This document shows, one piece after another, positions 1 through 64,000 of a stretch of 64,000 nucleotides of DNA. The number at the start of each line of letters is the position of its first letter. The stretch's first letter is position 1. The position numbers were made by a program, and so were the translations under genes. The stretch is from Larkinella rosea (GTDB taxonomy: Bacteria > Bacteroidota > Bacteroidia > Cytophagales > Spirosomataceae), in assembly GCF_003858635.1 (NCBI RefSeq), contig NZ_RQJO01000008.1, forward strand, positions 806,001-870,000, written 5' to 3'. The notes beneath the pieces were generated by a model. The model was given only the letters and a program-made list of their open reading frames with translations, searched no databases and had not been told where the DNA came from.

Positions 1-269
1 TGGTTCGTTCAGGACAGGTAACGCGAAGGGAGGCCATTGCCGAACTGGAAGCAAGTTCGTACAAATACGACCGTTCGGTGGTGATTTACGCCGTCGCGAA
101 ATTAGGCTGGACACTGGAAGAATGGGAAGCGGTTTATTTCCGTGAGCCCCGTTCCCACAAGGACTTTAAAACCTATTTGCCCCTGATCCGGTTGCTTCGG
201 CTGCCCATTTGGGTGGCCTGCAAACTGCGGCTTCTGCCCCACATTCTGTATTTGAAATACGCCAGTTAG
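1..269 (+). CDS. Probable N-acetyl sugar amidotransferase (WbpG/PseA-like), C-terminal part
   Basis: Partial gene; its 5' end lies before the window. The open frame runs from base 3 to the TAG at 267-269 and gives about 88 residues. The start is a basic/acidic stretch of the type SGQVTRREAIAELE, followed by LGWTLEEWEAV and PRSHKDFKTY. This succession (SGQ-TREEA, then KLG-EEEFE, then P-SH-DY) is what I remember of the C-terminus of N-acetyl sugar amidotransferases, which convert a UDP-sugar acetamido group to an acetamidino group for surface polysaccharides. The catalytic ATP-binding part is not visible, so the call rests on tail resemblance only. A GTG at 78 gives a shorter internal frame and is not the real start. 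Confidence 0.5.
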   Translation, partial: VRSGQVTRREAIAELEASSYKYDRSVVIYAVAKLGWTLEEWEAVYFREPRSHKDFKTYLPLIRLLRLPIWVACKLRLLPHILYLKYAS

Positions 270-383
270 AAAGGTGAAAGGCAGACTACGGTTTTTCCAA
301 AAAATGATCCCATTGGGCACTAACAAATCAGGGCCGATCCTGAAGTGGAACCGACCGCCAGCCGAAAAACCGCATTTTATCCT

Positions 384-725
384 CTAATTGTTGACCGATT
401 TGACTGCTTTGAACACTTCAGCAATCCGCCGGCGGGCAACCAGTAAAACCGTTCCATTGGTCAGCGTAATTTCGACCTGATAGGTTGAAATCCGGTGAAG
501 CCTTGAAATGTGATTTGGATTGACGAGGGCGCCCCGGCTGATGCGGATAAATTCGGGTAGCATTTTTTGCCACCGCACCAGGGTTCGGGCGGTCATCAGG
601 TTCGGTGCATTGCTTCGGTGCAGTAGACTGTAATTGCTATTTCCCTCTAACCAGATAAGCTCGGAGAGTGATAAAGGTACTTTGTATCCTCTCATTTGCA
701 GAGAGCCGGCTTGTTGCTGTATCAT
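384..725 (-). CDS. LytTR-type DNA-binding regulator without receiver domain
   Basis: This 113-residue protein is essentially one LytTR domain. Visible marks are LIWLEGNSNYS near residues 23-33, the RTLVRWQKMLPE region, FIRISRGALVNPNHI around residues 59-73, and a final VLLVARRRIAEVF. LytTR domains bind direct repeats in promoters. Most family members carry an N-terminal receiver, which is absent here, so signal input must come from elsewhere. Its ATG overlaps the stop of the upstream minus-strand gene (ATGA, 722-725), so the two are probably translated together. Family call is firm; target genes are unknown. Confidence 0.85.
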   Translation of the reverse strand: MIQQQAGSLQMRGYKVPLSLSELIWLEGNSNYSLLHRSNAPNLMTARTLVRWQKMLPEFIRISRGALVNPNHISRLHRISTYQVEITLTNGTVLLVARRRIAEVFKAVKSVNN

Positions 726-1165
726 GAAGAAGTCGTCAACTGTTGTGTGACGTTTTGCAGAAATGAGCGAACACGACCCGCTTCAGTGGTCAGTTCGCAC
801 CTTTCCAGTTGTAAGAAATTATCCAACATGGTCTTGTCAGTGGCGGTAGCGACCCGTTGGATCCGACCACTTTGACGCGCCCATAGGCTATAGCCATACA
901 CAGCATTGGGACATTCTTCTAAAACTGCAAATCCATAAGGTGTTGATTCTCCGGATGGTTGGTGCCACAAAATAAACCAACGGGCTTTCGCCATAATTTG
1001 GGATAAGGAGAGCCGTTGTTGTTCCCATACCTGAAAACGATTTAATAACCCTTCAACCGGGACATCAGTAACTGATGGTTCAGGAGGTGGAACAACCCAG
1101 TAAGAAGATTCTGCAATTTCAGTATGCAAACGGTGGCGTTGAGTAAACCAGAAAGACATTTTCAA
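722..1165 (-). CDS. Hypothetical protein coupled to the LytTR regulator
   Basis: 147 residues, not recognised. It has no signal peptide or membrane segment. It is rich in Trp, Gln and Arg, with a proline-rich stretch near residues 26-36 and a central part (WFILWHQPSG) that reads like a beta-rich domain. Its stop overlaps the start of the LytTR gene by four bases, the usual arrangement for functionally linked genes. A role as partner or sensor for the LytTR protein is inference from that position only. The ATG at 1165 is preceded by the long non-coding stretch that would hold the promoter of the pair. Confidence 0.55.
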   Translation of the reverse strand: MKMSFWFTQRHRLHTEIAESSYWVVPPPEPSVTDVPVEGLLNRFQVWEQQRLSLSQIMAKARWFILWHQPSGESTPYGFAVLEECPNAVYGYSLWARQSGRIQRVATATDKTMLDNFLQLERCELTTEAGRVRSFLQNVTQQLTTSS

Positions 1166-2205
1166 GCAGTTGATAGCTCACTTGTAAGACCAAGCTAATT
1201 GATCCCGGGGGATCATCCAGATGAATAAAAACGCGTGAGAGTATATGTTCATCGATATTCGACCAATTTCAATGCCATTTTGTATGGTTTATAGTTCTAT
1301 TCATAAATTTTTGTTGAAAAGGTAAATTATTTGTACCACTCTTAGCTGAATCGAATACTCCAGAATCAAACAATCACTTTTGACGGGGGGTAAGTGTATT
1401 TGGCACAGTAATTGTCAGGCTCAGAAAAGCATTAAAGTAGAGACGTTTGCGGATGTTGCGAGCGTCTTTTTTCGTTTTTAGATGCGTTGATTGACAGCCA
1501 TCGAAGGGGTGTAAAACCGGACGAATTTACGTTTTGCGTAAAGGCGTTGGCGTGAATTTTAAACCGTTCGATTTCGGATCGTAAAAACCGCCTTCCTGTA
1601 GATGGCCAGTGCGGCTATAGTTGACCTCATTTCGTATTGTCAATAGACCGATTGACGGGAGCAGTTGAGAGACCGGATTAGCATTCCCGAATCTCATAAA
1701 ATACGTTTATTTGGCTAAGCAACAATGAATTTGGACGTCCGAGCGGCTTTGCAAGGTGGTGGTTGGATGAGTGGATGATGTTGTCACTATTTCCAAATAG
1801 TATTGGCTGAAGATCGGTAGAATTAGAATTTTCAATAAGGTAGAGCGGATGAAAAAAGCAGAGTATTTTTTTTGAGAAACTTGAGTAGTTAATGTAACCG
1901 AATGTACTCTTTTTATTGCATTCCCAGCTATGTAAACGATTAAAAATCAAGCGCAAATTTTCTTGTCTGATAAATTGAATGGGCATACGTTTCCACTGAT
2001 CCAAATTCTGAAAAATATTGCCGGACGGAACCCGGAAATGCTTATTTAGTTAATCAGGCTTTTCGGCAATACTGAGAAGGTTTTGTTCAGCGTTTTCAGA
2101 TAGCATCCTATTGAATTAGGAATTACTTTTATAAGCTGATGGGTTAGTGAGGAAGACGGGCAAGCGGACTTACCCACGTCCACGGCTGGCATAAAATTTT
2201 ACCCG
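1166..2205. other. Long non-coding stretch, about 1 kb
   Basis: No convincing gene. It has many A/T runs and no recognisable RNA gene. A minus-strand open frame at 1678-2004 lacks family resemblance and has the composition of non-coding DNA. A weak hairpin followed by six T lies near 1441-1473. The region must contain the promoters for the LytTR pair (minus) and probably for the beta-helix gene starting at 2206, but I cannot place them. Confidence 0.5.
1441..1473 (+). terminator. Weak candidate intrinsic terminator
   Basis: AGACGTT at the left can pair with GAGCGTCT at the right (seven pairs with one G-T), leaving a loop of about 12 bases and followed by TTTTTT. No plus-strand gene ends close upstream, so it may be a leftover or a chance hairpin. 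Confidence 0.25.
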
Positions 2206-4770
2206 ATGATCCACCGTTTACTTTTTTTGCTTTCTATATTGCTTGGATGGGTTGGTCGTTCTCAACTCCTTTTGGCTCAGCCCCGTATCTTCAACGCCAG
2301 CCCGTCGGTAAAACCGGGTGAAGCCGTCAACCTGCAAGGTGACTTTGGAGCCTCGGCCAAAGTTTTTTTTCTGAAAGGAACCACCACCACACCAGCGGCT
2401 TTGCCCGTGCTCGTTCAGCGGGCCAATCATGCCACCGTTCAGATTCCGGCTCAAACCGGTCTGGATCTTTACCAGATCTGGGTGGAAGACCAGGGGCAGA
2501 AAAGCCCACCGGTTTTTGTCAATCAGGCCGTTGGCTTGCAGTTTGACTCCCCGGAAGGGAGCCCCGGCGGCTCGATGCGAATCTTTGGCCGGAATCTGCA
2601 ACTGCCCGGAAGCACAGCCCGGGTGCGGCTGATAGCCCCCAATTCATCTACCTCGCAGGAAGGATCAATTGACGTCACTAACAGTGACGCCTACCAGCTT
2701 CGGTTGAGACTGCCCAGCACGATACAACCCGGAGTTGTTTATAAGGTTCTGGTTACGAATGGATTGGGTGGAAATGCCGGGGAGACGACGATGGAACTTC
2801 CACTGACGGCCACCATTACCGGAACGGATTACTTTCAACTGGAAGTGGGCTGGGCCGCCAAACTCGATTTTACCCGCAACATCTACAATGTCAAAACCGA
2901 CTCCCGGCTAAGTGTAAAAGCCGTGGGCGACGGAAACGCCAACGACCAGCCCGCGTTGCAACGGGCCATTGACCGGGCTGCCGCCGATGGCGGAGGCATT
3001 GTTTACCTGCCCGCAGGAACCTATAAATTGCTGTATCCTAACTTCGAATACCTCCGGATGCGGAACCGGGTGGTGATTCAGGGGGCGGGAAAAGACCAGA
3101 CCATCATCAAGTTTGGGTATGAGCCGCAAGTTTCACACCTGGGGCTGTACTGGCCGGAAGTGACCCGCCAGGCTGGTCTGGCCGATCTGACATTTATGAA
3201 TGTGGATGAAACCGGCAGCGCCCTGCTCAACAGCAGCCGGGGGCAGGGCACCGAGATTTTCCTGCAGCGGGTTCGGTTCGATCTCAAGAAAAGCGACTGG
3301 TTGTGGTTGGCAAACAGCGATAAACTGGTCATTGCCAACTCCGACTTTAGTCAGGGCATTGATCAAAATTTTAGTTACCACGGCCCTCTGCTGCTGAACG
3401 GTTGCAGCAACTTTCTGGTGCGGTATAATACGTTCAATTATGCCGTCGATGGATTGAATATGAATGACGTCCACGAAGGGATTTTTGAAAATAATCAGGT
3501 ATACCGCGACGGTTCGGCCCGGTATCCGACGACAACGATTCACCACGTTCTGATCGCCAATTTTGCGAAGAATCTGGTGATTCTCAACAACGAACTCAAC
3601 GTGATCAACGGCCCGGCCCAGAATGGCAATGATGGAGAAGCGATCATCAGCGAAGGAGGTGGAGCCGACCGGATCGACGAAGAAGCCGGAACGGTGAGTA
3701 GTGCAACCGCAACAACGCTTCAGGACCAGAGCAAGAATTGGGGCGCATTTCGACGCCAGCCGGTGGTGGCTATTGTGAGTGGGAAGGGCATGGGACAATG
3801 GCGCCGGATTACGAGCCGGAGCGGTTCGACGCTGCAACTCGATCGGGCGTGGGATGTCATTCCGGGAGCGGGAAGTCACTATGCCATCTTCAACTGGAGC
3901 GCCGAAAACTGGCTGGTGCAGGGAAACCGCATGGAAGGAAACCGCCGGGGAATTACCATGTACCACGGTGCAACGAACCAGGTCGCGCTGGTCAGCAACA
4001 ACTTGCACAACAGCGGTTCCATCGATCTGACGCCCATTCAGCAGCAATTAAATGGTCGTCAGCAATTTGTTCCGATGTATAATACGCAGGTCATTGGCAA
4101 TTTGGTCGGGAACACGAATGGCAGCAACGGCGTTTTTATTGGGGCTCATCCGGTGCAGCACCGGCAGGCCAAAACGTTCGGCACATCGGTGATTGGTCTG
4201 GAGGTTCGGGGCAACACGGTTCGGGCCGGGATTCCGAACATTCCGGCGGTGGTGGATGCCAACTTCCCGGAGGGGTATCTGAATTACCTGGAATACCACC
4301 CCGCGTCGGTTTACGAAGACGAACAGGTTCCAGCCATTCTGGGGAGTATTTTTGAGAATAATAAAGCCAACAACTGTGCAAACGCACTTTATCTGAACAG
4401 CGGTTCTTACAATACCGTTGTGTGTAACCTGACGCTGGAAAACTCCCCGAATTTGCTGAAAGACGAGCGGCTGGAGCAAATCACTCACGCTTCCGTGGGA
4501 ACCTCCTCCTGCCTGACCAACTCCCCCGAAGATCCGCCTTTAACCATAAAAATATACCCTAACCCGGTCATGACCGAGCTTCATGTCCAATTGTCATCGG
4601 CCGGCGCACGCTTCAAAATCTATTCCCTGACGGGCGCCCTGCTGATGGATACGCGCACGACCTCCACGGAAGCCCTGCTGGATGTACAGCAATTGCCCAT
4701 TGGCGTATATCTTCTGCAAGTTCAACCGGATCAGGGCGACCTGGTCAGCCAGTGTTTTATCAAATTCTGA
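2206..4770 (+). CDS. Secreted right-handed beta-helix (pectate lyase 3-like) protein with T9SS sorting domain, copy 1
   Basis: 854 residues. A signal peptide occupies residues 1-24 (cleavage near LLLAQ-P). Residues 25-230 hold two all-beta IPT/TIG-like or adhesin-like segments. A pectate-lyase-3/GH28-like beta-helix starts near residue 236 with SVKAVGDGNANDQPALQRAI and the GGIVYLPAGTY motif, then continues as repeated N-rich turns (ENNQVYRDG, VQGNRMEGN) to about residue 750. Residues 778-854 form a type A T9SS sorting domain (IYPNPV, LPIGVYLLQV). The protein should be exported across the outer membrane and act on or bind polysaccharide. No catalytic residues could be assigned. A close paralogue follows directly, and the exopolysaccharide operon lies beyond it. 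Confidence 0.8.
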   Translation: MIHRLLFLLSILLGWVGRSQLLLAQPRIFNASPSVKPGEAVNLQGDFGASAKVFFLKGTTTTPAALPVLVQRANHATVQIPAQTGLDLYQIWVEDQGQKSPPVFVNQAVGLQFDSPEGSPGGSMRIFGRNLQLPGSTARVRLIAPNSSTSQEGSIDVTNSDAYQLRLRLPSTIQPGVVYKVLVTNGLGGNAGETTMELPLTATITGTDYFQLEVGWAAKLDFTRNIYNVKTDSRLSVKAVGDGNANDQPALQRAIDRAAADGGGIVYLPAGTYKLLYPNFEYLRMRNRVVIQGAGKDQTIIKFGYEPQVSHLGLYWPEVTRQAGLADLTFMNVDETGSALLNSSRGQGTEIFLQRVRFDLKKSDWLWLANSDKLVIANSDFSQGIDQNFSYHGPLLLNGCSNFLVRYNTFNYAVDGLNMNDVHEGIFENNQVYRDGSARYPTTTIHHVLIANFAKNLVILNNELNVINGPAQNGNDGEAIISEGGGADRIDEEAGTVSSATATTLQDQSKNWGAFRRQPVVAIVSGKGMGQWRRITSRSGSTLQLDRAWDVIPGAGSHYAIFNWSAENWLVQGNRMEGNRRGITMYHGATNQVALVSNNLHNSGSIDLTPIQQQLNGRQQFVPMYNTQVIGNLVGNTNGSNGVFIGAHPVQHRQAKTFGTSVIGLEVRGNTVRAGIPNIPAVVDANFPEGYLNYLEYHPASVYEDEQVPAILGSIFENNKANNCANALYLNSGSYNTVVCNLTLENSPNLLKDERLEQITHASVGTSSCLTNSPEDPPLTIKIYPNPVMTELHVQLSSAGARFKIYSLTGALLMDTRTTSTEALLDVQQLPIGVYLLQVQPDQGDLVSQCFIKF

Positions 4771-5061
4771 GCGGATTTATCGGACAAAAGATTGCGTTTG
4801 CTTCCTGGCGGTCAGTTTTCCAGGCCGCTTATCTCATTTCCTGCCAATCTCCTTTGGTGGCGTTACTTTTCATTCTTAATACCGTAAAAGCAGGTTTTTA
4901 CATACCTTTTTCTTTAACTAAATGGCTTCAGGGTTGGATTGGCACAGATTTAGCAGAAGAATATAGGTTGTTAACAGACTGTGTAATTACGAATAAGTTC
5001 ACTTTTGCGGGATAGAACAGGAAGGGAGGAAAGGGAAGTGATCTGTATAAAACTGATATTT

Positions 5062-8000
5062 ATGACCCACCGTTTACTTTCATTTATCCTGTTTATCAGC
5101 ATTTGTAGTTCACAAATTGTTATTGCCCAACCCCGAATTTTCAATGCCAGTCTCTCGGCTCAACCGGGCGAAGCCGTCAGTCTTCAGGGAAATTTTAGCG
5201 CAACCGCCAGGGTCTTTTTTCTGAAAGGAACCGCAACGAATCAAACCGCTTTACCAATTCTGGTTCAGGGCGCCAACCACGCCACGGTTCAGATTCCGGC
5301 CCAAACCGGTTTGGATCTTTACCAGATCTGGGTGGAAGATCAGGGGCAGAAAAGTCCGGCGGTTTTTGTCAACCAGGCGTTGGGGATGCATTTCGATTCG
5401 CCGGAAGGGAGTCCGGGGGGGACCCTTCGCATTTTTGGACGAAACCTCCAATTGCCCGGCGCCACGGCCCGGGTTCGGTTGATTGCGCAGGGGACGACCA
5501 CCGCGTACGAAGCGACGATCGATCCAAGCCGGAGTGATGCATATAAATTAAGCCTGAAACTGCCCACCACGCTAAAGGCCGGAACGGTTTACAATGTTTT
5601 GGTTACCAATGGGTTGGGTGGCGGTTTAGGTGAAAAACAGGTAGAGCTGCCCTTAACGGCCATTTCGTCCGGAGACGATTATTTCCAGCTAGGGGTGGGC
5701 TGGGCCGCTAAACTGGATTTTTACCGCAACGTCTACAATGTCAAAACCGATCCGCGCCTGAGTGTGAAGGCTGTGGGCAATGGGCAGGCCAACGATCAGG
5801 CCGCTATACAACAGGCGATCGACCGGGCTGCCGCCGATGGTGGGGGCGTTGTTTATCTGCCCGCAGGAACCTATAAATTGTTGTATACCTATTTCGAATA
5901 CCTCCGGATGCGGAACCGGGTGGTGATTCAGGGAGCGGGAAAAGACCAGACTATCATCAAATACGGGTATGAAACGCAAGTTTCGCACCTGGGCATTTAT
6001 TGGCCGGAGGTGGTTCGGCAGGCCGGTCTGGCCGATCTGTCGTTTCTGAATGTGGATGAAACCGGCAGCGAAATGCTCAGCAGCAGCCGGGGGAAAGGCA
6101 CCGAGATTTTTCTGCAGCGGGTTCGGCTCGACCTCAAAAAGAGCGATTGGCTCTGGCTGGCGGGCAGTGATAAACTGGTCATTGCCAATACGGACCTTAG
6201 TCAGGGCGTCGATAGCAAGTTCAGGTACCTCGGCCCCTTGCAACTCAATGAATGCAGCAACTTTGTCATACGCGACAATACCTTCAACTATGCGGTCGAT
6301 GGATTGAACCTGAATGATACGCACGAAGGCATATTTGAAAATAACCGGGTGTATCGCGATGGTTCGGCTCGCTACCCAAGTACGGTGGTTAACCACGTAT
6401 TGATCGTCAATTTTGCCCGGAATCTGGCGGTTGTCAATAACGAATTCAGGGTACTTAACGGCCCCGCGCAGAACAGCAACGACGGCGAAACCATCATCAG
6501 CGAAGGAGGAGGAGGAGACCGGGTCGACGAAGAGACGGGAACCGTGAGTGGAGCAACCGCGACAACACTGCAGGACCAGAGCAAGAATTGGGGCGCATTC
6601 CGTCGCCAGCCCGTGGTGGCCATTGTGAGCGGAAAAGGCATGGGGCAATGGCGAAGAATCACCAGTCGGAGCGGGTCAACCTTGCAACTGGATCGGGCGT
6701 GGGATGTCATTCCGGGATCGGGAAGCAACTATGCGGTTTTCAACTGGAGCGCTCAGAACTGGCTGATTCAGAATAATCGCATGGAAGGCAATCACAGGGG
6801 CATTACGATCTATCATGCATCGACGAGCCAGATGGCCATTGTCAACAACACCTTGCTCAACAGCGGCTCGATCGATTTAACGCCCATTCAGCAGGAGTCG
6901 AATGGCCGTCAGCAATTTAACCCGATCTATAACAATCAGATAATTGGTAATTCGGTCTCAAACACGAATGGAAGCAACGGCGTGTTCATCGGCGTTCATT
7001 CGGTCCAGCACGCTCAAACCAGGACGTTCGGGACATCGGTCATTGGACTGGAAGTACGTGGCAACACGGTTCGGGCGTTGACGCCCAATACGCCGGCGGT
7101 AGTCGATGCGGAGTTTCCGGAGGGGTTCCTGAACTATCTGGAGTACCACCAGCTTGCCTTTTTCGAAGATGAACAGATTCCGGCCATTTTGGGAAGCATT
7201 TTCGAGAACAACCGGGCCGTCAATTGTGCAAACGGCATTTATCTCAACAGTGGTTCGTACAACACCCTGGTGTGTAATCTGACGCTGGAGAACTCATTGA
7301 AATTAATGAAGGACGATGTGCTGGAACGGGTCACTCACGCGTCTGTCGGGACGACTTCCTGTGCCAAAGTTACCTCGACGCCACCCGTAAATAAACCTCC
7401 GCAACCACCTGCTTCCACCGGAATGACGGGACAGGTAGGAGTTCCTTTTTCGGCCACGCTGGCGGTTTTCACGGACCCCGACGGTGGTACATTGACGTAC
7501 GGATTGAGTGCATTGCCCGTAGGGCTGAACTTTGCTCCTTCCAGCCGGGTGATTACGGGCACGCCCACCGGCGCCGGTACGTTTATTTTGACCTATTCGG
7601 CCACTGATGATCAGGGCGCTACGGGTAGTGTGAGCCTCACATTGACGATCAGTCCGGCACCCGCGCCAGCCGTTACCGGTAATTTTGAAGGGTTTCTGGA
7701 TAAACTGGAATGTGGAAGCATTCGGGGGTGGGTCTGGGATCGCAACAAACCCAATGCATCGTTTACGGTCGAATTCTATCTGGAAACCGGTACTCCGACG
7801 ATCACGACGGTTATTGGTCGGGCGGAAGCAAACATTTACCGGACGGATTTGAAAGATGCGGGCAAGGGCAACGGGGTCCATGCCTACAATTTTGCCCCTC
7901 CTTCCACGCTACCAAACGGTGCGATGGTGCAGGCAAGGATATTGGGTAGTACCTATCTATTGAAAGGCTCGCCGAAAGCCTATGTGTGCGCTACGGCCCG

Positions 8001-8289
8001 AAAAGCCCGTGAATCGGCTGAAGAAGAGGCCGAACTTATTGTTCGGTTGCTGGGCAATCCGGTTACCAACAATTTGGTAGAAATTGAAGTATCGGGGGTA
8101 GAAGGTCAGCCGTTGCAATTGCAGTTGTCGGACGGCCAGGGCCGGATGATTTCGGAGCATCAACTCGAGCGGGCCGGGGTCGTTGATCGGCAGCGGTTTT
8201 CGGTCAGTAACCAGGTAACCGGATTGTTATGGCTCCGGGTCAGCACGCCCACGCAATACAAAGCCCTGAAAGTATTAAAAACGGATTAA
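5062..8289 (+). CDS. Secreted right-handed beta-helix protein with Ig-like and GWVWD-type modules, copy 2
   Basis: 1075 residues from the ATG at 5062. An in-frame TTG at 5005 would add 19 charged residues before an obvious signal peptide, so I reject it. The first 760 residues parallel the preceding protein closely, including an almost identical stretch around WGAFRRQPVVAIVSGKGMG. The beta-helix begins near residue 234. The tail differs: residues about 776-863 are a putative Ig/dystroglycan-type domain (GVPFSATL, TYGLSALPVGL), residues 873-976 are a module containing GSIRGWVWDRNKPN common in cytophagal surface proteins (from memory), and residues 993-1075 are a C-terminal T9SS-like domain. 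Probably a surface-attached polysaccharide-binding or -cleaving protein. Confidence 0.8.
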   Translation: MTHRLLSFILFISICSSQIVIAQPRIFNASLSAQPGEAVSLQGNFSATARVFFLKGTATNQTALPILVQGANHATVQIPAQTGLDLYQIWVEDQGQKSPAVFVNQALGMHFDSPEGSPGGTLRIFGRNLQLPGATARVRLIAQGTTTAYEATIDPSRSDAYKLSLKLPTTLKAGTVYNVLVTNGLGGGLGEKQVELPLTAISSGDDYFQLGVGWAAKLDFYRNVYNVKTDPRLSVKAVGNGQANDQAAIQQAIDRAAADGGGVVYLPAGTYKLLYTYFEYLRMRNRVVIQGAGKDQTIIKYGYETQVSHLGIYWPEVVRQAGLADLSFLNVDETGSEMLSSSRGKGTEIFLQRVRLDLKKSDWLWLAGSDKLVIANTDLSQGVDSKFRYLGPLQLNECSNFVIRDNTFNYAVDGLNLNDTHEGIFENNRVYRDGSARYPSTVVNHVLIVNFARNLAVVNNEFRVLNGPAQNSNDGETIISEGGGGDRVDEETGTVSGATATTLQDQSKNWGAFRRQPVVAIVSGKGMGQWRRITSRSGSTLQLDRAWDVIPGSGSNYAVFNWSAQNWLIQNNRMEGNHRGITIYHASTSQMAIVNNTLLNSGSIDLTPIQQESNGRQQFNPIYNNQIIGNSVSNTNGSNGVFIGVHSVQHAQTRTFGTSVIGLEVRGNTVRALTPNTPAVVDAEFPEGFLNYLEYHQLAFFEDEQIPAILGSIFENNRAVNCANGIYLNSGSYNTLVCNLTLENSLKLMKDDVLERVTHASVGTTSCAKVTSTPPVNKPPQPPASTGMTGQVGVPFSATLAVFTDPDGGTLTYGLSALPVGLNFAPSSRVITGTPTGAGTFILTYSATDDQGATGSVSLTLTISPAPAPAVTGNFEGFLDKLECGSIRGWVWDRNKPNASFTVEFYLETGTPTITTVIGRAEANIYRTDLKDAGKGNGVHAYNFAPPSTLPNGAMVQARILGSTYLLKGSPKAYVCATARKARESAEEEAELIVRLLGNPVTNNLVEIEVSGVEGQPLQLQLSDGQGRMISEHQLERAGVVDRQRFSVSNQVTGLLWLRVSTPTQYKALKVLKTD

Positions 8290-9011
8290 TTCCTCCTGCC
8301 GCATTCCCGCGATCTTAGTCACTGGTTTCAGATTCAGGCATTTCGGTGTCTGACGGAATTGCATTCTCAGTAACTTCGTTACCCTCCATTTCTGCTACCA
8401 GGGCAACGGCTTCGGCGTCGTTCTTCCCGCATTCGGCCTAACTACCCATCGCTGGCGGTTTTCTCCCCCGGCAACAGCAAGACAATATTTGCAATTCGTC
8501 CGCAGGATGGAACCGATCTTAATTATCGAACAAAGAATTAGGTGCCATATAATAAACTAAGCCAGAATGGGTGAATAAAATAACTCCATTTTTTTTGTCT
8601 GTTAAATGCCCATCCCGGAAAGATACTGAAAATGAGTTAGTTAATTGTTGTACAACAAAATATACTGGTTATAAATACTACAAATACATCAAGAGTTAGC
8701 ACATTTTGTAGAAATTATAATCTGGTAAAAACTTAAGTAGTACAGGTTTTTTTTTCAGTTACTTACCTCTGGACCATTAAATCAGAAATGGATTATCTTA
8801 TTTTTAAACTAAGTGTCTGATAAACCAGTTAAAACAACTACTTAGAGGTTTTGCAAAATTAAATTCTATTTTTATTCAGTTCATAAGTATTATTTTTGTA
8901 ATGCATTTGCACCCGTTTAGGCCAATTTTATCGGCTGAAGAGTTTAACTGATGGGCAACTTAACACATTTGGCCTATTTAGCAGATGAAGATGAGTAAAT
9001 TTTTTTCAATT
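8290..9011. other. AT-rich intergenic region before the exopolysaccharide operon
   Basis: No complete gene. At 8315-8437 the minus strand holds about 40 open codons of acidic, Glu/Ser/Thr-rich character that end in TAA, possibly a gene remnant. From about 8500 onward the sequence becomes very AT-rich, as expected for the control region of the operon that follows. Confidence 0.5.
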
Positions 9012-9039
9012 TTTGAGTTGAGTAATTTTACTTATCTTG
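9012..9039 (+). promoter_or_regulatory. Candidate Bacteroidota-type promoter for the exopolysaccharide operon
   Basis: TTTG at 9012-9015 and TATCTTG at 9033-9039 are separated by 17 bases and resemble the TTTG / TAnnTTTG elements of Bacteroidota housekeeping promoters, with one base missing in the second element. It lies about 110 bases before the chosen start of the export lipoprotein gene. This is pattern matching only. Confidence 0.4.
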
Positions 9040-9148
9040 CAGAAAATTTTTACAAGTCTTGATAAGTAGCATGGAGCTGGATGAGTCGTCTGGCAGTAGT
9101 GCTCAGATCGTTACGCGAGTCAGTATCATTAATTTATTGAGTGACTGT

Positions 9149-9949
9149 ATGAATCTAAGTGAACTGTATGTCCGGGGCGGGTTTTGGCTTATTGGTTTAT
9201 GTGCTTGCCTTGCGAGTTGCATTTCAAGTAAAAAGCTAGTGCTGTACCAGAAAACCGGGCCGGGAAACGATACGGTTTCAGTTGCTGCGCGCTACATACC
9301 GGTAATTAAAGTTGGCGATGTATTATCCGTTCAGGTGAGCAGTTTTAGTCCGGAAGCAACGGCGCTTTTTAATCCCTATACGGCCATTACGGCCTTGTCT
9401 GGCACGAGTACCATGCAAAGCACGCCCACCACGCCCATGCCTTATATGGCTGGCTATCTGGTGAGTGAAGAAGGTCAGATCGAGTTGCCGCTCATTGGCA
9501 AAATAACCGTACAAGGCCTGACCAACTCCCAGGCATCTAAAGAGATCCGGCAAAAACTGCTGAATTACCTGAAAGAACCAACGGTAAATGTCAGAAATCT
9601 CAATTTTCAAATTTCCGTAACGGGTGAGGTAGCCCGGCCGTCGCTCTTCTCCATTCCGAGCGAGCACATTACGTTACCCGAAGCCCTGGGGCTGGCGGGA
9701 GATATTACGATTTTCGGTAAGCGTACCAATGTTCTGATCATTCGGGAAGTGAATGGAAAGCAGACGTTCAATCACGTCGATTTAACGAAGCGGGATTTGT
9801 TTCGCTCCCCTTTCTATCATTTGCATCCCAATGATATCGTGTATGTCGAACCCGGTAAGGCGCGTATCGCCAATGCGGATCGGACGTACCAGCTGGTACC
9901 GATCATTCTGAGTGCACTTTCAATTATTGCCATTGTTGTAACTCGTTAA
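9149..9949 (+). CDS. Polysaccharide export outer-membrane lipoprotein (Wza/BexD-like)
   Basis: 266 residues from the ATG at 9149; earlier in-frame starts (TTG 9059, ATG 9071) would bury the lipobox. The N-terminus is a lipoprotein signal with LASC and Cys24 as the lipidated residue. A Poly_export domain follows (VIKVGDVLSVQVSSF; then YLVSEEGQIELPLIGKI), then an SLBB-type domain (ISVTGEVARPSLFSIP, HPNDIVYVEP). A C-terminal hydrophobic helix (LVPIILSALSIIAIVV) may insert in the outer membrane, as in Wza. It forms the export pore for the capsule or exopolysaccharide. The autokinase gene starts four bases downstream. Confidence 0.9.
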   Translation: MNLSELYVRGGFWLIGLCACLASCISSKKLVLYQKTGPGNDTVSVAARYIPVIKVGDVLSVQVSSFSPEATALFNPYTAITALSGTSTMQSTPTTPMPYMAGYLVSEEGQIELPLIGKITVQGLTNSQASKEIRQKLLNYLKEPTVNVRNLNFQISVTGEVARPSLFSIPSEHITLPEALGLAGDITIFGKRTNVLIIREVNGKQTFNHVDLTKRDLFRSPFYHLHPNDIVYVEPGKARIANADRTYQLVPIILSALSIIAIVVTR

Positions 9950-9953
9950 TACT

Positions 9954-12290
9954 ATGGTAAATAACTCATACACGCCTTATCAGGCCTATGAAGTATCACC
10001 ACAGCCAAATCTACGGGCTACGTTGATGCGTTATCTGCGGTTCTGGCCCTGGTTTCTCCTTTCGCTGGTTCTGTTGCTTGGTGCCGCTTATACCTATCTG
10101 CTCTATCAGGCCCCGGTTTACCGGATTCATGCCAGCCTGTTGATCAAGGACGAAAAGAAAGGCGGTTTATCGGCGGAGAACCTCATGAAGGAACTCTACC
10201 TGTTCAACAAAAACGTCAGCATCGACGACCAGATCGAAATCCTCAAGTCGTATACCCTCATGGACCGCGTGGTAACCAGTCTGGGGCTCGATGTTCAGTA
10301 TTTTCATCCTTCAACGACCTATAAAAAGGAGATTTACGCGGAATCGCCCATCCGGTTGATTGTTGAAAAAGCAAATCCGCAACTCGTTAATACACCCCTT
10401 GAATTTACATTCGTCGATAACAAAACGTTTCTGTTGAACGGATATTCCTATCCGTTTAACCAGAACATCAAAACGCCATACGGTCAGCTCCGGATTTTCC
10501 CGCTCCGGTCTATCAACGCCAGCACCGAACCCGTCACGGTATCGGTATTAACCCATTCAAGAGCGGTTAACAGCTATCTGGATAAACTGAGTGTGGAACC
10601 GGCGGCCAAGGAGTCGAACGTACTGGAATTGAGCATGGAAGAAACCGTTCCGGACAAAGCGGAAGCCATCCTGAACCAACTGGTCAATGCCTACAGCAAA
10701 GAAGCCGTCTTCGACCGGAATAAGGATGCGCATAACATGCTCAAGTTCATCGAAGAACGGCTGAGCCTGATTGCCGGTGAACTGTCGCAGGTTGAACAGG
10801 AAGTAGAATCGTATAAATCGACCCAGGGCATTACGGATCTGAGCGTTCAGGCCCAGACCTTTCTGGTGACTGTCAAGGAAAATGACGCGCAGTTGAACGA
10901 AGTCAATATGCGCCTGAGCGGTCTGGCCGATATTGAACGGTACCTGGCAAAACAACCCGGCGACAAAAGCGTGGCCCCCGCCACCATTGGTCTGAACGAC
11001 CCGACGCTGACCAGTTTATTGGGTAAAATATCGGAACTCGAACTAAAGCGGGACGAAATGTCGCGCATGATGGCGAGCAACAGTCCGATGTTGTTGTCGA
11101 TCGACAGCCAGATTAAAACAATCAAAGGAAGCATCAACGAAAACGTTCAGACGATGCGCCAGCAGTTGACCAGCAGCCGGAATCATTTGCAGGATAATAA
11201 CCGCCGGTTGGAAGAAATGATCCGAACGGTTCCCGGCAAGGAACGAACGCTGTTGAATATTACCCGGCAGCAGGTGATCAAGAATGGTCTGTATACCTAC
11301 CTGCTTCAGAAGCGTGAAGAAACCGCTCTGTCGGCGGCTTCAACCGTTACGGACAGCCGCATCGTGGACGTTGCCCGTACCGACGAAGGACCGGTTGCTC
11401 CGGTTCGCAGTACCATCTTTTTGATTTTCGGCTGCATTGGCCTGTTTTTGCCGATCGGGTTTATCGAAATAAAAGATGCCTTCAACAACCGGGTGATGCG
11501 ACGTTCGGATGTGGAGGAAATCACCCAGGTACCCATTCTGGGCGAAATTGTCAAGGGAAGCCGGGTATCGACCGACAACCTGGTGTTCAAACCGCGGCTG
11601 CGTTCCGTCATTGGAGAACAAATCCGCGCCCTGCGTACAAATCTGCATTTTCTGAAGGCCGAGCATCAGCAGAGCCAGGTATTGCTATTTACGTCCTGCA
11701 TCAGCGGAGAAGGCAAGTCGTTCATCTCGCTTAATCTGGGGGCCAGTCTGGCGATGGTGGATCGCACCACCGTGATTCTGGAAATGGACCTGCGCAAACC
11801 CCAGTTGCACAAGAATCTGCACATGGAAAACCAGGCCGGAATCAGCGACTACCTGCTCGGCGAAGCCACCATTGACGACCTGCTGCAACCCATTCTGGGC
11901 TATACCAATTATTTCATCATTACGGCGGGACCGCTGTTGCCCAATCCGGCCGAATTGCTGAGCACTCCCCGCTTAAATCAGCTTTTTCAGGAATTGCGGG
12001 AGCGTTTTGATTACATTCTGGTTGATTCACCGCCTATTGGGCTGGTCACCGACTCCCAACTGATTGCTCCTTTTGCCGATGTAACGCTGTTTATGGTTCG
12101 GCATGACCATACGCCGAAAAACCAGCTTAAAATGGTGGATGCGCTGTTCCGGGAGCAGCGGTTTCAAAATTTGAGCATTGTTCTGAATGCCATCGGTGAA
12201 GGTGAATCGCATTATTACAATTACAGTTACGGTGAATATTACGGCGGCTCCGACACCAGCCACCCTATAAATAAAGGAAAAAGAAGTTAG
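9954..12290 (+). CDS. Polysaccharide co-polymerase and tyrosine autokinase (Wzc-like)
   Basis: 778 residues. Transmembrane helix one is at residues 30-51, helix two near 485-505, with a Wzz-like and coiled-coil periplasmic part between them. The cytoplasmic BY-kinase domain has a Walker A (SGEGKS, around residues 581-587), Walker A' (VILEMDLRKP) and Walker B (YILVDSPPIG). The tail has the Tyr cluster HYYNYSYGEYYGG that is autophosphorylated in this family. It controls chain length and export together with the Wza-like lipoprotein encoded just upstream. All key motifs are present and the fused inner-membrane form is of normal length. Confidence 0.93.
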   Translation: MVNNSYTPYQAYEVSPQPNLRATLMRYLRFWPWFLLSLVLLLGAAYTYLLYQAPVYRIHASLLIKDEKKGGLSAENLMKELYLFNKNVSIDDQIEILKSYTLMDRVVTSLGLDVQYFHPSTTYKKEIYAESPIRLIVEKANPQLVNTPLEFTFVDNKTFLLNGYSYPFNQNIKTPYGQLRIFPLRSINASTEPVTVSVLTHSRAVNSYLDKLSVEPAAKESNVLELSMEETVPDKAEAILNQLVNAYSKEAVFDRNKDAHNMLKFIEERLSLIAGELSQVEQEVESYKSTQGITDLSVQAQTFLVTVKENDAQLNEVNMRLSGLADIERYLAKQPGDKSVAPATIGLNDPTLTSLLGKISELELKRDEMSRMMASNSPMLLSIDSQIKTIKGSINENVQTMRQQLTSSRNHLQDNNRRLEEMIRTVPGKERTLLNITRQQVIKNGLYTYLLQKREETALSAASTVTDSRIVDVARTDEGPVAPVRSTIFLIFGCIGLFLPIGFIEIKDAFNNRVMRRSDVEEITQVPILGEIVKGSRVSTDNLVFKPRLRSVIGEQIRALRTNLHFLKAEHQQSQVLLFTSCISGEGKSFISLNLGASLAMVDRTTVILEMDLRKPQLHKNLHMENQAGISDYLLGEATIDDLLQPILGYTNYFIITAGPLLPNPAELLSTPRLNQLFQELRERFDYILVDSPPIGLVTDSQLIAPFADVTLFMVRHDHTPKNQLKMVDALFREQRFQNLSIVLNAIGEGESHYYNYSYGEYYGGSDTSHPINKGKRS

Positions 12291-12402
12291 CGCTGAAACG
12301 TGCGCGGTTGATGGAACCGATTGCTGACAGCACCAAAGAAGTACACTTTATCATCTCACATTCTCTGTCCTGTTTACCCATTCGACTCAGTATTAAAAGT
12401 TT

Positions 12403-13071
12403 ATGCTAAGCCTTAACTCACAGTACCAAACTCTTTACGTGTATACGGAGGATCGCAATCGACGGAGCGATTTCACGTATAAGTATTTTGGCAAACGTGC
12501 ATTTGATATCTGTATTAGCTTTTTGGTCGTCGTTTGTATTTTAATCTGGCTGATTCCGTTGATCGGCCTGCTGATCAAGCTTGGCTCAAAAGGACCGGTT
12601 TTATTCATTCAAAAGCGGACCGGTTATCGGGGCAGTTCGTTCAACTGTCTGAAATTCCGCACCATGACGCACAACCCGAATGCTTCTTTCAAACAGGCGA
12701 AAAAGAACGATGAGCGGGTAACGGCGATCGGCCGGTTTCTGCGGAAAACCAACCTGGATGAGATGCCCCAGTTTTTGAATGTCCTCATCGGTGATATGAG
12801 CGTTGTTGGCCCCCGGCCCCACGCGGTTCAGCACAGTGCCCAGTTCTGGAATACGATGCCCGAATACCGGAAACGCTACCGGGTAAAACCGGGTATAACG
12901 GGGCTGGCCCAGATCAATGGCTACCGGGGCGAAATCGATCACCTCATGAAAATGCGCCACCGGGTCAAATACGACCGGTTTTACAACAAGAAGAAATCCA
13001 TCCTGTTTGATCTCTGGATTTGCTGGTTGACGATCAAATCGATGGTGGGTGAAAACGAAAATGCATGGTGA
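12403..13071 (+). CDS. Undecaprenyl-phosphate sugar phosphotransferase (bacterial sugar transferase family)
   Basis: 222 residues. One hydrophobic segment spans residues 31-60, followed by the sugar-transferase core: [18 protein letters not shown], then [27 protein letters not shown] and [15 protein letters not shown]. This is the short PglC/WcaJ-C-terminal form. It moves a sugar-1-phosphate from a nucleotide sugar to undecaprenyl phosphate and so starts repeat-unit assembly at the inner membrane. The sugar cannot be told from sequence. It lies 112 bases after the autokinase gene and 27 before the NusG-like gene. Confidence 0.93.
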
Positions 13072-13098
13072 TTTTAAGGAATAACTAATTGCAGATTC

Positions 13099-13581
13099 AT
13101 GTCCTGGTACGTATTGTATACAAAATCCCGAACCGAAAAGGTCGTAGCGGACAAGTTGCGGGAACGCGGGATCGAAGTGTATTGCCCCCTGGTCAAAACC
13201 AGGCGGCAATGGTCGGATCGGGTCAAAACAATTGAAGAACCGCTTTTCCGCTCCTATTGCTTCGTAAATCTCGAAGACCAGCAGCGGTCTCAGGTATTTG
13301 GTATTCCCGGCATTGTTCGGTACCTGTTCTGGATGAACAAACCCGCCGTGGTCCGCGACTCGGAAATCACCACGATTAAACGCATGCTGAACGAAATCGA
13401 TCCGACGCAAATCCGGGTCGAATCCTATTCGTCAGCCGATCGGATAAAAATCAAATCCGGTTGTTTTACCAACACCGAAGGAGACGTAGTGAGTCAGCAG
13501 GGAAAAACATTAACTGTTTTTATTGACTCCCTGCAAATGGTGATGAAAGTGGATTTATCGAAAACGCTGGTTTCGGCCTGA
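13099..13581 (+). CDS. NusG-like transcription antiterminator (UpxY family)
   Basis: 160 residues. The start MSWYVLYTKSRTEKVVADKL and the stretch IEVYCPLVKTRRQW are typical of specialised NusG paralogues (UpxY, RfaH, LoaP). The NGN domain covers residues 1 to about 100, and a KOW-like tail ends with SQQGKTLTVFIDSLQM. Such factors load on RNA polymerase and let it read through long surface-polysaccharide operons. In Bacteroides the gene usually comes first; here it is the fourth gene, just before a 172-base gap and the bulk of the glycosyltransferases. That suggests a second transcription entry or a control point there. Confidence 0.9.
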   Translation: MSWYVLYTKSRTEKVVADKLRERGIEVYCPLVKTRRQWSDRVKTIEEPLFRSYCFVNLEDQQRSQVFGIPGIVRYLFWMNKPAVVRDSEITTIKRMLNEIDPTQIRVESYSSADRIKIKSGCFTNTEGDVVSQQGKTLTVFIDSLQMVMKVDLSKTLVSA

Positions 13582-13753
13582 GTAATTCGCTTTAGAAGCA
13601 GCTCATCGGGTTAAAAAGTACGAGTGATTAGGTTCTGCGTGGGACTGAAAGGGCGAAGCCGTATCGATCGGGCAGTTTACATCTAAAAACGAAGCCTTTT
13701 TATGGAAATTCTATCAATAGTAATGCCATAAATGAAAGGGGATAAAGATCGTT

Positions 13754-14659
13754 ATGCGGAAGGTTAAAATTGGTTTATTTTTAGTTCTGGGTTTTGTTGT
13801 TTTAGTAGAAGTTGCCGGGCGGTTTTACGGGTTAACGAGCTATCCCCTTTATGACGCCAGTACTGAATTCGAGTATTTATTAAAACCCAATCAAAACACG
13901 ACCATCTACCGAAACCGCTTTGTAACCAATGAGTTTTCCATGCGCAGTAACCCCGTTCTGGCGCAGGATTCCATCATCGTCTTGTTAGTGGGAGATTCCA
14001 TTATTAACGGCGGTAATTCAATTGATCAGGATAGTTTGGCATCCACGTTAGTAGAAAAAGAATTACTCCGTAAATACGGAAAAACCATCCGGGTATTAAA
14101 TATCAGCGATAAAACCTGGTCGCCCGATAACGTGGTGGCTTACTTAAAAAAGTATGGCACGTTTCAGGCCGATATGTTGCTGCTGGTTGCCAATAGCGGG
14201 GATGCTTTTGACCCGATGACCTTCCAGCCTATTGTTGGCGTCGCATCGTCTCACCCGGCTGAAAATGATTGGCTGGCTTGGCCCAAACTGGTCGTAAAAG
14301 CGTGGGATACCCTGGAAGACCGGTATTTCAGGAAGCCGGAAACCGAAAAAAAAAGGGTAAAAGCCCCGGAAGAGCCGCAAAATCTCGTCAAAGGATTTTC
14401 GGACTTAGACAGCCTGTCCAAAAAGTTACAGATCCCGTTCTCGGTTTATTTACACCTTTCCCAGCCCGAGCTGACCAACAATACGGTGGACCCCGGAGGC
14501 CTGGTGATTGAAGAGTTCTGTCGGAAAAACCAGATTCCCCTACAGGTTGATCACATGGGGCTCGATATGTTCAATGATGATATTCATTTAAACAGCAAAG
14601 GTCAAAAAGCATTAGCTGCGGATTTATTACCAATTATTGAGCGGGGTTTGAAGTTATAA
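13754..14659 (+). CDS. SGNH/GDSL-hydrolase-like protein in the exopolysaccharide operon
   Basis: 301 residues with a single N-terminal hydrophobic helix (residues 6-20), so the rest is probably periplasmic. VLLVGDSIINGGNS provides the GDS block with the nucleophile serine, and DDIHLNSKGQKALA near the end supplies the DxxH-type acid/base block. A middle block DMLLLVANSGDAFD fits the Asn-containing oxyanion block. Proteins of this kind in such loci add or remove O-acyl groups on the polysaccharide. The exact reaction is inference. Its composition is slightly more AT-rich than that of the downstream glycosyltransferase genes. Confidence 0.7.
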   Translation: MRKVKIGLFLVLGFVVLVEVAGRFYGLTSYPLYDASTEFEYLLKPNQNTTIYRNRFVTNEFSMRSNPVLAQDSIIVLLVGDSIINGGNSIDQDSLASTLVEKELLRKYGKTIRVLNISDKTWSPDNVVAYLKKYGTFQADMLLLVANSGDAFDPMTFQPIVGVASSHPAENDWLAWPKLVVKAWDTLEDRYFRKPETEKKRVKAPEEPQNLVKGFSDLDSLSKKLQIPFSVYLHLSQPELTNNTVDPGGLVIEEFCRKNQIPLQVDHMGLDMFNDDIHLNSKGQKALAADLLPIIERGLKL

Positions 14660-14735
14660 ACCGAAGGGGAATGCGGAATGCTATTTGGAATTACTGCACG
14701 GTTTTGGGTTGATTTCACCATGAGAAACCAGATTT

Positions 14736-16280
14736 ATGTCCACCACTAAAAGATTAATTTCGGGCACGGCGGCTTCCTGGGCCAGAATTGGCATAACCAT
14801 GCTTACTCAGGTCGCGCTGGTTCCTATTTTTCTGAGCTACTGGAGTATCCAGACCTATGGTGTTTACATCGCAATCCAGGCGCTGGTCAATGTTTTAAAT
14901 ACGCCGGGGAGAGGGTACAGCGATTTTTTACAGTTCGAATTTTTGAAGTTAGGAAATACCAACCGGACTGAAATTGCCAGATTACTCTGGTCGGGAATCA
15001 GCGTTATTCTGGTCCTCAGCGTGATCGAATTAGCAACGCTATATTACATCGGTTTTTACGGTAATATCGGGTTTTTATTCAATGAAAAAAGCATCAGCAA
15101 CCTGCAATTTCGGAATGACATTGGGTGGTCGTTACTGATACAATGGCTCTCGTGGATATTCTGCAATGTGATTGGTTTATTTTTCCGGGCCTTACATCCA
15201 TTCGGCTATTATCCCAGAATGGAATGGTGGAACGTTGGGTCCTCCATTTTTACGTCGCTCATTACGGTTATTTTTATCATAAGCGGCTACGACTTACTGG
15301 GCGTTACCGGCGCATCGTCGATTGGATCGATCTTACTCATGGTTGTCCAGTTTCTGGATACGAACAATCGGTTGAAAAAGGAAGGCCTTCAGTTCAAAAC
15401 CGCTTCGCTTCGGCTTGGCTTCCAAAAATACGTTGTCTCATTAGCGTTGTCGGGGCGGTATTTTCTGGAAAACTTTAAACAGCAAGGGGTTCGCCTGTTG
15501 TTGTCGCCGGTGGTGGGGGCAGCCAGTCTGGCGGCTTTTGTCACGATGCGGACCGGTGCCAATGTGGCTTTACAGGGGCTGTCGACCATTACAAACCCCC
15601 TGATGCCCGAGTTAATGCGGTTTCTGCACAACCGGGATCAGGAACGAATGCAGGTTGCTTTCGATAGCGTCTGGCTGGTGGTAGTGGCCATTCTGGCTCC
15701 TGCGGTGCTGGTTATTCATGCCATCGCCCCCTTCCTGTTCACGCTTTGGACAAAGGGGCAAATTGCGTATGACCCCTTTCTGTTCGCAACGCTTTCGTTA
15801 AGCGTGCTGGTGTATGGAATCGCTCAGCCAGCGACGGCCATTGTAACCGGCAATAACCTGCTCCGTTTACAGATGGGGATATCGCTAATCTCTTCACTGA
15901 TCGTGATTGGAGGTATCTTTTTCCTGGTTCCGCAGATCAGCATCATTGGAGCCGGAATCGCGCTTTTAACCGCAGAGGTGGCAGCCGCTTTCGGGTTTCA
16001 TTTTTACGCCCAAAAATGGCTCGGTTTGCATCAGATGCGTTGGCCGACTAAGTCGTACCTGATCGCGATACGTTCCGTACTGATTGCGGCTTTTGGGATG
16101 ATTATGATGAGTGTATTCCCCCACTATTACTTGCTGTATCTGGCCGTGTCAATGATTGCTTTATGCTGGAATATAAAGAAATATTGGGAGCTGTTTTCCA
16201 GAATCGGTGTTGAAAAAACATTCTTATTATTAAGCCGTTTGCCCGTGATTGGTAAATACTGGTACGGTAAAACAGCCTGA
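14736..16280 (+). CDS. Wzx-like lipid-linked oligosaccharide flippase
   Basis: 514 residues, almost entirely hydrophobic helices (about 12-14), beginning with MSTTKRLISGTAASWARIGI as in the MATE/MOP exporter superfamily. It should flip undecaprenyl-linked repeat units to the periplasmic face. It ends exactly one base before the next ATG, so it is transcribed with the following glycosyltransferase. Family call rests on length, hydrophobic pattern and location between the initiating transferase and the polymerase. Confidence 0.88.
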   Translation: MSTTKRLISGTAASWARIGITMLTQVALVPIFLSYWSIQTYGVYIAIQALVNVLNTPGRGYSDFLQFEFLKLGNTNRTEIARLLWSGISVILVLSVIELATLYYIGFYGNIGFLFNEKSISNLQFRNDIGWSLLIQWLSWIFCNVIGLFFRALHPFGYYPRMEWWNVGSSIFTSLITVIFIISGYDLLGVTGASSIGSILLMVVQFLDTNNRLKKEGLQFKTASLRLGFQKYVVSLALSGRYFLENFKQQGVRLLLSPVVGAASLAAFVTMRTGANVALQGLSTITNPLMPELMRFLHNRDQERMQVAFDSVWLVVVAILAPAVLVIHAIAPFLFTLWTKGQIAYDPFLFATLSLSVLVYGIAQPATAIVTGNNLLRLQMGISLISSLIVIGGIFFLVPQISIIGAGIALLTAEVAAAFGFHFYAQKWLGLHQMRWPTKSYLIAIRSVLIAAFGMIMMSVFPHYYLLYLAVSMIALCWNIKKYWELFSRIGVEKTFLLLSRLPVIGKYWYGKTA

Positions 16281-17450
16281 ATGAACATGAAGGTTACGCA
16301 GTTAGCGATCGGAAGGTTTCATCACTTCCACCTCGCCAGACAGTTAGAACGCTTGGGATTACTGGAAAAAATATATACCGGTTTTCCTAAATTTAAATTG
16401 CGCGATGAACAAGGTATTCCGAAAGATAAAGTAAAAACGTTTCCCTGGATTCATACGCCCTACATGAAAAGAGGGCTGATCGGGATTGATTACTGGAAAT
16501 GGTTATCCGAAGAATGGGAATGGCTGGATATGCAGGTGATTGACAAATATGTCGCCGGTAAAATAAATCATCCCACTATTTTAATTGCGTTATCGGGCAA
16601 TGGCCTGCATGCTGGTAAAAAAGCAAAAGATCACAACGGATATTTCATTTGCGATCGAGGATCGTCGCATATCCGGTTTCAGGATCAAATCCTGCGCGAA
16701 GAATTTTCCCGATGGGGCCATACCTTTCGGGGAATCGATTCGCGGGTCATTGAAAAGGAAGAAATCGAATATGAACAATCGGATCTGATTACGGTTCCTT
16801 CCCAATTCGTCAAAAAAACCTTTCTCGATCAGGGGATTCCCGAAGAGAAATTGGCTAAAATACCGTATGGTGCCCGGCTGGAGCGGTTTTATAAAGTAGC
16901 GGAGCCCAGTACTAAAAAATTTAAGGTACTCTGGGTCGGCAGTGTGGGCATCCGCAAAGGGTTCATGTATGCCCTGCAAGCGTTCCAAAACCTCAAACAC
17001 CCGAATAAAGAATTCGTTGTCATCGGGACGGTGGAGCCGGAAATGCGGCAGCTATTAGCCGGCCAGAACTTAGACAAGGTCTCTTTTTTGGGGCTCGTCC
17101 CGAATGCCCAGCTTCCCCGCATCTACAGTACGGCCCACGTATTTGTCATCCCGAGTCTGGAAGAAGGGCTGGCCATGGTGCAGGGAGAAGCCCTGGCCTG
17201 CGGGTGTCCGGTTATTGCCAGTGTGAACTCGGGCGCGGAAGATTTATTTGAAGACGGAAAAGAAGGTTTTATCCTGCCCATCCGGAATCCGGCGATGATC
17301 ACGAACCGGCTGGAACAGTTTGCGGATGATCCCGAATTACGGCAAAAAATGTCAGTAGCGGCCATTGAGCGCGTCAAAAGCATCGGTGGCTGGGATAGTT
17401 ATGGAAACGGGTTTCAGGAAACACTTCTATCGTTGATTCAGGGATATTAA
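16281..17450 (+). CDS. GT4-family glycosyltransferase
   Basis: 389 residues. The C-terminal GT-B Rossmann half shows KVLWVGSVGIRKGFMY and the EX7E-type motif in PSLEEGLAMVQGEALACG, the signature of retaining GT4 enzymes that use nucleotide sugars. The N-terminal acceptor half starts MKVTQLAIGRFHHFHLARQL. Two ATGs (16281 and 16287) are possible; the first abuts the flippase stop. Sugar specificity cannot be read. It adds one residue of the repeat unit on the cytoplasmic face. Confidence 0.88.
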   Translation: MNMKVTQLAIGRFHHFHLARQLERLGLLEKIYTGFPKFKLRDEQGIPKDKVKTFPWIHTPYMKRGLIGIDYWKWLSEEWEWLDMQVIDKYVAGKINHPTILIALSGNGLHAGKKAKDHNGYFICDRGSSHIRFQDQILREEFSRWGHTFRGIDSRVIEKEEIEYEQSDLITVPSQFVKKTFLDQGIPEEKLAKIPYGARLERFYKVAEPSTKKFKVLWVGSVGIRKGFMYALQAFQNLKHPNKEFVVIGTVEPEMRQLLAGQNLDKVSFLGLVPNAQLPRIYSTAHVFVIPSLEEGLAMVQGEALACGCPVIASVNSGAEDLFEDGKEGFILPIRNPAMITNRLEQFADDPELRQKMSVAAIERVKSIGGWDSYGNGFQETLLSLIQGY

Positions 17451-17452
17451 GA

Positions 17453-19090
17453 ATGGTAACCAGCCAGCCCATACAGTTTGGAAATACACCCGCAACGCAA
17501 CTTCCGCCGGTTCAGCAGCGCTTTATTTTTTTAGGGCTGTTTAAAAAGTGGATATGGGGAGGAGTGCTTGTCGCGGCACTTCTGCAGGGCCTTTTCTTCT
17601 TTACATTCGAAAATGTATTTGCCATTGCGTGCGTCCTGTTCGCGTGGCGATTAGCCGATAAGTTTGTTCTCACGGCTTTTAACTTAGCCAAATACACCTT
17701 TTCAACGGTCATTTTATTGGGGTTTTCACTGACCCAATACGTTTTACCGCTGATTTTTACGTTGCTCGAAGGAAAGCCGATCACGTATAATTTAAAGTTT
17801 CCGTATAGCGTATTTATTCATTCCTTACTGGCTTTACTGGTTTTTATAACGGCCCATTATTTCTACAAGGAATGGCGGGAAGGATTTGCCGGTAAATTGT
17901 ATTATAAATTAAGCGGGTTTTTAAACAGGAATTATTTTTTTACGACACCTCCCGACCTGCAAATCTGGATTATTGGGTTTGTTGGATTGGCCGGTATGGC
18001 AGTTACCTACCTGACCGGAAACCATTTCGATGGAACGGCCGAGGAACGCGGTACGGTGGCAAAATTTTTTCAGGGGCTGGTGCCGTATGCGTATACGCCC
18101 TTGTTTCTGTTATTAAAACCCTTGTTTTCCCGGCGAAGCGGGCCGTACAAACGACCGGTTTTGAAAGTCCTGGTTTTTGCGGCCATGTTGTTGTTTGTCG
18201 GGATGGGCGGCAACAGCCGGGGCCTTTTTATGACCGGTATCAGTGCCGTGGGCATTTCATACCTGATCGGGCTGCTTTTAGGAAAATTCAACCACGATAT
18301 CTTCAACATTAAAACGGTGTTGCTGGCTGGTCTTGGCCTGTGGATCATCACCGGTCCGCTTGCGGATTTAGGAACATCGATGGTGATTGTCAGAGGACAG
18401 CGAAGTCACCTGAACAGTACGGAACTGGTTCTGAAAACACTGGAAGTTTTTCAGAATAAAAAAGCCATCAAGCAGTTTCGGGCAATGAACACGGTTATTG
18501 AAGTTCGGGATTGGGACGAAACCTATTTTGACAACATATTCCTGTCCCGGTTTTGTAATCTGAAGTACAACGATGCGAGTCTGGAGCTGGCCTATAAGCT
18601 GGGCAAACCCAATGCCGACATGCTGGACTACTCCATCGATAAGTTCTGGGCCATTCTGCCCTTACCGGTTTTGAACTTTTTGCACATCAAGGTGGACAAG
18701 CTCACGGTCAATGCCTCCTCCTACGGCGATTACCTGTACTACCGGGCGGGCGGGAAAGGCGGATTGGGCGGTTTTCGGACCGGGCATTTTGCCGGAACCG
18801 GTCTGGCGACATTCGGGTGGTGGTATTTATTGCTGCTGGGCGTTGGCGTTATTCCGTTGTTCCTGCTGGTTGATGGATTCGTCTTGTATTACCAGCAGGG
18901 TACCACCATGAACACCTGTTTGAGCCTGGCTGGTCTCATTCAAATGAACTTCTTCTTTACCTTATTTTCCGTTTCCAATTTTTCGGAAAGCGCGGTTAAT
19001 ATTTACGCTTTTTTGATGCGGGGTTGGATTCAGGATGCCCTTCTGTATTGGTTTATCCTGTTTGTACTTCGTAAACTCCGAATAGGTTAG
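17453..19090 (+). CDS. Wzy-like O-antigen/exopolysaccharide polymerase
   Basis: 545 residues with about 10-12 hydrophobic segments and a large hydrophilic periplasmic loop in the second half (roughly residues 315-430, with DWDETYFDNIFLSRF). This layout is typical of Wzy polymerases, which join lipid-linked repeat units in the periplasm. Sequence identity in this family is low, so the assignment uses topology, length and place in an operon that otherwise lacks a polymerase. It begins two bases after the preceding stop and ends one base before the next ATG. Confidence 0.75.
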   Translation: MVTSQPIQFGNTPATQLPPVQQRFIFLGLFKKWIWGGVLVAALLQGLFFFTFENVFAIACVLFAWRLADKFVLTAFNLAKYTFSTVILLGFSLTQYVLPLIFTLLEGKPITYNLKFPYSVFIHSLLALLVFITAHYFYKEWREGFAGKLYYKLSGFLNRNYFFTTPPDLQIWIIGFVGLAGMAVTYLTGNHFDGTAEERGTVAKFFQGLVPYAYTPLFLLLKPLFSRRSGPYKRPVLKVLVFAAMLLFVGMGGNSRGLFMTGISAVGISYLIGLLLGKFNHDIFNIKTVLLAGLGLWIITGPLADLGTSMVIVRGQRSHLNSTELVLKTLEVFQNKKAIKQFRAMNTVIEVRDWDETYFDNIFLSRFCNLKYNDASLELAYKLGKPNADMLDYSIDKFWAILPLPVLNFLHIKVDKLTVNASSYGDYLYYRAGGKGGLGGFRTGHFAGTGLATFGWWYLLLLGVGVIPLFLLVDGFVLYYQQGTTMNTCLSLAGLIQMNFFFTLFSVSNFSESAVNIYAFLMRGWIQDALLYWFILFVLRKLRIG

Positions 19091-19091
19091 T

Positions 19092-20135
19092 ATGACAATT
19101 GTGTACATTGGGGATACCAACCCGTCTTCGACCGCCTTTCACCGGTTTCTGGCGCTGAAACGACTGGGGCATCGGGTAACGATTTATAATCCGCAGGAGG
19201 CTTGCCAAGGCGATTTACAGGGGTTTTTGTCCGCTAAAATTCACTTTCGGACGGGGTATCAATTGCTGCAAAACCGGATCGGGAAATGGCTGACTGGCGT
19301 CATCGACAAAACCGCCGATCTGGTTTGGGTGGACAGTGGCGAGCTAATCGGCCCATCCGTGCTGAAAAAAGTAAAAGCCACGGGCGTGCCGGTTATTCTG
19401 TACAACGTCGATGATCCGACTGGCCCAAGAGACGGCGGCCGGTTTAAATCCCTGCTGAAAGCGCTTCCTTTTTATGACCTGGTGGTGGTGGTGCGGCCCG
19501 AAACCGAGCGGGAATGCCGTCAGCTTGGCGCGTCGAAGGTGTTGCGGGTTTGCCGAAGTTACGACGAAGTAGCGCACAAACCATATGATACGATCGACGA
19601 AATTCCGGCGCAATTTCGGTCGGAAATCGCGTTTATCGGCACCTGGATGCGGTACGAAAAGCGCGATGAATTTTTGTTGAAACTGATCCAAAACGGTTTG
19701 CCGGTTGCCATTTGGGGCGACCGCTGGCAGAAATCACCGCATTGGAATGCCTTGAAGGATCACTACCGGGGGGGCGCATTGGGCGGTAGAGGTTATGTGG
19801 GAGCCATTCAGGGAGCCAAACTTTGCATCGGCATGCTTTCCAAGGGGAATCGGGATTTACACACGCAGCGGTCGCTGGAAATCCCGTTCATCGGCGGATT
19901 GTTTTGTGCCGAACGCACCGCCGAACACACGGCCATGTACCGGGAAGATGTGGAAGCGGTTTTCTGGAAAGACGTGGACGAGTGCATCGTCAAATGCCGG
20001 GAAATGCTGGCCGATGAACAAAAAAGGGAATCGATCCGGCTGGCCGGAATGCGCAGAGTCCGGGAAAATAAGGTAGGAAACGAAGATATCTGCACGCAGA
20101 TTCTGGCCGAATTAGAAATCCATCAGTTGATCTAG
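19092..20135 (+). CDS. CgeB-like glycosyltransferase
   Basis: 347 residues. It starts MTIVYIGDTNPSSTAFHRF, and the C-terminal half contains RSLEIPFIGGLFCAERT and HTAMYREDVEAVFW, which are typical of CgeB/DUF3880-type GT-B transferases. Residues LVWVDSGELIGPSVL and VILYNVDDPTG belong to the first Rossmann half. Probably transfers a sugar during repeat-unit assembly; donor and acceptor unknown. Tight spacing (one base before, two bases after) shows it is part of the operon. Confidence 0.8.
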   Translation: MTIVYIGDTNPSSTAFHRFLALKRLGHRVTIYNPQEACQGDLQGFLSAKIHFRTGYQLLQNRIGKWLTGVIDKTADLVWVDSGELIGPSVLKKVKATGVPVILYNVDDPTGPRDGGRFKSLLKALPFYDLVVVVRPETERECRQLGASKVLRVCRSYDEVAHKPYDTIDEIPAQFRSEIAFIGTWMRYEKRDEFLLKLIQNGLPVAIWGDRWQKSPHWNALKDHYRGGALGGRGYVGAIQGAKLCIGMLSKGNRDLHTQRSLEIPFIGGLFCAERTAEHTAMYREDVEAVFWKDVDECIVKCREMLADEQKRESIRLAGMRRVRENKVGNEDICTQILAELEIHQLI

Positions 20136-20137
20136 GC

Positions 20138-21331
20138 ATGCGGATCGTTATTTTTTGTCACCCTTCTTTTCTCGGTTCGCAGAGCATGCCCCGCTATGCC
20201 CACTGGCTCGCCGGCGGCATGCAGGAACGGGGCCACGAAGTGGAGTCGTGGCAACCCAAACCGGTTTTTTACACGCTTTCCGTACCCGGTTTTTTCAGGA
20301 AATGGCTGGGTTACATCGATCAATATATTCTATTCCCGATTCAGGTTCGGAAACGGATCAAGGCGTTGTCCCGGCAAACGTTATTTGTCTTTGCCGATCA
20401 GGCGCTGGGTCCCTGGGTGCCACTGGTGGCAAACCGACCGCACGTCATTCATTGCCACGATTTTCTGGCGCAACGATCGGCGCTGGGCGAAATTCCGGAG
20501 AATCGAACGGGCTGGACGGGAAAATCCTACCAGGCCTACATCCGCCGAGGGTACCGAACAGGGAAACATTTCATCTCCATTTCCAACAAAACCCGGGCGG
20601 ATCTGCACCAGTTTTTACGGACTCAGCCACCGGTTTCGGCGGTTGTCTACAATGGTGTCAATCCCGTTTACACGCCGGGGCTGGCTGCCGAATCGCGTTC
20701 GGTTTTAAGCCAGCGGTTTGGGATCGATTTATCGGCGGGTTACATCGTCCATGTGGGCGGCAATCAGTGGTATAAAAACCGCAAAGGCGTGCTGGAAATT
20801 TATGCGGTCTGGCGAAAAGCGTATGAACGAAGCTTGCCGCTGTTGCTGATCGGTGAAAAACCTTCGGCCGAACTAATGGAGCTGGCCCAGGCGTCCGGTT
20901 TTCAGAACGACATTCATTTTTTGACGGACGTAGACGATCAGCACGTGGTACATGCCTACCGGGGTGCTCAGGTGTTCCTTTTTCCGTCGCTGGCCGAAGG
21001 ATTTGGCTGGCCCATCGTGGAAGCAATGGCCTGCGGGTGTCGGGTGGTCACCACCGACGCGGCTCCCATGACCGAAGTGGCCGGTAGCGCGGCCGTGCTG
21101 CTCCGCCGAAAACCGCTCGACGACCGCGATCGGCTGATCTGGGCGGGCGAAGGGGCTATTTGCCTGGAACGCATCCTGAATGAAACGCCGGAAAAACGCG
21201 CCGAACTGATCCGGGAAGGGTTTAAAAACAGTCAACGATTTAACAGCGACAAAGCGCTCGATTCCGTTGCGGACACCTACCAGAACATTCTGGACACGTA
21301 TCGTTTTACCACCCAGACCGCCACGATCTAA
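20138..21331 (+). CDS. GT4-family glycosyltransferase
   Basis: 397 residues, GT-B fold. Visible marks are YIVHVGGNQWYKNRKGVLEI at the start of the second Rossmann half and the EX7E motif in AEGFGWPIVEAMACG. The N-terminal half has HCHDFLAQRSALGEIPE. The glycine-rich nucleotide-binding region and the E-rich loop are intact. Separated by two bases from the upstream stop and three from the downstream ATG. Sugar not predictable; mannosyl- or glucosyl-type retaining enzymes are the usual members. Confidence 0.88.
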   Translation: MRIVIFCHPSFLGSQSMPRYAHWLAGGMQERGHEVESWQPKPVFYTLSVPGFFRKWLGYIDQYILFPIQVRKRIKALSRQTLFVFADQALGPWVPLVANRPHVIHCHDFLAQRSALGEIPENRTGWTGKSYQAYIRRGYRTGKHFISISNKTRADLHQFLRTQPPVSAVVYNGVNPVYTPGLAAESRSVLSQRFGIDLSAGYIVHVGGNQWYKNRKGVLEIYAVWRKAYERSLPLLLIGEKPSAELMELAQASGFQNDIHFLTDVDDQHVVHAYRGAQVFLFPSLAEGFGWPIVEAMACGCRVVTTDAAPMTEVAGSAAVLLRRKPLDDRDRLIWAGEGAICLERILNETPEKRAELIREGFKNSQRFNSDKALDSVADTYQNILDTYRFTTQTATI

Positions 21332-21334
21332 TTC

Positions 21335-22495
21335 ATGCAAATTCTTCACGTCGTCTCTGGGTTAGATCCAAAATCGGGTGGGGTCAGTCAGGCACTGCAG
21401 ACGATGATCAAGGGTTTGTCGGCACTTTCGGTGCGCAGTGAAGTGGTCACGCTGGATGATCCGCAGGCGGTTTATTTACAGCAGATGGCGTTCCCGGTGT
21501 ATGCGACAGGCCCCACGAAAAGCTCCTGGCAGTACAGTCCGAATTTCCGATCCTGGATGGACGACCACGTAGCGAAGTACGATCTGGTTCTTGTTCACGG
21601 TCTCTGGCACTACCATACCTACGGGACCTACCAGGCCTGGGCGCAGTTAAAATCAAAAAAGCCCCGGCTGTATGTCATGCCCCACGGGATGCTGGACCCC
21701 TGGTTTCAGCGGGCAGCGGGGCGGAAACTAAAGGCCCTTCGGAACTGGCTTTTCTGGCGTTTAATCGAAAATATCCTGATCAATAAAGCCGACGGTTTGC
21801 TGTTTACCTGCGAAATGGAAAAGGAACTGGCGGAAATAACTTTCCGGCCTTACCTGCCAAAATCGAAAAAAGTAGTAAGTCTCGGCGTCGAATCGCCCCC
21901 GGTTTTTACACTGGCGATGAAAAAAGCGTTTATCGAAAAATGCAGGGGACTGAACCGGCCTTTTATGCTGTTTATCAGCCGGATTAACGTTAAAAAAGGC
22001 GTTGATTTATTAATCAATGCGTACTTGAGATTGAAGGCGGAAGGGATTGAACTACCCCAGCTGGTGATTGCCGGGCCGGGTCTGGAAACCGCTTACGGGC
22101 AGGAAATGCAACAACTGGCGGACGGAGATCCAGACATTCTGTTTCCGGGAATGCTCGAAGGTAACGCCAAATGGGGCGGTTTTTACAGTTGTGAAGCGTT
22201 TGTCCTGCCCAGTCATCAGGAAAATTTCGGGGTTGCGGTTGTCGAAGCGCTGGCCTGTTCCAAACCGGTTCTGATTTCGAATCAGGTTAATATCTGGAAA
22301 GAAATCGCCCTCGAACAGGCCGGAATCATCGAGCAGGATACTGAAAACGGCACGTATGCCCTGCTCCGGCGCTGGACAACCCTGACGAGCGACCAGCAAC
22401 AAGAGATGGCACGCCGGGCAAAGATCGCTTTTGAAACTCATTTCACCGTGGCGCAGGCTTCTGAACGGATGCTGCACGCTCTGAATCGTAATTAA
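21335..22495 (+). CDS. GT4-family glycosyltransferase
   Basis: 386 residues. MQILHVVSGLDPKSGGVSQA is the classical first beta strand plus glycine loop of GT4 enzymes. Further marks are VMPHGMLDPWFQ, LFISRINVKKGVDLLINAY and SHQENFGVAVVEALACSKPV, which holds the EX7E pair. The HGMLDPW block is frequent in enzymes working on exopolysaccharide repeat units. Complete, normal length, no odd features. Confidence 0.9.
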   Translation: MQILHVVSGLDPKSGGVSQALQTMIKGLSALSVRSEVVTLDDPQAVYLQQMAFPVYATGPTKSSWQYSPNFRSWMDDHVAKYDLVLVHGLWHYHTYGTYQAWAQLKSKKPRLYVMPHGMLDPWFQRAAGRKLKALRNWLFWRLIENILINKADGLLFTCEMEKELAEITFRPYLPKSKKVVSLGVESPPVFTLAMKKAFIEKCRGLNRPFMLFISRINVKKGVDLLINAYLRLKAEGIELPQLVIAGPGLETAYGQEMQQLADGDPDILFPGMLEGNAKWGGFYSCEAFVLPSHQENFGVAVVEALACSKPVLISNQVNIWKEIALEQAGIIEQDTENGTYALLRRWTTLTSDQQQEMARRAKIAFETHFTVAQASERMLHALNRN

Positions 22496-22500
22496 ATCGT

Positions 22501-23655
22501 ATGCGTATTGCCATTATACAGGGAGCCTTTTTGCCGGTACCACCCGTCCGGGGCGGAGCGGTCGAAAAGATCTGGTACCGAATGGGACAGGAATTTGCCG
22601 TCATGGGGCACGATGTCGTTCACATTGGTCGGTCCCATCCCGGTTTGCCCGAACAGGAAGTCGTCAATGGGGTAACCTACGTACGGATTCCGGGTTACGA
22701 AACGCCTTCGTCGCTCCTGAAACTTAAGTTTCTGGATTTATTGTACTCGATTCGGGCGGTTAAAACGTTGCCGGATGAAGTCGATGTCATTGTGACCAAC
22801 ACGTTCTGGGCGCCCTTCTTACTGCGGGGGAAACGCGGGAAAAAAGTCTATGTAGACGTGCAGCGGGTGCCCAAAGGTCAGATGAAATTTTACCGCCACG
22901 TGGGCGTCCTGAGAGGTTGTTCACCGGCAATCAGCGAAGGCATCCGGCAAGAACTGGCCCCTGAATTCCACCACCTGGTCTCTTACGTTCCCAATCCGGT
23001 TCCGTTTGACATTAAAAATCTTTCCATAAACCGGGAAAAAACGCTGCTGTTTGTTGGGCGGCTGCATCCCGAAAAAGGCGTTCATGTCTTATTGAAAGCC
23101 TTTCGGTTGCTCGAAAAAGAGCAGTTTTCGGGCTGGAAGCTGAAAATTGTTGGTCCTTCTGCTTTTGAAGACGGGGGCGGGGGCGATGCCTATTACCAGG
23201 AATTACAGCAGCTTTCGGCCGGAATGAACGTGGAATGGATCGGACCGGTTTTTTCGGATGACACCCTGATTACGTACTACGCGGAAGCCGGTATTTTCTG
23301 TTATCCCGCCCAGGAAGGCAGTGGCGACGCGGCTCCGGTGGCTCCGCGGGAGGCAATGGCCTACGGGGCCGTGCCGGTGGTGTCGGGTCTGGGGTGTTTT
23401 CAGGATTTCATTCAGGACGACGAGAACGGACTCTATTATGACCATACTTCGCCGGATCAGGTCGGGCAGCTGGCTCAGGTACTTTCCGCACTCATGAATG
23501 ACGAAAACCGCTTGAAGCGGCTTTCGAAACAGGCCGTCCGGGTGAATACCGAGTATGCCATTCCCGTGATTGCCCAACGATTTATGGATGATTTCAGGAA
23601 GATTTATCCCGCCAGAAAAAATGATAAAAACCCATCAGCAAGCGTCAGCATATGA
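22501..23655 (+). CDS. GT4-family glycosyltransferase
   Basis: 384 residues. The N-terminus MRIAIIQGAFLPVPPVRGGA has the donor/acceptor glycine loop. The second half has TLLFVGRLHPEKGVHVLLKA and VAPREAMAYGAVPVVSG. The usual first Glu of EX7E is replaced by a GSGDAAPVAPREAMA arrangement, a variation also seen in GT4 relatives. Its 3' end overlaps the next gene by 35 bases in another frame. Confidence 0.87.
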   Translation: MRIAIIQGAFLPVPPVRGGAVEKIWYRMGQEFAVMGHDVVHIGRSHPGLPEQEVVNGVTYVRIPGYETPSSLLKLKFLDLLYSIRAVKTLPDEVDVIVTNTFWAPFLLRGKRGKKVYVDVQRVPKGQMKFYRHVGVLRGCSPAISEGIRQELAPEFHHLVSYVPNPVPFDIKNLSINREKTLLFVGRLHPEKGVHVLLKAFRLLEKEQFSGWKLKIVGPSAFEDGGGGDAYYQELQQLSAGMNVEWIGPVFSDDTLITYYAEAGIFCYPAQEGSGDAAPVAPREAMAYGAVPVVSGLGCFQDFIQDDENGLYYDHTSPDQVGQLAQVLSALMNDENRLKRLSKQAVRVNTEYAIPVIAQRFMDDFRKIYPARKNDKNPSASVSI

Positions 23656-24193
23656 CAGCCCTTGGACGGTAGCGCAGCGGATCAAAATGATCAGCTGGCA
23701 ATTTGTCTGGGCGATTTTCTGTTCGTGGACGCCTAAACCGGCCAATCCCTGGCGTCTGTTCTGGTTGAGGGCTTTTGGGGCGCAACTGAGCGGAAAACCG
23801 TTTGTGCACCAAAACGCCCGGATTCAGATTCCCTGGAACCTGGTACTTCACGACCGCGCCTGTCTGGGCGACGGTGCCAACGCCTATTCGCTGGACCGGA
23901 TTGAAATTCACGAACATGCCACCGTGGCTCAGGAAGCGTATCTCTGCACCGGAACGCACGCATTCGATCAACCCGCCCGGAACCTGGTCACGGCACCCAT
24001 TGTCATCGGTGCCCACGCTTTTGTCGGTGCCAGATCGTTCATCATGCCGGGCATTACGGTGGGTGCCGAGGCCATTGTGGGGGCGTGTAGTGTGGTGACC
24101 AAAGACGTGCGCCCGTTCGAAGTAGTGGCCGGAAATCCCGCCCGGATCATTCGGAAAAGAGAGTTGACGGCCGTTCGTACGGCCGTAAGTTGA
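23621..24193 (+). CDS. Colanic-acid-type O-acetyltransferase (WcaF-like, left-handed beta-helix)
   Basis: 190 residues from the ATG at 23621; an upstream start at 23570 would only extend the overlap with the previous gene. Hexapeptide repeats (IEIHEHATVAQEAYL, IVIGAHAFVGARSFI, VTVGAEAIVGACSVV-like) and the closing VVAGNPARIIRKRE mark an LbH acyltransferase. The segment YLCTGTHAFDQPARNLVTAP carries the catalytic His of WcaF/NodL-type enzymes. It probably acetylates a sugar of the repeat unit using acetyl-CoA. The 35-base overlap implies translational coupling with the upstream glycosyltransferase. Confidence 0.88.
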   Translation: MIKTHQQASAYDSPWTVAQRIKMISWQFVWAIFCSWTPKPANPWRLFWLRAFGAQLSGKPFVHQNARIQIPWNLVLHDRACLGDGANAYSLDRIEIHEHATVAQEAYLCTGTHAFDQPARNLVTAPIVIGAHAFVGARSFIMPGITVGAEAIVGACSVVTKDVRPFEVVAGNPARIIRKRELTAVRTAVS

Positions 24194-24205
24194 TATTCTT
24201 ACAAA

Positions 24206-25036
24206 ATGATTTCAGTACTTATACTCACCAAGAACGAAGAACAGGATTTGCCGGGTTGTTTACAATCCGTTGCCTGGTGTAACGACATCCACGTTTTTGA
24301 TTCCTTCAGTGACGACAAAACGGTGGATATTGCCCGGGCGGCCGGTGCCACCATCACGCAGCGTAAATTTGACAACTGGGCTGCCCATCAGAACTGGGGC
24401 CTGGCCAATATTCCGTTCAAACACAACTGGGTGCTCTACATCGACGCGGATGAGCGGGTTTCCGAAAAACTGAAAGAGACGCTGTTACGCTTTTCTTCAG
24501 TCGACGCAGAGGTGGTTGCCTACGAAATTCAACGGCGCGATTTTGCCTGGAATGGCCGGTGGCTGAAACACGCCCAGATGTCGCCTTTTTACCTGCGTCT
24601 TTTTCGGCCCGATAAAATGCAGTACAAACGGCTGGTCAACCCGGTTTCCATTCCGGATGGAAAAGTGGCCCGGATCGACGGTTTCCTGGATCATTACCCC
24701 TTCAGTAAAGGCTTTCGGTTCTGGTGGCAGCGGCACCTTAGCTATGCGGATATGGAAGCCGCCATGCGGATGATGGACATGGATGCCGGTACCTCGTTTT
24801 CGTTTCAGAAAGCGGTTTTTAGCACCGATTTTAGCGAACGCCGGTATCATCAGAAGGGCATCTTTTACAAAATGCCCGGTCGTCCGTTCATCAAATGGTT
24901 TTACCTGGCCATCTGGCGACGCGGGTTTCTGGATGGGCGGGCCGGAGTGACCTATGCCGTGCTGCAGGCCGTTTATGAGTACTTCATTGTTCTGAAAACC
25001 AAAGAATTACAAGCTGCGTCCTCGTATCGGGCGTAA
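24206..25036 (+). CDS. GT2-family glycosyltransferase
   Basis: 276 residues, GT-A fold. MISVLILTKNEEQDLPGCL opens the domain. VFDSFSDDKTVDIA gives the first acidic site and NWVLYIDADERVSEKL the metal-binding DxD. The family resembles the WaaE/KdtX group of inverting transferases in LPS and exopolysaccharide loci. There is no membrane helix except a weak C-terminal hydrophobic part. Twelve bases separate it from the acetyltransferase gene; a 131-base gap follows before the WcaI-like gene. Confidence 0.87.
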   Translation: MISVLILTKNEEQDLPGCLQSVAWCNDIHVFDSFSDDKTVDIARAAGATITQRKFDNWAAHQNWGLANIPFKHNWVLYIDADERVSEKLKETLLRFSSVDAEVVAYEIQRRDFAWNGRWLKHAQMSPFYLRLFRPDKMQYKRLVNPVSIPDGKVARIDGFLDHYPFSKGFRFWWQRHLSYADMEAAMRMMDMDAGTSFSFQKAVFSTDFSERRYHQKGIFYKMPGRPFIKWFYLAIWRRGFLDGRAGVTYAVLQAVYEYFIVLKTKELQAASSYRA

Positions 25037-25167
25037 CCCTATACCGGCATCTAAAACCGGTACTCAATCAGGTTTTGGATTGAAATAACGCAGGAGTAAC
25101 CCGTGTAAAAAACCGGTTGATTTCAGTTTAGCAGGGGCTCGTGTGGTATCGCAAACGCAATTACGAA

Positions 25168-26430
25168 ATGAGAATTCTGATTTACGGCATTAATTATTCA
25201 CCCGAGCTCACCGGTATTGGTAAATATACGGGCGAAATGGGGGAGTGGCTGGCCGGAAATAAGCAGGAAGTGGATGTCATTACCGCCATGCCGTATTACC
25301 CGGAATGGGCCGTGCACGCTTCCCACAAACGGAAAGGGTGGCATACCGAATACATCGACGGGGTGCGGGTGCATCGCTGCCCGCTTTATGTACCCACCCG
25401 GGTAACCTCGCTGAAACGCATTCTGCACGAATTTTCCTTCGTGGTCAGCAGTTTGTGGTACTGGCTGCGGGTCTTTTTTGGAAAACGGTACGATGTCGTT
25501 ATCTGCATATCCCCGCCCTTTCACCTGGGGTTGATTCCCGCCATTTACTCCCGGCTGCGCAAGGTGCCATTCTGGTGCCATATTCAGGATTTACAGATTG
25601 ACATGGCCAAGGATTTGGGCATGATCACGAACCGTACGTTTCTGAATACCATGTTTAAAGTCGAATCGTATATTCTGAAGCGGTGCAGTGCGATTTCGAC
25701 CATCAGCGAAGGAATGCTTCAGAAGGTAAAACTGAAAAACGGGGCTGGTTCCAAGTGCGTTCTGTTTCCGAACTGGGTCGATAGCACCCACATAAAACCG
25801 GTGCCGAAACCCCATTCGATGCGCGCCGAACTGGGCTTGCTGGATTCGGATCGGGTCATCCTCTATTCCGGAAGTCTGGGCGAAAAACAAGGGCTGGAAA
25901 TCATTATCGCAGCCGCCCAGTCATTCGCGCAACAGCCGGATATCAAGTTTCTGATTGTTGGATCGGGCGGAGGAAAAACGAAGCTGGAAGCAACCGTTCG
26001 GGAATACGGATTAACGAATGTCGTGTTTCACCCGTTACAGCCGTATGAAAAATTGTCGGCTCTTTTGGGAACGGCCGATATCCACCTGGTCTTACAGAAA
26101 AAATCGGCTTCCGATCTGGTTCTTCCTTCAAAACTAACCGGAATTCTGGCTGCTGGCGGTTGTGCGCTGGTTTCGGCTGTTCCCGGCACCACCCTGTATG
26201 ACGTTGTACACCGGCATGAAATGGGAATTCTGATTGAGCCGGAATCAGCTCAGGCATTGGAAGTAGCCATTGAACAAGCACTTTCTATGGATTTAAGTCC
26301 CTACCATACCAATGCCAGATGGTACGCGGAAACGTATTTAAACAAAGAAACGACACTCAACAAGTTCATTGGCGAGTTGCGAAAAATCACCGGTGAACCC
26401 CGTCCTCTGCCACTACTGGTCGATTTATAA
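25168..26430 (+). CDS. WcaI-type colanic acid glycosyltransferase
   Basis: 420 residues from the ATG at 25168; an in-frame GTG at 25141 would add nine residues before the conserved MRILIYGINYSPELTGIGKY, so I prefer the ATG. That opening plus ITAMPYYPEWAV, PFWCHIQDLQIDMAKDLG and ILYSGSLGEKQGLEII are hallmarks of the WcaI family. It is a GT4-like enzyme of colanic-acid-type loci. It is the last gene of the exopolysaccharide operon. Confidence 0.9.
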   Translation: MRILIYGINYSPELTGIGKYTGEMGEWLAGNKQEVDVITAMPYYPEWAVHASHKRKGWHTEYIDGVRVHRCPLYVPTRVTSLKRILHEFSFVVSSLWYWLRVFFGKRYDVVICISPPFHLGLIPAIYSRLRKVPFWCHIQDLQIDMAKDLGMITNRTFLNTMFKVESYILKRCSAISTISEGMLQKVKLKNGAGSKCVLFPNWVDSTHIKPVPKPHSMRAELGLLDSDRVILYSGSLGEKQGLEIIIAAAQSFAQQPDIKFLIVGSGGGKTKLEATVREYGLTNVVFHPLQPYEKLSALLGTADIHLVLQKKSASDLVLPSKLTGILAAGGCALVSAVPGTTLYDVVHRHEMGILIEPESAQALEVAIEQALSMDLSPYHTNARWYAETYLNKETTLNKFIGELRKITGEPRPLPLLVDL

Positions 26431-26870
26431 TCAATACCGGTTTTGACAAGGCTGATCGTGTTTTAATGATAGTCCGGATAAGCCGGGTCTGGGCAGATAC
26501 TTACAGCTCATTTGGCCACGTAATGCACAGAGTATAATTACTTATTTATAAAATTACGCCATATACTAAATTAAGCGACTGGAAATAGTGCAATGGATTC
26601 TCATTTGTTGGATTATAAAGTATCTTTAAGTCTTAAAACTGCTCGTTAATTGGATTATTTCCCATTAAAATAGTACAATTAGTGAAGCGCGCAACAAGCG
26701 GTTTGCAAAGCAAAAAAAATGAGAAAATATTTTTATTGAACACGCCGGACTGCAGCGGTTTTTACGTAAAAAAACAAACAAAAACATAAATACATTTCAT
26801 TTAAAATATTAATATAATTATATAAATACTTGAATAGATTTATTTTTTAATACCAAGGAATTGATTTAGA
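26431..26870. other. AT-rich control region upstream of the NRPS-PKS gene
   Basis: 440 bases without a gene. From about 26690 the sequence is strongly AT-rich with poly-A and poly-T tracts, contrasting with the coding DNA on both sides. No clear terminator for the upstream operon is visible. It must contain the promoter of the natural-product cluster, but no sharp -7 element could be chosen. Confidence 0.5.
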
Positions 26871-29800
26871 ATGGAAACCCTGAATGAACCAAACATGCTT
26901 TTGGGTGCAATCCAGAAGACCGTAATCGATTTGTTTGCTGAGCAAGTTAGCAAGGCACCGGATCGTATTGCGGTTTTTTTTGATAAGCAGGGTATTACCT
27001 ACCAGGAACTGGATGAGAAATCAAACCAGTTGGCTCGTTTTCTAATCAAAAAAGGAGTCAGAGCCGAAACGCTTGTCCCCATTTGTGTCAATCGCTCGCT
27101 GGAGATGATCATTGGCCTTTTGGGCATTCTGAAAGCGGGTGGGGCCTACGTTCCGCTTGACCCGGAATATCCGATTGACCGAATCAATTACAGTTTGGCG
27201 GATGTGGCTGCGGAAGTGATTCTGGCCGATAATCATTCGGTTCAGGTGCTGAAAGAAGGCAATAAAAACGCGGTAGTTATTGATTTAAATACGGATTGGG
27301 AAACGATAGCACTCGAATCAAAAGAAAGCGTGCAGCGCGTTATAACATCCGATAATCTGGCGTATGTCATTTATACATCCGGATCAACCGGGCGACCAAA
27401 AGGCGTTTTAATTGAACACCGTAGTTTGTTCAATTTCATACAAAATCAATCCATTGAATTCGCAATAAATGAAGAAGAAATAATTCTTCAAACCAGTAAT
27501 TATGCGTTTGATCCGGCTACTGAACAGATTTTTCTGGCGTTATGTAACGGTGCCAAATTGGTATTAATTCGGAAAGAATCTCTTTTTAATCCGGATGAAA
27601 TAACCCGACTGATTACGGAGCAAAATATTACGCACCTTCACGCAACACCGAGCTTATTGCGGTATATACCCGCTGACAAATACAGTAATTTAAAAAGAGT
27701 GGTTTCGGCGGGTGAAATCTGCCCGCCCGATCTCGCATCGGCCTGGGGTACGAAGGTACAATTTTATAACAAATACGGCCCCACCGAAGCCACAATAAGT
27801 TCAATTCAATACCGGTATTCGTCGGTCGGTCATCCGGAACGTGCCGTACCGATTGGGACGCCAATTGCCAATACGGAGATTTATATTTTAGACGAAACCG
27901 GGAATAAAGTTGCTGCCGAAACGGCTGGCGAAATCTACATTGGAGGGGCGGGTGTGGCACGCGGTTACCTCAATAATCCGCAGCTTACGGCCGAAAAATT
28001 CATTGCTAATCCGTTTGGTAATACACCCGGCGACCGGCTTTACAAAACCGGTGATACGGCAAAGTGGTTGGCGGATGGCACCATTGAATACATTGGCCGA
28101 ATCGACGATCAGGTGAAAATCCGAGGCCATCGCATTGAGTTGAGCGAGATAGAAACCGTATTGGGTGGCCACGAAGCTATTGATCAATGCGTTGTCATTT
28201 CCCAGCCGGATCGTAACACCGGCCAGCGACTGGTTGCGTATGTGGTTGTCAACCGGGCAATCGATAACGCAGTTATCAAAGCGTATTTAGCGGGTAAATT
28301 ACCCGAATATATGTTGCCGTCGTTGGTTGTCCAGATAGCCGCATTTCCGTTGACTTTTAACGGAAAAATCGATAAAAAAGCACTGCCAAAACCGGAAGGA
28401 GTACGTCCGGTTCTGTCCAGTTTATACATCGCTCCGGTTTCGCCAATCGAGCAAACCATTGAAACCATTTGGGCCGAAATATTACAGGTAGATAAAGTTG
28501 GAGTTGAAGATAATTTTTTTGAACTGGGCGGTAATTCGTTACTGGCTATTTCGGCAGTAACGCTGTTGAAAAAACGGTTTGGTTATACGCTGCCGATTAC
28601 AAAATTGTATCAACAGCCAACCATTAAAGCACTGGCGGTATTTTTAGCAGCAGAAAAGAACCGTAAGGCAAAACAGGTAAAAATCAAAGAGGCAACCGAT
28701 ACCCAGGATATTGCAGTAATTGGTATGGCGGGTCGATTCCCCGGTGCCGACTCCATTGACGCACTTTGGACTATTTTAAAAACCGGTCAGGAAACCACCC
28801 ATTTTTTCACCGAAGAAGAGCTGGATAAATCCATCCCAACGGGTCTGCGGAATGATGCCGACTATGTAAAAGCGCGGGGAGTTATTCAGAAAGCCGACGA
28901 ATTTGATCCCCTGTTTTTTGGAATTAACCCGCGTCTGGCGGAGTTGATGGACCCGCAGCACCGTATCTTTCTGGAGATAGCCTGGGAAGCCCTCGAGAGT
29001 GCCGGGTATGATCCTCAGAAATACGACGGACCAATTGGTGTTTTTGGCGGTTGCCGGAACAATACGTACTACTATACCAACGTCCTGCCGAATGCCGAGC
29101 TGGTCGAACGGGTCGGCAGCTTTCAGGTAATGACGGCCAATGACAAGGATTACATTGCAACCCGGACGGCTTACGCCCTGAATCTGAAAGGCCCGGCCGT
29201 GACGGTGCAATCGGCCTGTTCCACGTCCCTGCTGGCCATTGCCCAGGCCGTCGACAGCATCCGGAATGGGCAGTGTGAGATGGCGCTGGCGGGTGGTGCC
29301 GCCATTGCCCAGCCGATCAACAGCGGGTATCTGTATCAGGAAGGGGCCATGTTGAGCAACGACGGCCATTGCCGCCCGTTTAGCGCCGATGCACAGGGAA
29401 CGGTTTTCAGCGATGGCGCGGGCATCGTTCTGCTGAAAGGTCTGGAAGCAGCCCGGCGGGATGGCGATACGGTTTTTGCGGTGATCAAAGGCGTTGGCGT
29501 CAACAACGACGGGGGCGGAAAAGGCAGTTTCACGGCCCCGAACGCCGAGGGACAGGCGGGCGCTATTGCGATGGCGTTGCAGGATGCCCAGGTTGATCCC
29601 GCGACCCTGAGTTACATCGAAGCCCACGGAACCGCCACGCCCATCGGCGATCCGATCGAAATTGAAGGATTGAAAATGGCGTTCGGTGAGCTGCCATTTA
29701 CCCAATTCTGCGCCATTGGTTCCATCAAAAGCAACATGGGGCACCTGACAACGGCGGCCGGCGTGGCCGGATTCATCAAAACCGTGTTGTCGCTGCACCA

Positions 29801-32800
29801 CAAACAACTGCCGTCATCCATCCATTTTACGGCCCCCAACCCGGCCATTGATTTCAGCAATAGTCCTTTCTTTGTGAATACCGAGTTTCGGGACTGGTCG
29901 TCGGTGCTGGGTCCGCGCCGGGCGGGCGTCAGTTCTTTCGGCGTTGGCGGCACGAACGTCCACGTTGTGCTGGAAGAATATGCGGAAGAAATACCGGTCG
30001 AAAAGCTGGAAAAACCGGTGGCTGCCCGAACCGCACAGTTACTGACGTGGTCGGCCAAATCCACCACCAGCCGTGAGCAGTATGGCGCTTTGCTGGCCGA
30101 TCACCTGCGCCAAAACCATCATCTGGATCTGGCGGATGTTGCTTTTACGCTGCACACGACCCGGGCGGCTTTTGCTCACCGGCGGTTTTTGGTGGCCGAC
30201 GCCGGCGAGGAGCTGACGGAAAAACTCCGGGCTACAGCAGCAGGCGAAACAAAATCGATCAGTGCGCGTCCGGGCGAAGTGGCTTTTATGTTTCCGGGAC
30301 AGGGCGCCCAATACCTCAACATGGGCCGCGAGCTGTACGAATCCGAGCCCGTTTACCAGCAGGCTATCGATGAATGTGCCGAGCTGTTGAATGCCTACCT
30401 GGAAACCGATATTCGCCGGATCATTTATCCGGACGAGGCAAACCGGAAAGCCGAAGAAAACCTGAAAAATACGCGGTTTACCCAGCCCGCTCTTTTTGTT
30501 ACCGAATACGCGCTGGCCAAACTCTGGATGAGCTGGGGCATTGAGCCCTCCCTGTTTTGCGGCCACAGCATCGGCGAATTTGTGGGCGCGCATCTGGCGG
30601 GCGTTTTCAGCCTGGCCGATGCCTTGAAACTAATTACCATCCGCGGACGGCTGGTGAGCGAAATGCCGCGCGGAAGCATGCTTTCGGTGCGGATGGAAGC
30701 CGAAAAAATCGGCGCACTCATGCCTGAACCCTTGTCGATTGCCGCCATTAACAGCCATAAATTGTGCGTGGTAGCAGGTCACGACGAAGACATTGCGGCT
30801 TTTGCCAGCGTGCTGGATAGTCAGGGAATCCCGAACCGGGTGCTGGAAACGAGCCACGCGTTTCACTCGGTCATGATGGAACCGGTAGTGGCAGACTTCA
30901 AAAAAGTGGTTGACGAAGTGGTGCTGAACCGGCCCCGGAAACGCATCCTTTCGACCGTTACCGGAACCTGGCTGACGGACGCTCAGGCGACGGATTCGGA
31001 CTACTGGGCGAAACACCTGCGGCTAACGGTCCGGTTTTCGGCGGCTCTGGAATCTATACTTAATCTAAATCAGCCGCTGTTAATCGAAGTGGGCCCCGGC
31101 AATGCCACCACGACGTTCGCGCGTCAACAGGCGGGTGCCCGGCCGGTGAACGTGGTGACGAGTCTGGACAAAAAAGGGGCGCAGACCGAATACACCTCCC
31201 TGCTGAAAGGCCTGGGGCAACTTTGGATCAATGGTCTGGAACCCGACTGGCAGGCGTTTCATGCCCACCAAAACCAGGTTAAACTGACTTTACCAACCTA
31301 TGCTTTTGACCGGAAACGCTATTGGGTCGATCCGGTTATTCCCGCGCTATCCGCGCAAACTTCCTATCCATCAACGATTCCGGTAGCGTCTCAGCTACAA
31401 GTTGACAATTTTGCTGACACCTCTCTATCTATTGTTCCCATGAGAAAAGAAGTATTAATCAACAAAGTGAAAGAAATGCTGGAGAATGCCTCCGGCGTGG
31501 AGATGGAAGACGTGACTGCGGATATGAGTTTTCTGGAAATGGGACTCGATTCGCTACTCCTGACGCAGGTATCGTTAACGTTAAAGAAAGAGTTCGGTTT
31601 GCCGATTACCTTCCGGCAGTTGAACGAAGAATACGCGACGATCGACGCCCTCGTCGACTACCTCGATCGTCACTTACCCGCTGAAGCCTATAAACCCCAA
31701 CCGGTTTCGCAACCTGTCTACCCACAACCAGCGCCAGCACCCCTACCCACGGCAGCCCCGGTTTCGGCTCCGGTCTTCCCGAATCCGATAAGCGTACAAG
31801 CGCACAGCGATTCCGTTCTGGACCTGATGGCCCGGCAACTGCAGATCATGGCACAGCAGATTGCGGTGATGCAGGGCGCACAGCTACAGCAACCTTCGTT
31901 GCCTCCCATTCCTTCAGCGGCCCCTCCGGCCAGTCAGAACGAAAAACCGGTCAATGGAAAACCGGTCGTTGCCAAAACCCCGGATCTGACACCCGAAGAA
32001 GAAATTGAAATTAAAAAACCGTTTGGCGCCAGCGCCCGCATCGAACGGCAGATTACGGAATTAAGCCCCAAACAAAAGACGTTTTTGCAACAACTCACCA
32101 GCCGGTATAACCAGAAAACCGTCGGGAGTAAGAATTATACGCAGGAACACCGGTCCTACATGGCCGATCCGCGGGTGGTTTCGGGCTTTAAACCGCTGAC
32201 CAAAGAACTGGTTTACTCAATCGTCATCAATAAATCGAAAGGAAGCCGGTTGTGGGATGTCGATGGCAACGAATACATCGACATGCTGAACGGTTTTGGC
32301 TCGAACATGTTCGGGTATCAGCCGGAATTTGTCAAAAAAGCGCTCTATAGTCAGATCGAAAACGGATTTGAAATCGGGCCGCAGCACGCCCTCGCGGGCG
32401 AGGTCAGCCGCCTGATCTGTGAGTTTACCAAGTTCGACCGGGCGGCTTTGTGCAGCACCGGTTCCGAAGCCGTGCTGGGCGCCATGCGGATTGCCCGCAC
32501 CGTTACGGGCCGTTCGCTGATTGTGGCGTTCACCGGTTCATACCACGGCATTGTGGATGAAGTGATTGTGCGGGGCAGCAAAAAACTGAAGTCGTATCCG
32601 GCTGCGCCGGGTATCATGCCGGAATCCGTCCAGAACATGCTGATTCTGGATTACGGTACGGACGAAAGTCTGAAAATCATCAAGGAACGGGCGCACGAAT
32701 TGGCGGCTGTTTTGGTCGAACCGGTACAAAGCCGACGCCCGGAGTTTGTCCCGATCGAGTTTCTGAAAGAAGTGCGCAAAATCACGGCAGCTGCGGGAAC

Positions 32801-33566
32801 GGCCCTGATTTTTGATGAAGTGATTACCGGTTTTCGGATGCACCCCGGCGGAACACAGGCGATGTTCGGAATCAAAGCCGATCTGGCGTCCTACGGGAAA
32901 GTGGTGGGCGGGGGTATTCCCATCGGGATTATTGCGGGCGATAAAGACTACATGGACGTGCTCGACGGCGGTTTCTGGCAATACGGCGATGCGTCGTTCC
33001 CCGAAAAAGGAGTGACGTATTTTGCCGGTACATTTGTCCGGCACCCGCTGGCACTGGCCACGGCCAAAGCGTCGCTGCTCCACCTGAAAGAAGTCGGCCC
33101 CGGTTTGCAGAAAGGACTCACCAGCAAGGCTGAACGCATTGCCCGGGAACTGAACGCCGAATTCGACCGCCATCAGATTCCGCTCTACGTGGCCCAGTTT
33201 GGCTCGCTCTGGAAAATCAAGCCGAAAGAAGAAATCCCGTACGGCGAACTCCTTTTTGTGTTGATGCGCGAAAAAGGCATTCACATCTGGGACGGTTTTC
33301 CGTGTTTCATTACCGAAGCCCATACCGACGCCGAAATCGATCTGGTGCTCAAGCGGTTTTTCGAATCCATTCAGGAACTGATCGAGGCCGATATTTTTAA
33401 ATCGAATCCGAGAGCGGTTTTGCCAAAAGAAAAAACCGAACGCCCTTACGCGTTCAATCAGCCGCCAACGCCCGGCGCCCGGCTGGGTCGCGATCAGGAC
33501 GGCAATCCGGCCTGGTTCATCGCCGACCCGGATCAGCCGGGGCATTATTTGCAGATTAAAATTTGA
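26871..33566 (+). CDS. Hybrid NRPS-PKS: A-PCP-KS-AT-ACP-aminotransferase
   Basis: 2231 residues. Adenylation domain at 14-515 (YTSGSTGRPKG near 168; NKYGPTE near 300; NGKIDKKALP near 498), with FDPATEQ giving the Asp expected for amino-acid binding. PCP with GGNSL, Ser about 556. Ketosynthase 612-1040 with Cys783 (QSACSTSL), His919 (EAHGTATP) and His958. Acyltransferase 1137-1430 with GHSIGEF, Ser1233, and HAFH 1329-1332, usually malonyl-CoA specific. ACP with Ser1561 (MGLDSLL). A Pro/Gln-rich linker 1605-1720. A class III PLP aminotransferase 1725-2165 with SYGKVVGGG, Lys2010. No condensation, ketoreductase or release domain. It should load a starter, extend once with malonate and turn the beta-ketone into an amine, as in MycA/McyE-type enzymes. 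The A-PCP part is markedly more AT-rich than the KS-AT part. Confidence 0.93.
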   Translation: METLNEPNMLLGAIQKTVIDLFAEQVSKAPDRIAVFFDKQGITYQELDEKSNQLARFLIKKGVRAETLVPICVNRSLEMIIGLLGILKAGGAYVPLDPEYPIDRINYSLADVAAEVILADNHSVQVLKEGNKNAVVIDLNTDWETIALESKESVQRVITSDNLAYVIYTSGSTGRPKGVLIEHRSLFNFIQNQSIEFAINEEEIILQTSNYAFDPATEQIFLALCNGAKLVLIRKESLFNPDEITRLITEQNITHLHATPSLLRYIPADKYSNLKRVVSAGEICPPDLASAWGTKVQFYNKYGPTEATISSIQYRYSSVGHPERAVPIGTPIANTEIYILDETGNKVAAETAGEIYIGGAGVARGYLNNPQLTAEKFIANPFGNTPGDRLYKTGDTAKWLADGTIEYIGRIDDQVKIRGHRIELSEIETVLGGHEAIDQCVVISQPDRNTGQRLVAYVVVNRAIDNAVIKAYLAGKLPEYMLPSLVVQIAAFPLTFNGKIDKKALPKPEGVRPVLSSLYIAPVSPIEQTIETIWAEILQVDKVGVEDNFFELGGNSLLAISAVTLLKKRFGYTLPITKLYQQPTIKALAVFLAAEKNRKAKQVKIKEATDTQDIAVIGMAGRFPGADSIDALWTILKTGQETTHFFTEEELDKSIPTGLRNDADYVKARGVIQKADEFDPLFFGINPRLAELMDPQHRIFLEIAWEALESAGYDPQKYDGPIGVFGGCRNNTYYYTNVLPNAELVERVGSFQVMTANDKDYIATRTAYALNLKGPAVTVQSACSTSLLAIAQAVDSIRNGQCEMALAGGAAIAQPINSGYLYQEGAMLSNDGHCRPFSADAQGTVFSDGAGIVLLKGLEAARRDGDTVFAVIKGVGVNNDGGGKGSFTAPNAEGQAGAIAMALQDAQVDPATLSYIEAHGTATPIGDPIEIEGLKMAFGELPFTQFCAIGSIKSNMGHLTTAAGVAGFIKTVLSLHHKQLPSSIHFTAPNPAIDFSNSPFFVNTEFRDWSSVLGPRRAGVSSFGVGGTNVHVVLEEYAEEIPVEKLEKPVAARTAQLLTWSAKSTTSREQYGALLADHLRQNHHLDLADVAFTLHTTRAAFAHRRFLVADAGEELTEKLRATAAGETKSISARPGEVAFMFPGQGAQYLNMGRELYESEPVYQQAIDECAELLNAYLETDIRRIIYPDEANRKAEENLKNTRFTQPALFVTEYALAKLWMSWGIEPSLFCGHSIGEFVGAHLAGVFSLADALKLITIRGRLVSEMPRGSMLSVRMEAEKIGALMPEPLSIAAINSHKLCVVAGHDEDIAAFASVLDSQGIPNRVLETSHAFHSVMMEPVVADFKKVVDEVVLNRPRKRILSTVTGTWLTDAQATDSDYWAKHLRLTVRFSAALESILNLNQPLLIEVGPGNATTTFARQQAGARPVNVVTSLDKKGAQTEYTSLLKGLGQLWINGLEPDWQAFHAHQNQVKLTLPTYAFDRKRYWVDPVIPALSAQTSYPSTIPVASQLQVDNFADTSLSIVPMRKEVLINKVKEMLENASGVEMEDVTADMSFLEMGLDSLLLTQVSLTLKKEFGLPITFRQLNEEYATIDALVDYLDRHLPAEAYKPQPVSQPVYPQPAPAPLPTAAPVSAPVFPNPISVQAHSDSVLDLMARQLQIMAQQIAVMQGAQLQQPSLPPIPSAAPPASQNEKPVNGKPVVAKTPDLTPEEEIEIKKPFGASARIERQITELSPKQKTFLQQLTSRYNQKTVGSKNYTQEHRSYMADPRVVSGFKPLTKELVYSIVINKSKGSRLWDVDGNEYIDMLNGFGSNMFGYQPEFVKKALYSQIENGFEIGPQHALAGEVSRLICEFTKFDRAALCSTGSEAVLGAMRIARTVTGRSLIVAFTGSYHGIVDEVIVRGSKKLKSYPAAPGIMPESVQNMLILDYGTDESLKIIKERAHELAAVLVEPVQSRRPEFVPIEFLKEVRKITAAAGTALIFDEVITGFRMHPGGTQAMFGIKADLASYGKVVGGGIPIGIIAGDKDYMDVLDGGFWQYGDASFPEKGVTYFAGTFVRHPLALATAKASLLHLKEVGPGLQKGLTSKAERIARELNAEFDRHQIPLYVAQFGSLWKIKPKEEIPYGELLFVLMREKGIHIWDGFPCFITEAHTDAEIDLVLKRFFESIQELIEADIFKSNPRAVLPKEKTERPYAFNQPPTPGARLGRDQDGNPAWFIADPDQPGHYLQIKI

Positions 33567-33595
33567 TTAAAATATAATTAATCTTAGTTACCTTT

Positions 33596-36500
33596 ATGTC
33601 TGTAACTATACCTACACCCAACGTGATGGCTGTGAGCTTTGATCCTTTTGCCGGTCCGGAAATCGTGCGCGTAGCCCCCGCAACCGAGCCGCAAAAGGAA
33701 ATCTGGACAGCGTGTTTATTGGGGGGCGACAACGCCACCCGCTCGTATAACCTATTGAACTCGTTGCTGTTTCAGGGACCTTTCGATCGGGAGGGTATGG
33801 AGCAGGCTATCCAGACGCTGGTTTGCCGGCACGAAGCCTTGCGGCTGGTGTTCAGCGCCAATGGCGAGCACCTCTGCATTTTCAGGGAATTGCCCATTGC
33901 GGTTGCCTATCAGGACATTTCGGAGAAAACCGCTGAACAGAAAGCGGAGCTCATCGACAGTTACCTGAACCAGGAAACGCGGCATGTTTTTGACTTATTG
34001 AACGGGCCTTTATTTCGGGCGGCTTTATTTAAATTAGCCGATCAGGAACACCGCCTGATTTTAACGACCCACCATAGTACGCGCGACGGCTGGTCGATGG
34101 GCGCGATGCTGCTCGATTTGAGTGCGATTTATACGGCTCAGGTACAGGGTGTTGCGGCTAATTTACCAGCTGCGCTATCGTATAGCCAGTACGCGGAGGA
34201 GCAACTCCGGTTTTCGAACAGTGACGAATACCGGCAAACCGAGGCATTCTGGGTGAACCAGTACAAAAATAACGTACCGGTTTTTGACCTGCCGACGGAT
34301 TTTCCGCGCCCGGCCCTGCGCACGTTCGCCAGCAAACGGCTCGATTATCCGCTGGACAGTGAATTTGTGCTGGCAGTTAAAAAAATGGGTTTGAAGGCCG
34401 GTTGCAGTTTTGTAACCACGCTCCTGGCCGCGTTTGAAGTACTGCTGCACCGCGTTACGGGGCACGAAGATATCACGGTGGGCCTGCCCACGGCCGGACA
34501 GTCCGTCACGGGAAACAACCGGCTGGTCGGGCATTGTGTGAACCTGTTGCCATTGCGAAGCCATCTCGATACGAAGCTGACGTTTACCGAGTTTTTGAAG
34601 GTATGTCGGCAAGCGGTTTTTGACGCCTACGATCACCAGCGGCTGACGTTCAGCAACCTGGTTCGGAAACTGAACATTCCGCGGGATCCGTCGCGGGTGC
34701 CGCTGGTTCCGGTGGTTTTTAATATTGATATGGGCATGAACGATGGCGTTCATTTTGCCGGATTGACCCACCAACTGATCAGCCATCCGAAAGAATACGA
34801 AAATTTTGAATTGTTTTTCAACGCCACCGGCTCCGAAAAAACGTTAACCATTGAATGGTCATATAATACGCAATTGTTTAAAGCTGAAACAATTGATCGG
34901 ATGATGACCGAGTTTACCAATCTCCTGAAAACCGTTGTAGCCTATCCATCCATCGTTATTAGCGAGATCAAATTTATGTCGGAAACAAGTCTATATGAAA
35001 AACTAACCCAATGGAATGACACCCAAGTCGACTACCCGTATCACACGCCCTTACATAAACTGATTGCCCAAACAGCCACTCAACATCCCACCAAAACCGC
35101 TTTACGATTTAATGGGGAGGAGATCAGCTACCGAACCCTCAACGAAACCGCTAATCAACTGGCTCATTATCTGATCGGGAAAGGAATTTCGGAGGGTGAC
35201 ATTGTCGGTATTGCGCTGGATCGTTCGCCGGACATGTTGATCACGTTGCTGGCGGTGTTGAAGGCCGGGGCGGCTTATTTGCCGCTTGATCCGGCGTATC
35301 CGCAGGAACGCGTGACGTTTATGCTGGCGGATTCTTCGGCCCGGATGCTCATTACCTCCCGGAAATACGCGGGCCGGCTGAAAAGTCAGGCGACGGAACT
35401 GCTGGTTGAGGATGCGCTGGCGGAGTCGAAAGTGAACGGAAAAGAAGATCCCGATACGATGGTTTCGGGCGATAACCTGGCGTATGTGCTTTACACTTCG
35501 GGCTCGACGGGCAAGCCGAAAGGCGTTCTGATCGAACACCACAACCTGGTCAACTTTCTGCACAGCATGCAGCAGGAACCGGGGATTAAATCAACGGATG
35601 TATTGCTGGCGGTGACGACGATCTCGTTCGACATCGCGGGTCTGGAATTGTATCTGCCGCTGATCAGCGGTGCGACGGTTTTGCTGGCCGATCCTGCCGT
35701 TACGCGCGACGGACGTTCGTTGCTCGATCTGATTAAAACCGAAAAAGTAAGCATCCTGCAGGCAACGCCCTCGACCTGGCGCATGTTGCTCGATGCCGGA
35801 TGGGAAAAACCATTGCCGCTGAAGGCCCTTTGTGGAGGAGAAGCGATTTCGAACGATCTGGCTGACAAACTGCTTACTAAGTGCGCGGAATTGTGGAATA
35901 TGTACGGCCCTACGGAAACCACCGTCTGGTCGACCGTCAAAAAGCTTCGCAAGGCCGAAATGATTACCATTGGCCGACCCATCAACAATACACAGGTCTA
36001 TATTCTGGACGAATTCCTGAAACCCGTGCCGGAGGGAACGGTGGGTGAAATTTACATCGCGGGCGACGGCGTGGCCCGGGGATATCTGAATCGGCCGGAA
36101 TTGACGGGTGAGCGGTTTTTGGAAAACACGTTCGCGGAGTCGGAAGGGGTCATGTATCGCACCGGCGACCTGGGTAAATTCCTTAAAACCGGCGAAATCC
36201 AGTGCCTGGGCCGCATCGACCAGCAGGTAAAGATTCGCGGACACCGCATCGAACTGGGCGAAATCGAAAACGTCATCACCGCCATTCCGGAGGTGAAAGA
36301 AACCGCCGTTATTGCGCACCCTGTTCGCTCGGGCGATCAGGTGCTGGTGGCCTACGTCGTGCCGGAGTCGATGGCTACGAACGATAAAGCCCCGAGCTGG
36401 CAGGAACGCTGGGACCTGATTTACAACATGGGGGTCAATCACGACAACGGCCAGAAATCGTCGGAGCAGGTGGTTGAACTCGCCATTGCGGAGCAGTTGA

Positions 36501-38839
36501 GCGGGAAAAAAGATGTGAAGGAAGAGATCGACGACTGGGTGCATCAGTCGATCAACCGGATCCGGGCCTTGGCCCCGAAACGGATTATGGAAGTGGGTTG
36601 CGGGGCCGGACAGTTGCTTTTTGAACTGGCACCCGACACCTCGCTGTACATCGGGACGGATTATTCCGCAACAGCTATCGACAACCTGCGGGAAAAACTG
36701 GCGTTGAACACCGCCAAGTGGAAGAACGTCAAAACCGCGGTGGCTCCCGCCGATGATTTCAGTACGGTGGCGCCCGCTTCGCTGGATATGGTACTGATTC
36801 ACAGTGTGGCCCAGTATTTTCCCGATGCGGCCTACCTGCTGCGCGTGATCGAGCTGGCGGTGAAAGCCGTGGCGCAGGGCGGCTGTATTTTTATCGGTGA
36901 TATGCAGGGCAAAGGAACCCTGCGGATGCACCACACCTTCGATCAGTTTCCGCGTTCGTCGGCGGAAAACACCATTGCCGATTTCAAAAAGATTGTCGAC
37001 CGGCGGATGTTCATCGAGGATGAATTCATGGCCGATCCGGCTTATTTTTACCTGTTGCCGCAACTCATTCCGGCCATTTCGGCGGTCGATGTGCAGCTGC
37101 GCGAAGGGAAATTCCTGAATGAAACGACCAAACACCACTACGATATCTGGCTCTACGTCGGCAATCCGCCCGAGGTAGCCACCGCCGATGCCGTTGTCGA
37201 TTGGACCGCGGATTATACCGCTGACAGGCTGGAAGAGCGTCTGTCGACGAATCCACGCGCGGTTTTGCAACTGCGGAATGTTTTCAACAGCCGCACTGCC
37301 GAGGATTACAGCCTGCTTCAGGTGATCGATCACCTGAACGACGATGCGTTGCTGGTGGATGCCAGACAAAAAATGGCCTCTTTCCCGGCCGGAATCAATC
37401 CGGCACTTTTGTGGGCGGCCGGTAAAAAACACCGGTTTACGACGCACGTACGCTGGTCGGGCGACGGTTCCGACAACTTGCTGGACGTGGTTTTCATTCC
37501 GTCGGAACTCGGAAAACGGATTCCAGGTCGGCCTGTAGGCATTGCTGCCGAACACGCTTCGCTCAACGATTTTGCCCGTAATCCTTTCAAACACAACCTG
37601 ATTGTACCTCAGGATCAGGTCAATGAATGGAAGCAGACGATGCGGAAGCAGTTGCCGGACTACATGGTTCCCAACAACTTTGTGGTGCTGGCCAAACTGC
37701 CGCTGACGCCTAACGGGAAAATCGACAAGAAGGCGCTGCCCGATCCGATGCTGGAAGCCAACGAAAACCGCACCGGTTTTATGGCTCCGCGCACGGACGT
37801 TGAAAAGCTGGTGGCCGATATCTGGATGGAATGTTTGCGGCTCGAAAAAATCAGCGTGCTCGATAATTTCTTCGAACTGGGCGGGCACTCCCTGATTGCG
37901 GTGCAGGTAATGACCCGGCTGGAGAAAAAAACCGGTAAACGGCTGCCGCTTTCGATGTTGTTCGAATACCCGACCATCGAAAAACTGGCGTCGACGCTGC
38001 ACATGAACGGCCGGTCGGTGACCTGGGATTCGCTGGTTCCGATCAAACCGCAGGGAACTAAAATTCCGCTGTATATCGTCCACGGTGCGGGTTTGCACGT
38101 CTTGTTGTTCAACACGCTGGCCATCAATATGGACGCCAACCAGCCGGTTTATGGCCTTCAGGCGAAGGGAATCAACAGCGACGATGAGCCGCTGGACAGC
38201 ATCGAAGCCATTGCGGCCTATTATATCGATGCGATCATGGCCAAAAATCCGGATGGGCCGTATGCCCTGGCCGGTTATTCGTTCGGGGGGATTATTGCCT
38301 ACGAAATGAGTAAACAATTGCGGGAACGCGGGAAGGAAGTAAAAATGCTGGCGATGTTCGATTCATACGCCGATCAGTCTAATTTTTACGATCCCTGGCT
38401 AAGCCGGTTGTGGAACGATTCGACCACGTTGTTGAAAGAGCGGCTGTACATCTTTACGCTGCTCAAAAAATACCCCGGCGAAACGGTTAGTACGAAAATT
38501 GAATCGCTCAAACGCAAAACGAATCAGTTATACCGCCGGATCCGATACAATGAAGATTACCTGAAGGTGTTTCATGGCAACTACTACAAGGTCAATGAAA
38601 CGAACATTATCGCAGCCCGTAAATACCGGCTCGTCCCGCAGGAAATCAAGATAACCCTATTCCGGGCGAAAAAACAGTTGGCTTATAAACGGGATTTTGA
38701 ATTTTTAGGCTGGAAACCATTCGCGTTAAAAGGCGTAACGATCCACGAAGTTCCGGGCGATCACGTCAATTTATTCACACCACCCAACGACAAGGAGTTT
38801 GCCCGTATTTTGCAAAAAGCGCTAGATAACTGCGCATAA
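33596..38839 (+). CDS. NRPS termination module: C-A(N-methyltransferase)-PCP-TE
   Basis: 1747 residues, 29 bases after the hybrid gene. Condensation domain 20-450 with the complete HHSTRDG motif (His160, Asp164). Adenylation domain from about 480 (YTSGSTGKPKG near 632; MYGPTETTVW; RGHRIELGEIE near 880). A SAM methyltransferase is inserted after that motif, about 935-1250 (IMEVGCGAGQLL), with AQYFPDAAYLL as in NRPS N-methyltransferases. The adenylation end NGKIDKKALP lies near 1373. PCP with GGHSL, Ser1432. Thioesterase 1485-1747 with GYSFGG, Ser1562, and PGDHVNLF supplying His. It should join the beta-amino acyl unit to an N-methyl amino acid and release the product. My manual ten-residue code is D-I-L-T-L-G-M-V-W-K, nearest to glycine codes I remember. 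Confidence 0.93.
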   Translation: MSVTIPTPNVMAVSFDPFAGPEIVRVAPATEPQKEIWTACLLGGDNATRSYNLLNSLLFQGPFDREGMEQAIQTLVCRHEALRLVFSANGEHLCIFRELPIAVAYQDISEKTAEQKAELIDSYLNQETRHVFDLLNGPLFRAALFKLADQEHRLILTTHHSTRDGWSMGAMLLDLSAIYTAQVQGVAANLPAALSYSQYAEEQLRFSNSDEYRQTEAFWVNQYKNNVPVFDLPTDFPRPALRTFASKRLDYPLDSEFVLAVKKMGLKAGCSFVTTLLAAFEVLLHRVTGHEDITVGLPTAGQSVTGNNRLVGHCVNLLPLRSHLDTKLTFTEFLKVCRQAVFDAYDHQRLTFSNLVRKLNIPRDPSRVPLVPVVFNIDMGMNDGVHFAGLTHQLISHPKEYENFELFFNATGSEKTLTIEWSYNTQLFKAETIDRMMTEFTNLLKTVVAYPSIVISEIKFMSETSLYEKLTQWNDTQVDYPYHTPLHKLIAQTATQHPTKTALRFNGEEISYRTLNETANQLAHYLIGKGISEGDIVGIALDRSPDMLITLLAVLKAGAAYLPLDPAYPQERVTFMLADSSARMLITSRKYAGRLKSQATELLVEDALAESKVNGKEDPDTMVSGDNLAYVLYTSGSTGKPKGVLIEHHNLVNFLHSMQQEPGIKSTDVLLAVTTISFDIAGLELYLPLISGATVLLADPAVTRDGRSLLDLIKTEKVSILQATPSTWRMLLDAGWEKPLPLKALCGGEAISNDLADKLLTKCAELWNMYGPTETTVWSTVKKLRKAEMITIGRPINNTQVYILDEFLKPVPEGTVGEIYIAGDGVARGYLNRPELTGERFLENTFAESEGVMYRTGDLGKFLKTGEIQCLGRIDQQVKIRGHRIELGEIENVITAIPEVKETAVIAHPVRSGDQVLVAYVVPESMATNDKAPSWQERWDLIYNMGVNHDNGQKSSEQVVELAIAEQLSGKKDVKEEIDDWVHQSINRIRALAPKRIMEVGCGAGQLLFELAPDTSLYIGTDYSATAIDNLREKLALNTAKWKNVKTAVAPADDFSTVAPASLDMVLIHSVAQYFPDAAYLLRVIELAVKAVAQGGCIFIGDMQGKGTLRMHHTFDQFPRSSAENTIADFKKIVDRRMFIEDEFMADPAYFYLLPQLIPAISAVDVQLREGKFLNETTKHHYDIWLYVGNPPEVATADAVVDWTADYTADRLEERLSTNPRAVLQLRNVFNSRTAEDYSLLQVIDHLNDDALLVDARQKMASFPAGINPALLWAAGKKHRFTTHVRWSGDGSDNLLDVVFIPSELGKRIPGRPVGIAAEHASLNDFARNPFKHNLIVPQDQVNEWKQTMRKQLPDYMVPNNFVVLAKLPLTPNGKIDKKALPDPMLEANENRTGFMAPRTDVEKLVADIWMECLRLEKISVLDNFFELGGHSLIAVQVMTRLEKKTGKRLPLSMLFEYPTIEKLASTLHMNGRSVTWDSLVPIKPQGTKIPLYIVHGAGLHVLLFNTLAINMDANQPVYGLQAKGINSDDEPLDSIEAIAAYYIDAIMAKNPDGPYALAGYSFGGIIAYEMSKQLRERGKEVKMLAMFDSYADQSNFYDPWLSRLWNDSTTLLKERLYIFTLLKKYPGETVSTKIESLKRKTNQLYRRIRYNEDYLKVFHGNYYKVNETNIIAARKYRLVPQEIKITLFRAKKQLAYKRDFEFLGWKPFALKGVTIHEVPGDHVNLFTPPNDKEFARILQKALDNCA

Positions 38840-38870
38840 ACCTGCTATTCTCCTGCTTGTCGTTTACTAG

Positions 38871-38909
38871 GTTTTAACGGCGTATTTCGTTGAGATACGT
38901 CGTTAAAAC
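38871..38909 (+). other. Long stem-loop between NRPS and oxygenase genes
   Basis: The arms G-TTTTAACGGCGTAT (38871-38885) and ATACGTCGTTAAAA-C (38895-38909) pair over 15 positions with a single G-T, around a nine-base loop. No T-tract follows, so it is not a classical terminator. It sits 60 bases before the next ATG and could be an RNA-processing or stability element, a partial terminator, or a protein-binding palindrome. Confidence 0.55.
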
Positions 38910-38968
38910 TCACCTTCCTGCGCTCTCCATACCAAAATTATAGTAGTTAACCCTAACTCTTTTCAATC

Positions 38969-39841
38969 ATGCAACCGATAGAAAAAGAAGAATTAGAGAT
39001 AGAAAGAATCGATTCGATCAGCTACGAAGAATTTGTAGAAAATTACGTAAAACCCGGAAAACCGGTGGTTTTTAAAAAGGCATTTACAAGCTGGAACGTC
39101 AAACAACCGTTCGATCCGGCTTTTTTTAAAAAGCATTTCGGGAATTATACGACGACGCATAAGGATAAAACCTATACGATGAGTGAGGTCCTGGACATCA
39201 CCGAGAAAAGCACGCCCGAAAACCCGGCACCGTATCCGATGGGCTTTGAGTTGCGGTCGCAACTGCCGGAGTTTATGGCGATGCTGAACCCGATTCACAT
39301 GAACTATGCGTTTCCGAACTGGTTCAAAAGCAGGCTGATACCCAAAAGCCGGTTTGGGAACGACATGCAGATGTACATCGGCGGAGTTGGCAATCAATAC
39401 GTATTACACAAGGACTTATTTCATACCGATGCCTGGGTGACGCAGCTCTACGGGGAGAAGAAGTTCATTGCTTATCCGCGCGATCAGGAAGAGATGCTTT
39501 ACCCGGAAAACAAGGGCACCCGCTCGCCGATCAATTACCTGAAACCGGATTATGAAAAGTATCCGAAATACCGGGACGCAACGCCATTGACCGTGACATT
39601 AACAGCCGGCGAAACCATTTATATCCCGAACGGAATCTGGCATACGACCGTAGCACCCGGTCATAATATTTCCATCGTGGTGGAGCAATTGAGCCGGAAT
39701 AATTTCAACGCCTGGAAACAGGATATTTACGATTACGGCGTCAAGCGCGGACGGTTGAAAGCTATTTTACAATATGGATACGCCACGCTGATTGGCTTGC
39801 TTTTTAAAGCACGAGAAATGGCGGGGCATCAATTTGATTGA
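38969..39841 (+). CDS. JmjC/cupin-8-type Fe(II)/2-oxoglutarate oxygenase, copy 1
   Basis: 290 residues. The fold marks are YVKPGKPVVFKKAFTSW near residues 26-44, the HxD pair in YVLHKDLFHTDAWVTQLYGEKKF, and the distal His in IPNGIWHTTVAPGHNISIV. These give a complete His-Asp-His iron site, and the Gln-Leu-Tyr-Gly-Glu-Lys-Lys strand is typical of cupin-8/FIH-like hydroxylases. It lies directly after the NRPS, with a close paralogue downstream, so hydroxylation of the peptide product or a carrier-bound amino acid is the natural inference. Peptidyl hydroxylation of another protein is an alternative. Confidence 0.82.
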   Translation: MQPIEKEELEIERIDSISYEEFVENYVKPGKPVVFKKAFTSWNVKQPFDPAFFKKHFGNYTTTHKDKTYTMSEVLDITEKSTPENPAPYPMGFELRSQLPEFMAMLNPIHMNYAFPNWFKSRLIPKSRFGNDMQMYIGGVGNQYVLHKDLFHTDAWVTQLYGEKKFIAYPRDQEEMLYPENKGTRSPINYLKPDYEKYPKYRDATPLTVTLTAGETIYIPNGIWHTTVAPGHNISIVVEQLSRNNFNAWKQDIYDYGVKRGRLKAILQYGYATLIGLLFKAREMAGHQFD

Positions 39842-39908
39842 GTCAGGCCTAAAACCGCTTTATTTTACCAGAACCCCTAGTTATTCGAAAATATAAAACT
39901 GTCCGATC

Positions 39909-40754
39909 ATGCAACACGTTGAAAAATTAGATTCGATCAGCTATGATCAGTTTATAGAAAATTACCTGAAACCCGGTATTCCGGTCGTTTTTAAAAATGC
40001 TTCGGCTGCGTGGAAATCCAATCAGCAGTTTAACCCGGATTTTTTTCGGGCGAATTTCGGTAATCATAAAACGACGTATAAAGGCAAGGAATACTCGATG
40101 AACGAAATTCTGGATATCACGGAAAAAAGTACGGTCGACAAGCCGGCTCCGTATCCGATTTTATTCGAAATTCCGCTGCAATTGCCGGAGCTGCTTCCGA
40201 TGATCGATCCGCTCCATATGAACTACGCATTTCCGAACTGGTTTCGGAATAAAGTGATGCCGTACGGGAAATACGGAAACAGCATTCACCTGTTTATCGG
40301 CGGCCCCGGCAACCAGTATTCGCTGCACAAAGACATGTATCATACAAACGCCTGGGTGACGCAGTTATACGGCGAAAAGAAGTTTGTCGTCTTTCCGCGC
40401 GATCAGGAAGAATTGCTTTATCCGAGTAACGCCGGGTTTATTTCGCCGATCAATATTACGAAACCGGATTACGAAAAATACCCCCGGTACAGAGAAGCAA
40501 CGCCGTTGAGCATTGTGTTGAAACCGGGCGAAACCATTTTTATTCCGAACGGCATCTGGCATACGACGGTGGCTGCCAGCCACAACATCTCCCTGATTTT
40601 TGATCAGTTGAATGGTTATAATTTTAAAGCCTGGAAGCAGGATATGTACGATTATGCCAAAAGGAGAGGAACCATGGCAGCCATTGCGAAGTACAGCCTG
40701 GCCCAGACATTGGGATCACTCTGCAAATTAGGCGAGATGACCAAAGCCTTTTAA
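39909..40754 (+). CDS. JmjC/cupin-8-type Fe(II)/2-oxoglutarate oxygenase, copy 2
   Basis: 281 residues, clearly a tandem duplicate of the preceding gene: LDSISYDQFIENYLKPG, the HxD in YSLHKDMYHTNAWVTQLYG, and GIWHTTVAASHNIS. The iron triad is intact, so both copies should be active. Differences concentrate in the middle (FEIPLQLPELLPMIDPL) and in the C-terminus, which fits different positions or substrates. The gene ends 46 bases before a strong terminator that closes the natural-product unit. Confidence 0.82.
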   Translation: MQHVEKLDSISYDQFIENYLKPGIPVVFKNASAAWKSNQQFNPDFFRANFGNHKTTYKGKEYSMNEILDITEKSTVDKPAPYPILFEIPLQLPELLPMIDPLHMNYAFPNWFRNKVMPYGKYGNSIHLFIGGPGNQYSLHKDMYHTNAWVTQLYGEKKFVVFPRDQEELLYPSNAGFISPINITKPDYEKYPRYREATPLSIVLKPGETIFIPNGIWHTTVAASHNISLIFDQLNGYNFKAWKQDMYDYAKRRGTMAAIAKYSLAQTLGSLCKLGEMTKAF

Positions 40755-40800
40755 AACGATGCAGTACGGTTTTTAAAACCGATGGACGAGAAAATGACAA

Positions 40801-40834
40801 CGCCCGATAAATCAGCTTTATCGGGCGTTTTTTA
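40801..40834 (+). terminator. Intrinsic terminator closing the NRPS-PKS/oxygenase unit
   Basis: CGCCCGATAAA pairs perfectly with TTTATCGGGCG over 11 bp around a five-base loop and is followed by TTTTTT. It lies between the plus-strand oxygenase and a convergent minus-strand gene. Confidence 0.9.
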
Positions 40835-40867
40835 TGGTTTAAAAGCAGAAAATCCGGAGTTTAATGG

Positions 40868-41371
40868 TCAGGATGCCGCATTTTTACCAAAGGAAGCAAT
40901 CCAGAAAACCAGCCCCATAAAAGCGGAAAAACCGCCGATAATGATCAGGCCCCATTTTAAAACCGGTATAAAATTCCACTTTGTGAGGAAGAAAAAAGCC
41001 GCTATAAAGGCCCCGCCAAACAGAAACAGAAAACCGAGCATAATGAACAGCATGTAGGCCGAGCCGACCCCGGAGTTCCGGCTGTCGTGAAAATCGACGG
41101 CTCCGCAAATCTGACCGGACATGTAAAACACACCGGCGATGCCAACGAAACCGATCCGGAGCAGCCACCACCATTGGCTGCCCGGCGACCAGAACAGCGG
41201 CACGAACGAAAGCAGGACGGCGATGATGGGTAAAAACCAGCCGAGAGTGAGAATCTGCTCCTTTTCGGCGTCGCTGATGGGTTCGCTGCGGGATACCAGA
41301 AAACCGGTGATGACGAGCATCAGCACCCAGGCCAGTTCGGGGCCCAGCAGGTAGGAAACCGTGCGGTTCAT
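40868..41371 (-). CDS. Four-helix integral membrane protein of unknown function
   Basis: 167 residues with four or five hydrophobic segments (for example LGPELAWVLMLVITGFLV, FLPIIAVLLSFVPLFW, LLRIGFVGIAGVFYM and LFIMLGFLFLFGGAFIAAFFF). No family recognised. Only three bases separate it from the upstream secreted protein gene on the same strand, so the two form an operon. The pair is convergent with the natural-product cluster and need not be connected with it. Confidence 0.7.
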   Translation of the reverse strand: MNRTVSYLLGPELAWVLMLVITGFLVSRSEPISDAEKEQILTLGWFLPIIAVLLSFVPLFWSPGSQWWWLLRIGFVGIAGVFYMSGQICGAVDFHDSRNSGVGSAYMLFIMLGFLFLFGGAFIAAFFFLTKWNFIPVLKWGLIIIGGFSAFMGLVFWIASFGKNAAS

Positions 41372-41374
41372 GCC

Positions 41375-41923
41375 TTAAAACGCTTTATAATTTTTCACGT
41401 CTTCCTGAAGAGACGCTAAAACCGCCTTCAATTGCTTGTCCAGTTCCGCATAAATAACCCGCAGATCTTTGTCATTTTTCTGGCAGTAAATTTCCACCGG
41501 AACCGGTTTTGCATCACCATTGTCTACTTCAACGCGGGTGATCATCGCCCGGTATTTGCGGTTGGCGCACTCAATGACAAAGGTATATCGAAACGAATAA
41601 ACGCCACCAGCCGAGGTTTCGGTGCGGGGCAATGTCACGACCTGTACGGTTTTTCCGACCAGATCACCGGTTTCTTTATCGCTGACCGTGAACGTTTCGC
41701 CCATCGCCCGTACCGACTGGGCTGCCCACAAGCGGGCGCGCCGGAATAGTTCGACCTGCGACACACTGCCGCAGTCGACGACTTCAGCGTAAGCAACTTT
41801 CTGATTGATGACGGGCAGGATTCCGTGAAGTTTTCCGTCGACCACCACCGGCGGACAATCGGCCCGGGCGTTTTCGGCGTTGATCATACCGACAAGCAGG
41901 AGAGTAAGGAAGGCAAGTTTCAT
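41375..41923 (-). CDS. Hypothetical secreted protein
   Basis: 182 residues. The N-terminus MKLAFLTLLLVGMINAENARA is a signal peptide, and ADCPPVVVDGKL begins the mature part. The remainder is hydrophilic and likely alpha/beta, with a predicted helical C-terminus (ELDKQLKAVLASLQEDVKNY). Family not recognised, although the middle (YAEVVDCGSVSQVELFRRARLW) resembles the DUF4468/TonB-accessory style of small exported Bacteroidota proteins. First gene of a two-gene minus-strand unit. Confidence 0.6.
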   Translation of the reverse strand: MKLAFLTLLLVGMINAENARADCPPVVVDGKLHGILPVINQKVAYAEVVDCGSVSQVELFRRARLWAAQSVRAMGETFTVSDKETGDLVGKTVQVVTLPRTETSAGGVYSFRYTFVIECANRKYRAMITRVEVDNGDAKPVPVEIYCQKNDKDLRVIYAELDKQLKAVLASLQEDVKNYKAF

Positions 41924-42184
41924 GAGTAGTGTATTTGTTATTTTTAGTAAAAGTAGCGCCGGAACGGGCCATCGTCCAGCCGGAAGTCACAGCAGGCGGA
42001 TTTGGGTGAATAAGCAGGGGTGAAATCCGGATAATTGACGGGATGGAAAGGTCGTTCGACCGGGCGCTTGACCGGTAAATCTTTCTACTTTCTCCCGGGA
42101 TATTTCAAAAAACAACCCGGGCTTGTAGTACAATGAGAAACCTTTCCCTATTTTTGATTGAGAGTCGCGCCAACCTTAACCAAC

Positions 42185-43345
42185 ATGTCCATGAATCGTT
42201 TTGCTCCTTCACACTGGCTGCTGATGGCGGCCTTGTTGCTGGGTTTTCAGGCCGTTGCCCAGACGCCCCAGCGGCAACCGACACCCAACGACACGCTGAA
42301 ATCGCCCAAAGTGCTGGTCGACAACCGGGTCGCTCTGCAGATTTACGCGCCCAAAGCCAGTGAAGTAATCGTTTCGGGCGACTTTTTGGGAGGTGGAAAA
42401 CCGCTCAATCTGACCAAAGACCCCAACGGGGTCTGGTCGGTGACGGTCGGTCCGCTTAAACCCGATTATTACACGTATACCTTGCTGGTGGACGGTGTTC
42501 GCACCATCGATCCGAAAAATCCGGTGATCAAACAAGGCATCAGCAGTCTGGAAAATGTAATGGTCCTGCCGGGTTCCGAGACGGCTTTTGAAGACAACCG
42601 CGCGGTTCCGCATGGTGAGCTGCGGCAGGTTTGGTACCAGTCCAATACGCTGGGCATGGCGCGGAGGATGCATGTTTATACGCCCCCCGGCTACGAAAAA
42701 GGCAACACCAAATACCCGGTTTTTTACCTGCTGCACGGCGGGGGCGATGACGATTCGGGCTGGCCTACCGTGGGTCGTGCCGGTTTTATTCTCGATAATC
42801 TGCTGGCCGCCGGACAGGCCAAACCGATGATTGTCGTGATGCCCAACGGCAGCATGCCGCTTCCGCCCTCATCCGGAATGCCCAATCCGGCAGCGATGAC
42901 GCAGCTGCGGACGATGTTTGCCAATGAATTGCTGAAGGAGGTGATGCCCTATATCGAGAAAAATTACCGGACGCAGGCCAACCGCGAAAACCGGGCCATT
43001 GCCGGATTGTCGATGGGCGGTTTTCAAACGCTCGACCTGGCGCTGACCCGGCCGGATCTGTTCAATTATGTGGGCGTGTTCAGCTCCGGTTTTTTCGGAG
43101 CGACCATCGACGAAGCCGAGACCAAATACGCCAGCGTCTTGAATGACCCCGGTTTTAACAAAAACAAAAAACTGTTCTGGATTGAAATTGGCAAGGACGA
43201 CTTTGTGATGGATGCCAACAAAAAAACGATGGCCCTGCTCGACAAACACCAGATCAAATACCAGTACAAAGAAACGACGGGCGGCCATACCTGGATCAAC
43301 TGGCGGCAATACCTCAACGAATATGTACCGCTGCTTTTTCGGTAG
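42185..43345 (+). CDS. Secreted esterase (esterase D/Fes-like) with N-terminal CBM48-like domain
   Basis: 386 residues from ATG 42185 (or 42191); the TTG at 42158 lies before the signal peptide. After [10 protein letters not shown] comes an E-set/CBM48-like domain ([33 protein letters not shown]). An alpha/beta-hydrolase follows with [17 protein letters not shown], the nucleophile elbow GLSMGG (Ser276), and the catalytic His in [14 protein letters not shown]. The layout matches exported feruloyl/xylan esterases and enterochelin-esterase-like proteins of Bacteroidota. A plant cell-wall ester is the likely substrate, but this is family-level inference. Confidence 0.87.
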
Positions 43346-43507
43346 CGGTTTTTATACGCAGACAAACGAAGAACGGGCATAGGAGAACGGTTAACTGGTT
43401 GAAAATCAATGGCATATGCTTTTTTCTCTCTTGCCTAACTAGCTGCTATACCTAAAGACGCGTGCGTTCTGATGTCCTGAGTTCATTTTTGAAAACCGTA
43501 TTTTGCA

Positions 43508-45049
43508 GTGAAACGAATCGTTGCTTTTTTCCTGATCCTAACCGTTTCGTTCGCTGCCATCGGGCAGTCGCTGATCGTCAAAACCGAGAGCGGCCGGGTC
43601 GAAGGCATGGCTAATAAATCTGGCGCCATCCGGATTTTCAAAGGTATTCCGTTTGCCGCTCCGCCGGTGGGAAAGCTGCGCTGGAAGGCCCCGCAGCCGG
43701 TGGCAGCCTGGCCGGGTGTTAAAAAATGTGTGGCGTTTGGACCCAGCCCGATGCAGGCCAAACCGGCTCCTTTTATGTACTGGTCGTCGGAGTTTCTGAT
43801 TCCGGAACAACCCATCAGTGAGGATTGCCTCTACCTCAATGTGTGGACGGGCGCCCGTTCGGCGGCTGAGAAACGACCGGTTTTCGTCTACATTTACGGG
43901 GGCGGTTTTCGGAGTGGGGGTGCCGGCTGCGCGATTTACGACGGCGAAGCGATGGCGAAAAAAGGCGTGGTTTTTGTGACGATCAATTACCGCGTCGGCG
44001 TCTTCGGTTTTCTGGCTCATCCCGAACTTTCGCAGGAATCAGGTTACAAAGCTTCCGGGAATTATGCGCTGCTGGACATGATCGCGGCCCTGAAATGGGT
44101 TCAGAAAAACGCGGCCGCCTTCGGGGGAGATCCGAAAAACGTCACCATTGCCGGACAGTCGGCGGGGGCATTTGCGGTTAATTTTCTGACGGCTTCTCCC
44201 CTGGCTAAAGGCCTTTTTCACCGGGCCATTGCCGAGAGTGGCGGGAGCTTTCTGTCGAATCCGGCGCGGCCCAGACTGACGCTGCAAGCTGCCGAACAAC
44301 TTGGCGTTGATTTTGCCGGAAAACTCAATGCCGCTTCCCTGAGCGATTTACGCGCGCGTTCGGCAGAAGAAATTCTGAAGGCTTCCGGCGGTTTAAATGG
44401 CCCCGTCGTCGACGGTTATTTGTTGCCCGAAGGAATTGATGAAATCTACACCCAATCGCGCCAGAATGATGTTCCGCTGCTGCTGGGCTGGAACGGCGAC
44501 GATAAAGTGATGGGTGCACCGGCCAAAGCGGAGGTGTTTCGGGAGCAGATCAAAAAGCGTTTTGGTGCGTTGGCCGATGCGTATTTTCGGGTTTACCCGG
44601 CCCGGACCGAAGAAGAAAGCGCCCAGTCACAGGGGAACAGCAATCGGGATGAGAGCTTTGGTATTCAGGATTATACGTGGGCCAAAAGGCAGAGCCAGAC
44701 CGGAAAATCGCCGGTTTTTCTGTACAATTTTAACCGAAAAGTGCCCGCCCATAATCCCCAGACGCAGTTTGGCGCGTTTCACACCGGCGAGGTGCCGTAT
44801 GCGTACAACAACCTTCATACCGTGGATCGTCCGTGGGAGGCTGTCGATCATCAAATTGCGGATGTAATGTCGTCCTACTGGGTCAATTTTGCCAGAACCG
44901 GCAATCCGAACGGTCCGAATTTACCGGTTTGGCCGGCTTATACCCGCCAGTCGGAGAACGTTCAGCTCATTGACAAAACGATTGAAAACCGCTCATTACC
45001 AAACAAAGACAAGCTGACTTTCTGGGAAAGCTACTACGGGCGAAAGTAA
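43508..45049 (+). CDS. Type B carboxylesterase (para-nitrobenzyl esterase family)
   Basis: 513 residues, starting with GTG at 43508. A signal peptide (residues 1-19, ending AAIGQS) is followed by the type B fold: VYIYGGGFRSGGAG oxyanion region, SEDCLYLNVWTG, the nucleophile GQSAGA (Ser218), and the His in FGAFHTGEVPYAYN. Hydrolyses carboxylic esters in the periplasm; natural substrate unknown. It stands in the same direction as the preceding secreted esterase, with a 162-base gap. Confidence 0.9.
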   Translation: MKRIVAFFLILTVSFAAIGQSLIVKTESGRVEGMANKSGAIRIFKGIPFAAPPVGKLRWKAPQPVAAWPGVKKCVAFGPSPMQAKPAPFMYWSSEFLIPEQPISEDCLYLNVWTGARSAAEKRPVFVYIYGGGFRSGGAGCAIYDGEAMAKKGVVFVTINYRVGVFGFLAHPELSQESGYKASGNYALLDMIAALKWVQKNAAAFGGDPKNVTIAGQSAGAFAVNFLTASPLAKGLFHRAIAESGGSFLSNPARPRLTLQAAEQLGVDFAGKLNAASLSDLRARSAEEILKASGGLNGPVVDGYLLPEGIDEIYTQSRQNDVPLLLGWNGDDKVMGAPAKAEVFREQIKKRFGALADAYFRVYPARTEEESAQSQGNSNRDESFGIQDYTWAKRQSQTGKSPVFLYNFNRKVPAHNPQTQFGAFHTGEVPYAYNNLHTVDRPWEAVDHQIADVMSSYWVNFARTGNPNGPNLPVWPAYTRQSENVQLIDKTIENRSLPNKDKLTFWESYYGRK

Positions 45050-45181
45050 AACGAAGGTTTCTTCATAAATAACCAAACAAACGGGTCGCATACCGGTTTA
45101 AAAGGGAAAGCTTTTCTGATCCCTCAAAAAAAGTGCGACATCGCCCCTGTTTTACAGGCGACTGCCCGTTGACAGATTTTT

Positions 45182-45583
45182 ATGAAGCCACTTATATTGA
45201 TAGTAGACGACGACGAGGATGATTTATGGCTGATGCAAAAAGCCATGCTTGAAATCGGCGGCATGTGTCATCTGAATCCATTCAGCGATGCTGCCGGTTT
45301 ATTGACCTACCTGGAAAAGGCGACCGCTGTCCCCGATCTGATTTTAATCGACTACCACCTGCCCCGGATGGATGGGCTGGAGTTAACGGAATACCTCCGA
45401 TCCAGACCCGCGCTGCAAACCGTTCCGCTTGCCTGGATGAGTTCCGAAATCGACCCAATCTGGGAAGTCCGCTGCCGCGAACTGAATGTGTCCTGGTGCT
45501 GGATCAAACCGAATAGCTACACCGCCTGGCAGGCTTTTATGAGCCAGCTCTGTAAAACCCTGATGATTTCCCGCCTGGAATAA
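45182..45583 (+). CDS. Single-domain response regulator receiver
   Basis: 133 residues, CheY-like. ILIVDDDEDDLWLM provides the acidic pocket, DLILIDYHLPRMDGLEL the phosphoacceptor Asp, and WCWIKPNSY the conserved Lys. No output domain. It resembles Rcp1-type receivers, common in Bacteroidota beside PAS histidine kinases. Its 3' end faces that of the kinase gene, 20 bases away, so the two are neighbours but not one transcript. Confidence 0.92.
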   Translation: MKPLILIVDDDEDDLWLMQKAMLEIGGMCHLNPFSDAAGLLTYLEKATAVPDLILIDYHLPRMDGLELTEYLRSRPALQTVPLAWMSSEIDPIWEVRCRELNVSWCWIKPNSYTAWQAFMSQLCKTLMISRLE

Positions 45584-45603
45584 GGTGTATGGTTTGCCGC
45601 TCA

Positions 45604-48600
45604 TTATGCGGGCAGATATACCTTGAATGTGCTGCCCTGACCCGGTTGACTGTGGGCGGTAATGGCTCCGCCGTGATTTTCCACCACTTTCTGGCAGATA
45701 GCTAATCCAACACCCGTACCGCTGTAGGCCGATTTTCCGTGTAACCGCTGAAAAACTTCAAAAATCCGGTCCGCGTATTTCTCGTCAAAACCGATTCCGT
45801 TATCGATGACCCGAATCAGGTAGTAATGGGCGGACGGACGGGCTATCCGCAGGTGTTGGGGAAGCTCCGACGCCGATAGTCTGTCGTAGTTAATCCGGAT
45901 GTGCGGGATCGAATCGGCCTGGTTGAACTTGATGGCGTTCGATAACAGATTCTGGAAAAGCTGGCCCAGTTGCGAACCATCTCCGTTGATTGTGGGCAAA
46001 TCGTCGACTTCGATCCTGGCGTGGGACTGGTAAATCTGCAATTCCAGCGTCTCCAGAACCTTGGTTACAATCTCGGTTAATGAAACCGGATTAAAAGCCT
46101 GTTGCCGGGTCGAAATGCGTGAATAAGCCAGCAAATCTTTAATCAGTTCCGACATGCGACCGGCCGACGACTGCATGCGGTTGATCAGGTCCACACCGTT
46201 GTCGCCCAGTCCTTCGGCATACTGGCTTTGCAAAAGGCTGCCGAACGACTGAATCTTGCGGAGCGGTTCCTGCAGATCGTGGGAAGCTACGTAAGCAAAC
46301 CGCATCAGGTTTTCGTTCGAGCGGAGCAAATCCTGATTCGTATTTTTCAATTCCTGCGTACGCGTCAGCACCTGACTTTCGAGTGCGGCTTCAATTCCTT
46401 TCTGTTCGTGAATATCGGTGGCTGTTCCGACCCAGAGTGTGATGGTACCGGTTTCGTCACGAATGGGCAGGGCCCGGTTCAAATGCCAGCGATACATGCC
46501 GTCCGAAGCCCGTCGGTAGCGGTTTTCGACCACAAAAATAGTACCGGTTTCCAGGGCTTTCAGGTAGGTTTCCAACGTAAACGGCAGGTCGTCAGGGTGC
46601 ACCATGGCCTGCCAGCCCCAGTCTTTGGTTTGCTGAAAATCGAGGCCGGTGTAGGTATACCACTGCTGGTTGTAAAACGTAACTTCGCCTACGGGGGTAT
46701 TCGTCCAGGTCATGTGTGGAATGGTCTCCAGGAGTGTGCGGAAACGCAGTTCACTCGCTTCCACTTTCCGGCGGGCCAGCACCTGCTCCGTGACGTCGAT
46801 GGCCACGTCGAGAATGGCATACACGTCGCCAGCGGCATTGTGCAGTGGTTTATAGGTAAAATTGAAGTAAAAGGTGCGGAGCTCGCCATCCACCACCAGA
46901 TCGGCCTTTGCTTCCTGCGAGGTGTATTCGATCCCGGTTTTGTAAACTTCGTCCAGAATGTTCAGGAACGGTTGTCCTTCCAGTTCCGGGAGGGCCAGGC
47001 GGAGCGGTTTTCCAATCACCGTGTCGCCCTTTCCCCAGAACCGGATCATGGCTTCGTTGGGGAGTTCGATCACCATGTCGGGGCCGATAAACAGGCTCAT
47101 GGCCGCCGGTGCTTCCTCGATCAGGTTACGAAACCGCTGTTCGCTATCCGCCAGAGCCAGTTTGGCCTTTACCTGCGTTGTTACTTCCGTGGCCAGCACC
47201 ATTAGATCGGTGGTACGTTCGCCTTCCCGAACCGGAGCATATACGTAGTTGAAATACGCATCTTCCAGCTTTCCGTTGCGGTGTAGCCGGGCAAGGGTTT
47301 CGAATCCATAATAGGAAATGCCGGTTTTATACACGTTTTGCAGCAATTCGATAAATCCCTGACCCTTAATTTCGGGCAGGGCTTCGACGAGCGGCAGACC
47401 GATGATATCCGCTTCTTTTCCCCACAAATCGAGGATGGATTGGTTGGCGGTTTCGACCACCAGATTTTCACCGCTCAAAATACCGATGGCCACCGGAGCC
47501 TGGGCGATCATGTTCCGAAAACGTTCTTCGGCTATGACCAGGGAATGATCTTTCTCTTTTTGCTGGGTAATATCGATGATAATTCCGGAAAACGTAACGG
47601 GTTTTCCGGCGGCATTGTAGAGATACTGACCCAGCACTTTGACCCAATGCACCTCCTGGTTCACCCAGACGAAGCGCGCTTCGTAGCTCAGGTTTCCGGT
47701 CCGGAGGGCCACCCGGTAGGCGTGGTCACGGATGGGGCGATCCTGCGGATGGAGGTGGTTGATAAAAACGTCCCGCGTGATGCCAATCTTCTCCTGGCCG
47801 GTAAGGATGCGGGCAAGTGACGGTGAATAAACAATCTCATCGGTTTCCAGATTGATCGAAAATGAGCCCGATCCCGAGCCTTCCAGGGCCAGCCGGGCCT
47901 GTTGCTCGAAGAGAACGGTTTTTTCACGCTCCACAATTTCGGTGGTGCTATCGTGGGCAATACCGGAAAACCGGTAAGCTTTCCCGGTTTCGGTAAAGTA
48001 AGCCTGCCCGATAAATCGCACCCAGCGCAGCTTGCCATCGTCGGCGCCAATTGTCCGGAAACTGGTGTCATATCGCCCGCCCAACGCCGGATTCAACGCC
48101 TGCTTAACGGTTTCCATCACCCGAACTTTATCGTTCGGGTGAATGTAACTGATGGCTTGCTCGTAGGTAAGCGAGTTGGTTTGGGCGAGGCCAAAAAGCG
48201 TTCGGCAGCGGTCGTCCCACGTAATCAGGTTTTGGACGGGGTCAAAATCCCAGGTACCCAACTGGGCCGAATCGAGGGCCATGCGCAAGCGTTCCTGACT
48301 TTCGTCACGCGCTTTCTGCAACGCCACCCGCTCCGTAATATCCTGCATGGAACCCACCATCCGAATCGCTTTTCCATTGCGGTGAATGATGTAGCCCCGG
48401 TCGAAAATGTGGGCGTACGAACCGTCGGTCCGGCGAAAGCGGTATTCGTCCGACCAGTTGGTGCCGCCGTTGGCGATAACGTGGTGAACACCGTTCAGGA
48501 TCCGATCTTTGTCGTCGGGGTGTACGTAATCGTACCACGACTCCGGCCCGGTTTCTGCCGGGGGGATTTCGTGGCCGAATAAAGTCAGATAACCTTCGCT

Positions 48601-48705
48601 CCACCAGACGGTGTCGGCTTCCAGGTTCCAGTTCCAAACCGCGTCCCGGGTTGCTTTGGTTAATAGTTCAAATAATTCGTTGGCCGTTCCTGAATCAGTA
48701 TTCAC
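45604..48705 (-). CDS. Multi-PAS sensor histidine kinase
   Basis: 1033 residues with no membrane segment, so a cytoplasmic sensor. Six PAS/PAC units can be counted (roughly residues 10-125, 140-260, 275-390, 400-510, 525-640 and 650-770). A coiled stretch (LKNTNQDLLRSNENLM) leads into HisKA with ASHDLQEPL (His809), and then HATPase with NLLSNAIKFN, RVIDNGIGFDEKYA and GTGVGLAICQKVV. The G1/G2 boxes are complete. Ligand unknown; redox or light sensing is possible but no cofactor site was identified. The adjacent single receiver is a plausible partner. Confidence 0.92.
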   Translation of the reverse strand: MNTDSGTANELFELLTKATRDAVWNWNLEADTVWWSEGYLTLFGHEIPPAETGPESWYDYVHPDDKDRILNGVHHVIANGGTNWSDEYRFRRTDGSYAHIFDRGYIIHRNGKAIRMVGSMQDITERVALQKARDESQERLRMALDSAQLGTWDFDPVQNLITWDDRCRTLFGLAQTNSLTYEQAISYIHPNDKVRVMETVKQALNPALGGRYDTSFRTIGADDGKLRWVRFIGQAYFTETGKAYRFSGIAHDSTTEIVEREKTVLFEQQARLALEGSGSGSFSINLETDEIVYSPSLARILTGQEKIGITRDVFINHLHPQDRPIRDHAYRVALRTGNLSYEARFVWVNQEVHWVKVLGQYLYNAAGKPVTFSGIIIDITQQKEKDHSLVIAEERFRNMIAQAPVAIGILSGENLVVETANQSILDLWGKEADIIGLPLVEALPEIKGQGFIELLQNVYKTGISYYGFETLARLHRNGKLEDAYFNYVYAPVREGERTTDLMVLATEVTTQVKAKLALADSEQRFRNLIEEAPAAMSLFIGPDMVIELPNEAMIRFWGKGDTVIGKPLRLALPELEGQPFLNILDEVYKTGIEYTSQEAKADLVVDGELRTFYFNFTYKPLHNAAGDVYAILDVAIDVTEQVLARRKVEASELRFRTLLETIPHMTWTNTPVGEVTFYNQQWYTYTGLDFQQTKDWGWQAMVHPDDLPFTLETYLKALETGTIFVVENRYRRASDGMYRWHLNRALPIRDETGTITLWVGTATDIHEQKGIEAALESQVLTRTQELKNTNQDLLRSNENLMRFAYVASHDLQEPLRKIQSFGSLLQSQYAEGLGDNGVDLINRMQSSAGRMSELIKDLLAYSRISTRQQAFNPVSLTEIVTKVLETLELQIYQSHARIEVDDLPTINGDGSQLGQLFQNLLSNAIKFNQADSIPHIRINYDRLSASELPQHLRIARPSAHYYLIRVIDNGIGFDEKYADRIFEVFQRLHGKSAYSGTGVGLAICQKVVENHGGAITAHSQPGQGSTFKVYLPA

Positions 48706-48948
48706 GGGATCTCTTTCCTTCGCTTTGTAACGTAACCTTAAAAATAGCTAAATGACTTTTTATTATTTGCCATATGCCGGTTTTTTAGAAATTCGCTTCC
48801 GTAAACCATTCCCTAAAATCGGGTCTTAATGGTAACAAATCCAGAGCTGGTTTGGGCTGATCACATACGCTATTCCTGCCCGGCCGGTTTTTGAATGGGA
48901 ACTTAAAACCGGCAGACTCGCCTTTACACTACAAGCTTACATTAGAAC

Positions 48949-50091
48949 ATGCACTCTGTATCAACTTATCAGGCCGCCCGGTTGGTGGCTGGAACCGTGG
49001 AAACCTATTTCGCTCACCATTTTGCAACGGCCACTCTAAATGGCGGGCAGGAAACGGCACACAAACCCCATGCGCCGGAAATTGAATCCATGGTCGATAC
49101 GGCCTTCTGGGCCAGTCTCCGGCACGAAGAAGGCGTTTCACCCAAAGTGACGCTGGCGTTTTTACCCCCTGATAAAGCCGGACAACCGCTTTTGTTTGGC
49201 AAACGGCTGCGGTTTACGCCCGACGTACTGACCAAGCTGGCACCGGCCGTCGAACGACCCGGTATTCACCTCGGGGTGTGGCACGACCAGGATGAATTGT
49301 ACATCTGGGGAACCACCCGCGAAATTCCGGGTAACTGCCTGGTGCTGGAGGTGATCGAACCCGGGTTGCTGGTCATCAAACACCGCCGGCTCGACGGTTT
49401 TGGCAAGTTTGTCAACGTCGCCATTCTCAAGGGCGATCAGATCAAAATCGTGGACGAAGGAACCGCCAAAACGCCCGATTGCCCGTTTGTGCTCTCCTCC
49501 ATGCTGGGGTTTACGCTGCCCTCGTTCTGGAACGACTCGATGAATATTCTGGTTCAGCTGGCCGTTTCCATGCGGGCGCACGGTCGGGGCGGTTCGCTGC
49601 TGGTGGTGCCGTCGGGTAGCGATGCCTGGCGCGATTCGATCATTCAGCCCATGACGTATCCGATTGTACCGGTTTTCAGTCGGCTGGCGGATTTGCTGCG
49701 GCAGGAGTCGGACGAGTCGAGCCAGACTACGTGGCGCGGAGCGGTTAATCTGGCCGTAGAAGCCATTGGCGGTTTGACGTCGGTCGACGGCGCCACCATC
49801 ATCAATGATCAGTACGAAGTGCTGGGATTCGGGGCCAAAATCGGTCGGTCGGAAACGAGCGATCGGGTCGAGCAGATCATCGTTACCGAACCCATTGTGG
49901 GCAACCAGGCCGTCGTGGTCCATCCGGCCCAGACCGGCGGCACCCGGCATTTGTCGGCGGCTCAGTTTGTCTTCGATCAACGCGATGCGGTGGCGCTGGT
50001 GGCTTCGCAGGATGGCCGGTTCACCATCTTTACGTGGTCGGTAACGGATCAGATGGTCCACGCCCACCGGGTCGATTCGTTGTTGCTTTAA
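48949..50091 (+). CDS. Diadenylate-cyclase-like protein with DACNV-type sensor domain
   Basis: 380 residues, no signal peptide. The first 260 residues resemble the DACNV-type N-terminal region known beside DisA_N/DAC domains (FWASLRHEEGVSPKVTLAF, GVWHDQDELYIWG, HGRGGSLLVVPSG). The end reads like a DAC domain: VDGATIIN with DGA at 280-282, and GGTRHLSAAQF with Arg333-His334, followed by DAVALVASQDG. Canonical enzymes have RHR in the second motif; here Leu replaces the last Arg, so activity is uncertain. If active it would make c-di-AMP or a related nucleotide. It stands alone, divergent from the histidine kinase. Confidence 0.72.
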   Translation: MHSVSTYQAARLVAGTVETYFAHHFATATLNGGQETAHKPHAPEIESMVDTAFWASLRHEEGVSPKVTLAFLPPDKAGQPLLFGKRLRFTPDVLTKLAPAVERPGIHLGVWHDQDELYIWGTTREIPGNCLVLEVIEPGLLVIKHRRLDGFGKFVNVAILKGDQIKIVDEGTAKTPDCPFVLSSMLGFTLPSFWNDSMNILVQLAVSMRAHGRGGSLLVVPSGSDAWRDSIIQPMTYPIVPVFSRLADLLRQESDESSQTTWRGAVNLAVEAIGGLTSVDGATIINDQYEVLGFGAKIGRSETSDRVEQIIVTEPIVGNQAVVVHPAQTGGTRHLSAAQFVFDQRDAVALVASQDGRFTIFTWSVTDQMVHAHRVDSLLL

Positions 50092-50668
50092 TTCGATTTA
50101 TCGTATTGCTTTTTCGGTTTATACGATTGGCCATTCAACCAAACCTTTAATCCGGAAACGGAGCGTATTAAGTCGTATTTTTATCCCCCAAAAGCGCGCT
50201 GTTTTCGAAATTAAATAGTCGAAGAAGGTAGTTTTCGGCAAGGTTGAAACCGGTTTCAAAACCGGAATTTGAAGGCTGAAAAATAAGAAGAACACAGCGG
50301 TTCCTGACTAAAATTAAACGGGCACTGAAACAAAAACCGGGCTAATCTGTTCCCCATCTTCGGGAGGAGATGGCGTTGAAATACGAATTTTTTGCTTGAT
50401 TTTCAATTGAAAATTGTCTGGTAATTGAAGGCGGTTATGCAGGAGTGCTTATAAACCGGACCGGGTAAAAATACTTATGTAGTTGTGAAAAACTGCTTAC
50501 TTGCTGCGTTAAAGCGGGAGCAGAAATCAGGCATGTTTTGGGCCGCTGAATGACCAAAATAAATCGGATTTGGACCGGTAGCTAAACTTATGTAACGATT
50601 TATTAATACAAATAACTTGTATTTTAATTTTCTATCGTATTTTAGTAAAACTCATCGTTGCCTGTACA
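50092..50668. other. Non-coding stretch rich in AAACCG words
   Basis: 577 bases without a gene between the DACNV gene and a small hypothetical gene. I count six AAACCG/CGGTTT hexamers. Close to its end is the inverted repeat ATACAA-ATAAC-TTGTAT. No terminator or RNA gene could be named. Confidence 0.45.
50606..50622. repeat. Short inverted repeat, possible operator
   Basis: ATACAA and TTGTAT form six-base arms around ATAAC, 47 bases before the start of the small gene at 50669. It could be a repressor site; no protein is assigned. Confidence 0.3.
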
Positions 50669-51028
50669 ATGATTCTGCACCCTAAACCGAATCGCTATTA
50701 CCTGATTCATAACGAACCCGTTCTGCTAACCGAAGCGCTTCTGAAAGCACTTCAACCACCGAACCGCCCCCAGCCGATCAAACTGACCAAACCGTGGCTG
50801 ACGGCTTTCGGTTTCTGGCCCGATCCTTCGGCTAATTCCTGGACATTTGAAGATTCCCGCTTAATTCCGGGCATGAATTGCTGGCTCTGCGTGCAAACCC
50901 GCCGGTATCTCCAGTATGTACACGAGCTTCAGGACCTGTTTGAAGACGAGTACGAATACACCGAACTGTATTTGCGGGTCGATCCGGCCACGATTCATTT
51001 GCCGACCATTCGCCAGCAATTGGCCTGA
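50669..51028 (+). CDS. Small hypothetical protein of a Bacteroidota phage-like family
   Basis: 119 residues, no signal or membrane segment. The order of elements, IKLTKPWLTAFGFWPDPS then a Trp/Phe strand and finally YLQYVHELQDLFEDEY, recalls a family of short Bacteroidota proteins with the pattern PIPLTEEWLLKFGF...YVHQLQNLY that are frequent in genomes and prophages. Their function is unknown. No phage genes surround it, so it may be a lone cargo or relic. Its stop is nine bases from the convergent GH32 gene. Confidence 0.6.
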   Translation: MILHPKPNRYYLIHNEPVLLTEALLKALQPPNRPQPIKLTKPWLTAFGFWPDPSANSWTFEDSRLIPGMNCWLCVQTRRYLQYVHELQDLFEDEYEYTELYLRVDPATIHLPTIRQQLA

Positions 51029-51037
51029 GCAGAACCG

Positions 51038-52597
51038 CTACTGCCCACCGGCCTCATCGGCGGGCTTCAACGGGGTGTAGGTCAAATCCGTAAACGTTAT
51101 GCCCCGCGCCGATTTGATAAACAGCCTGGTGAGGTCTTTGTCGGGAAAAAAGATGTCCGTCATCACCGTCAGGCCCCCATCGGCGAACAATTCCACCGAC
51201 GCCACATCCACCAGCAACGTCAGCGATAGCGTTGAATCGGTCGATAACCGCGGAGCGATGTGCCGCTTGCCAAAGCCTTTCTCAAAACCGGTTTTGCCCG
51301 ACTGCGTGCGGTCGATGTAATACGCGTTAGCGGTTTTCTCGTACCCGATTTCCACTTCATTCCCCCTGTCGTTGGCCAGCACAATCGCAAAGTCCGTCGG
51401 GTTGGGCGCCTTGAGGTCCAGTCTGAACAAACCCGTTTCGTTTTGGGTGGTCAACTCATACCGGTTTTCGACCTTCCGGTTTTTCATCGAAATGGGTTCG
51501 CCGTTCAGCACGTCCAGCTCTTCGACGGGTTCGGAAGTCAGGAACAGTTCCTTGTTTACTTCCCGCAAACCCAGCGTCCGCGGTACGGTTGTGGCGCTGC
51601 GCCAGGGTGCGGTCGGCACCACACCGGCGTATTGCCAGTTGCTCATCCAGCCCATCAGAATCGTTCGATCGCCGGTGTTGGCAAACGTTACACCGGCGTA
51701 ATTATCCGTTCCGTAATCCATCCATTTGGTCTTGTCCGTATACGGTTTGAAGGTCTTCCCGTCGAAATCGCCCACGAAATACTGGGTGCCGGAGCCGCCG
51801 TTGGGCGCGCCGGGATTGATGTTTACGATCAACACCCAAACCGGTTTACCGTTGTGGGTCAGGGGGAGTAAATCCGGGCATTCCCAAACGCCACCGTGCG
51901 CTCCCCGATCACGGCCGAAATCGCTCTCCCGTGACCACGTTTTCAGGTTCGGTGACGAATAGAACGTAATCCGGTCTTTGGTCGCGAGCGTCATGATCCA
52001 TTTTTTCTGCGGCTCGAACCAGCGCACCTTCGGATCGCGGAAATCGCTGATGCCGGGATTGGGTAATACCGGATTTCCGGCGTATTTGGTCCAGGTTTTT
52101 CCTTCGTCGAGGCTGTAGGCCAGGCTCTGGGTTTCGTGTTTACCGGTTTTCTGCTTTTCCAAAACCGGATCGTGGTGCGTGAATATGGCCACCAACGGCG
52201 GTTGCCCCGCTTTCCCAAAACCGCTCGTGTTGTTGACGTCCACCACCGCACTTCCCGAAAAAATATACCCTAAACGATCCGGATACAGGGCAATCGGTTG
52301 TTCTTCCCAGCGGACCATGTCCTTGCTGGTGGCATGTCCCCAGTGCATGGGGCCCCAGGTCGAGCCGTCGGGGTAATACTGGTAAAAAAGGTGATACGTT
52401 CCCTTGTAATACACCATCCCGTTCGGGTCGTTCATCCAGTGGGCTTTGGGCGAAAAATGATACCGGGGGCGGTGTTCTGCCCGCGCCGTTGTTGTCGCTT
52501 CTTCTTTTTTGGAAGACGTCTGACAGGCCAGCAAAGCCATACCTGCCACAAGCACATGACCGATCGATTTCCACATGGGGTTGATGTTTAGGTTCAT
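51038..52597 (-). CDS. GH32 fructanase (levanase/inulinase type), lipoprotein
   Basis: 519 residues. The lipobox LLACQ lies near residues 21-25. The GH32 five-blade propeller begins with WMNDPNG, which carries the nucleophile Asp. RDPKV supplies the transition-state stabiliser and WECPDLL the acid/base Glu. The C-terminal beta-sandwich ends the protein (TLLVDVASVELFADGG). It hydrolyses beta-fructan linkages at the cell surface or in the periplasm. An alternative downstream ATG at 52576 gives a slightly shorter signal peptide. No SusCD pair accompanies it here. Confidence 0.93.
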   Translation of the reverse strand: MNLNINPMWKSIGHVLVAGMALLACQTSSKKEEATTTARAEHRPRYHFSPKAHWMNDPNGMVYYKGTYHLFYQYYPDGSTWGPMHWGHATSKDMVRWEEQPIALYPDRLGYIFSGSAVVDVNNTSGFGKAGQPPLVAIFTHHDPVLEKQKTGKHETQSLAYSLDEGKTWTKYAGNPVLPNPGISDFRDPKVRWFEPQKKWIMTLATKDRITFYSSPNLKTWSRESDFGRDRGAHGGVWECPDLLPLTHNGKPVWVLIVNINPGAPNGGSGTQYFVGDFDGKTFKPYTDKTKWMDYGTDNYAGVTFANTGDRTILMGWMSNWQYAGVVPTAPWRSATTVPRTLGLREVNKELFLTSEPVEELDVLNGEPISMKNRKVENRYELTTQNETGLFRLDLKAPNPTDFAIVLANDRGNEVEIGYEKTANAYYIDRTQSGKTGFEKGFGKRHIAPRLSTDSTLSLTLLVDVASVELFADGGLTVMTDIFFPDKDLTRLFIKSARGITFTDLTYTPLKPADEAGGQ

Positions 52598-52695
52598 CTG
52601 GACTAATGCCGGACGGTCACAAAGTAATCAGAATCTCCGGTTAAACGAAAAAGTGGAGTCGCACGGATTTCGGGAACGTTAGCAGTTGCTCCATT

Positions 52696-52731
52696 AAAAA
52701 ACCGCCCATGGACGATGCCACGGGCGGTTTT
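52696..52731 (-). terminator. Intrinsic terminator after the sugar dehydrogenase gene
   Basis: AAACCGCCC and GGGCGGTTT form a nine-pair stem with a loop of about 15 bases, flanked by A and T runs so it can work in either direction. On the minus strand it lies 56 bases past the dehydrogenase stop. Confidence 0.75.
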
Positions 52732-52786
52732 GGGGAAAGGCTCTGGTTTCGCGGGGAATGTTGATCGGAAACCGACTCAGAAACGG

Positions 52787-53995
52787 CTATTTTTTATCGA
52801 TGCGGTACAGCCTTCCCTGGTCCGTAATCGCGTACAGGGCGCCATCGTTGCCCTGCGTAATATCGCGGAACCGCTGGGATTCACCGGAGAGCAGCCGCTC
52901 TTCGCCCACAACCTTATTTTTTTCGATCACCAGCCGTACAATGTGCATGCCGCTCAACGCGCCAATGAAGAGGTTGTTTTTCCACTCCGGAATGCGGTTG
53001 CTGCTGTAGAACGTCATCCCGCTCGGGGATACGGACGGATCCCAGTAATAAACCGGTTGCTGAAGCCCTTCTTTTTGCTGGATGGCATCGCCGACGGGTT
53101 TGCCACTGTACTCAATGCCGTAGGTAATGGTCGGCCAGCCGTAATTTTTTCCGGGCTCAATGCGGTTTACTTCATCGCCACCCCGGGGTCCAAATTCAGC
53201 CTCCCAGATATCGCCGGTCACCGGGTGAAAAGCCAGGCCCTGCACGTTGCGGTGGCCGTAGGAATACAGTTCGGGCCGCGCACCGGCCTGCCCGGCAAAC
53301 GGATTGCCCGCAGCCGGTTTTCCGTCTTTCGTAATTCGAATGACTTTGCCCAGTCCGGAATTGATCGATTGCGCCTGGGGCCGGGTTTCCAGATCCGAAC
53401 GCTCGCCGGTGCTGATCACCAGATTACCGGTTTTGTCAATTAAAATCCGTCCGCCGTAATGCAGCGTTCCTTTGTAAGCGGGTGTCGCCTGGTAAATAAC
53501 CGTAGCGCCTTCAATCGTTTTTTCATCGGCGGCTAATTTGCCTTTCGCTACGGCCGTCAGATTGCCATCGGCTGTCGGGTCCGCAAATACCCAGTAAACC
53601 ATTCGGTTGGTTGCAAAAGCGGGGTCGACCCGAACGCCGAGCAGACCACCCTGCCCCGCCGGATTGACTTTGGGAATCCCCGTAATGGCGTCGCTTAACT
53701 TGCCGTCCGCCGTGGCGATGCGCATCGTTCCGGCTTTCTCCGTAATGAGCAGCCGACCGTCGGGAAGGCTCGTAATTCCCCACGGATTTTTCAGGCCTTC
53801 CAGCACAACCTTGCCTTCGTAGTTGGTCGCCGATTTGACACTGCCAATCCGGGTTTGGCCAACAAAAGCCGATTTATAGGCAGAATTGGGGTCTTTGGTT
53901 TCTACCGGTGCACCGGCAGAGGTAGAAGCACTTTGACCACAGGCGGTAAACGCCAGGGAAGCGCCCGCTAAGATCATGATAATTCTGTTGCTCAT
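52787..53995 (-). CDS. PQQ-dependent soluble sugar (glucose/sorbosone) dehydrogenase, lipoprotein
   Basis: 402 residues. The signal ends in the lipobox FTACGQ (Cys near 19). A six-bladed propeller of the GSDH family follows: LKNPWGITSLPDGRLLITEK, QGGLLGVRVDPAF, GRILIDKTGNLVISTGERSD, HRNVQGLAFHPVTGDIWEAE, GPRGGDEVNRI and ISPSG-like DPSVSPSGMTFY. These carry the His, Arg and Asp residues that bind PQQ and calcium. It oxidises an aldose in the periplasm and passes electrons to the respiratory chain. No PQQ biosynthesis genes lie in the window. Confidence 0.9.
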   Translation of the reverse strand: MSNRIIMILAGASLAFTACGQSASTSAGAPVETKDPNSAYKSAFVGQTRIGSVKSATNYEGKVVLEGLKNPWGITSLPDGRLLITEKAGTMRIATADGKLSDAITGIPKVNPAGQGGLLGVRVDPAFATNRMVYWVFADPTADGNLTAVAKGKLAADEKTIEGATVIYQATPAYKGTLHYGGRILIDKTGNLVISTGERSDLETRPQAQSINSGLGKVIRITKDGKPAAGNPFAGQAGARPELYSYGHRNVQGLAFHPVTGDIWEAEFGPRGGDEVNRIEPGKNYGWPTITYGIEYSGKPVGDAIQQKEGLQQPVYYWDPSVSPSGMTFYSSNRIPEWKNNLFIGALSGMHIVRLVIEKNKVVGEERLLSGESQRFRDITQGNDGALYAITDQGRLYRIDKK

Positions 53996-54400
53996 TTTTT
54001 CTCAGTTAAATTGTTTATTGAAGAGGGTTCGAAATTAACTAAAATAGGTTTCGTAATCTAAAACCGGGTTTAATCCCGCCGAAGCACTTCCTGCTGTCCG
54101 AAATACGGCTATCGTCTAAACGCAATGACAGGGCAAAGGTACGTCTTATTCGACGTGAAGAAACGCTTAATTTGACCCATGACTTCAGCTTCCTGATTCA
54201 ACAAGGGAAAATTTCGACCAACGACCTTTTTTCCCGACAAACTGCGCCGATGCCCCGGTGGGGCATTTAGTGAATTGAAAATCCCGGATACGGTGTGGTG
54301 CGCACCAACCCACCCCCTGTTTTGACTACAACAACCACAGATTTGACTACGTCGCTATTTTTTGGTCTGCTGAATTTTGCAGAAACAAAAAAACAGCAAA
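53996..54400. other. Divergent intergenic region, 405 bases
   Basis: It separates the minus-strand dehydrogenase from the plus-strand NmrA gene and must carry both promoters. It contains a small hairpin at 54250-54266 (ATGCCCC-GGT-GGGGCAT) that resembles the head of the REP-like elements near 60 kb, and a pair of direct repeats at 54321-54350. Confidence 0.5.
54321..54350. promoter_or_regulatory. Direct repeat TTTGACTAC, candidate operator
   Basis: TTTGACTAC occurs at 54321-54329 and again at 54342-54350, 21 bases start to start, i.e. two helical turns. It lies 51 bases before the NmrA gene, which is followed by an AraC-family regulator; AraC proteins often bind such direct repeats. The link is inferred. 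Confidence 0.4.
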
Positions 54401-55291
54401 ATGAAAGTCGTAGTAACCGGTTCATTGGGGCATATCGGCCAGCCGTTGACCCAACTATTAGTACAAAGAGGGCATGCAGTTACGGTGGTCAGCCGTACTC
54501 CGGACAAGCAAAAAGACATTGAAGCATTGGGCGCGACAGCCGCCATTGGATCGCTGGAAGACGTTGACTTTCTGGCGTCTACCTTTGCCGGTGCCGACGT
54601 CGTACATGCCATGATTCCGCCCAACAATGCCGTGCCGAACCCGATGGCGCGAAACAGGATGTTAGGCGATTGCCTGGCGCGGGCCATTGGGCAGTCGGAC
54701 GTAAAGCGGGCGGTTTACGTCAGCAGTTACGGGGCCCAATTGGAGAAAGGCACCGGTTTGATTGTGGGGCACCACCACACCGAAAATGCGTTGAATGCGT
54801 TGCCCAACCTGGAAGCCCTTACGCATTTACGCGCCACGTACATTTATTACAATCTGTATGCTTACCTGACTATGATCAAAACGACCGGTTTTATTCGGGC
54901 CAATTACGGGGATGATGATCGGGTCGTTCTGGTGTCTCCGCAGGACATTGCGGCAGCCGCAGCGGACGAAATCGAGAACCAAAAGCCTGGTAAAATCGTC
55001 AAATACGTGGCCAGTGACGAACGGACCTGTCGGGAGATCGCTCAGATTTTAGGCCGGGCAATTGGCAAACCGGATTTAAAATGGGTCACCATCACCGACG
55101 AACAAATGCAAAGCGGCATGGAAGCAAATGGCGTACCGGCCCTCGTGGCGGGTCAATTGGTCGAAATGTTTGGAGCCTGTCACAGCGGTATCTTGCACGA
55201 CGATTACGACCGGCATCGGCCCACAACGATGGGAAATGTAAAAATCGAAGATTTTGCCCGGGAATTTGCGGTCGCGTTTAACCAGAAATAG
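54401..55291 (+). CDS. NmrA-like NAD(P)-binding protein
   Basis: 296 residues from the ATG at 54401; the TTG at 54377 lies before the Rossmann start and is rejected. MKVVVTGSLGHIGQPL is a GxxGxxG nucleotide-binding loop, followed by VTVVSRTPDKQKDIE and the atypical-SDR element YVSSYGAQLEKGTGL. The catalytic YxxxK is absent, as in NmrA/HSCARG-type sensors and quinone-reductase-like relatives. It is probably a redox-linked oxidoreductase or regulator. The AraC gene follows after 12 bases, so both are co-transcribed. Confidence 0.83.
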   Translation: MKVVVTGSLGHIGQPLTQLLVQRGHAVTVVSRTPDKQKDIEALGATAAIGSLEDVDFLASTFAGADVVHAMIPPNNAVPNPMARNRMLGDCLARAIGQSDVKRAVYVSSYGAQLEKGTGLIVGHHHTENALNALPNLEALTHLRATYIYYNLYAYLTMIKTTGFIRANYGDDDRVVLVSPQDIAAAAADEIENQKPGKIVKYVASDERTCREIAQILGRAIGKPDLKWVTITDEQMQSGMEANGVPALVAGQLVEMFGACHSGILHDDYDRHRPTTMGNVKIEDFAREFAVAFNQK

Positions 55292-55303
55292 GTACATTGA
55301 AAC

Positions 55304-56224
55304 ATGGCAGGTACGCAACTTCACCGGATTAAAACGATCAGCGAATACCATCGGTTGAGGGGTTTACCCAAACCGGGGCATCCGCTGATCAGCGTGATCG
55401 ATTACGGATTGATCGCTCATTCGACGGACAATAATCCCATCAGCTGGGTCTTTGATTTTTATTCGATCTCCCTGAAACGGGATTTGGGGGCTAAATTGAA
55501 ATACGGCCAGCAGGAATATGATTTTGACGAAGGCGTCATGTTTTTTATTTCGCCGGGCCAGGTTTTCCGAGTTGAGGTAGAACGGGTGGCGCAGGCCAGG
55601 CATTCGGGATGGATCCTGCTCATCCATCCCGATTTCCTCTGGAATACCTCCCTGGCAAAAGTGATAAAAGGGTACGAGTTTTTCGATTATTCCGTGCATG
55701 AAGCCCTGTTTCTTTCGGAAAAAGAAGAAACAATCGTGACCGGCATGATGCAAAGCATTGAGCAGGAATACCATACCAACATTGACAAGTTCAGTCAGGA
55801 CATCATCATTGCCCAACTCGAATTACTGCTCAAATATGCCGAGCGGTTTTATCAGCGCCAATTCATCACGCGGAAAATTACCAATCATAAAATCCTGAAT
55901 CGGCTGGAGACCACCCTTTCGGATTATTTCAACGGCGATGATCTGGTGCAAAAAGGGCTGCCAACCGTTCAGTCCATTGCCGACACGCTGAATATATCGC
56001 CCACGTATTTAAGCGCGTTGCTCAAGGCATTAACCGGACAAACCACCCAGCAGCACATCCACGACAAACTGATTGAGAAGGCGAAAGAGAAATTATCCGT
56101 CACCGATTTGTCGGTCAGCGAGATCGCCTACGCCCTGGGCTTTGAACATCCGCAGTCGTTCAGCAAGTTATTCAAGACCAAAACCAGTCTTTCTCCGCTG
56201 GAATTCCGGCAGTCGTTCAACTGA
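55304..56224 (+). CDS. AraC-family transcriptional regulator
   Basis: 306 residues. A cupin-like N-terminal domain (GVMFFISPGQVFRVE) is joined to a C-terminal double HTH: VQSIADTLNISPTYLSALLK and VSEIAYALGFEHPQSFSKLF, ending with the usual SPLEFRQSF. It probably controls its own operon (NmrA gene) or the aldo-keto reductase gene beyond it; direct repeats upstream of the operon are a candidate site. Ligand unknown. Confidence 0.9.
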   Translation: MAGTQLHRIKTISEYHRLRGLPKPGHPLISVIDYGLIAHSTDNNPISWVFDFYSISLKRDLGAKLKYGQQEYDFDEGVMFFISPGQVFRVEVERVAQARHSGWILLIHPDFLWNTSLAKVIKGYEFFDYSVHEALFLSEKEETIVTGMMQSIEQEYHTNIDKFSQDIIIAQLELLLKYAERFYQRQFITRKITNHKILNRLETTLSDYFNGDDLVQKGLPTVQSIADTLNISPTYLSALLKALTGQTTQQHIHDKLIEKAKEKLSVTDLSVSEIAYALGFEHPQSFSKLFKTKTSLSPLEFRQSFN

Positions 56225-56342
56225 AAAACCGCTATTCCTACGGCTAGTAACAAAACCGGTCTTGGACGCATTTGAATTTAGAACGGTTTGATTTTCGTCA
56301 GTTCCCGTTTGGATTTCGCTGGTAAACGATTTGCTGTCATTT

Positions 56343-57368
<1,026 letters not shown>

Positions 57369-57656
57369 GGAGAGAGCGGCTTTGGAACGGGCATCATTAT
57401 TTTATTGGGGGATATAAAATACTGTCCGGTTAATGTATTGTAATGACCTTGTAGCTGGATGTTCAGCGTTGATCGGCAACGTATCGGGCTGAATAGATTC
57501 CGTTGCATTGGGTAAAAATGGTTGCCTAATGGCTTATCACCTTATGCGGGCGGTTTTGATTCGGTAGTAAAAACCGGGTCGATATAAAAACCGCCCTGTA
57601 TACTGTTTTTTATCCGGAACTACAAACAGAGCAAACCTTTCAATACCCCGTTTTCA

Positions 57657-59000
57657 ATGGAAAATTCGCGTCGAGATTTTATTAAAAAAGCCGCCCTGAG
57701 CACGGCCGGACTTACGTTTGGCGGGCTGGCTACGGGCCTGTCGGCCAAGAGCTACGCCAAAGTAATCGGTGCCAACGAGCGGTTGAATATTGCCATTGCC
57801 GGTCTGGGCCGACGGTTGGGAGCGTATTATGACCCGATTTCGCGGAAAGATAGCAACGTCGAACTCGTGTATTTGTGCGATGTGATGAAGAAACAGCGGG
57901 AAGACGGCCTGCAGAAATTTTCGAAGTTTATCGATTACAAACCGAAACTGGAAAATGATATCCGCAAGGTCATTGCCGACAAGAATGTCGATGTGTTGAT
58001 CAATGCAACTCCGGATCACTGGCATGCGCCGGGAACCTGGCTGGCGGTTCTGGCCGGGAAACACGTTTACGTCGAAAAACCGTGCAGCCAGAATCCCCGG
58101 GAAGGTGAAATCCTGGTCGAAATTCAGAAAAAATACGGCAAAATCATTCAGATGGGGAATCAGCAGCGGTCGGCACCGGAGTCGATCGACGTGATCAGCC
58201 AGATTCATAACGGCGCCATCGGAACTCCGTATAAAGCCGTTGCTTTTTATACGGCGGCCCGGGGTGAAGTGCCGGTTGCCAAGAAAGCACCCGTTCCCGA
58301 CGGGCTGGATTGGGAACTGTTTCAGGGACCGGCTCCGCGGATGCCGTACATGCACGACACCTGGGATTACAACTGGCACTGGTACGGCTGGAACTTCGGA
58401 ACCGCCGAAGCTGGTAACAATGCCACCCACGAGCTGGACGTTGCCCGCTGGGCTCTGCAGGTCGAGTTTCCGGAATATGTGACGGTCGAAGCGGCCAAGC
58501 GGCATTTCCTGAACGACGGCTGGACCATGTACGACACGATGGATGCGACTTTCCGGTTTCCGGGTAACAAAATCATCAAGTGGGACGGCAAAAGCCGGAG
58601 CGGCCATAAAACCTACGGCAGCGACCGGGGCACCATTATTTACGGCAGCACCGGCAGTGTCTACGTCGACCGCGATGGTTACCAGCTTTTCAATCGCGAG
58701 GGAAAGATGGTGAAGGATAGCAAGTCGAAAGGCTCGGAAGCCGGAACCGCCCTGGGCGGTGGTGGCGACATGACGACGCGCCACGTCGTCAACTTTTTCA
58801 ACGCCATACGGGGCAAGGAAAAGCAGAATTCGACCATCGACGAAGGTGCCAGAAGTACGCTGCTTTGCCATTTGGCGAACATTTCGTACCGCACCAATAA
58901 ACCGCTGGACATCGATTCGAAAAACGGCCACATTCGTGACAAAGAAGCCATGAAACTCTGGAGCCGGGAATACGAAAAAGGCTGGGAGCCACCCATTTAA
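57657..59000 (+). CDS. Tat-exported Gfo/Idh/MocA-family oxidoreductase
   Basis: 447 residues. The Tat signal is SRRDFIKKAALSTAGLTFGG. The NAD-binding part has IAIAGLGRRLGA, and the family mark EKP occurs in VYVEKPCSQNPREGE. A C-terminal alpha/beta domain carries HWYGWNFGTAEAGNNATHE, which includes the catalytic His region. These periplasmic enzymes of Bacteroidota oxidise or isomerise sugars (NAD carried through the Tat system), or act as glycoside-cleaving NAD enzymes. The substrate is unknown. A bidirectional terminator follows directly. Confidence 0.9.
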   Translation: MENSRRDFIKKAALSTAGLTFGGLATGLSAKSYAKVIGANERLNIAIAGLGRRLGAYYDPISRKDSNVELVYLCDVMKKQREDGLQKFSKFIDYKPKLENDIRKVIADKNVDVLINATPDHWHAPGTWLAVLAGKHVYVEKPCSQNPREGEILVEIQKKYGKIIQMGNQQRSAPESIDVISQIHNGAIGTPYKAVAFYTAARGEVPVAKKAPVPDGLDWELFQGPAPRMPYMHDTWDYNWHWYGWNFGTAEAGNNATHELDVARWALQVEFPEYVTVEAAKRHFLNDGWTMYDTMDATFRFPGNKIIKWDGKSRSGHKTYGSDRGTIIYGSTGSVYVDRDGYQLFNREGKMVKDSKSKGSEAGTALGGGGDMTTRHVVNFFNAIRGKEKQNSTIDEGARSTLLCHLANISYRTNKPLDIDSKNGHIRDKEAMKLWSREYEKGWEPPI

Positions 59001-59021
59001 CGGGCTGGTTGATACTGAATA

Positions 59022-59065
59022 AAAAAACCGCCGTGCCCGGCATTGGTCGGGCACGGCGGTTTTTT
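59022..59065 (+). terminator. Strong bidirectional terminator
   Basis: A perfect 18-pair stem (AAAAAACCGCCGTGCCCG with its complement) encloses an eight-base loop, with A and T runs on both sides. It serves the oxidoreductase on the plus strand and touches the end of the decayed GNAT frame on the minus strand. Confidence 0.93.
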
Positions 59066-59420
59066 ACTTGAAAGGCAGCTTCACGCCTTCGTGGGAAGCC
59101 ACAAAACCCGGCGATTCGTAAAACCGCATGGCCCCGGGCCACTATTGATTGGTGATCCGTTGCAGGATATGACCCTCTTTCGAACGGGCGCGTTCCATTG
59201 CATACTCAAAAACCGCTTTGCCAATGCCTTTATTGCGGTGGTTCGCCCTAACCCGGACGGCTTCGACCTGCGCCCGAATTCCGATTTGGGCGGTTTGATG
59301 CCAATCATTGTCAGGGACGCTTATCTTTTAATGGCAATCGGGTTGAAAATGAACTTATTTGCCGGTAAGCTGATTCAATTAATGTACCCCCTCTTGTCAG
59401 AACTCCGCTTCCTGGTCAGA
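59064..59420 (-). pseudogene. Decayed GNAT acetyltransferase
   Basis: The minus-strand frame gives IRAQVEAVRVRANHRNKGIG, then KAVFEYAMERARSKEGHIL, an in-frame TAG at 59142-59144, and then MRFYESPGFVASHEGVKLPF ending in TAA at 59064-59066. This is the V-x-x-x-x-R-x-x-G-I-G acetyl-CoA loop and closing strand of a GNAT enzyme. Another in-frame stop appears upstream, beyond about 59310, and the N-terminal half is only traceable with shifts of frame. The gene is therefore broken. The 5' limit is approximate. Confidence 0.7.
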
Positions 59421-59506
59421 TCTTCACCAATCTAAAAGCTTCCGGATTAAGGGAAATGCACGTAATTTCGTGTCGACAGATTTTATCACAAAACTTAAAA
59501 AACAGT

Positions 59507-59962
59507 ATGGGTAGAAATCAGGAAACATTTAACAAAAAAGAAAAAGAGAAAAACCGTCAGAAAAAGAACAAGGAAAAGGCGGAAAGGAAAGAGGAACGTA
59601 AAGCCAATTCGGACAAAGGAAAGGGTTTGGACGATATGATCGCGTACGTCGATGAAAATGGCAACATTTCGTCAACGCCCCCCGATCTGCATAAAAAGAA
59701 AACGATCAATCTGGAAGATATTCAGATTGGGGTTTCCCGACAGGAAGCCGGTGCGCCCGAGGAAGTCGTCAGAAAAGGAACGGTAACGTTTTTTAATGAG
59801 TCGAAAGGGTACGGTTTTATCAAGGATCAGCAATCTCAGGACAGCGTTTTTGTACACATTAGCGGTTTAGTAGATTCCGTAAAAGATGGCGACAAAGTCA
59901 CTTTTGAAGTCGAAATGACTCCGAAAGGCCTCACGGCCCGTGATGTGAAGAAAGCGGTTTAG
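59507..59962 (+). CDS. Cold-shock-domain protein with Lys/Glu-rich N-terminal extension
   Basis: 151 residues from the ATG at 59507 (MGRNQETF); a start at 59456 lies before it but adds no family sequence. Residues 1-45 are a charged, probably disordered tail of Lys and Glu. Residues about 85-151 are a cold-shock OB fold with RNP1 (SKGYGFI) and RNP2 (VFVHIS). It binds single-stranded RNA or DNA. This long-tailed form, MGRNQETFNKKE-type, is common in Bacteroidota and is often annotated as cold-shock protein. Not part of an evident operon. Confidence 0.92.
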   Translation: MGRNQETFNKKEKEKNRQKKNKEKAERKEERKANSDKGKGLDDMIAYVDENGNISSTPPDLHKKKTINLEDIQIGVSRQEAGAPEEVVRKGTVTFFNESKGYGFIKDQQSQDSVFVHISGLVDSVKDGDKVTFEVEMTPKGLTARDVKKAV

Positions 59963-60031
59963 GGCGCATTCATAGAACCATACGGGGCGTTGTATCCTCA
60001 TAACTGCCCCACACCCATAGCGTGTTATCAA

Positions 60032-60073
60032 CAGGGCGATGCCCTATCTTACTGATAATGTCCCTTTGGGGCG
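60032..60073 (+). repeat. REP-like 42-mer, copy A
   Basis: It begins CAGGGCGATGCCC and ends CCCTTTGGGGCG, the same length and general design as two other copies at 60086-60127 and 60696-60737. It is the most diverged of the three. GGGC-GAT-GCCC forms a small hairpin. Confidence 0.65.
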
Positions 60074-60085
60074 AGATGGGTGGGG

Positions 60086-60127
60086 CGCCCTGAAAGGGCA
60101 CGATCAATAGACCGGGGCATCGCCCTG
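60086..60127 (-). repeat. REP-like 42-mer, copy B (inverted)
   Basis: Read on the minus strand it begins CAGGGCGATGCCCCG and ends GCCCTTTCAGGGCG. It matches copy C at 35 of 42 positions by hand count. Together with copy A, 12 bases away in the opposite direction, it makes a REP doublet (REPIN-like) just before the transposase gene. Confidence 0.75.
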
Positions 60128-60216
60128 GGTTTTTGGGTCGTGGTATGAGTCATAGTATTTTTGATGGTTTTTGTGGTATTATTATATTGCACAAGCAATA
60201 ATAGTCCGCGTCCACC

Positions 60217-60669
60217 ATGCCACAATCCCTAACCCATGTCTACGTGCACCTGGTGTTCAGTACCAAATACCGCCAACCGATCATTGGCGATGAGGTCAAA
60301 GACGAATTATATGCCTATCTCGGTGGCATATGCAAACAATTGGAGTGTAATCCGGTCAAGGTAGGTGGCTATTACGATCATGTACATATTTTGTGCATCC
60401 TGTCGAAGAAGATCGCGTTGATGAAATTACTGGAGGAGGTCAAAAAAAGCTCATCCAAATGGATGAAGACCCGGGGCGATGCATATCAAGATTTTTATTG
60501 GCAAGACGGTTATGGCGCTTTTTCCGTGAATCCGTCGCAGGTTGATGCCGTCATTCGGTACATTAGCAACCAATACCAGCATCACCAGGAAACGACGTTT
60601 CAGGATGAATGTCGGGGGATTTACAAAAAATACGGCACGGCGTATGACGAACGCTATGTGTGGGATTAA
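60217..60669 (+). CDS. REP-associated (IS200-like) Y1 tyrosine transposase
   Basis: 150 residues. The HUH motif is in YYDHVHILCIL (His55, His57). The catalytic Tyr is probably Tyr115 in RYISNQYQHH. FSTKYRQPIIGD and the closing FQDECRGIYKKYG fit the Y1_Tnp/RAYT family, which cuts single-stranded DNA at REP hairpins. The gene is intact, flanked on both sides by REP-like 42-mers, and has no accessory TnpB. It is probably a domesticated REP-mobilising enzyme rather than an ordinary insertion sequence. Confidence 0.9.
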   Translation: MPQSLTHVYVHLVFSTKYRQPIIGDEVKDELYAYLGGICKQLECNPVKVGGYYDHVHILCILSKKIALMKLLEEVKKSSSKWMKTRGDAYQDFYWQDGYGAFSVNPSQVDAVIRYISNQYQHHQETTFQDECRGIYKKYGTAYDERYVWD

Positions 60670-60695
60670 TACCATACGGATACATAACACATTCA

Positions 60696-60737
60696 CAGGG
60701 CGTTGCCCCGTGCCATTGATGAGGCCCTTTCAGGGCG
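60696..60737 (+). repeat. REP-like 42-mer, copy C
   Basis: It begins CAGGGCGTTGCCCCG and ends GCCCTTTCAGGGCG. It lies 26 bases past the transposase stop, inverted relative to copy B, and runs eight bases into the 3' end of the minus-strand binding-protein gene. GCCCT-TTC-AGGGC is a perfect small hairpin at its end. Confidence 0.75.
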
Positions 60738-61740
60738 AAGGGGTAGAGTGGATAAATTGGTCAACATTTTGTTTCGTGATCCGGAGAAGGCCGGTGTTGA
60801 CGGTGGTTGGAATATTGGTGATGTGGGCCCGGGCATCGTTCGCTGAAAGCCGGTTGGTCTGGTGCACCATGTCGTAGAGCATTTGGGCACCATACCACGT
60901 AAAAAGCTCCCGTTTCTGGCCAGCCAGCATGTGAATGACCCCGTCGCGGACCAGTTGCAGGTGTTCGGGTTCCCAGTCTACGGTGGTGATTTTTACCTTG
61001 CCCGCTTTACCGGCTTCCTTTACAGCCAACGCCATACCCGGTCCGGAGTTGGAATCGAAACCGCAGAGACCGGCCAGATCAGGATGGGCCGCCAGCAGAT
61101 CGGAGGTGATGCGAGCCGCTTCTTCCACATTGGCCTTGTCGTCGTATTTCCCGACGACTTCAATACCGGGATGCTTTTTCAGAACATCGAGCAAGCCCTG
61201 AAAACCGGCTTCCATGTTGGTCAGTCCCAGAATGCCCATGTAAGCAATTTTGCCTTTGCCGCCCGTCAACCGCACCATTTCTTCGCCCTGCATCTGGCCA
61301 ATCTGGTACCAGTCCGTTCCCAGAAAAGCATGGCGTTTGGACTGGGGAATGTCGGAATCGTAAACAACGGTCGGAATACCGGCATTCACGGCTTTGTCGA
61401 TGACGCTGGCAATGGCCGGATTCGTGCCGTTGATGAGTAAACCGGTTGGCCGGGTTCCCAGAACCTCTTCAATCGTGTTGATCTGGGCCGGAATGTCCCA
61501 CTCCGCCGGGCCGAGAATCGATACATGAACGCCCATTTTTTCGCCCCAGCGTTTGAAAGCGGCCTGATCGTGGTTAACGTACATCGGCATCGTCACGGCG
61601 GTAGTAACCAGCACATACTCTTCTTCGCCGGGATCCGTTTTTGTCTGGTTGACGGCGGTGGCTGCCGTTGTTGCCGTGTTTTGTCGGGGTGGTAATTCAC
61701 AGCCGAAAACCACCAGCAGCAGGAAAAGTGATTTTTTCAT
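60730..61740 (-). CDS. Sugar ABC transporter substrate-binding lipoprotein (RbsB-like)
   Basis: 336 residues. The signal MKKSLFLLLVVFGC ends in a lipobox. The periplasmic-binding-protein-1 fold follows with VLVTTAVTMPMYVNHDQAAF, LLINGTNPAIASVIDKAVNAG and PTVVYDSDIPQS, then CGFDSNSGPGMALAVKEAG. It delivers a sugar to the permease encoded four bases upstream in the same operon. The 3' end meets the REP-like repeat, so the last few codons may have been altered by it. Confidence 0.9.
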   Translation of the reverse strand: MKKSLFLLLVVFGCELPPRQNTATTAATAVNQTKTDPGEEEYVLVTTAVTMPMYVNHDQAAFKRWGEKMGVHVSILGPAEWDIPAQINTIEEVLGTRPTGLLINGTNPAIASVIDKAVNAGIPTVVYDSDIPQSKRHAFLGTDWYQIGQMQGEEMVRLTGGKGKIAYMGILGLTNMEAGFQGLLDVLKKHPGIEVVGKYDDKANVEEAARITSDLLAAHPDLAGLCGFDSNSGPGMALAVKEAGKAGKVKITTVDWEPEHLQLVRDGVIHMLAGQKRELFTWYGAQMLYDMVHQTNRLSANDARAHITNIPTTVNTGLLRITKQNVDQFIHSTPSP

Positions 61741-61744
61741 GAAG

Positions 61745-62683
61745 TTACCATGTTCGTTTCTGGAGCGCCTTATCCACCCAAACGACGGAAATCAGAATCA
61801 GGCCCAGAATGATTTCCTGCCAGTAGCCCGAAACACGGGCAATGATCATGATGTTGCTGACAATGCCCATAAAAACCGCTCCCAATAACGCCCCCGGAAT
61901 TTTACCGTGTCCGCCCGAGAGGCTGGCCCCGCCCAGAATAACCGCCGTAATTACGCGGAGTTCCAGGCCCCGGCCCGAAGTGGCCAGAGCCGCGCCCAGT
62001 CGTGACGCGAGTAAAATACCGGCCATTCCGGCCAGCGTAGCCGACAGGATAAAGGCAATCATCTTCATCCGTTGTACCCGAATACCGGATAGGGTGGCGG
62101 CTTTTTCGTTACTTCCGATGTAGTAATACCGACGAAAAAAGACGGTTTTCTGCATCAGAAACGAAAACACGGCGACCGTCAGGAGCATGTACCAAACCGG
62201 CATCTGAATGCCCAGCAGTTTCGACTGACTGATGGCGTTGAACCAGTACGGCAAATTCTGAATACCGGCCCCGCTGACCATCAACGCTCCTCCGCGCACG
62301 ATGCCCATCATCGCCAGGGTCTGAATCATCGGATTAATATCCTGATAAGCAATTAAATACCCGTTGATCGCGCCAATCAAAACCGCTCCGGCCATACCCG
62401 CCAGCAAGGCCAGCGGCACCGGTAGCTGGTGGAAATAGAGCAGATAAGCCACCAGACCGCCCGAAAAAGCCACCACCGAACCGACCGACAAATCGAACAC
62501 CCCGGCAACCAGGAGCACCATCATGCCCACCGCAACAACCGTATCGATCGATAAATTGAGCAGCACCTGGCTGAAATTCCCGAAGGTCGGGAAGGTTTCC
62601 GGAAAGACCAGCGCTGCCACCAGACCAACCACCAGAATCGTCAGGGCTAGGGTAGAAACGCGGTCCTGAAGGATTTTTTGCAT
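61745..62683 (-). CDS. Sugar ABC transporter permease (RbsC-like)
   Basis: 312 residues from the ATG at 62683 (MQKILQDRVSTLALTILV); a longer frame to 62734 would overlap the upstream glycosidase. About nine hydrophobic helices, with the BPD_transp_2 marks VFDLSVGSVVAFSGG and GGASLSGGHGKIPGALLGA. It carries sugars across the inner membrane together with the RbsB-like protein. The ATPase gene is not in the window and is probably further upstream, beyond the glycosidase. Confidence 0.92.
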   Translation of the reverse strand: MQKILQDRVSTLALTILVVGLVAALVFPETFPTFGNFSQVLLNLSIDTVVAVGMMVLLVAGVFDLSVGSVVAFSGGLVAYLLYFHQLPVPLALLAGMAGAVLIGAINGYLIAYQDINPMIQTLAMMGIVRGGALMVSGAGIQNLPYWFNAISQSKLLGIQMPVWYMLLTVAVFSFLMQKTVFFRRYYYIGSNEKAATLSGIRVQRMKMIAFILSATLAGMAGILLASRLGAALATSGRGLELRVITAVILGGASLSGGHGKIPGALLGAVFMGIVSNIMIIARVSGYWQEIILGLILISVVWVDKALQKRTW

Positions 62684-62693
62684 GGGGCGGTTT

Positions 62694-64000
62694 TTAGTTG
62701 GAAGCCACCGGCGACGCATATTTCTTGGCGGCATCGTCCAGAATCAGGATCCAGTCGTGGCCGTAACCCGAAGTCGGGGGCGTAAATTTCTGCTGGCCCC
62801 GGTTGGCAAACGTGCCAATCGGCTTTACCTCGCCTTTGCGGGGGTCGAACCAGTAGGCTGTTGCTTCGTTGCCGCTGATTTTTCCCATCTGGACCGAAAA
62901 CGGTTTTCCGGCTGCGGTATACACATACGCGTAATCGTTCCCCCGCGTGGCCTGAATCCGTTCCGCTGCGGCATTGCTGGCTTCGATCACCAGCGACTGG
63001 TCGGGAACGCGATCGAGCAACGGGCGGGCTTCCATCAATCGCCGGACATACCGCATCTGGTTGGCTGCGGGTAGATTCATGGCGTTGGACCAGGCGATGT
63101 GCGCGCCATTCACCGGCTGGCGGCCGGGGGCGTACATTTGCCAGATGTCGTGGCAGCCATACGTATGGCCGTGCGCTCCGGCAAACAGATCGAGGTAAGC
63201 ATATTTTCGCACATCGTAGGCGTTGGAAAGCCCCAGATCGGTGGGGTTGAAGCAAACCGGGTGGTCTTCGTAAATCGGTTCGGCATCGATGACGGGTTTG
63301 GTGGGCGTGCGGTTATACACAAACGCAATCTTGTCGTAGGTCGGTGTATCACGGCAGTGGCCGTTTTGCAGCATGTTGAAATCCAGCCATTTGTCGTTGT
63401 GAAACCAGTGCGACGAACCGCCCATTTCGAGTGAATTGGGCTGCGGATGAAAACTCATCAGCGCTTTATCGGGACCACCAACTCCGTCCTGCACACCGGC
63501 GGCCATCGACTGCCAGACCGCGACATCCTGCGAACCTTCGCGCGGCACGCGATCACCCCCCATGATCCAGACGATGTTTTCCCGGTTTTTGTAGCGGTTC
63601 CCGAGCCAGCGGCCGTATTGACGGGCGTTTTCTACGGTAAAAATTTCGGGTCCGGCGCCCCAGGTCGATTTGAAGAGTTTATCACCCCAGGTTGGGAGTA
63701 AGGCAATGACCAGCCCATTGGCAGCCGCCCGTTCAATGAGGTAATCGACGTGTTTGAAATAAGCTTCGTTTGGTTGAGTGGGGTCGTTGTTGAGCAACGG
63801 TTTGTCACCCAGTGCGTTAGGGGTGTTCAGTCCGTCAATTTCGGCCAGCGCCACCGCCTGAACAACCGTAAACCCCTGTGCGGCCCGGCGTTTAAAATAC
63901 TGCTCGGCTTCTTCCCGGTTCAGCCGGTGAAAGAGCTCCCAGGCCGTGTCGCCCAGCCAGAAAAATGGGGTGCCATCCTGATGAACCAAAAAACGTTGAT
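62694..64000 (-). CDS. DUF4038 (apiosidase-like) glycoside hydrolase, N-terminus cut off
   Basis: Partial: the frame runs past the end of the window. At least 435 residues are visible, beginning within STFLVHQDGTPFFWLGDTAW, the usual opening of DUF4038. A TIM-barrel follows (YLIERAAANGLVIALLPTWG, NIVWIMGGDRVP with an acidic pair, PVIDAEPIYEDHP with probable catalytic Glu). It ends in a collagen-binding-like beta domain (YAYVYTAAGKPFSVQMGKIS, WFDPRKGEVKPIG). It probably releases a sugar from a plant polymer, and the product may be taken up by the transporter encoded ten bases downstream. Confidence 0.87.
   Translation of the reverse strand, partial: QRFLVHQDGTPFFWLGDTAWELFHRLNREEAEQYFKRRAAQGFTVVQAVALAEIDGLNTPNALGDKPLLNNDPTQPNEAYFKHVDYLIERAAANGLVIALLPTWGDKLFKSTWGAGPEIFTVENARQYGRWLGNRYKNRENIVWIMGGDRVPREGSQDVAVWQSMAAGVQDGVGGPDKALMSFHPQPNSLEMGGSSHWFHNDKWLDFNMLQNGHCRDTPTYDKIAFVYNRTPTKPVIDAEPIYEDHPVCFNPTDLGLSNAYDVRKYAYLDLFAGAHGHTYGCHDIWQMYAPGRQPVNGAHIAWSNAMNLPAANQMRYVRRLMEARPLLDRVPDQSLVIEASNAAAERIQATRGNDYAYVYTAAGKPFSVQMGKISGNEATAYWFDPRKGEVKPIGTFANRGQQKFTPPTSGYGHDWILILDDAAKKYASPVASN

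Follow-up and report, generated by a model that had tools for sequence, protein, structure and literature searches.

A predicted two-protein NRPS-PKS assembly line with JmjC oxygenases next to an exopolysaccharide locus in Larkinella rosea, and its relatives in Bacteroidota

Gene content of the Larkinella rosea locus

The Larkinella rosea locus contained four ORFs, all on the + strand and spanning positions 26871-40754 of the window, i.e., the whole stretch of 64,000 nucleotides that was analyzed. Rather than standing alone, the NRPS-PKS cluster lay downstream of an exopolysaccharide locus of the same orientation. The following features were identified:

9059..9949, + strand: Wza-type protein for polysaccharide export, upstream locus (PF02563 above cut-off)
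9954..12290, + strand: Wzc-type chain-length determinant with a kinase-like domain (PF13807 above cut-off, PF02706 below)
12403..13071, + strand: initiating sugar transferase of the upstream locus (PF02397)
16281..26430, + strand: the glycosyltransferases of the upstream locus together with a hexapeptide protein, co-directional with the NRPS-PKS genes
26431..26870, no strand: putative promoter region, AT-rich and intergenic, 440 bases from the last glycosyltransferase to gene 1 (read directly)
26871..33566, + strand: gene 1, 2231 aa, a hybrid NRPS-PKS with the domain order A-PCP-KS-AT-ACP-class III aminotransferase (Pfam and motifs)
26871..29000 (end approximate), + strand: low-G+C 5' part of gene 1, comprising the starter A-PCP and about the first 100 KS residues
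33596..38839, + strand: gene 2, NRPS, C-A(N-methyltransferase)-PCP-TE (1747 aa; Pfam and motifs)
38870..38908 (approximate), + strand: strong RNA hairpin with an 18-bp stem and without a T run, between gene 2 and oxygenase 1
38969..39841, + strand: JmjC/Cupin_8 Fe(II)/2-oxoglutarate oxygenase 1, putative activity (290 aa; HxD...H and Lys conserved)
39909..40754, + strand: JmjC/Cupin_8 oxygenase 2, putative activity (281 aa; 61% identical to oxygenase 1)
40799..40829, + strand: intrinsic-terminator-like hairpin with a 13-pair stem and a T run

In gene 1, Pfam recognized A, KS, AT, and Aminotran_3 domains as well as two carrier stretches, and the motifs were intact, including those of the PCP (GGNSL), KS (ACSTS, EAHGTAT, and KSNMGH), AT (GHSIG and HAFH, with the motif of malonyl-specific domains), and ACP (MGLDSLL, Ser 1561). 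Its class III aminotransferase was located after the PKS carrier domain and retained the catalytic lysine (YGKVVGGG), as in the MycA-type cis aminotransferases, and its best PDB match was mycosubtilin synthase MycA (6kfu and 6kfm). The starter A domain scored 452.8 bits against TIGR01733 (amino acid adenylation; cut-off 317.4) and kept the pocket Asp, thus suggesting that the starter is an alpha-amino acid. Its code, read like the other codes with GrsA numbering of the positions, was DPEHVAKISK, for which no occurrence was found in the literature searched; judged by eye, there are arguments for both a basic and an amide side chain. Third-position G+C was 0.36-0.53 in the first seven 100-codon bins and 0.57-0.71 afterwards, a step that likely marks a starter-domain graft.

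Gene 2 contained C, A, PCP, and TE domains, with a methyltransferase inside the C-terminal part of the A domain, and intact motifs (C, HHSTRDG; MT, EVGCGAG; PCP, GGHSL; TE, GYSFGG). Its A code, DILQLGMVW, was of the glycine type that characterizes the family described below; a close variant, DILQLGMIWK, is the code reported for glycine. Both oxygenases carried HKD and distal NGIWH motifs and showed the HxD...H metal triad of JmjC/Cupin_8 oxygenases, together with a lysine that we take to be the one binding 2-oxoglutarate. Broken or decayed genes were considered and rejected for the window, as the catalytic motifs were intact.

These data agree with an earlier note on this DNA as to the four co-directional genes, their domain order and intact motifs, the 440-base AT-rich upstream region (G+C of 0.32 in bin 26500-26999), and the terminator. 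A scan for sigma-70 promoters gave 8 matches versus 15.0 in shuffles, which is not above chance. A scan with the Bacteroidota -7 motif gave 24 matches versus 37 in shuffles, likewise not above chance, and none of the 24 was inside 26431-26870. The hairpin between gene 2 and the oxygenases had a z of -4.3 (0 of 200 shuffles were equally good), and equivalent hairpins occurred in two relatives (L129, z -3.3; L130, z -2.1). Because it separates gene 2 from the oxygenases, a single four-gene transcript is not certain. A dispersed repeat was rejected as its origin, as no second match was present in the genome.

A Bacteroidota family with a changing starter domain

Matches to the aminotransferase region (E <= 1e-180) occurred in 56 of the 222 genomes of the family and in 13 of the 395 of the phylum, which turns a single odd cluster into a testable family. 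The four-gene order, which the earlier note proposed to look for in other Spirosomaceae, was present in three of six Larkinella loci of this type; a total of 149 loci, the flanks of which were limited, yielded no further case. Larkinella terrae KCTC 52001 is among the strains carrying these four genes. A second module adjoined gene 1 in 111 of 128 unique loci, and 106 of these modules were C-A-PCP-TE (83) or C-A-MT-PCP-TE (23). Of 110 unique loci, 81 had a second-module code starting with DILQ, and in 54 of these the code ended in W like the reported glycine code; the variant DILQ.CMIY occurred in 27 of 110 loci, and no printed match to it as a glycine code was found. In 17 of 128 unique loci, no second module lay next door downstream. 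Ten of these belonged to the 11 loci with a threonine code and four had D.xF.G codes; the remaining three, from Maribacter, harbored the module upstream instead.

A starter A domain was present in 125 unique loci, among which the median pairwise identity was 43% for this domain, 68.5% for the KS, 58% for the AT, and 73% for the aminotransferase. With 10 starter classes mapped onto the KS-AT-aminotransferase tree, no fewer than 20 changes were required, versus 52-61 in 200 shuffles. On this tree, starter classes follow clades yet were replaced repeatedly. Such a fairly constant chassis with a repeatedly changing starter A domain looks new from the sequences compared, and would offer assembly-line engineering a useful natural test of how starter domains are exchanged on a hybrid chassis that is otherwise fairly fixed.

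The same genome contained a second copy of the two megaenzymes (contig C12, L007), 59% and 54% identical to those of the window, with 71.5% identity in the KS, 80.6% in the aminotransferase, and 42.4% in the starter A core. Both copies shared a glycine-type second module with a methyltransferase, whereas the second copy had an asparagine-type starter code, its own PPTase, and an ABC transporter, and lacked oxygenases as well as polysaccharide genes within 45 kb. A recent duplication was rejected because the two copies were not sisters on the KS-AT-aminotransferase tree (FastTree). The absence of a PPTase and a transporter from the window, claimed by the earlier note, holds there, but both adjoin the second copy; outside the window, the genome encodes two PF01648 (PPTase superfamily) proteins.

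The cluster had been called undescribed, which stands for its product as far as was searched, but not for its layout or its many relatives. Pedobacter heparinus C6XWU5 was tabulated in 2013 as A-CP-KS-AT-CP-PLP1 with the prediction Nrp-Mal-Gly-Pk (PMC3870968, Table 2). It shares the gene 1 layout and the predicted amino acid, malonate, and glycine, whereas the accessible part of that source gives no product and mentions no JmjC genes, starter exchange, or polysaccharide linkage (PMC3870968). The window line combined this gene 1 layout with a following single-module NRPS with a TE.

MycA also carries a cis class III aminotransferase behind a PKS carrier domain, but its starter is a fatty acid; the window line would instead begin with an amino acid, comprises two modules and JmjC oxygenases, and relies on a TE for release. 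Detoxin and rimosamide lines also join an amino acid and one malonate in a small NRPS-PKS, but use ketoreduction where the window line would use transamination. TAN-1057 compounds are beta-homoarginine antibiotics of Flexibacter, likewise of Bacteroidota, in which a beta-amino acid is linked to an N-methylated residue. A line for them would call for diaminopropionate in module 2 and for a starter that is a guanidino acid. In the window, the module 2 code is of the glycine type and the starter is a predicted alpha-amino acid with a code that had no printed match, and TAN-1057 is retained as a lead. No gene cluster for TAN-1057 was found in the literature searched (including the accessible part of PMC9248904). 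The searches, which were not directed at starter exchange as such, found no product named for this line and no paper combining it with a polysaccharide link. In the portions available, a genome announcement mentions annotated NRPS and PKS clusters in two Spirosoma, with nothing further said (PMC7272551), and a review describes a root-community NRPS-PKS cluster (family not given) that was essential for fungal suppression (PMC13211072).

Polysaccharide genes around the assembly lines

Polysaccharide-synthesis genes flanked 88 of the 128 unique loci, the window included, versus 3 of 20 random regions, with the related genomes not independent and the random controls all from one family; two or more such genes were found at 76 of 128 loci versus 2 of 20 random regions. 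Linked loci were frequent in the Spirosoma group (31/39), Pedobacter (17/18), Mucilaginibacter (14/18), Larkinella (6/10), and Maribacter (3/3), and rare in Hymenobacter (1/7), with none in several genera. They were also rare among copies with asparagine (1/7) and threonine (1/11) codes. The positions and strands of the polysaccharide genes differed between genera. A weakly Wzc-like gene (scores below curated cut-offs in the two members tested) preceded gene 1 in 30 loci, mostly of Spirosoma, and for 29 of 32 Wzc-like ORFs the distance from their end to gene 1 was at most 400 bases (median 105). PF02397 was present within 30 kb in 16 of 21 genomes versus about 1 expected, a limit chosen after the hits were seen. 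In the window, one ORF within the glycosyltransferase stretch (17453-19090) had no Pfam match. As judged from these sequences, the polysaccharide linkage of these NRPS-PKS loci looks new, and its recurrence across genera and orders raises the question of whether nonribosomal lines supply polysaccharide decorations.

Predicted product and alternative readings

We consider it probable (about 0.75) that the two proteins encoded by genes 1 and 2 make up one hybrid line with JmjC hydroxylation, which belongs to a Bacteroidota family with an exchangeable starter and follows an exopolysaccharide locus. The A-PCP would load an alpha-amino acid, and the KS-AT would add one malonyl unit, the beta-ketone of which would be converted by the cis aminotransferase into a beta-amine (MycA chemistry), so that the acyl chain would be of the beta,gamma-diamino type. 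Glycine, itself N-methylated, would be coupled to this chain by the C domain, and the TE would release the product via hydrolysis or ring closure. The two oxygenases probably hydroxylate the product, perhaps at the starter residue. The predicted product thus consists of an alpha-amino acid, a malonate-derived beta-amine, and N-methylglycine; its vicinal-diamine motif is, to our knowledge, rare in natural products. This chemistry accords with the malonate-derived beta-amine, N-methyl amino acid, and hydroxylation proposed in the earlier note, the "starter acid" of which should be corrected to an alpha-amino acid.

The aminotransferase is closest to MycA among solved structures, as expected of an iturin- or mycosubtilin-like line that builds a beta-amino fatty acyl dipeptide from a fatty acid starter; however, the fatty-acid-activating starter of that family is lacking, and the amino-acid adenylation score and pocket Asp of the starter A domain make this reading highly improbable. 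A different proposal concerns the fate of the product, which, rather than being a free secreted metabolite, might enter the exopolysaccharide of the adjoining locus, or the lipid-linked precursor thereof, as a building block or decorate it as an acyl group. Asparagine- and threonine-code members away from such loci would then make free metabolites, some with their own transporter. The run of Wza, Wzc, initiating transferase, and glycosyltransferase genes into gene 1 on one strand, the excess of linked loci over random regions, the nearby Wzc-like and PF02397 genes, and the scarcity of linkage among asparagine and threonine copies, including the second copy, all point this way. On the other hand, no candidate acyltransferase or aminoacyltransferase for attaching the product was found, Hymenobacter and several other genera are mostly or wholly unlinked, the related genomes and single-family controls are limited as stated above, the profile models were partly built from the same neighbors, and co-location could also reflect shared regulation or a shared insertion site. 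We regard this decoration as possible, although not the expected outcome. The broader proposal is rather doubtful, namely that many Bacteroidota lines with an exchangeable starter domain supply amine-rich beta,gamma-diamino acyl-(N-methyl)glycine units to exopolysaccharide while unlinked sisters export free metabolites, with the window line adding JmjC hydroxylation.

Hydroxylation of the product by the assembly-line oxygenases must also be weighed against a passenger role, in which the pair acts on a protein, as JMJD5, JMJD6, and FIH do. The best PDB matches of oxygenase 1 were these protein hydroxylases (JMJD5/KDM8, JMJD6, and FIH), a hairpin lies between gene 2 and the pair, and three of the six Larkinella loci of the same type lacked the oxygenases, so hydroxylation would be optional in the family. 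A passenger role is nevertheless unlikely given the distribution of these genes. The 8.2 Mb genome contained only three Cupin_8 genes, two of which were the pair in the window; apart from these genes, each of nine Larkinella genomes contained a single Cupin_8 copy, located elsewhere, and none was found in the 20 random regions. In contrast, 22 oxygenase homologues were present in 15 of 128 unique loci (about 1.09 Mb of flank), recurring beside the line in Cytophagales, Sphingobacteriales, and Chitinophagales.

Architecture of the line and its second copy

The earlier note had described four genes of a hybrid NRPS-PKS cluster (26871-40834), and their positions, common strand, domains, and intact motifs were all confirmed. 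The features are listed in window coordinates unless a locus is named.

2206-8289, two large related pectate-lyase-like-domain proteins, upstream of the polysaccharide locus
26871-33566, +, gene 1, A-PCP-KS-AT-ACP-aminotransferase (AmT)
33596-38839, +, gene 2 (module 2), C-A(MT)-PCP-TE
35591-38317, -, antisense open frame of 908 aa, overlapping gene 2
38870-38908, hairpin separating gene 2 from the first oxygenase, 18-bp stem without a T run
38969-39841, +, first JmjC/Cupin_8 oxygenase
39909-40754, +, second JmjC/Cupin_8 oxygenase
L007 (contig C12, same genome) 2979-19922, second NRPS-PKS copy with PPTase, ABC transporter, MR_MLE-family enzyme, and amidohydrolase

The hybrid NRPS-PKS line, with its known enzymology, is the ordinary aspect of this locus; the surprising aspect is that the chassis belongs to a widespread family in which starters are exchanged, polysaccharide genes are frequent neighbors, and JmjC neighbors recur. 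We infer the chemistry of the line at every step. The cluster had been called apparently undescribed, which agrees, for the product, with the literature searched (subscription papers only partly covered), where no described product was found; however, the gene 1 layout was already tabulated in 2013 for Pedobacter heparinus, with a predicted Nrp-Mal-Gly-Pk product (PMC3870968, accessible part). According to the accessible part of another survey, 2,594 clusters from 600 Bacteroidetes genomes formed 306 families, and MIBiG entries fell in with 12 of these (PMC9248904).

A ketosynthase search of the 8.17-Mb Larkinella genome revealed the second gene of identical architecture on C12, and the megaenzymes of this copy are 59% and 54% identical to those of the window. 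They are followed by a PPTase and preceded by the MR_MLE-family enzyme and the amidohydrolase, with the ABC transporter on the opposite strand (best NCBIfam match MsbA, below cut-off, as were all finer NCBIfam matches for these neighbors). The PPTase and transporter, noted earlier as absent from the window, are therefore present in the same genome, with the second line. Another PF01648 protein was located on contig C17, and no oxygenase was found near the second copy. The two copies are not sisters in the KS-AT-AmT tree: the window copy is joined first by five other Larkinella loci and next by three DAEQ-coded loci and L134 (support 100, 99, and 96), and the second copy has as its nearest rows three further Larkinella loci, every one asparagine-coded. 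Three more Larkinella loci (L140, L142, and L148) share the second-copy arrangement, one without the methyltransferase.

The antisense frame over gene 2 most likely arises as a side effect of codon usage. The hairpin is possibly a processing or attenuation element; L. terrae (L129) carries one of similar length and different sequence at the same site (z -3.3), and that at the equivalent site of L130 is weaker (z -2.1).

Distribution and starter exchange

Matches to the aminotransferase region at E <= 1e-180 were obtained in 56/222 genomes of the family, 31/291 of the order, and 13/395 of the phylum, the latter two samples being even draws that include family genomes; at E <= 1e-60, 7/8 other Larkinella genomes matched. 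The nearest named record was Larkinella terrae (93% identity in this region), in a search that may omit the window's own or very near genomes. A scan of named genomes returned at least 546 stretches encoding an aminotransferase relative, and the best 80 were all Bacteroidota by title. The 149 loci examined (L numbers) comprised the window and the second copy together with 80 loci from named genomes and 67 that the family search had supplied. A usable core gene was present in 146 (L118, L122, and L145 were dropped), and removal of identical KS plus AmT sequences left 128 unique loci (78 from named genomes, 48 further, the window, and the second copy), among which near-duplicates may remain. The window type was found in 6/9 Larkinella genomes, and the oxygenase pair in three of those six. 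The second type was found in 4/9.

Median pairwise identity across 125 loci was 43% for the starter A domain, versus 68.5% for KS, 58% for AT, and 73% for AmT. With the A-domain codes sorted into ten starter classes of our own grouping, the KS-AT-AmT tree required at least 20 class changes, compared with 52-61 in 200 label shuffles; starter classes track clades yet have been repeatedly replaced. In 100-codon bins along window gene 1, third-position G+C ran from 0.36 to 0.53 over the first seven and from 0.57 to 0.71 beyond, with the step near 29.0 kb, approximately 100 residues into the KS. By this measure, the A domain was on average 0.08-0.14 lower than the rest in the DPEH (6 loci), DAEQ (3), and asparagine (7) classes, and was not lowered in the proline-like class (64 loci). 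Little step was observed in the three window-type Larkinella loci without oxygenases; therefore, a graft would predate them or have ameliorated there.

A-domain code positions follow what we take to be the GrsA numbering. The window starter code is DPEHVAKIS, and this code type also occurs in module 2 of L059 and L134; therefore, such domains occupy both positions. Glu239 is recurrent among the arginine codes in the accessible part of a survey (PMC12283262), a hint that the window starter side chain may be polar or basic. The same source gives Val236/Gln239 as common in proline domains, DILQLGMIWK as a glycine code, and DFWNIGMVHK as threonine-related; DATKVGEVGK and DFWNIGMVHK have been predicted to specify asparagine and threonine, respectively (PMC3547906, accessible part). 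Of 110 unique loci, 81 have a module 2 code that starts with DILQ (54 W-terminated, like the glycine code, and 27 DILQ.CMIY).

Polysaccharide and oxygenase neighbors

Genes for Wza, Wzc, an initiating sugar transferase, glycosyltransferases, and a hexapeptide protein lie 5' of window gene 1 on the same strand. A polysaccharide gene was present within 20 kb on either side of 17 clusters in 20 other family genomes, versus 3/20 matched random 20-kb regions, an unequal comparison of 40 kb with 20; one-sided counts were 16/20 downstream and 13 upstream. Among the unique loci, 88/128 had at least one such gene in the flank covered and 76/128 at least two; random regions gave 3/20 and 2/20, or 2/20 and 1/20 with only 8 kb at either end, all controls being from one family and the models trained partly on cluster neighbors. 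An independent check with one cluster per genome gave a Pfam PF02397 match within 30 kb, a distance picked after the hits were seen, in 16/21 genomes versus 0.97 expected (15/20 minus this genome; naive binomial P 7e-18, relatedness ignored). No link between NRPS and polysaccharide was found in the literature searched, with subscription papers partly covered.

Linkage was found in 50/64 proline-like, 18/23 D.xF.G, and 6/6 DPEH loci, and the asparagine (1/7) and threonine (1/11) classes were unlinked; no polysaccharide gene was found in the 45 kb covered around the second copy. Only 1/7 Hymenobacter loci were linked, which counts against a general rule. A weakly Wzc-like gene, scoring below curated cut-offs, was closely 5' of gene 1 in 30 loci, mostly of the Spirosoma group. 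Of the two pectate-lyase-like proteins, the first bears a secretion sorting tail, and L135 has relatives of the two on the downstream side of its cluster.

Both window oxygenases retain HxD...H and the lysine. The genome holds three Cupin_8 genes, namely, the window pair and a third that is matched once in each of the other eight Larkinella genomes; none was found in three same-order genomes. Near the 128 core genes, 22 oxygenase homologues were spread over 15 loci, of which 12 were proline-like and 3 DPEH, versus none in 20 random regions (400 kb) and one in 800 kb of wider flanks. This recurrence supports a tailoring role, on a putative substrate.

Module 2 and branch variants

Module 2 adjoined gene 1 in 111/128 unique loci (83 C-A-PCP-TE, 23 C-A-MT-PCP-TE, and 5 others), and a PPTase homologue was nearby in 73/128. 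The threonine-code loci are a separate branch of the family. An adjoining module 2 was missing from 10/11 unique loci of this class (L119, L183, L184, L187, L188, and L191-L195), 1/11 was linked to polysaccharide genes, and a GNAT acetyltransferase homologue lay just upstream in 10 loci of the class (L119 being the one tested). Genes 1 and 2 were fused into a single polypeptide of ~3960-3980 aa in two Spirosoma-group genomes (L062, the same place as L174, and L172). Core genes were frame-broken in three family genomes (L145, L161, and L173), through decay or sequencing error. In three Maribacter loci (L123, L124, and L128), the second module was upstream of gene 1, which was followed on the same strand by PPTase, Wza, and Wzc homologues.
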